Below, piece after piece: positions 1-21,783 of a stretch of DNA of 21,783 bases; the first letter of the stretch is position 1; every line of letters begins with the position of its first letter. Made by a program: the position numbers and the translations under genes. The DNA is from a virus. The stretch is from the IMG/VR virus record IMGVR_UViG_3300046516_000238, positions 1 to 21,783 of that record, one strand, 5' to 3'. A model generated the notes under the pieces. The model was not told the DNA's origin and ran no database searches. It saw only the letters and a program-made list of their open reading frames with translations.

Positions 1-51
1 AGGACGCATGCGGTGGTTCTGAAGGTGCTTATGAACGACATCAAGGAGTGA
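1..51 (+). CDS. 3' end of an unidentified upstream gene (partial)
   Basis: Reading from base 1 gives 16 codons, ending in LMNDIKE, and a TGA at 49-51. The Shine-Dalgarno of the next gene (AAGGAG, 43-48) lies inside its last codons, and the next ATG follows four bases after the stop, which is typical of a packed operon. In HK97-like phages the gene before the head genes is often the large terminase or another packaging gene, but 16 residues are too few to identify anything. The open frame could also be chance. Confidence 0.4.
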   Translation, partial: RTHAVVLKVLMNDIKE

Positions 52-54
52 CAC

Positions 55-2367
55 ATGCCGCTTCCAAAACCCAAAAAAGATGAGAAACAGGATGATTTCG
101 TTTCCCGCTGCATCTCCGATGTGATGCATTCTGGTGAGACTGATGATAACAAACAGGCGGCGGCAATCTGCTTTAATCAGTGGCGCGAGTCGCAGGGCAA
201 GAAAACAATATCAGCCGCTAAACTTAAGCAGATGCCAGTGCCTGAGGACGATGAAGACGAAGACGACTTCATGGAGCGCTGCACCGATGAGACCGGTGAT
301 GAAGATTCCTGTCAGATGGCTTGGGACTCGTACTCTGGAGACAATGGTTACGAGAGGAGCGCCAAGGAAGTGATTCGCAAAACGCACTCCCAGACACTTG
401 ACGGCAAGGAGTTCGTGCTGTCTGACGCCACTATTGATCGTTACGGAGATACGGTCAGTTCTGATGGGTGGATACTCGATAACTTCAACAAGAATCCAAT
501 TGCATTGTTCAACCATAACCCAGACTTTCCAGTCGGGCGATGGCAGAACCTTGGAATACGCGAAGGCGGCTTGCGCGGTCACCTTGAACTAGCGCCAAAG
601 GGTACGTCACGGCGCATTGATGAAATCCGCAAGCTGGTGGACGCTGGCATCCTGCGCGCCGTCTCGGTCGGCTTCATGCCGATAGAGGCTGGTCCGCGTA
701 TGGCTGGTGGTAAGCATGCTGGCAATTCGTACATGAAACAGGAATTGGTAGAGACATCGCTGGTCGCTGTACCGGCGAATCCGAATGCCTTGGCGGTTGC
801 GAAATCGCTCAAGGTTTCCGACGATACCTTGAAGCTGGTCTTCGGCAAGCAAGCCGCACAGGGACCAGTGACAAGGGCTTCGGGGAAGGGCGGCAAGCAA
901 GCCGAAACACGATCATTCCAGAGAAGGAATAATGGAATGAACCTCTCTCAACGCATTCAGGAAACTGAAGCGAGGATCGTCAAGTATCAGGATGAACTTG
1001 ATGTCCATATGAAGACCGTGGACGACGAAAATCCCACGGAAGAGGCGATGATTGTTACCAAGGATCTGACGACCAAGATCGAGAAGCAGCAGGCTTCGCT
1101 TGAAGCCCTCAAGGGTGCCGAAGCGAAACTTGCTCTGTCGGCAGCGAAGGCAAATGGAAATGGTGCCAATGGCGGCGGGTCCGGAAATGGCAGCGCGCAA
1201 GCCATGACCATTTACAACCCTCGCCCGTTTGCGTTCCCGGCGAAGAAGATCCAGCCGATGGATCATCTCTGCCGTGCCATCACCGTGGCGCTCAAACATC
1301 ACGCAGAGAAGAATCAGCGCCCGATGATTGATCTGCTGAAGGAAACTTACGGTGACAACGAGAACACCGAAATGACCCGCATGGTTATGGGTCAGATGGT
1401 GTCAAAGGCGGCGACAATCCCCGCCGACACGACGACGCTGCACTGGGCTTCTGAACTGGTGCAGACGGTTATCGGTGAGTTCATCACTGCACTGATGCCG
1501 TTGTCGATCTATCCGAGACTTGCTGCCAAGGGTGGCTCGTTTACCTTTGGCCGCAATGGCACGATCTCGTTGCCAGCACGTAATACGACTTCGACAATTG
1601 CCGGGTCGTTTTTCGCGCAGGGCGCTCCAATCCCGGTGCGTCAGGGTGCGTTCTCGGCAATTACGCTGACCCCCAAGAAGTTGGGTGTTATCACCACGCT
1701 GACCAGAGAAATCACCGAACATTCGACACCTTCCATTGAGGGCATCGTGCGTCAGGCGATTCTGGATGATACGGCTGTGGCGATTGACAGCATCCTGCTC
1801 GACAACAATCCGGCAACCACGACACGTCCAGCCGGGTTGAAGAACGGTGTCACGCCTTTCACAGCAGTGACAGGTGGTGGAATTGCCGCAGTCATCGGTG
1901 ACCTCAAGGGACTGGTTGGTACCTTGATTGCTGGAACGAACGGCAACCTTCGTGCTCCTGTCTGGATCATGAACCCGGCAGACGCGCTGGCCGTCTCGCT
2001 CACTCAAGCAGCGGCAGGCGGTGCCTTCCCGTTCTTGGATGAAATCGGCAGGGGTACGTTGATGGGCTATCCGTTGATTACGTCATCGACGTGCCCGGTC
2101 GACACCATGTTCTTCCTCGATGCGGCTGACTTCATCACGGCAACCGGTGATTCTCCACGGTTTGACGTTTCTGACCAAGCAGTCCTGCACATGGAAGACA
2201 CTACGCCCCTCCAGATTTCTTCGTCTGGAACGCCTCCGACCGTTGCTGCACCAGCCCGCTCGCTGTGGCAAACCGACACCATCGGCATCCGCATGATTAT
2301 GGATTTGAACTGGGCCGTGCGGCGCACTGGTGTTGTAACCTATACGACCGCGATGACTTGGAACTAA
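55..2367 (+). CDS. Fused HK97-type prohead protease and major capsid protein
   Basis: This 770-residue protein joins the two enzymes of HK97-type head building. Residues 1-95 carry two Cys-containing repeats (C19/C39 and C76/C86). Residues about 108-250 look like the S78 prohead protease: H154 in FNHN and S204 in AVSVGF are the catalytic candidates, with a following ELVETSLVAVP segment. A linker leads to M295, then a Glu/Lys-rich coiled-coil stretch (about 297-360) like the HK97 delta/scaffold region, a Gly/Asn/Ser linker (about 367-385), and an HK97-fold capsid domain to residue 770. In the family the protease cleaves the scaffold region inside the prohead and then itself. The start at 55 has AAGGAG (43-48) six bases upstream. 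Free capsid protein could be made by self-cleavage near residue 300-385 or from an internal start at 937. Protease and capsid are usually separate genes, so the fusion is uncommon. The family call is firm; the processing is inferred. Confidence 0.9.
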   Translation: MPLPKPKKDEKQDDFVSRCISDVMHSGETDDNKQAAAICFNQWRESQGKKTISAAKLKQMPVPEDDEDEDDFMERCTDETGDEDSCQMAWDSYSGDNGYERSAKEVIRKTHSQTLDGKEFVLSDATIDRYGDTVSSDGWILDNFNKNPIALFNHNPDFPVGRWQNLGIREGGLRGHLELAPKGTSRRIDEIRKLVDAGILRAVSVGFMPIEAGPRMAGGKHAGNSYMKQELVETSLVAVPANPNALAVAKSLKVSDDTLKLVFGKQAAQGPVTRASGKGGKQAETRSFQRRNNGMNLSQRIQETEARIVKYQDELDVHMKTVDDENPTEEAMIVTKDLTTKIEKQQASLEALKGAEAKLALSAAKANGNGANGGGSGNGSAQAMTIYNPRPFAFPAKKIQPMDHLCRAITVALKHHAEKNQRPMIDLLKETYGDNENTEMTRMVMGQMVSKAATIPADTTTLHWASELVQTVIGEFITALMPLSIYPRLAAKGGSFTFGRNGTISLPARNTTSTIAGSFFAQGAPIPVRQGAFSAITLTPKKLGVITTLTREITEHSTPSIEGIVRQAILDDTAVAIDSILLDNNPATTTRPAGLKNGVTPFTAVTGGGIAAVIGDLKGLVGTLIAGTNGNLRAPVWIMNPADALAVSLTQAAAGGAFPFLDEIGRGTLMGYPLITSSTCPVDTMFFLDAADFITATGDSPRFDVSDQAVLHMEDTTPLQISSSGTPPTVAAPARSLWQTDTIGIRMIMDLNWAVRRTGVVTYTTAMTWN
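924..939 (+). promoter_or_regulatory. Candidate internal ribosome binding site and start for free capsid protein
   Basis: AAGGA at 924-928 stands eight bases before an ATG at 937-939 that is in frame with the fusion gene (residue 295, MNLSQRIQ). The position lies exactly between the protease domain and the scaffold-like coiled coil, where a stand-alone capsid gene would begin. A product from here would be 476 residues, a normal size for an HK97-type capsid precursor. An out-of-frame ATG at 932 opens a two-codon frame that ends at 940 across this start. Use in the cell is inferred. Confidence 0.5.
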
Positions 2368-2383
2368 CAATCAACTGATGTTG

Positions 2384-2411
2384 TCCTGCGCGGTATACAT
2401 ACCGCGCAGGA
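2384..2411 (+). terminator. Strong hairpin after the capsid gene (attenuator or mRNA-stabilising stem)
   Basis: The gap between the capsid stop and the next gene contains a perfect inverted repeat. TCCTGCGCGGTA (2384-2395) pairs with TACCGCGCAGGA (2400-2411) around a four-base loop, giving a GC-rich 12-bp stem. No run of T follows directly (the next bases are TTGCATG), so it is not a complete rho-independent terminator. A partial terminator or a 3' stabiliser for the abundant capsid message would both fit. The stem is seen; the function is inferred. Confidence 0.6.
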
Positions 2412-2431
2412 TTGCATGAAAGGATTTTGTA

Positions 2432-2965
2432 ATGCCTCCGGTCAAACCAACCAGCACTGCCGACATCACAGGGAAAACTGCGCGACGACAGGCGCAAGCT
2501 GCACCGCGCGACGTTGGAGATAACGTGGTGCCAAAGCCGACGCCAACCCAAGAAGAAAACGATCTTGCGGCGGCTGGCGTTCATATCGAAACGCATGAAT
2601 GGGACGGCACACCGCTTCAGAACAAGCCGCCATTTACGCCGCCAGACCCGGATAGACCAGATATTCCACCGGGTGCGACAGCGCCAACTGTTTCATCGTT
2701 GTCTCCGGATACGGCGGTGGCCGGTGATGCCGATGACATCACGATGACCGTAAACGGTTCAGGCTTCATGCCCGGTACGGTGATTGTGTTCAATAGGCTC
2801 GATGAGCCGACGACCTACGTATCAGCATCGGCAGTTTCAACTGGCGTTAAGCCGTCATTGTTTGTCGTTCCAGCGGAATGCCCTGTTGGTGTTCGCAACG
2901 GATCAATCAAGAGCAACGAAATGCCATTCACGTTTACGGATGGGTCACAAAGATCCAGACGTTAA
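2432..2965 (+). CDS. Small virion-associated candidate with IPT/TIG-like Ig domain
   Basis: This is a 177-residue protein. Its N-terminal half (1-80) is polar and Pro-rich and holds the segment KPTPTQEEND (35-44) followed by AAGVHIETHEWDG (47-59), a module repeated in the next gene. Residues about 85-170 look like a bacterial Ig-like IPT/TIG fold: it opens PTVSSLSPDTAVAG, continues through GSGFMPGTVIVFN, and ends in short beta-strands. Ig-like domains are common on phage surfaces, where they often decorate capsids or tails and bind carbohydrate weakly. Its place right after the capsid gene suggests a capsid decoration or head accessory protein, which is inference. AAAGGA at 2419-2424 supports the start. 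No signal peptide or membrane segment is visible. Confidence 0.7.
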   Translation: MPPVKPTSTADITGKTARRQAQAAPRDVGDNVVPKPTPTQEENDLAAAGVHIETHEWDGTPLQNKPPFTPPDPDRPDIPPGATAPTVSSLSPDTAVAGDADDITMTVNGSGFMPGTVIVFNRLDEPTTYVSASAVSTGVKPSLFVVPAECPVGVRNGSIKSNEMPFTFTDGSQRSRR

Positions 2966-3003
2966 ACTGATTCCCTGAAACTTAACCCCAAGGAGAAATA
3001 GTT

Positions 3004-3462
3004 ATGGCTGAGACAACGCAACACAGAGGAACTGTGCCGCAGGAGACAGAAGCATCGCGAAAAGCGCAACTTGAGGCCAACGAGAAAAACAGGGAAGCCC
3101 GCAAGGAGCATGAAAAAAATGCGGAAGCCGAAGTAAAGGCCAATGCGGAGCAAAGAGAAAGAAGCAACGCTGAGGCGATGGAGCGGATGGAAAAAACAAA
3201 ACCAACGCCGACACAGGAAGAAAACGACAAGGCAGCTAATGGTGTCCATGTCGAGTCGCATGAGTACGATGGCTCTGCTCCGCAAGGGCAGACAGCGGAA
3301 GAGGCTGTCGCGTCAGCAAAGTACTATAAACAGCCGGAAGACTCGGCGCATATCGGTGCGCGGCGAAGCACTGAAGAGGAACGTAAGGCACATCAAAAGC
3401 AGTCGGAAGGCAGGCCATCCGGTAGCCAGTATCAGACACGGGCTGCTACTCCGAAATCCTGA
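3004..3462 (+). CDS. Hypothetical coiled-coil head-region protein sharing a module with its neighbour
   Basis: This 152-residue, highly charged protein was not recognised as a known family. Residues about 12-65 are rich in Ala, Glu, Lys, Arg and Asn and predict a long helix or coiled coil. Residues 66-90 hold KPTPTQEENDKAANG followed by VHVESHEYDG, closely matching residues 35-59 of the preceding protein. The C-terminal third is polar and probably disordered. An excellent Shine-Dalgarno (AAGGAGA, 2990-2996) precedes the ATG, hinting at high expression. Its stop overlaps the portal start (TGATG at 3460-3464). Between capsid and portal, a scaffold, head-decoration or portal-assembly role is possible but unproven. 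Confidence 0.65.
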   Translation: MAETTQHRGTVPQETEASRKAQLEANEKNREARKEHEKNAEAEVKANAEQRERSNAEAMERMEKTKPTPTQEENDKAANGVHVESHEYDGSAPQGQTAEEAVASAKYYKQPEDSAHIGARRSTEEERKAHQKQSEGRPSGSQYQTRAATPKS

Positions 3463-4880
3463 TGGCCAACTGGCTTACGAAGATAGCCAAGCCTTTCATC
3501 GGGAAGGCCACTGAAGGGCAGCCACGGGATGGACCGTGGCTCTTGCCCGTCACAGGTGGTTGGCTTCCTGCCACTGTCGGTGACAAGTGGAACTGGTGGC
3601 AGCTTGGCTACAACGTGGAATCGTTTGCACCTTCTGCGGTGGTGGAGGCGTGTGTCTCTGCCTATTCGCAGACGGTGGCGATGTGTCCCGGCGATCACTG
3701 GCTGGCGGATGGCAAGGGTGGGCGAGAAAGGATCACTACATCCGATCTGCATCGCATTCTACGCCAACCGAACGACTATCAAAGCATCTCTGATTTTCTG
3801 CTCAATGCGGTGCGGTCGCTTTATCTGACAGGCAACGCCTATGCACTAGCCGAACGCAACAGCCGTTTTGAAGTCGATTCGCTGCATCTGCTGGACGCGC
3901 GTTACAGTATGCCGATGCTCGCGGAGACCGGTGATATTTTCTATCAGACAGGCGGCAACCAGATTGTCGACAAGCTGTTTGGCGATCAGCTTTTCATTCC
4001 GGCCCGCGATATCCTGCATATCAAGTTGCAGGTCAACATGGCCCGCAACATCTTGCTGGGTGAAAGCCCACTGGTCGCCTTGGCCCGCGAGGTTGCGCTG
4101 TCGGACGCGGTCGCCCAGCAGCAACTGAACTTCTATATGAATCAGGCGCGGCCCAGCACGGTGCTATCGACTGACATGGTGCTGACCAAGGAGCAGGTTG
4201 AGATCATCCGTCAACGCTGGGACGAACAGGCCAAGGGGATGGGCTCAGGCGGCACACCAATCCTGACGCAAGGGTTGAAGCCGGTTTCGATGCCGACGAT
4301 GACGGCGGAAGAGCAACAACTGGCCAACATTCTCAAGCTGTCGCAGGAGCGCATATCGATGGCGTTCCGTGTGCCGCTTCAGATTCTTGGTGTCGGCGCA
4401 CCAGCAGGATCGACAGAAGTGTTGATGCAGCAGTGGATCGCGTCCGGTCTTGGCTTCTGCCTCAACCACATCGAGGAATGCATCGGTAACTTTTTCAACC
4501 TCGACGGACAGCCTGATGAATACGTCGAGTTCGACACCAGAGCGCTGTTGCGCTCCGCGTTTGCCCAACGTGTCGAGGGTTACACCCGTGGTGTGCAGGG
4601 CGGCATTTTTTCTCCGAACGAAGCCCGTGCCGAGTTTGAGATGCCAGCAGTTGAAGCTGGTGACGAGCCGCGCGTACAGCAGCAGGTCGTTCCGCTCTCG
4701 GCAGCAAACGCGATCCCGGCCATGCCAGCCGCACCGGGAGCGCCCCCAGCAGCAGGTCAGCCAGCGGTGACAAAGCCGTCTGCTGCATCATCAGATCAAA
4801 AGGGCATATCCAATGCCGAACTTGTCGAGCGATCTCTCACAGCTTTCTTCGATTCCCAGACAAGAAATCTCTCCATTTGA
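3462..4880 (+). CDS. HK97-type portal protein
   Basis: The 472-residue product matches the HK97-type portal family. The portal forms the dodecameric ring at one capsid vertex through which DNA is packaged and ejected. Recognisable segments include the N-terminal SAVVEACVSAYSQTVA region, LYLTGNAYALAERN, the ILHIK strand near residue 184, SPLVALAREVAL, and ERISMAFRVPLQILG at 296-310, which is the conserved stem/crown area. The C-terminal 60 residues are Ala/Pro-rich and low complexity, as in many portals. The start overlaps the upstream stop by one base. The last 68 bases overlap the next gene in another frame. The unusual point is order: in HK97-like modules the portal normally precedes protease and capsid, whereas here it follows them. 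Confidence 0.93.
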   Translation: MANWLTKIAKPFIGKATEGQPRDGPWLLPVTGGWLPATVGDKWNWWQLGYNVESFAPSAVVEACVSAYSQTVAMCPGDHWLADGKGGRERITTSDLHRILRQPNDYQSISDFLLNAVRSLYLTGNAYALAERNSRFEVDSLHLLDARYSMPMLAETGDIFYQTGGNQIVDKLFGDQLFIPARDILHIKLQVNMARNILLGESPLVALAREVALSDAVAQQQLNFYMNQARPSTVLSTDMVLTKEQVEIIRQRWDEQAKGMGSGGTPILTQGLKPVSMPTMTAEEQQLANILKLSQERISMAFRVPLQILGVGAPAGSTEVLMQQWIASGLGFCLNHIEECIGNFFNLDGQPDEYVEFDTRALLRSAFAQRVEGYTRGVQGGIFSPNEARAEFEMPAVEAGDEPRVQQQVVPLSAANAIPAMPAAPGAPPAAGQPAVTKPSAASSDQKGISNAELVERSLTAFFDSQTRNLSI

Positions 4881-6429
4881 GGCGCTGGCCAGAGAACTTG
4901 GAGCAGTAGCTGGTCGTATCGAACGAGAGACTAACCTAAAAATAAATACATCCATTGCCGAAGCGAAAAACCAGCACATGGCGCTGGAGATGCGCTTTGC
5001 AAGAATGGAAGAAGACCTGACCAATGTTCTACGTGAAACACGCGAGAGGTTGGCAACCCTGAAGGATGGCAGAGATGGTGAGGTTGGCAGGGAAGGTCCG
5101 GTCGGGCCGCAAGGCCCGCAAGGCGAAACCGGCCCGCAAGGCGCTGCGGGCAAAGACGGTGAAGCGGGCAAGGAAGGCCATGAAGGCAAGGTTGGAAAGA
5201 CTGGAGAAGCAGGAAGATCCGGAATCGACGGTAATCCCGGAGAGCCCGGAAAAGACGGACGACACGGCATAGACGGCAAGGACGGTGCCCCCGGTCCACG
5301 CGGTCCTATCGGTTTGCAGGGATTGCGTGGGTTGCCCGGTCGTGACGGCAAGGATGGCATGCCCGGTTTACGCGGAGAGCGCGGCGAGAAGGGGATACAG
5401 GGAGAGCGTGGATCATTTGGAGCACCCGGCTTCAACGGCAAAGATGGTGCTGACGGTGAGCGCGGCGAAAAAGGCGAGCCCGGTGACCGTGGCGAGATGG
5501 GTCCAATCGGTCTGTCGATCAAAGGCGATCCCGGTGAGCAAGGCGAGAAGGGTGAGAAGGGTGATCCCGGTTTACCCGGTATGGTTGGCAAGGACGGTAT
5601 ACCCGGTGAACGTGGCGATCCCGGTGAGCGTGGTGCCCACGGCGAGCAAGGCGAGCAGGGGCCTGCTGGGCCTCCCGGTTTGGTCGGCAAGACTGGTGCG
5701 CCCGGTGAGCGCGGAGAAATCGGTCCACAGGGTCCGCAGGGAGAACACGGGCTACCCGGCATGCAAGGCAAGGATGGCGCACCGGGTCAGCGCGGCGAGA
5801 TAGGTCTGCAAGGCTTACGTGGTTTGAAGGGCGATGCAGGCAGGGACGGCAGAGATGGCAAGGATGGATCGCAGGGCGAACGCGGTTTACCGGGGCCGCA
5901 AGGTGCGCCCGGTAAGCTACCCAAAGTCAGAGCATGGGCTGAGGGCGTCAGCTATGAGGGTGATGTTCGTACTTATCAGGGCGGCTTGTTTCAGGCTGCA
6001 TGCGATACATCAAAGTCACCATGGGACGAAAAGGATTGGGTTTGTCTTGCCGCTGCTGGTACGAACGGCGAAGACGGTGCTGATGGCCGGTCGCTAACGA
6101 TCAAGGGAACGTATAACGCAACCGAGAAATATCATGCGCTAGATGTTGTCACTCTGGATCACACTTGGCATGTCGCTAAGAAGGATAACCCCAGCGCATG
6201 TCCCGGCCCAGACTGGAAAGCTGGTCCCGGAATCGGTCGAACCGGCAAGCCCGGTGACCGTGGTGAGCGCGGACTACCCGGCAAGGAAGGACCGGCTGGG
6301 CGTGAGGTCATCGCTTGGGATATTGATCGGAAGGCATATCTAGTTACGCCGATCATGAGCGATGGTGAGAAGGGTTCGACACTTTCTGTGCGTGAGTTGT
6401 TCGATCAATTCCAGATAGAGACGCGCTGA
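4813..6429 (+). CDS. Collagen-like fibre protein with two carbohydrate-binding-like modules
   Basis: This is a 538-residue protein. Residues 1-85 are a helical, coiled-coil-like stalk or trimerisation segment. Residues 86-369 are Gly-X-Y triplets, about 94 in all, with a single two-residue interruption (GLSIK, about 233-237). Residues 373-412 resemble a chitinase-type carbohydrate-binding module (W375, Y381, Y388, W404, W409), and 432-468 form a second, shorter look-alike ending PGPDWKAG. A short second Gly-X-Y block (about 471-498) and a 40-residue tail follow. Bacterial and phage collagen-like proteins form trimeric rods in fibres or surface appendages. AAAAGGG (4797-4803) supports the ATG, which lies inside the portal gene. 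Between portal and head-tail connector, a head fibre or neck appendage is as plausible as a tail fibre. The fold is certain; the virion location is inferred. Confidence 0.88.
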   Translation: MPNLSSDLSQLSSIPRQEISPFEALARELGAVAGRIERETNLKINTSIAEAKNQHMALEMRFARMEEDLTNVLRETRERLATLKDGRDGEVGREGPVGPQGPQGETGPQGAAGKDGEAGKEGHEGKVGKTGEAGRSGIDGNPGEPGKDGRHGIDGKDGAPGPRGPIGLQGLRGLPGRDGKDGMPGLRGERGEKGIQGERGSFGAPGFNGKDGADGERGEKGEPGDRGEMGPIGLSIKGDPGEQGEKGEKGDPGLPGMVGKDGIPGERGDPGERGAHGEQGEQGPAGPPGLVGKTGAPGERGEIGPQGPQGEHGLPGMQGKDGAPGQRGEIGLQGLRGLKGDAGRDGRDGKDGSQGERGLPGPQGAPGKLPKVRAWAEGVSYEGDVRTYQGGLFQAACDTSKSPWDEKDWVCLAAAGTNGEDGADGRSLTIKGTYNATEKYHALDVVTLDHTWHVAKKDNPSACPGPDWKAGPGIGRTGKPGDRGERGLPGKEGPAGREVIAWDIDRKAYLVTPIMSDGEKGSTLSVRELFDQFQIETR

Positions 6430-7073
6430 TGCAAACCATCATCGAAGTTCTCAAACCGGCGACCGATCTTTCGCTGATTACGCTATTTGAGGCGAAGAAC
6501 GCACTCAATCTCAGTAGCAGTCCGACCTATCTTGCCAACAGTGATACCTATGACGACCTGCTTGATTTCATCATCAAGCGGGCATCAGACGAAGTCGCGC
6601 GTTATTGCAATAGGGTCTTTGCGCAGGAAACGGTGACCGAGACGTTTATCGGTATGAGCGAGACCACCAAACTTTTTCTGGAGCGTTACCCGGTCAAAGA
6701 GATCATTAGCGTCACTAGCGATGGCGCGGAGTTGGCCGAGTGCAAGCTAGATAAGCTGACGGGAAAACTGATTTGCTTGTCCGGCACGTTCGCTGATCCG
6801 ACTGTCATTACTTATACAGGTGGCTACGAACTGCCGTTTGAGTCGCCACCGGCATTGCGGCAGGCGGCAGTGCTGGCTGCGCGTGAAGCCTACTACGCTG
6901 CGTTGCGCGGCGATGCCACAGTGCGAATGATCGGTCACAAGGAGAGCCGTGTGATCTACTTTGATCCAAACGCTGCGCTGAAAGCTGTCAGCGGCGGAAG
7001 TAGCGGTGGTGGATCGGCGGCGACACGTTCGATGAAAGCATTGCTGGAACGGTTCACGCGCTGGGAAGTATAG
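6429..7073 (+). CDS. gp6-like head-tail connector (adaptor)
   Basis: The 214-residue product resembles the HK97 gp6 / SPP1 gp15 adaptor family, which forms a ring under the portal and links head to tail. The N-terminal part has the family's helical pattern (SLITLFEAKNALNL, then DDLLDFIIKRASDEVARYCN). A beta-rich middle contains LFLERYPVKEIISV and VITYTGGYELP. The C-terminal helix PALRQAAVLAAREAYYAA is also typical. The C-terminal tail is Ser/Gly-rich. The start overlaps the upstream stop as TGATG, so translation is probably coupled. Position after the portal supports the call. Confidence 0.82.
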   Translation: MQTIIEVLKPATDLSLITLFEAKNALNLSSSPTYLANSDTYDDLLDFIIKRASDEVARYCNRVFAQETVTETFIGMSETTKLFLERYPVKEIISVTSDGAELAECKLDKLTGKLICLSGTFADPTVITYTGGYELPFESPPALRQAAVLAAREAYYAALRGDATVRMIGHKESRVIYFDPNAALKAVSGGSSGGGSAATRSMKALLERFTRWEV

Positions 7074-7676
7074 ATGTTCAACATCAAGTTCGTTACGAAC
7101 TTGGCGAAAGCAGCATTCACTGGCGAAGAAGAACTGCTGGAAAACATACTGCAAAAGAAACTGGAGGGCATGGGTCAAAGCCTGATTATGTCCTATCTCG
7201 GTGGTCCTGCTGGCACGGCTTCACGCATCCAGCAGGCTGTAGCGACAGGTGGACAAAGCGAATTTGACCGGACGCGGGATCAGTTTCTGCATTCATTAAT
7301 GCCAAGTGGCGGGCGGGTGGGTGGTGTCGCTCGCAAGATCGGTGCTCTCTTCAACGCCTCCGGTCGCGGCTATCGTGGGCGCGGTCACGGACGTGGTCGC
7401 GCCGGTAGCTGGCAGGCCAGCACTTGGGCGGCATCGCGGCAGGACTGGCTGGATAACCATTGGCACCATGATTGGCGTTCGCAGCCACGCGACGAACACG
7501 GACGCTGGATACCGGGGCGGCTCGACTATATCGCGGCGCAGTTTCAATATCGTGGCAAGCCACATAAAGGGCGTACTGTCCTGCGGCGGCGCAAGCGGCG
7601 CAGGTTGCGCAGGTTGGCAACCAAGCGTGAGTTGAAGAAGATGCTAGGAAAGGGATATCCGCCCGATGGCCATTAA
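7074..7676 (+). CDS. Hypothetical basic protein of the neck region
   Basis: This 200-residue protein was not recognised. The N-terminal 95 residues look helical. A Gly/Arg-rich stretch (about 100-113, GRGYRGRGHGRGRAG) follows, then a Trp/His-rich part (SRQDWLDNHWHHDW, with RDEHGRWIPGRLD) and a strongly basic C-terminus (RRRKRRRLRRL near 170-182). Such charge could mean nucleic-acid or head-lumen contact, but that is inference. It starts directly after the connector stop with GGGAAG just upstream, and its last 11 bases overlap the next gene. Its place between connector and head-closure genes argues for a neck or completion role. Compared with its neighbours it is the least assignable gene of the head module. 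Confidence 0.6.
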   Translation: MFNIKFVTNLAKAAFTGEEELLENILQKKLEGMGQSLIMSYLGGPAGTASRIQQAVATGGQSEFDRTRDQFLHSLMPSGGRVGGVARKIGALFNASGRGYRGRGHGRGRAGSWQASTWAASRQDWLDNHWHHDWRSQPRDEHGRWIPGRLDYIAAQFQYRGKPHKGRTVLRRRKRRRLRRLATKRELKKMLGKGYPPDGH

Positions 7677-8022
7677 CTTCTCTGAGATGGTCTACAGTCA
7701 CGCCCAGAATGTGTTCGGGCGTCAGGTGCTATTTACGCCAAAGGCAAACCCAACAGCAGCTTTCAGCGGACGCGGCATTCTCGATACCGATCCCATCGAC
7801 GTGCAAGCCGAAGACGGATCGATCATTTCAGAAACGCGGGTCGTTCTGGATATCCGTGATGATGAGTTTGCTGTGATGCCGGTACAGGGTGATCGTGTTG
7901 ACATCCCGGCTGACCCATCCGGCATACCAGCGCGAGGCCCTTTTGAAATTATTGATGCTGACCCAAACGGCGGCGGTGAAACAACACTGACGCTACGGCA
8001 TATCGTACCGGCCAAACCATGA
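7666..8022 (+). CDS. Putative head-closure / head-tail joining protein (lambda FII-like)
   Basis: The 118-residue product is a small beta-rich protein with the segments VLFTPKANPTAAFSGRG, ETRVVLDIRDDEFA and VQGDRVDIPA, and a strand-rich end (GETTLTLRHIV). This size and pattern are common in stopper proteins such as lambda FII, which bind under the connector and keep DNA in the head until the tail attaches. Position fits exactly: after the gp6-like connector and before the tail terminator. It overlaps the upstream gene by 11 bases and the downstream start by four (ATGA at 8019-8022). The assignment rests mainly on context and fold pattern. Confidence 0.6.
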   Translation: MAINFSEMVYSHAQNVFGRQVLFTPKANPTAAFSGRGILDTDPIDVQAEDGSIISETRVVLDIRDDEFAVMPVQGDRVDIPADPSGIPARGPFEIIDADPNGGGETTLTLRHIVPAKP

Positions 8023-8681
8023 TCGATACTCAAGGCAAGAGCATTGGCAGCGGCACAGCTAGTGGGGTGTCTAGGGGAGGCAGTGCCAGTACCGAAGCTA
8101 TCATCGTGCGCGACAAGATCGTTGCTCGTATGAAGGCAATGCCGTTCTTCAGTGGATTTAATTTCGATACCAACAAGTCAAAAGTTATTGATCCAGTGAG
8201 CATTCCGTTTGCCGGTGTTTATTTTATCAACGAAGACCTAACACCGGATGGTGATACGAATGCCGGTGAAGTACGGTTTCGTTCATCAGCCCTGTATGGT
8301 CTCTCGGTGATCGTGCAAAACAACGATGCGATTGCTGCCGAGTACACATTGGATCAGGCTTGGAAAGTTTTGACGGTCGGTATGTTTACCGATCCAACAC
8401 TGTACAACTGGAAGAATGTCGGAAAAACTGGCGAGGTTGCCATACAGGGATTTACGCGCGGCAACCGTACTCATCAATTCGGCAATGCTGGTGCCGATAA
8501 CGCTATTCCGGTTGCTGAATTGCGTTTTACGCTGACGTGCGATCTCGGCACCATCGATTTCCCGCCAGTAATCGAGGACGATCTCAAGAAAGTGCATCTA
8601 GAAACACGATACCCGGCAGGCAGCGATCCTGCCGAAGTGCAACAAACCACAGCGGAATGGGATATCGAGGTAGAGCCATGA
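8019..8681 (+). CDS. Putative tail terminator / tail completion protein (Mu gp37 position)
   Basis: This is a 220-residue protein. After a Gly/Ser-rich N-terminus it has a helix (IIVRDKIVARMKAMPFF), a strand region (IDPVSIPFAGVYFINEDLTPDG), a central block (SSALYGLSVIVQNND), a helix and a C-terminal strand block (AIPVAELRFTLTCDLG). This alternating pattern resembles tail terminators of the lambda gpU / Mu gp37 kind, which cap the growing tail tube and bind the head. It stands immediately before a gp38-like gene and the sheath gene, the same place as gp37 in Mu. Start and stop overlap neighbours as ATGA on both sides. The assignment is by context and general pattern. Confidence 0.6.
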   Translation: MIDTQGKSIGSGTASGVSRGGSASTEAIIVRDKIVARMKAMPFFSGFNFDTNKSKVIDPVSIPFAGVYFINEDLTPDGDTNAGEVRFRSSALYGLSVIVQNNDAIAAEYTLDQAWKVLTVGMFTDPTLYNWKNVGKTGEVAIQGFTRGNRTHQFGNAGADNAIPVAELRFTLTCDLGTIDFPPVIEDDLKKVHLETRYPAGSDPAEVQQTTAEWDIEVEP

Positions 8682-8869
8682 AAGTCAGAGCAAAGAACGA
8701 CGACATTAAAAAAATCCTGAAGCATCCGACAGCGGGTGCATTTCGTGAGGATGGGACCGCTGATTGGCCGGATGATTCGTACACCTTCAGGCGCATCACT
8801 GATGGTGATGTGACGACAGAGGAACAGCCACAGCCGGAAATGGCGGCGAAGAAAGTTAAGAAAGAGTGA
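8678..8869 (+). CDS. Small DUF2635-like protein (Mu gp38 counterpart)
   Basis: A 63-residue protein starts at the ATG at 8678, whose ATGA overlaps the upstream stop. It begins MKVRAKND, contains KHPTAGAFREDG, and has the segment DDSYTFRRITDGDV. This is the layout of DUF2635 proteins (MKV start, a conserved proline-bearing turn, then a strand with paired basic residues and DGDV), of which Mu gp38 is a member. The C-terminus is Lys-rich. The function is unknown, though the gene regularly lies just before the sheath gene in Mu-like phages, as it does here. A longer reading from 8537 is open but would overlap the previous gene by 145 bases and adds unrelated sequence. Confidence 0.75.
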   Translation: MKVRAKNDDIKKILKHPTAGAFREDGTADWPDDSYTFRRITDGDVTTEEQPQPEMAAKKVKKE

Positions 8870-8903
8870 TGAGCTACCGACAAACATCAGAGGAGAAATA
8901 AAA

Positions 8904-10421
8904 ATGCCCGTGTCTTTCAGTCACGTTCCCGCAAATTGGCGGATGCCACTTTACTGGGTGGAACTTGATCCTAGCAAAGCTGGCTTGCCGACTTTTCAGG
9001 GTCGCTCGTTGCTTGTCGGCATTATGAATACGGCAAGTGCAAGCGCTATGGCCAACGTGCCGGTGCCAGTGGCATCGCAGGCGCAAGCTGATGCATTGTT
9101 TGGCCAAGGTTCGATGCTGGCCAGCATGTTCCGCACTTTCTTTGCCAATAACTGGGCGAACGAAGTTTGGGGTCTGCCGGTAGCCGAGCCTGCCGGTGCA
9201 GCAGCAACTGGAACGATTGTTGTTGCATCGCCAGCAACAGGGTCTGGTACGATTGCTCTATACATTGCTGGAATGCTTGTGCCGGTGCCTGTGTCGGCGG
9301 GGGATGCGGTTGGTGTTATCGCTACATCTATTGTAACGGCGATAACTAACAACAAGGATTTGCCGGTTACGGCAGTCGCCGCGACCGGTACCGTCACGCT
9401 CACTGCCAAGTGGAAGGGCACTCTCGGTAACGAGGTCAACGTGATGCACAGCTACTACGGTACAGTTGGTGGCGAGCAGTTGCCACCGGGTGTAGCGTTG
9501 ACATTTACCCAGCCGGTCAACGGTACCGGCGATCCGATCTTCACGACCGCCATTAGCAATCTTGGTGAAACAGAAGTCGATTACGTCTGCATGCCGTTTA
9601 CTGATCAACCGTCGATGTCGGCATGGGAGGCGGAATTTGGATTCTCTGACACTGGTCGGTGGGGCTTTATCCGGCAGCACTATGGTCAGATTTTCAACGC
9701 CAAGAGCGATACTCACGCCAACCTTCTGACGTTTGCTGCCACGCGCAACAGCGCCCAGATGTCGGTTATGGCCGTCGAACTTGCCAGCCCAACTCCATCT
9801 TACCAATGGGCGGCGGCCTATACGGCGAAGGCGGCACGGGCATTGCTCAATGATCCGGCGCGGCCATTGCAGACGCTATCGCTGGATAGCTGTCTACCGG
9901 CACAGGGACAGAATCGTTTCCTGCTATCGGAGTTGAATGCTCAGGCATACGGTGGTCTGGCCACGCAACGTACAATCACAGCGACACCGGTAATCATGAG
10001 GGAATCCACTACTTACGTTAAGAACCTATACGGAAATACTGACGACGCCTATGAACTTGTCACGACGCTTGCCACACTTACCAAACTGATACGCAATCAG
10101 CGTCAGGCTATCACTAGTAAATTCCCGCGTCACAAACTGGCGGACGATGGCACAAGATTCGGCGCTGGGCAGGCCATTGTCACGCCGAAGATCATCAAGG
10201 CGGAATTGGTGGCACAGTATCGCATTGATGAGTTCAACGGACTGGTGGAGAACGGCAAGGCGTTCAAGGACAATCTTATCGTTGAACGTGACGCAAATGA
10301 TCCGAACAGAATTAATTGTCTTTATCCACCAGATTTGGTCAACCAACTTCGGATCTTTGCGGTTCTTGCGCAATTTAGACTTCAATACGATAGAGGGGTG
10401 GACACTGTAATAGCTGCATGA
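8904..10421 (+). CDS. Contractile tail sheath protein (Mu gpL-like)
   Basis: The 505-residue product matches Mu-type sheath proteins, which polymerise around the tail tube and contract at infection. It begins MPVSFSHVPANWRMPLYWVE, typical of the family. A variable, Ala/Gly/Val-rich inserted domain (about 90-200) is followed by the conserved core: DYVCMPFTDQPSM, GRWGFIRQHYGQ, the ARALLNDPARPLQTL segment, and a C-terminal domain (YRIDEFNGLVEN, LYPPDLVNQLRIFAVLAQFRLQYD) that forms inter-subunit strands. A strong Shine-Dalgarno (AGAGGAGA, 8889-8896) precedes the ATG, as expected for a high-copy protein. The last 30 codons use AGA arginine codons and more A/T-ending codons than the rest, next to the HNH gene. 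It proves a myovirus-type tail. Confidence 0.95.
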   Translation: MPVSFSHVPANWRMPLYWVELDPSKAGLPTFQGRSLLVGIMNTASASAMANVPVPVASQAQADALFGQGSMLASMFRTFFANNWANEVWGLPVAEPAGAAATGTIVVASPATGSGTIALYIAGMLVPVPVSAGDAVGVIATSIVTAITNNKDLPVTAVAATGTVTLTAKWKGTLGNEVNVMHSYYGTVGGEQLPPGVALTFTQPVNGTGDPIFTTAISNLGETEVDYVCMPFTDQPSMSAWEAEFGFSDTGRWGFIRQHYGQIFNAKSDTHANLLTFAATRNSAQMSVMAVELASPTPSYQWAAAYTAKAARALLNDPARPLQTLSLDSCLPAQGQNRFLLSELNAQAYGGLATQRTITATPVIMRESTTYVKNLYGNTDDAYELVTTLATLTKLIRNQRQAITSKFPRHKLADDGTRFGAGQAIVTPKIIKAELVAQYRIDEFNGLVENGKAFKDNLIVERDANDPNRINCLYPPDLVNQLRIFAVLAQFRLQYDRGVDTVIAA

Positions 10422-11041
10422 TGAAGCGGTGTAAAAAGTGCGGAGAGAAATTTCCGGCGACATCTGAGTTCTTCTACGAACACAGGAGACGCGGAAGAGT
10501 AGAATTACGAACAAGGTGTAAACCTTGTATTCTAAAGCAGTGTCATGAGTACGGAAAAAATAACGCTGACACTGTTCGTGAGTACAACCTGCGCCGCGCG
10601 AAGACAGAGCATCATCGTGAAATTATTCGTAAGGCGCAGGAGCGATATCGTGCGAAGCCAGAATACAGACTGAAAGATCGTAAGCAATACAGACGGACTG
10701 TCTCAACACCGGAAGGTAGAGAGAAAATCCGTGTGAAGGTGAGAAGGCGACGTGCGCGGATAAATGGCTCAACACGCCACCACACCGTAGCTGATATTAG
10801 GACAGCGTTAGAGGTGCAGAACAATCTGTGTTTCTATTGCCGCGCCGATATATCAGCAAGCTACACGGTGGACCATCTCATCCCGCTAATTCGCGGTGGA
10901 AGTGACGGTCCTGAGAATATCGTCATGGCCTGCGCGAGTTGTAACTTTCGCAAAGCCGATAGGACTCCAGAGGAGTTCAAATCCGGCATAACACACAGGA
11001 GAGCGCTATGGCGCAGCGGATTGCCGGGATTGCATTTTTAA
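10418..11041 (+). CDS. Free-standing HNH endonuclease with N-terminal zinc ribbon
   Basis: This is a 207-residue protein. Residues 5-37 form a likely zinc ribbon (C5/C8 and C34/C37). A Lys/Arg-rich helical middle (about 50-115) follows. The C-terminal HNH domain has C138xxC141, the catalytic VDHLIPL (D152, H153), N167, and C172xxC175 with N176, all intact. Free-standing HNH genes often act as homing endonucleases in phages. It lies between sheath and tube genes, which are normally adjacent. Its start is ATG 10418 or 10421 (ATGATG), overlapping the sheath stop. Its last 34 bases run into the tube gene, whose Shine-Dalgarno lies inside it. Codon use is more A/T-rich than in its neighbours. Family and insertion are clear; homing activity is inferred. 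Confidence 0.88.
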   Translation: MMKRCKKCGEKFPATSEFFYEHRRRGRVELRTRCKPCILKQCHEYGKNNADTVREYNLRRAKTEHHREIIRKAQERYRAKPEYRLKDRKQYRRTVSTPEGREKIRVKVRRRRARINGSTRHHTVADIRTALEVQNNLCFYCRADISASYTVDHLIPLIRGGSDGPENIVMACASCNFRKADRTPEEFKSGITHRRALWRSGLPGLHF

Positions 11042-11370
11042 AGGTGGACGGTGCGCAGTTTCCGTTGCGTGGAAACTTTACGGTTACCCCATCGGTGATC
11101 GAGCGAGCCGGTATCGCCGGTCAGGACTACATCCATGGCTACAGCGAATTGCCACGGGTGCCATCAATCGAGGGAGACGTATCAACCGTACCGGGACTTG
11201 CGGTCGAGGACTTCGACGCTCAGGTCAACGTCACGGTTACCGCCGAACTGGCTAATGGTTCGGTCTATGTGTTGCGCGAGGGCTGGTGTGTTTCGGCCCT
11301 TGCTATCAACGCCCGCGACGGCATGGTCCGGGTCAAATGGGAGGGTATTAGCTGCGATGAGATTCAATAA
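11008..11370 (+). CDS. Tail tube protein (Mu gpM-like)
   Basis: The 120-residue product matches the Mu gpM tail tube family, whose hexameric rings stack into the inner tube enclosed by the sheath. Visible family features are the start MAQRIAGIAFLKVDGAQFPL, the RGNFTVTPSVIERAGIAGQD segment, a DVSTVPG turn, and alternating beta strands (FDAQVNVTVTAEL, GSVYVLREGWCVSALAINA) that would form the tube wall. Length is about that of gpM. CAGGAGAG at 10997-11004 provides a good Shine-Dalgarno inside the end of the HNH gene, fitting high-level translation independent of it. The stop overlaps the next start as TAATG. Confidence 0.9.
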   Translation: MAQRIAGIAFLKVDGAQFPLRGNFTVTPSVIERAGIAGQDYIHGYSELPRVPSIEGDVSTVPGLAVEDFDAQVNVTVTAELANGSVYVLREGWCVSALAINARDGMVRVKWEGISCDEIQ

Positions 11371-11708
11371 TGGCTGAAGAACAAAAATCAGAGGGAAAGC
11401 CAGTAAACGGAGCGGAGGTTTCTGAAATTGTTGTTTCGTTGCGCAAACCAGTTATTGCGCACGGCGAGGAAGTCAAAGAACTTAGATTCCGCGAGCCTAC
11501 TGCTGGTGATATCGAAAGATGCGGCAATCCGGTGAACATCGAGTTCAATGAAGACGGCAAGCCGAAGATGACGTTCAATGAGAAGGCAATGTCGGCAATG
11601 ATGTCGCAACTAGCGACGGTGCCTACATCGACCATCAAGATGATGAACACGCGCGACTGGAATACGGCGGCGTGGAATCTCGCAAGTTTTTTCATGCCGG
11701 ACCTGTAG
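11370..11708 (+). CDS. Tail assembly chaperone, short product (zero frame)
   Basis: This 112-residue protein corresponds to the Mu gp41 / lambda G type of tail assembly chaperone, which coats the tape measure before the tube polymerises and is not in the mature virion. It has an acidic N-terminus, then VVSLRKPVIAHGEEVKELRF and REPTAGDIERCGNP, the pattern of the Mu-type chaperone family, and a C-terminal helical part (MSAMMSQLATVP, NTRDWNTAAWNLASFF). It lies between the tube and tape-measure genes as expected. Normal termination is the TAG at 11706-11708. A slippery heptamer 13 bases before that stop directs a fraction of ribosomes into the longer product. Confidence 0.85.
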   Translation: MAEEQKSEGKPVNGAEVSEIVVSLRKPVIAHGEEVKELRFREPTAGDIERCGNPVNIEFNEDGKPKMTFNEKAMSAMMSQLATVPTSTIKMMNTRDWNTAAWNLASFFMPDL

Positions 11709-11863
11709 AAGCGCTGATCCTCGATTGTTACAGGCTGGCAAAATACTACGGTCGGCCACCGGATGAGTTTCTTAATTTGCCGGTCTCCAAAATAAACAAC
11801 CACATGATGTGGACGGCTAAACTTATTGAAGCCTCGCGATCTTTAGAGGATGAGGATGGCTGA
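11370..11863 (+). CDS. Tail assembly chaperone, -1 frameshift fusion product
   Basis: A -1 slip at 11687-11693 joins the short product, after its FF, to HAGPVEALILDCYRLAKYYG and onward to the TGA at 11861-11863. The fusion is 164 residues, with 108 from the zero frame and 56 from the -1 frame. The second part is the C-terminal domain of the long chaperone form, rich in helices and Tyr/Trp (KYYGRPPDEFLNLP, NNHMMWTAKLIEAS). It has no convincing ribosome binding site of its own. Two forms made in fixed ratio by frameshifting is a conserved device in lambda (G/GT), P2 (E/E') and Mu-like phages. The second frame overlaps the following tape-measure start. The frame and the site are seen directly; the slip itself is inferred. 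Confidence 0.82.
11687..11693 (+). promoter_or_regulatory. Programmed -1 frameshift slippery heptamer T TTT TTC
   Basis: In the zero frame of the chaperone gene the codons read AGT TTT TTC ATG. The heptamer T TTT TTC fits the X XXY YYZ rule exactly: after a -1 slip both tRNAs re-pair on TTT TTT, and reading continues CAT GCC GGA. It sits 13 bases before the zero-frame stop and inside the overlap of the two reading frames, as in other tail chaperone genes. Confidence 0.85.
11696..11739 (+). promoter_or_regulatory. Candidate frameshift-stimulating stem-loop
   Basis: GCCGG (11696-11700) can pair with CTGGC (11735-11739), including one G-U, and after a bulged A (11701) CCTGTA (11702-11707) pairs with TACAGG (11729-11734). 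This makes an 11-bp stem with a 21-base loop. The outer stem starts two bases after the slippery heptamer. If it is melted by the ribosome, the inner CCTGTA stem begins eight bases after it, close to the usual spacer. The pairing is seen; stimulation is inferred. Confidence 0.5.
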
Positions 11864-13526
11864 CCAGAAAATAGAACTTGAGATAGCACTGCGCGATACG
11901 GTTTCCCAGACACTGGAAGCCATCGCCAGCAGGCTTGAAACGATGAACAAGAAGATGACTCGCGGCGGCGAGTCTATCTCCGACAGCGCCGACACAATTA
12001 AGAAGCTGGCCGATAATACCAAGCAAACCGGTCTGGACGCGAAAGACAGCACCAAATCATTGCTGACGATGAATGACGTGCTGAAGCAGATGTCGATGCT
12101 GATGGTCAGCGGACCAGTCGGCGCTGTGGTTGGCATAGCTGTTGCGGCGGGGATGGCGGCAGAAGGGGTAACCAACTTTGTCAAGAAGCGTCTTGAGTTA
12201 AGGAATCTAGCGACAGAGACAGGTCTTTCCGAAAACCAGATATCGGTCATGCAACGCGCCCAAGACAAGATGGGCATTCCGCTGGCGACAGCGACAGGCA
12301 ACATCAAGCAAATTGCTGGTTCGCTGACCGAACTGAGGATCAAGAAGACCGGCAGCGAACTGTACCAAGGCTTAGCAGATATCGGTCAGGGCAAGTTTGC
12401 TGATGAATTGCTGAAGATGGTTGAGAGCGGCAAGATCGATGAAGCGGCCAGAGCGCTCATTGCAAAACATGCCGAGTTAAGAGCCATTGATATCGACACA
12501 GCACGAAAATATGCGACTCATGCTGTCAAGCTGCCGGAATCGATGTTGATGGGATACGAAGAGGCGGCAAGGGGACTTGAGCCTGCCTACCGCGTCAACC
12601 TCGATCACGCTGTGGAGTGGGTCAAGGAGATGGAGATTATCCACGCGCGGGCAAGATCGGTTGTCGATACGGCAATGCATAATGCCTTTGGCCGCATGGC
12701 TTGGTTCGTGGAGCATATGGACTACAGTTTTCTGACCGGCAAACCAAACCCGAAATACTGGGGGCCGTCTGCCCCTCCCGTGCCACCACCGCTGCCATCA
12801 ATATCGGGGACAGGTGTTGGATCGATGACGCCGAAAGAACTTGACAATTATGCTAATTCAAAAAAGCAGAGCCTGAAAAAACAAAAGGACATCGGCACCA
12901 TCCTGCAAGATATGTGGGACAAGACAAAGAGCACGGTCGGTCGGCAGGAAGGTGGACCTGTCACATCGGGAAATATGTACAGGGTTGGTGAGCGCGGGCC
13001 GGAAGTATTCGCCGCTGGCGGGCAATACGCGATGGTCGGTGAAGGAGGGCCAGAAGTTATTCGGGCACCGACATCCGGCAACATCACCAAGGCTGATCTC
13101 ACGCGCGGTGCTCAGGTTGCTCGCGAGCGGGTTGAGAGCGTTGCGCGTGACTGGCAACCGCCAAGTCCTTCATCCGTTATTGCCAACAGAGCTTTAGGGT
13201 TTTTCGCTCCAAAGGGTTTATCTAATGCAGTGGAGTGGTTGAAGACGGAAGGTGCCAAGGGGGCGCAGTCTGAATGGAGGCCGTGGCTGAGACAGAAACT
13301 AGGCATTGAAGACCCCAAAGAACCGACACCGTGGGAGGCTGGCGGTTCGTGGGGTGAGGCCAGACCGATTTTATCATCGGCCCTTAGTGGCGAACTGAGG
13401 AACCCCACTACCAGACTGGATGCTTCCGTAACCTTCAACAACGTGCCACCCGGCGTGAGTACATCAGCCGAAGCCGATGGCATGGACAGCTTCAAGATGG
13501 CTCGTAGCCAGCCGCTGGTGAACTGA
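11856..13526 (+). CDS. Tape-measure-like protein 1 (without hydrolase domain)
   Basis: This protein of about 556 residues is placed where the tape measure belongs, after the tail chaperone. The N-terminal 300 residues are helical and start MADQKIELEIALRDTV. A hydrophobic stretch (SGPVGAVVGIAVAAGMAA) occurs near residue 90. A Pro-rich linker (SAPPVPPPLP) follows, then the element GGPVTSGNMYRVGERGPEVF, found near the C-terminal part of many tape measures. The end, DASVTFNNVPPGV, is typical of Mu-type tape measures. The start is taken at 11856, not 11850, because AGAGGA (11845-11850) then has a proper spacing and the paralog downstream begins MADDPQVDIEVALKD. It is shorter than most tape measures and is paralogous to the next gene. 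Whether it measures length, plugs the tube or is a duplicate is open. Confidence 0.8.
   Translation: MADQKIELEIALRDTVSQTLEAIASRLETMNKKMTRGGESISDSADTIKKLADNTKQTGLDAKDSTKSLLTMNDVLKQMSMLMVSGPVGAVVGIAVAAGMAAEGVTNFVKKRLELRNLATETGLSENQISVMQRAQDKMGIPLATATGNIKQIAGSLTELRIKKTGSELYQGLADIGQGKFADELLKMVESGKIDEAARALIAKHAELRAIDIDTARKYATHAVKLPESMLMGYEEAARGLEPAYRVNLDHAVEWVKEMEIIHARARSVVDTAMHNAFGRMAWFVEHMDYSFLTGKPNPKYWGPSAPPVPPPLPSISGTGVGSMTPKELDNYANSKKQSLKKQKDIGTILQDMWDKTKSTVGRQEGGPVTSGNMYRVGERGPEVFAAGGQYAMVGEGGPEVIRAPTSGNITKADLTRGAQVARERVESVARDWQPPSPSSVIANRALGFFAPKGLSNAVEWLKTEGAKGAQSEWRPWLRQKLGIEDPKEPTPWEAGGSWGEARPILSSALSGELRNPTTRLDASVTFNNVPPGVSTSAEADGMDSFKMARSQPLVN
12987..13004 (+). repeat. 18-base repeat shared with the second tape-measure gene (copy 1)
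   Basis: GGTGAGCGCGGGCCGGAA here is identical to bases 14561-14578. Both copies encode GERGPE in the same frame of two paralogous proteins. It is a short conserved patch within otherwise diverged tandem duplicates. Confidence 0.8.
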
Positions 13527-16024
13527 TGGCTGACGATCCGCAAGTCGATATCGAGGTTGCACTAAAGGACTCGACTTCTTCGGTGCTGAAGGAGATCAGC
13601 AAGGAGATCGACCTTGTCACCCGCAAGATGGTCGAAGCCGGGATCAAGGGTACCGAAGCCTTCAACAGCATCACCCGTCATTCGCGTGGTGGCAGAGAAG
13701 AAATCGAGAAGACCAATGTTTCATTGTCGAGCATGGGCAAGACCATGTTCGAGATGGGCAAGGCCATGCTGGGGCCTGCCGGTCTTGCTGCCGGGTTCGT
13801 TGCTGTATCAAAAGCGATGACGAATTTCGCCCAGCAGCGTCAGCAGTTGCAGATGCTGTCAACGGATGTCGGCTTTACGGCAGAACGGCTGAAGCTTATG
13901 GCGAGAGTGGCTGAGCGTATGGGTATGGACCCAACGCAATCGAAGGCGTTCGCCCAGCAACTCGGTGGTCAACTGAAAGAACTGGCTACCCTGAAGATGG
14001 ACAGCCCGTTGTTTCAGAACCTGACAAGGATGGGCGAGTCTAATTTTGCGAGGGAATTACTGAAGACGGTCGAGGCCAAAGATTTCGACAAAGCGATGGA
14101 TATGATCGTTGCTAAATTTGAGGAGATGGGCAGAAAAAACAAAGACGCTCAGGAGTATTTCGCGAGAGATGTTCTCGGCATCAACGTCAGCATTCTGAAA
14201 GAGTGGACGGAAACTTCGGCAGGGATCGTGGTGGTCCAGCAGAAGAGTCTGGCCGAGACAAAAAAATATCTGGCCGATGTCGAGGCAGTCCACAACGCGC
14301 TCAATACGGCAATGGGCGTGACGTTCGATGTCATCTATACAGGTATGGAGAAGACCAACAAGAAATATGAAGAGTTCTCTAATATCATCAAACCACTGCT
14401 TTCTTCCTCCGTTCCATCGGATGTTCAGAACGTCAGTCCAGAAGTCACCAATCCGGCTATCCGAGAACTAAGGGGGTTGCCAATATTAAAGGAAGGTCCG
14501 CAAGCACCGGAGAAGCGGGCCGTTGGTGGACCTGCTTACTCAGGCCGTAGCTATGTTGTCGGTGAGCGCGGGCCGGAATTGTTCACACCGAACCAGAGCG
14601 GGACAGTGGTTGCCAGCCTGTCGAACGCGCAGCCGCAACTGCGGGAGATGGTGGATACCGAAAAGGAATCCAACAAGGCGCTGGATGACATTCTCACGGT
14701 CTTGAAGGAAATGCAGGGACCACCCGGTGGTCAGGGTGGTGCGATGGGGTTTGGTGGGCTAGGCACTGGTGGCCCCCCCAGCGCTGGCGGCGGTGGCGGC
14801 GGCGCTGGCACGTCTGTCGGGTCTATAGGGCAGTTGATGGGCACTGTTCATGGTTACGGCGTCAATGCTTACGCTGGTCAGACCGGACAAAAACTATTTG
14901 ATCCAATGAGCGGTTCGCTGGGTGGCGGTCTTGGTGGATCAAGCGCCATGTTCGGTCCCGGTCAGCACATGGGCATCGATATCATGGGCAAGATCGGATC
15001 ATCAGTTTATGCGATCAAGGATGGTGTCATCGTCAAAGCGCCAAGGGCTGGCGGCGGTATCGATCAGGTTCTTACAATCAAACACGCAGACGGCACTTAC
15101 ACGCGCTATCTGCATCAGGGTTATCTGCCGGGTCAGTATGTCGGCAAGCCGGTTACTGGCGGATCGGTTGTTGGATCGAGCGGCTATCGCAATGCACCAC
15201 ACAGCCACGTAGAGTTCTGGGTCGGTGAACCGGGTGCTCGCGGATCGCAACTTGGAAACCTGCGGGCTATCATGGGTTGGGATAAAAACAATCTGCCTGA
15301 AGGTGGAAAAGAAAGAGTCGGACGTGGACCAAGCGATGCCCCGGCAGTTGCTGGTACCGCTACCCAAACTACTTCTCTTGCTGAATCACGCACACAGCAG
15401 GCTAAAGAACTTGATGATCCGAAGGTACGCGACAAACTTATGGCTTATGCCTACGCGGAAGTCGGACACCAAGGTCCGAAGGCTGTTCAGGCTTTTATAG
15501 AAGAAGTGTTCAATCAGTCGGCGTCTCGCGGCAAATCTATCAACGATGTCTTAGCAAGCCGTTACTTTCCGGGTGGCACACATGCGGCAGCAGCGCGGCG
15601 TGGAGCGCCAACCGCTGTGCGCGATGCATACGGCAACATCATCGGAAAGGTTGTCGCCGGATCAAATATATCCGGTTATGCCACCGGCAATGCGTCCGGC
15701 AATGTGGGTTTTGGTGGTGGACCACAAACATTCAAAGCTGGTGGTGAACGGTTTGGAATCGAGGGACAAGATATTCCGTGGGCGCGACGGCAAGCCGAGG
15801 TTGATGCGCAGCGCCGTGAGTCTATGAATAAAGCGCTAGCTGACAAGATCGAACTGCGAACCGGCAAGGTATCGGCAACCGTCGACTTTGGAGACTTGGC
15901 GAAGAAAGAAGAAGCGAAGATGCCGTTCTTTAAACTGAAGCAGGGCGTCGAACCGCAAAATCAATCGGTGCGTGAAAGCCAAGTCGTTCCCGGCGACTCA
16001 GGTCACAGTGACTGGGTGCCGTGA
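13526..16024 (+). CDS. Tape-measure-like protein 2 with M23 peptidase domain
   Basis: This is an 832-residue protein. Residues 1-300 align by eye with tape-measure protein 1: MADDPQVDIEVALKDSTSS, a hydrophobic LGPAGLAAGFVAV segment, then helical repeats. At about 332-350 it has GGPAYSGRSYVVGERGPELF. A Gly-rich linker (about 395-427) leads to an M23/LytM endopeptidase with all metal ligands present: H481 and D485 (HMGID) and H559 with H561 (HSHVEF). M23 enzymes cut peptide cross-links in peptidoglycan, and in tails they help DNA cross the cell wall. Residues about 630-690 (YAYAEVGHQGPKAVQAFIEE, then NDVLASRYFPGG) look like a second, lysozyme-like or cell-wall-hydrolase domain, less certain. 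The start overlaps the upstream stop (TGATG). The likely role is tape measure plus virion-associated lysin. Confidence 0.87.
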   Translation: MADDPQVDIEVALKDSTSSVLKEISKEIDLVTRKMVEAGIKGTEAFNSITRHSRGGREEIEKTNVSLSSMGKTMFEMGKAMLGPAGLAAGFVAVSKAMTNFAQQRQQLQMLSTDVGFTAERLKLMARVAERMGMDPTQSKAFAQQLGGQLKELATLKMDSPLFQNLTRMGESNFARELLKTVEAKDFDKAMDMIVAKFEEMGRKNKDAQEYFARDVLGINVSILKEWTETSAGIVVVQQKSLAETKKYLADVEAVHNALNTAMGVTFDVIYTGMEKTNKKYEEFSNIIKPLLSSSVPSDVQNVSPEVTNPAIRELRGLPILKEGPQAPEKRAVGGPAYSGRSYVVGERGPELFTPNQSGTVVASLSNAQPQLREMVDTEKESNKALDDILTVLKEMQGPPGGQGGAMGFGGLGTGGPPSAGGGGGGAGTSVGSIGQLMGTVHGYGVNAYAGQTGQKLFDPMSGSLGGGLGGSSAMFGPGQHMGIDIMGKIGSSVYAIKDGVIVKAPRAGGGIDQVLTIKHADGTYTRYLHQGYLPGQYVGKPVTGGSVVGSSGYRNAPHSHVEFWVGEPGARGSQLGNLRAIMGWDKNNLPEGGKERVGRGPSDAPAVAGTATQTTSLAESRTQQAKELDDPKVRDKLMAYAYAEVGHQGPKAVQAFIEEVFNQSASRGKSINDVLASRYFPGGTHAAAARRGAPTAVRDAYGNIIGKVVAGSNISGYATGNASGNVGFGGGPQTFKAGGERFGIEGQDIPWARRQAEVDAQRRESMNKALADKIELRTGKVSATVDFGDLAKKEEAKMPFFKLKQGVEPQNQSVRESQVVPGDSGHSDWVP
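14561..14578 (+). repeat. 18-base repeat shared with the first tape-measure gene (copy 2)
   Basis: Identical to 12987-13004 and in the same codon phase, encoding GERGPE. See the first copy for meaning. Confidence 0.8.
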
Positions 16025-17161
16025 ATGGCGAAGGTATCAGAGCTTGCCGTTCTAGAGATCAACGGCAAGCTATATCAGGACTGGGAAACAGTAAGTGTCG
16101 TTCACCAGAAGCAGAAAAATCCATTTTTCTCGTACCGCTTTACCTGTTCGGAAGCGATGCCACTGGCGAAGAATTTCGGTGTATTGCAGATCAAACCCGG
16201 TGACACCTGTCAGGTTACGCTGGCTGGACAGCAAGCGGTCTTTGGTTACGTCAATACGCGGCAGGTCTTCTATGATTCAAAGCGGCACTACGTTGAGATA
16301 CAGGGGTCGAGCAGTGTGGCTGGTCTGGCGTACTCCAGCGCAATTTCCAAGACGATGGAATCCAAGAACGTCACTGCTGAGCAATACATCAAGAGCCTGC
16401 TGAAACCAGTTGGTATCAATCTGAAGGTAGAGGGCGGGCAGTTACCGCAGACGAAGTTTGATCGGTTGTCTATTGCGCACGGTACAACAATACTGGAAGC
16501 GATAGAGCATCCGTTGCGAATGCTCGGAAACTTTCCGCTTACCAGTAACACGAAGGGAGATTTAGTGGTGAGTGCCGGGACGACCGGCAAGGGTGGCGAT
16601 TTTGTCGAGGGTAAGAACATCTTGGAGGGGCGGGAGATAATTTACAACGAAGGAATGGCTACGCATATCTACCCGGTTGCCCAGAATCCCGGTACTGACA
16701 AAAAGAGCATGGTGCAAGTGGCCAGCGCTCCTTTTCTTAAGCAAAACTTCGATGGGCTTGGCTTGATATCTCGCTTCCTCCCTGCCGTGATCCCAACTGA
16801 GTTGCCAGCGCAAGCAAAGACTCAACTAGCCAGTCGTGCCAGCACGGACAACAGTTTGATGAACGGTGATCGCGTAACTCTTTTTATCACCGTTCAGGGT
16901 TGGCTTAATCCAAGCGGCAAGCTGTGGGACATTCAAGGGACATACAGCGTCAAGTCACCGATGCTGTTGATGAAGGGGGATGAGAAGCTACAGGCATATG
17001 CGATCACGTTCTCGCAGGACAATGAACGCGGCAGTCGGACGCTGCTGGAGTTGCGTAATGATGCGGCGATGTTTGGTGCCGTTCCAACTACTGGCGGCGA
17101 CAATACCAGCACCAGCGATGGCAACCTGCAAAGCGGACAAGAAGGCGGGGTTCATACATGA
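16025..17161 (+). CDS. Baseplate hub protein (Mu gpP / gp44-like, T4 gp27 fold)
   Basis: The 378-residue product matches the Mu gpP / late-control-gene-D group, which forms the trimeric hub holding the spike. Characteristic parts are an N-terminal strand block (SELAVLEINGKLYQDWETVSV, split over residues 5-25), PFFSYRFTCSEA, a LKIKPGD-like turn (LQIKPGDTCQVTLAG), the VEIQGSSSVAGLAYSSA segment, the helix TAEQYIKSLLKPVGI, and a C-terminal part ending in a Ser/Gly-rich tail. It begins directly after the tape-measure stop and overlaps the spike start as ATGA. In Mu, gene N lies between the tape measure and P; here it does not. Confidence 0.87.
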   Translation: MAKVSELAVLEINGKLYQDWETVSVVHQKQKNPFFSYRFTCSEAMPLAKNFGVLQIKPGDTCQVTLAGQQAVFGYVNTRQVFYDSKRHYVEIQGSSSVAGLAYSSAISKTMESKNVTAEQYIKSLLKPVGINLKVEGGQLPQTKFDRLSIAHGTTILEAIEHPLRMLGNFPLTSNTKGDLVVSAGTTGKGGDFVEGKNILEGREIIYNEGMATHIYPVAQNPGTDKKSMVQVASAPFLKQNFDGLGLISRFLPAVIPTELPAQAKTQLASRASTDNSLMNGDRVTLFITVQGWLNPSGKLWDIQGTYSVKSPMLLMKGDEKLQAYAITFSQDNERGSRTLLELRNDAAMFGAVPTTGGDNTSTSDGNLQSGQEGGVHT

Positions 17162-18957
17162 CGATCAGGACCACACTGTCGCAGGTCGCGCGGCAAGCTC
17201 AGATGTCATTGTCGCGGGCAACCGTGCGCGAGTTCGATGATGATCATCTGATGCAGCAGATTAAAGAAGCTGACGTATATCACAGCGAGACACCGTCAGA
17301 TTTTGAGCGGTGGCAACCGGTTGGCATGACGGCGTTTCCGATCAAACAGCAGGAAGACCCCGACCAGAAGAAGCCGCAACAGAAATCGCAGAACGATCCG
17401 GGTGACTGGAATCACGACCAACCGACCGGTCCTGCTGCGGAGGCTGTGATGCTCTATATGAACGGCCAACGATCACATCCAATTGCGATGGTCGATGATC
17501 GGCGCGTCCGGCCCTACGGCATGAGCGAGGGTGAAGGCGCTCACTATGCGCCGGATGGATCGGAACAGATGGTGCTGTTCAAGCAGACCGGCACGTATGT
17601 TGTTTCTCTTGATGGTAAGTCGGTCAAGGACAAGAACGCTAAAGACGTTCGCATGGCGAGTTTGCGTCACGTCAATAAGAAGATGCAAACGCACAAGATT
17701 GATGATGACAGCAGCAGTCAGCAATCCAATCAGAGCGGTGGCGGTCAGGCAGCGCAAGCGCAAGCTCAAGCTAAAATACAAGTGGGGGCTCGCGCTGGTG
17801 ACGGCGGGGGTGGTGCGGCTTCTCCTCCCGGCCAATCATCCGGCCAACAGAAGGAGAAATACAAGCACGAAGGCGACAGCGTCAACACCGAAGTCCGCGC
17901 CATCAAGGATCATATCGAGTTCTATGCTCCCGGTGACAAGCTGGTCGGTATTTACGATAAGTCGCAAAAGCGCTGGTTTCTGGATGTCGATGCGGCTGGC
18001 AAATCCACTACGGAGATGCTGACCAACAAGATCGTCCACAAGGTCGAGAACTCCAGCACCACGTATGAACCGAACAAGATTACGCATGCAGTCGGCGGCG
18101 CGAGCATTGAGATCACCGATGGCAATATCAAGTTATCGGCGGCGAGGATCGATCATAACTCCGGTGGCGGCGATAGCACGTCATCGGGTGACGATACCGA
18201 CACCACAACAACACTGAGCGCTAAATCCAAGGGTCTTGCCAGCGGTCTCGGTGGCGCAGCCGGTGGACTCGGTAGCCTGTCGAGTGGACTGGGAAGTGTT
18301 GCCACCAGTGTCGGTGGATTGAGTGGACTGGCTGGCAACCTTGGTTCTCTCGGTGGAAACCTCACCGGGTTAACGAGCGGCCTGTCCAGCATTGCTGGTA
18401 ATCTTGGTAGTCTTGGTGGTTTGCTCAGTGGCATTAACGGTCTTGGTGGTGCTCTTTCCGGTATCAACGGTGGCATTGGATTGCTTAGTGGTGCAATGAG
18501 TGGCCTGAGCAGTGGACTGGGTGGTCTGAATATTGGCGGGCTCAACGGTCTAGTCAGTGGTCTCAGCGGATTGACTGGTGGCTTGAGTGGTTTTGGTGGC
18601 GGTATCGGCGGCATTCTTTCCAGTGTTACTGGTCTTGTTAACAATATGAGCACCATGACTGGAATGCTGGCTGGCTTGCCTAATATCAGTTCAATCATGG
18701 GCGGACTGAACAGCCTGTCGTCATCGCTTGGTTCGATATCTGGCATCGCCAATGTCGTGACTAACATCGGCGCTATTGCCGGAAACTTGACTAGCCAGTC
18801 AGGCGCTCTTGGAAGTCTGGCTCCTGTTATTTCAGCGGTGACGGTCGGTCAGATGGGACAATTGCCGACAGATTTAAACACCACGATCAATTCGCTAAAG
18901 GCTTTGGTCGCCCAGTTACAGGCACAGGTAGTAGCGAATGCCAGCAGCGCATCGTGA
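17158..18957 (+). CDS. Baseplate spike protein (Mu gp45-like) with long Gly/Leu/Ser-rich extension
   Basis: This is a 599-residue protein. The N-terminal part (about 15-145) matches Mu gp45: an OB-like domain with PVGMTAFPI, a Pro/Gln-rich insertion (about 62-90), AAEAVMLYMNGQRSHPIAMV and the RPYGMSEGEGAHYA segment. Polar repeats (180-235) follow, then a strand-rich stretch (about 236-332, such as EVRAIKDHIEFYAPGD and ASIEITDGNIKLSAARID) suiting the spike beta-helix. From about 355 to 560 it becomes a Gly/Leu/Ser/Asn-rich region with repeats such as NLGSLGG, LSGING and SGLGGL, and a helical end. Gp45 itself is about 200 residues, so this extension is unusual. It might extend the needle, contact membrane or hold the tip, which is inference. 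Its last 20 bases overlap a PAAR-like gene, its likely partner. Confidence 0.85.
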   Translation: MTIRTTLSQVARQAQMSLSRATVREFDDDHLMQQIKEADVYHSETPSDFERWQPVGMTAFPIKQQEDPDQKKPQQKSQNDPGDWNHDQPTGPAAEAVMLYMNGQRSHPIAMVDDRRVRPYGMSEGEGAHYAPDGSEQMVLFKQTGTYVVSLDGKSVKDKNAKDVRMASLRHVNKKMQTHKIDDDSSSQQSNQSGGGQAAQAQAQAKIQVGARAGDGGGGAASPPGQSSGQQKEKYKHEGDSVNTEVRAIKDHIEFYAPGDKLVGIYDKSQKRWFLDVDAAGKSTTEMLTNKIVHKVENSSTTYEPNKITHAVGGASIEITDGNIKLSAARIDHNSGGGDSTSSGDDTDTTTTLSAKSKGLASGLGGAAGGLGSLSSGLGSVATSVGGLSGLAGNLGSLGGNLTGLTSGLSSIAGNLGSLGGLLSGINGLGGALSGINGGIGLLSGAMSGLSSGLGGLNIGGLNGLVSGLSGLTGGLSGFGGGIGGILSSVTGLVNNMSTMTGMLAGLPNISSIMGGLNSLSSSLGSISGIANVVTNIGAIAGNLTSQSGALGSLAPVISAVTVGQMGQLPTDLNTTINSLKALVAQLQAQVVANASSAS

Positions 18958-19231
18958 TGGTGATGCAAGGACTTGTGGTGCGACCACGGTCGTGGTTGGG
19001 CAGTCAGTTACTTATGTTGATGGCAGGCTGTGGTCGGTTGCCGGTGATATTAATACAGATGGCGATGGCATGCTGATCCCAAGTTTTACCGGTGTGTTCA
19101 TCAATGGACTTCCCGTTATCGTAAATACGCCGGATGATGCGAAGCCTGATCTGAAGTGTCCTATCCTTAACTTTGACCACTGTGAACCAAAGACGGCTGG
19201 TGGTAGCGGCAGTACGTTTGCGTATGGATAA
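18938..19231 (+). CDS. PAAR-like spike tip protein
   Basis: The 97-residue product begins MPAAHRDGDARTCGATTVVV, followed by VTYVDGRLWSVAGD and FINGLPVIV. This is the short-strand, Gly/Asp-turn pattern of PAAR-type proteins, which fold as a sharp metal-bound cone on the spike tip. H5, C13, C72, H79 and C80 are possible metal ligands, though not all in the standard order. It overlaps the end of the gp45-like gene by 20 bases, so the two are probably translated together and act together. Short proteins of this kind in phages and type VI systems pierce the outer membrane. The call is from pattern and context. Confidence 0.72.
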   Translation: MPAAHRDGDARTCGATTVVVGQSVTYVDGRLWSVAGDINTDGDGMLIPSFTGVFINGLPVIVNTPDDAKPDLKCPILNFDHCEPKTAGGSGSTFAYG

Positions 19232-19234
19232 TCA

Positions 19235-19765
19235 ATGGCAACTATTCAAGAGATAGCCCCAGCACCGTGGCGCAAGGCTTTACAACCAGCCAAATACGGT
19301 GGGGTAGTCTTTCACGTCGAGTCGCAAGCCCGCAGTGGTGGTCGTCGTGTCGTCGCCCACGAATATCCTAAGCGCGATACTCCTTATTCTGAAGATATGG
19401 GTCGCGCGATGACGCGCTATCAGGTTACCGGTTACCTGATAGGGCCAAGTTATCACCAAACCAAGAGAAACTTAATCAAGGTGCTGGAGAGCGGCACAGC
19501 TAATGACTTGGTCGATCCGTATTATGGTTCGATCAAGTGCATCTGTGATCGCTACAGTGTAACCGAGACACGCGAGCGCGGCGGTTATTGTACGTTTGAG
19601 ATGTCCTTTCTGGAGGTTGGCTCATCAGGAAATTCGGTGGAGCAGACCAACAGTCAGACGACTCTGCAAAACAAGGCAACGGATACGGGGAACACAACAG
19701 CAAGTAATGTAGATGTGCCTAATGTTGTCGCACCTCCCGGCGCTGCTGGCATAGGACATGCATGA
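19235..19765 (+). CDS. N-terminal half of a Mu gpN-like (DNA circularisation) baseplate protein
   Basis: This 176-residue protein closely follows the N-terminal domain of the Mu gpN / DNA circulation family: GVVFHVESQARSGGRRVVAH, EYPKRDTPYSEDMGRA, the YQVTGYLIGPSYHQTKRNL segment, a DLVDPYYGSIKCICD turn, and a C-terminal GGYCTFEMSFLEVG. The Mu protein is a single chain of about 490 residues that belongs to the baseplate and is also needed for protecting injected DNA. Here the chain ends after a Ser/Asn/Thr-rich tail, and the C-terminal half is encoded by the next gene through an ATGA overlap. In Mu, gene N lies before P; here it lies after the spike and PAAR genes. Confidence 0.82.
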   Translation: MATIQEIAPAPWRKALQPAKYGGVVFHVESQARSGGRRVVAHEYPKRDTPYSEDMGRAMTRYQVTGYLIGPSYHQTKRNLIKVLESGTANDLVDPYYGSIKCICDRYSVTETRERGGYCTFEMSFLEVGSSGNSVEQTNSQTTLQNKATDTGNTTASNVDVPNVVAPPGAAGIGHA

Positions 19766-20433
19766 AAAAATCAGAACGTGCAGAAGCTATTGAAGTTTCA
19801 CGGCGCATAATAGGGCCGTTAACTACTTTCCCCGTGTCTTCGTTCAGCACGGCTGCGGCGACCATGCGGCTGGCTATCGGCCAGTACATGAGTAATTTTA
19901 CCGAACTGAGATTGGACACGACTGTCGGTCCTGAATTGCTTACTTGCTTTGAGACGGCACGAAATGCGGGGGCAACGCTAGGCACGATGGATAGGGTTCG
20001 TGTTGCTATGTTTGAGGAAGCTCCGCAGTTTCCGCTGTGTATCTCTATCGTCAACGCAGCGATTATCTTTTCGTTTGTCGAGCAGTGTCAGATCATTGCT
20101 GTAATGGAGTTCAGGAGTCGAACCGATGTTAATCTGGTTATTGACAAGATGGTTCCGATTATCGATGAAATTAAATTGAACAGGACTGAGTCATTTTTGG
20201 TTTCTGATTATCAAAATTTTGTCGCCCTGTCGGCATTGCTGATCCAGCATCTGTCGGCAACTGAGCGGCAGCTACCGCGTATCTTGCAGCTTACCTTCCC
20301 GGCAAATTTTCCATCACTCGCTTTGGCCAATCGTATTTACGCCGATGCATCGCGCAGCGATGAATTGATTGCAGAGAATAGGACTGTCCATCCAGCCTTT
20401 ATGGCCAGAGATATTCTGGCGCTGAGTTCATAA
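19762..20433 (+). CDS. C-terminal half of a Mu gpN-like protein, encoded separately
   Basis: This 223-residue protein resembles the C-terminal region of Mu gpN-like proteins. The best signature is at the end: QLPRILQLTFPANFPSLALA, NRIYADASRSDELIAENRTV and HPAFMARDI, a segment also related to the LysM-like close of baseplate proteins. The preceding helical part (about 20-190) fits the family's middle region. The start overlaps the upstream stop as ATGA, which suggests coupled, equal synthesis of two subunits. No frameshift or stop mutation is needed to explain the split, because the frames differ and each part has clean ends. A recently broken gene is therefore less likely than a stable two-gene form. 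Confidence 0.75.
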   Translation: MKKSERAEAIEVSRRIIGPLTTFPVSSFSTAAATMRLAIGQYMSNFTELRLDTTVGPELLTCFETARNAGATLGTMDRVRVAMFEEAPQFPLCISIVNAAIIFSFVEQCQIIAVMEFRSRTDVNLVIDKMVPIIDEIKLNRTESFLVSDYQNFVALSALLIQHLSATERQLPRILQLTFPANFPSLALANRIYADASRSDELIAENRTVHPAFMARDILALSS

Positions 20434-20434
20434 A

Positions 20435-20929
20435 ATGGCTGATATTCGTATTGTCAGCGTAACTGACCTCGATGGCATCTGGGCAGACTGGCTGCTCAAG
20501 CCAGACAACATGCTCGATGAGACCGAAGAGTTGGTGAATATCGCCAAGGTCGCATTAATGACGTGGGGCTTGGCTGATGTTGACGACATCAGGCCGGACC
20601 CGGACAGCGAAGACCGGTATGGCTGGTGGGGTGATCTGGATGCTGAAACTGTTTGGGACGGCTGGCCTATCGGTGCGAAACTTTGGTTGCTGAGCCGATC
20701 CAAGATCACCGCTGCTGGGTCAGCAAACGGGGCCACATTGGCACTGGCTGAAGAATACTGCCGGGTTGCCCTTCAGCCCATGATCGACAAGCAAATTTGC
20801 AGTCAGATTGACGTAGCAGCGACACGGGTTGGCATTCAGCAGATCACTGTCTCTGTGAAAATTTATCGCGGACCACAGTTACAGATCGAATTACGTTTTC
20901 AGGATTTGTGGGACGCTATCAGGAACTAA
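20435..20929 (+). CDS. Baseplate protein gp46-like (Mu GP46 family)
   Basis: The 164-residue product matches the Mu gp46 family, a baseplate wedge component of the gp25/gpW kind that joins sheath to baseplate. The family hallmark is the segment DRYGWWGDLDAETVWDGWPI followed by GAKLWLLSRSKIT. A helical part (ATLALAEEYCRVALQPMID) and a strand-rich end (GIQQITVSVKIYRGPQLQIE) follow, ending LRFQDLWDAIRN. It begins one base after the upstream stop. The following baseplate gene continues in the same frame after its TAA, four codons before that gene's probable start. Confidence 0.88.
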   Translation: MADIRIVSVTDLDGIWADWLLKPDNMLDETEELVNIAKVALMTWGLADVDDIRPDPDSEDRYGWWGDLDAETVWDGWPIGAKLWLLSRSKITAAGSANGATLALAEEYCRVALQPMIDKQICSQIDVAATRVGIQQITVSVKIYRGPQLQIELRFQDLWDAIRN

Positions 20930-20930
20930 G

Positions 20931-20944
20931 AGGAGGTCGGTATT
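20931..20944 (+). promoter_or_regulatory. Perfect Shine-Dalgarno leading to a probable ATT start codon
   Basis: AGGAGG at 20931-20936 is a full-strength Shine-Dalgarno. Five bases later stands ATT (20942-20944), in frame with the gp47-like protein. No ATG, GTG or TTG occurs in that frame between the upstream stop (20927-20929) and the ATG at 21086. ATT is a rare but known bacterial start codon, as in infC. Confidence 0.6.
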
Positions 20945-21783
20945 CCTTGGACCACCCCTACGCTGCGCTCGGTACGAGAAACAGTTCGTGGTGAAATAAC
21001 CACCTCGCTTGGCCGCGCCATATTTGTCGGCAATAGCGTCCTGCGCGTCATCGCTGATGCGCAGGCGGCGCTTGCGCATCTTGTCATGCGTTACATCGAT
21101 TGGTTAGCGTTGCAGTTTCTTCCAGATACCGCAGAGACTGAATGGTTAGACAGGCACGGTGCTATCTGGCTGACCAACGCCGATGGTACATTTGGCCGAA
21201 AGTCAGCCAGTCTGGCTCAAGGGTCTGCGACAGTAACAGGTGTACCGGGTACTGTCGTGCCTGCGGCAACACAATTGAATAGCGGCGATTTTAATTATGA
21301 GACGTTATCGCAAATTGAGATCGGGACCATTGAAACGCCGATTGATATTCGCGCCCTCAATCCGGGTCTTCTCGGAAATCTGGAGAACGGTTCTCCGCTT
21401 GGTTTTGTCAACCCTCTTCCCAATGTCGATGATATAGCCTTTGTCGTAGAACTAACTGGCGGAACGGATGATGAAACAGATGAAGAGTTACGTGCCCGCA
21501 TCCTTCAGCGCATCCGCGAAACACCCATGGGTGGTGATGCTAAGGACTACGAGCAATGGATTCTCGCGGTCCCCGGTGTCACCAGAGCGTGGTGCTACCC
21601 GCTGGAAATGGGCATCGGCACCGTAACTGTCCGTTTTTGTATGGATGACGTGCGGGCCGATAATCACGGTATTCCCAATGAAGACGATATTATAGCGGTA
21701 GAGCAATATCTCGCCACGACCAGACCGGTTACGGTCAAGGATCTCTTTGTCGAAGCACCGATCCCGCAACCAATGTCGATAAC
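20942..21783 (+). CDS. Baseplate protein gp47 / J-like, 3' end outside the window
   Basis: The frame is open from 20930 to the last base, giving at least 280 codons from the ATT at 20942. The product starts PWTTPTLRSVRETVRGEITT, then MRYIDWLALQFLPDTAETEW and LDRHGAIW, and has the family hallmark ELTGGTDDETDEELRARILQ followed by YEQWILAVPGVTRAW. These match the Mu gp47 / P2 J baseplate wedge family. The protein joins hub, wedge and tail fibres, and is usually about 350-380 residues, so about 80-100 residues are missing. The first ATG is at codon 49, inside the conserved N-terminus, so it cannot be the true start. ATT is the best start given the Shine-Dalgarno. Read-through of the gp46 TAA in the same frame is an alternative. 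Confidence 0.85.
   Translation, partial: MPWTTPTLRSVRETVRGEITTSLGRAIFVGNSVLRVIADAQAALAHLVMRYIDWLALQFLPDTAETEWLDRHGAIWLTNADGTFGRKSASLAQGSATVTGVPGTVVPAATQLNSGDFNYETLSQIEIGTIETPIDIRALNPGLLGNLENGSPLGFVNPLPNVDDIAFVVELTGGTDDETDEELRARILQRIRETPMGGDAKDYEQWILAVPGVTRAWCYPLEMGIGTVTVRFCMDDVRADNHGIPNEDDIIAVEQYLATTRPVTVKDLFVEAPIPQPMSI

Follow-up and report, generated by a model that had tools for sequence, protein, structure and literature searches.

Tandem paralogous tape-measure genes in a group of Mu-like phages: a candidate mixed tape carrying peptidoglycan hydrolases

To our knowledge, the tape measures described so far consist of identical chains. Published tape-measure proteins (TMPs) are trimers or hexamers with their C-termini in the baseplate (PMC10996793; PMC11445458; PMC11661146). 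Hydrolases on tape measures are already known: the Tmp of TM4 bears a hydrolase motif, which aids infection of stationary-phase cells (PMC1796659), and gp95 of phiCbK is a tape measure with a CHAP domain (PMC3556154). A single tape measure is annotated in Mu, Bordetella PBb001 and Acetobacter phiAP1. The open-access literature was searched for two, second, tandem or duplicated tape measures (subscription papers were outside the scope of the search), and no case was found. By that literature, the paralogous tape pair analyzed here appears to be new. The preliminary description of this DNA had remarked that a single tape measure normally suffices, and the unusual presence of two is supported here.

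The DNA analyzed (the window, meaning the whole stretch), a virus record of 21,783 bases, carries a Mu-like module for head and contractile tail, in which sheath, tube, gp44-like hub, gp45, GP46 and baseplate J follow one another in order (Table 1). TMP1 and TMP2 are found in the position of tape measures, directly after a frameshifted chaperone gene and before the hub and DNA-circularization genes. No chaperone gene other than TAC was found for the two proteins, and the -1 frameshift in TAC adds a 56-aa extension to TAC that ends at 11863. At the related loci, one TAC gene likewise lies upstream of the TMP gene or genes, and a slippery heptamer with a -1 extension ending beside the first TMP start was present in 36 of 37 loci.

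Further features were observed in the rest of the module. The prohead protease (S78) and the major capsid protein form one fused 770-aa ORF (window 55-2367), and a collagen-like 538-aa ORF in the head module (4813-6429), which overlaps the 3' end of the portal gene, matches Pfam collagen repeats and tail-fiber PHROGs. The sheath-tube junction (10418-11041) looks like an insertion hotspot, with an HNH endonuclease in the window, a possible GIY-YIG gene in the corresponding gap of locus L006, and an AcrB-type efflux pump plus an outer-membrane efflux protein in that of Bradyrhizobium locus L085 (13271-18688). Gaps of 0.4-8 kb were found here in 19 of 104 loci, some of which overlap. The gp45-like protein (17158-18957; 599 aa) has a long Gly/Leu/Ser-rich tail, and its match to the Mu gp45 family is confined to residues 20-62. 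The DNA-circularization protein (Mu N; 19235-20433) is encoded in two pieces, ORFs of 176 and 223 aa, which are placed behind gp45 and not before the hub.

Table 1. Features of the window around the tape-measure pair
Feature	Position	Strand	Basis
Mu-like gene content: capsid fused to protease, portal, adaptors, sheath (8904), HNH nuclease, tube; chaperone, TMP1, TMP2, hub gp44, gp45, PAAR-like protein; split DNA-circularization protein, GP46, baseplate J			
Tail assembly chaperone (Phage_TAC_7, Mu gp41-like; TAC)	11370..11708	+	Pfam PF10109, E 8e-11
Slippery heptamer T TTT TTC, -1 frameshift	11687..11693	+	sequence reading
TMP1, alpha-type tape measure	11850..13526	+	PHROG matches, position after TAC, homology to TMP2
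N-terminal helical domain of TMP1, common to TMP2	11862..12659	+	phmmer, residues 5-270
18-base identity in TMP1, VGERGPE motif	12987..13004	+	
Alpha C-terminal end of TMP1 (VTFNNVPPGVSTSAEADGMDSFKM)	13422..13511	+	alpha model
TMP2, beta-type tape measure with hydrolases, 832 aa	13526..16024	+	
N-terminal helical domain of TMP2, common to TMP1	13535..14308	+	phmmer, residues 4-261
18-base identity in TMP2, VGERGPE motif	14561..14578	+	
Peptidase_M23 domain of TMP2	14963..15223	+	Pfam PF01551, E 6.3e-13, above cut-off
SleB-like ("MUR") cell-wall hydrolase domain of TMP2	15437..15697	+	model built here
Beta C-terminal end of TMP2 (VSATVDFGDLAKKEEAKMPFFKLK...DSGHSDWVP)	15866..16021	+	beta model
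Baseplate hub (Mu gp44 / P), directly 3' of TMP2	16025..17161	+	Pfam PF21683, PF22255, phrog_177

The preliminary description had proposed tandem paralogous tape-measure genes, and both ORFs lie where it had placed them. BLASTP aligned TMP1 and TMP2 with 27% identity over 384 aligned columns (E 9e-35). The similarity was also significant between residues 1-300 of the two proteins, where phmmer gave an E value of 1.6e-31 and the Smith-Waterman score was 294 versus 40.8 +/- 6.8 in 500 shuffles (Z about 37), and the N-terminal patterns pointed out earlier, IELEIALRD and VDIEVALKD, are present. The TMP1 stop codon overlaps the TMP2 start codon at 13526. TMP1 comprises 558 aa if read from the ATG at 11850 and 556 aa if read from 11856; the start at 11856 (MADQKIELEIALRD) is the more likely one. 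The reported 18-base identity at VGERGPE is exact (GGTGAGCGCGGGCCGGAA) and is the longest string common to the two genes; in 12 codon shuffles of the pair, the longest common string was 10-14 bases. The patch encodes a short motif, GGPxxxGxxYxVGExGPExF, which is matched in other tape measures too. Therefore, it is no evidence of a recent duplication and says little on the age of the pair.

Matches to tape-measure families were found for both proteins: TMP1 matched phrog_2276 weakly (E 1.4e-8) and TMP2 matched phrog_9570 (E 4.9e-7), and neither had a gathering-level match among the Pfam tape-measure families. AlphaFold2 placed helices at residues 2-296 and 328-359 of TMP1 in a poor full-length model (mean pLDDT 46), the first stretch being of low confidence except for about residues 113-237.

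Using sheath and hub searches, we gathered 137 related loci, several of them overlapping, of which nine were in Bradyrhizobium genomes and the remainder on viral contigs. When viral contigs were searched directly with TMP1 or TMP2, there were no matches. Among the 37 distinct modules with a complete stretch, two large ORFs follow the chaperone in 23 and one does in 14; these 23 pairs fall into about six lineages, which makes the effective sample smaller than their number. The two ORFs are homologous to each other in every two-ORF module, and the pairs sit between TAC and the hub or DNA-circularization gene. The same pair is thus found in other Mu-like phages, where the preliminary description had suggested looking for it, and it is a feature of a group of such phages, not a quirk of one. 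All six complete Bradyrhizobium modules have one tape measure each. A remnant in a Bradyrhizobium-family genome (L150) was considered as indicating a host for the pair and rejected: it has a related hub and no intact tail module. A single gene is also present in the close relatives L022, L096 and L133, which shows that the pair is not needed in this tail type.

The partners of a pair have unlike C-terminal ends, which we call alpha (FxNVPxGVxTxAxxxGxF...) and beta (VDF...RSPQAPxAGGG...FE, or a form found in lineage W, the window's own). These types were first assigned by eye and later checked with leave-one-lineage-out models of the C-ends, according to which there is one alpha and one beta end in 23 of 23 pairs, with L063 and L069 marginal. 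With the window's lineage left out of the models, the TMP1 end scored 37.7 bits for alpha versus -1.5 for beta, and the TMP2 end scored 23.2 bits for beta versus 3.3 for alpha. The alpha gene comes first in lineages W, A, L127 and L063, and the beta gene in B and O. The C-ends of the singles L022, L096, L133 and L130 score for both types. Across lineages, alpha-alpha and beta-beta similarities exceed alpha-beta similarity overall. In the C-end tree, which is weak because the ends are short (about 50 residues), the alpha rows lie on one side of a branch (95/76); grouping by lineage was rejected for A (p 0.03), and the corresponding tests for W (0.09) and B (0.12) did not reach significance.

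The N-domain tree unites first and second copies within each lineage. N-domain identity at the same locus is 62% in lineage A and 57% in lineage B, versus about 31-34% between A and B, and a tree with all alpha copies as one clade was rejected (AU p 1e-68). Together with the C-ends, we read this as an old alpha/beta pair, the N-domains of which appear to have been replaced by the partner's copy at the root of every lineage, i.e., by gene conversion. On the tail-gene tree, with four changes, the pair would then have been lost in L130 and in the L022 group and gained separately in L063. The joining of both copies within lineages would also be expected if single-TMP ancestors had been duplicated independently in each lineage, with the C-ends partitioned alike each time. 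Singles beside pairs (the L022 group and L130), with ends scoring for both types, are in line with such repeated duplication, as is the separate gain in L063 on the tail-gene tree. However, the C-ends sort by type across lineages, and a Cys-peptidase cassette shows 67% identity between A and B, the N-domains of which share only about 31%. Since an ancestral pair with N-domain overwriting requires fewer coincidences, repeated duplication seems to us a possible but rather doubtful history. It concerns only how the pair arose and is compatible with a mixed tape.

According to the preliminary description, one tape measure has a hydrolase and the other lacks one. This holds in the window, where hydrolase domains were detected in TMP2 only. 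The zinc-ligand motifs HxxxD and HxH of its M23 domain are intact (HMGID and HSH), and the domain matched M23 peptidases in the PDB (LytM, lysostaphin) with E values down to 7.7e-9. The MUR domain is predicted to be SleB-like and is not put forward as a proven SleB (lytic transglycosylase). Its AlphaFold2 model (pLDDT 73) was aligned to the catalytic domain of SleB (4fet) by VIA-align with a Z score of 7.8 (93 residues, 3.8 A), well above the other rows; furthermore, an E and an N are invariant in its alignment, and there were weak viral SleB-like matches. A Foldseek search with this domain gave nothing significant, Pfam gave no match, and sequence searches of the PDB found nothing. For TMP1, no hydrolase match was obtained in Pfam, PHROGs or NCBIfam, and its AlphaFold2 model, weak overall, contained no confident hydrolase-sized domain.

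The division into one partner with and one without a hydrolase is not general. In other loci, hydrolases are often present on the two partners alike; a common combination is a Cys peptidase on one protein with a SleB-like domain on its partner. The arrangement in the window is therefore a local variant. In lineage A, the Cys-peptidase cassette is on the first gene and the SleB-like domain on the second, and in lineage B the order is reversed. This cassette is akin to the TIGR02594/CHAP domains of L082 and L090, two Bradyrhizobium singles with a Cys peptidase and a SleB-like domain on one protein. In lineage W, TMP2 carries an M23 domain or a Cys-peptidase cassette and TMP1 is usually bare (the window, L091, L095 and L028), the exception being L006, in which TMP1 has a glucosaminidase. 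An exchange between partners was considered for the two glucosaminidase cassettes of L006 and rejected: each matched L066 at 60-61% and the other at 58%.

Ruler length was compared between partners by the position at which a conserved motif follows the ruler domain. In 13 pairs other than the window's own, which are not independent of each other, this position co-varies between partners (r 0.99; 0.94 without L127), and partner motifs are 7-29 residues apart. The conserved motif was picked after a measure based on the Gly/Pro linker had given an r of only 0.31 and was replaced, which weakens the test. In the closest relatives, again leaving out the window's own pair, dN/dS was about 0.1 for both copies, indicating that both are under purifying selection in the close relatives tested. 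Together, the ruler co-variation, the dN/dS values, the single chaperone and the published TMP oligomers with their C-termini in the baseplate favor a mixed alpha/beta tape. A tape of this kind, delivering peptidoglycan hydrolases, is in our judgment probable, with co-assembly inferred. Of the roles suggested in the preliminary description, the mixed tape is the best supported, given the conserved pair, the matched rulers, the likeness of the N-terminal domains within each lineage and the alpha and beta C-ends.

Nearly length-matched ruler parts would also be demanded if each tail had a homo-oligomeric tape, of TMP1 in one kind of virion and of TMP2 in another, with different hydrolase loads; TMP-like N-domains and C-ends kept in both copies would suit such alternative tapes as well. 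Interchangeable rulers, however, would not need the unlike C-ends present in all 23 pairs, and the difference of 7-29 residues would yield two slightly different tails, so we regard alternative tapes as improbable. We are similarly skeptical of a division of roles in which a single copy serves as the tape, while its partner has become a plug of the tube, a pilot or an ejection protein and uses the tape's N-domain just to enter the tube. The window's TMP1, which is shorter than TMP2 and without a recognized hydrolase, would fit such a role, and the TMP1 proteins of L091, L095 and L028 resemble it. In lineages A and B, however, both copies keep the N-domain, the C-end and a hydrolase and are similar in ruler length, and the type order is reversed between lineages, which leaves no obvious accessory copy. 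The plug or ejection role, also raised in the preliminary description, is thus less likely. Finally, chance retention of a redundant duplicate without distinct function is very improbable, because the ORFs are intact in 23 modules and strong purifying selection acts on both copies in the closest relatives, even though some close relatives manage with one gene.

For the mixed tape, we propose that TMP1 and TMP2 would share the lumen of the tail tube, forming a single mixed helical tape where a homo-oligomer is reported for other phages; their co-assembly in one virion and its stoichiometry are inferred. The N-terminal ruler domains would be held alike and matched in length, and the single chaperone (TAC with its -1 frameshift product) would load both proteins. 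The unlike alpha and beta C-ends may dock at non-equivalent places in the baseplate hub. Upon infection, the tape would be expelled, bringing into the periplasm the enzymes that are predicted to open the peptidoglycan; in this phage, these would be the M23 endopeptidase and the SleB-like domain, if active, of TMP2, with none on TMP1. We see about even chances for a stronger form of this proposal, in which the tape is obligately heteromeric and is made by co-evolving paralogues, with ruler domains kept alike via gene conversion and with baseplate ends and enzymes divided between them.

If the proposal is true, such a natural tape encoded by two genes could be used to ask which of the copies counts tail length, in what way tape symmetry is matched to the hub and how the injected enzymes are divided by a phage. 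Furthermore, the pair and the nearby singles (the L022 group and the Bradyrhizobium prophages) provide a natural comparison for duplication and subfunctionalization in a phage structural protein.

Compared to known systems, the window shares with phage Mu the neighborhood of sheath, tube, chaperone, tape measure, hub and gp45, and its sheath shares 39% identity with Mu L. In Mu the tape measure (gp42) is single, whereas the window has two paralogues, and unlike in Mu, the DNA-circularization gene is split and lies behind gp45. The Bradyrhizobium Mu-like prophages L082 and L090 have related tail modules and the same SleB-like domain; in contrast to the window, they have one tape measure with both enzymes, the second being a TIGR02594/CHAP-type Cys peptidase, followed by the DNA-circularization gene. 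As in TM4 Tmp and phiCbK gp95, a hydrolase rides on the tape, but in those phages the enzyme is on a single tape gene, while here the ruler and the enzymes are shared out between two paralogues. The homotrimers of diffocin and JBD30 resemble the proposed tape in being helical, in occupying the tube lumen and in having the C-terminus in the baseplate (PMC10996793; PMC11445458). Their chains are identical, whereas the window encodes two gene products with different C-ends, for which we propose a shared place in the lumen.
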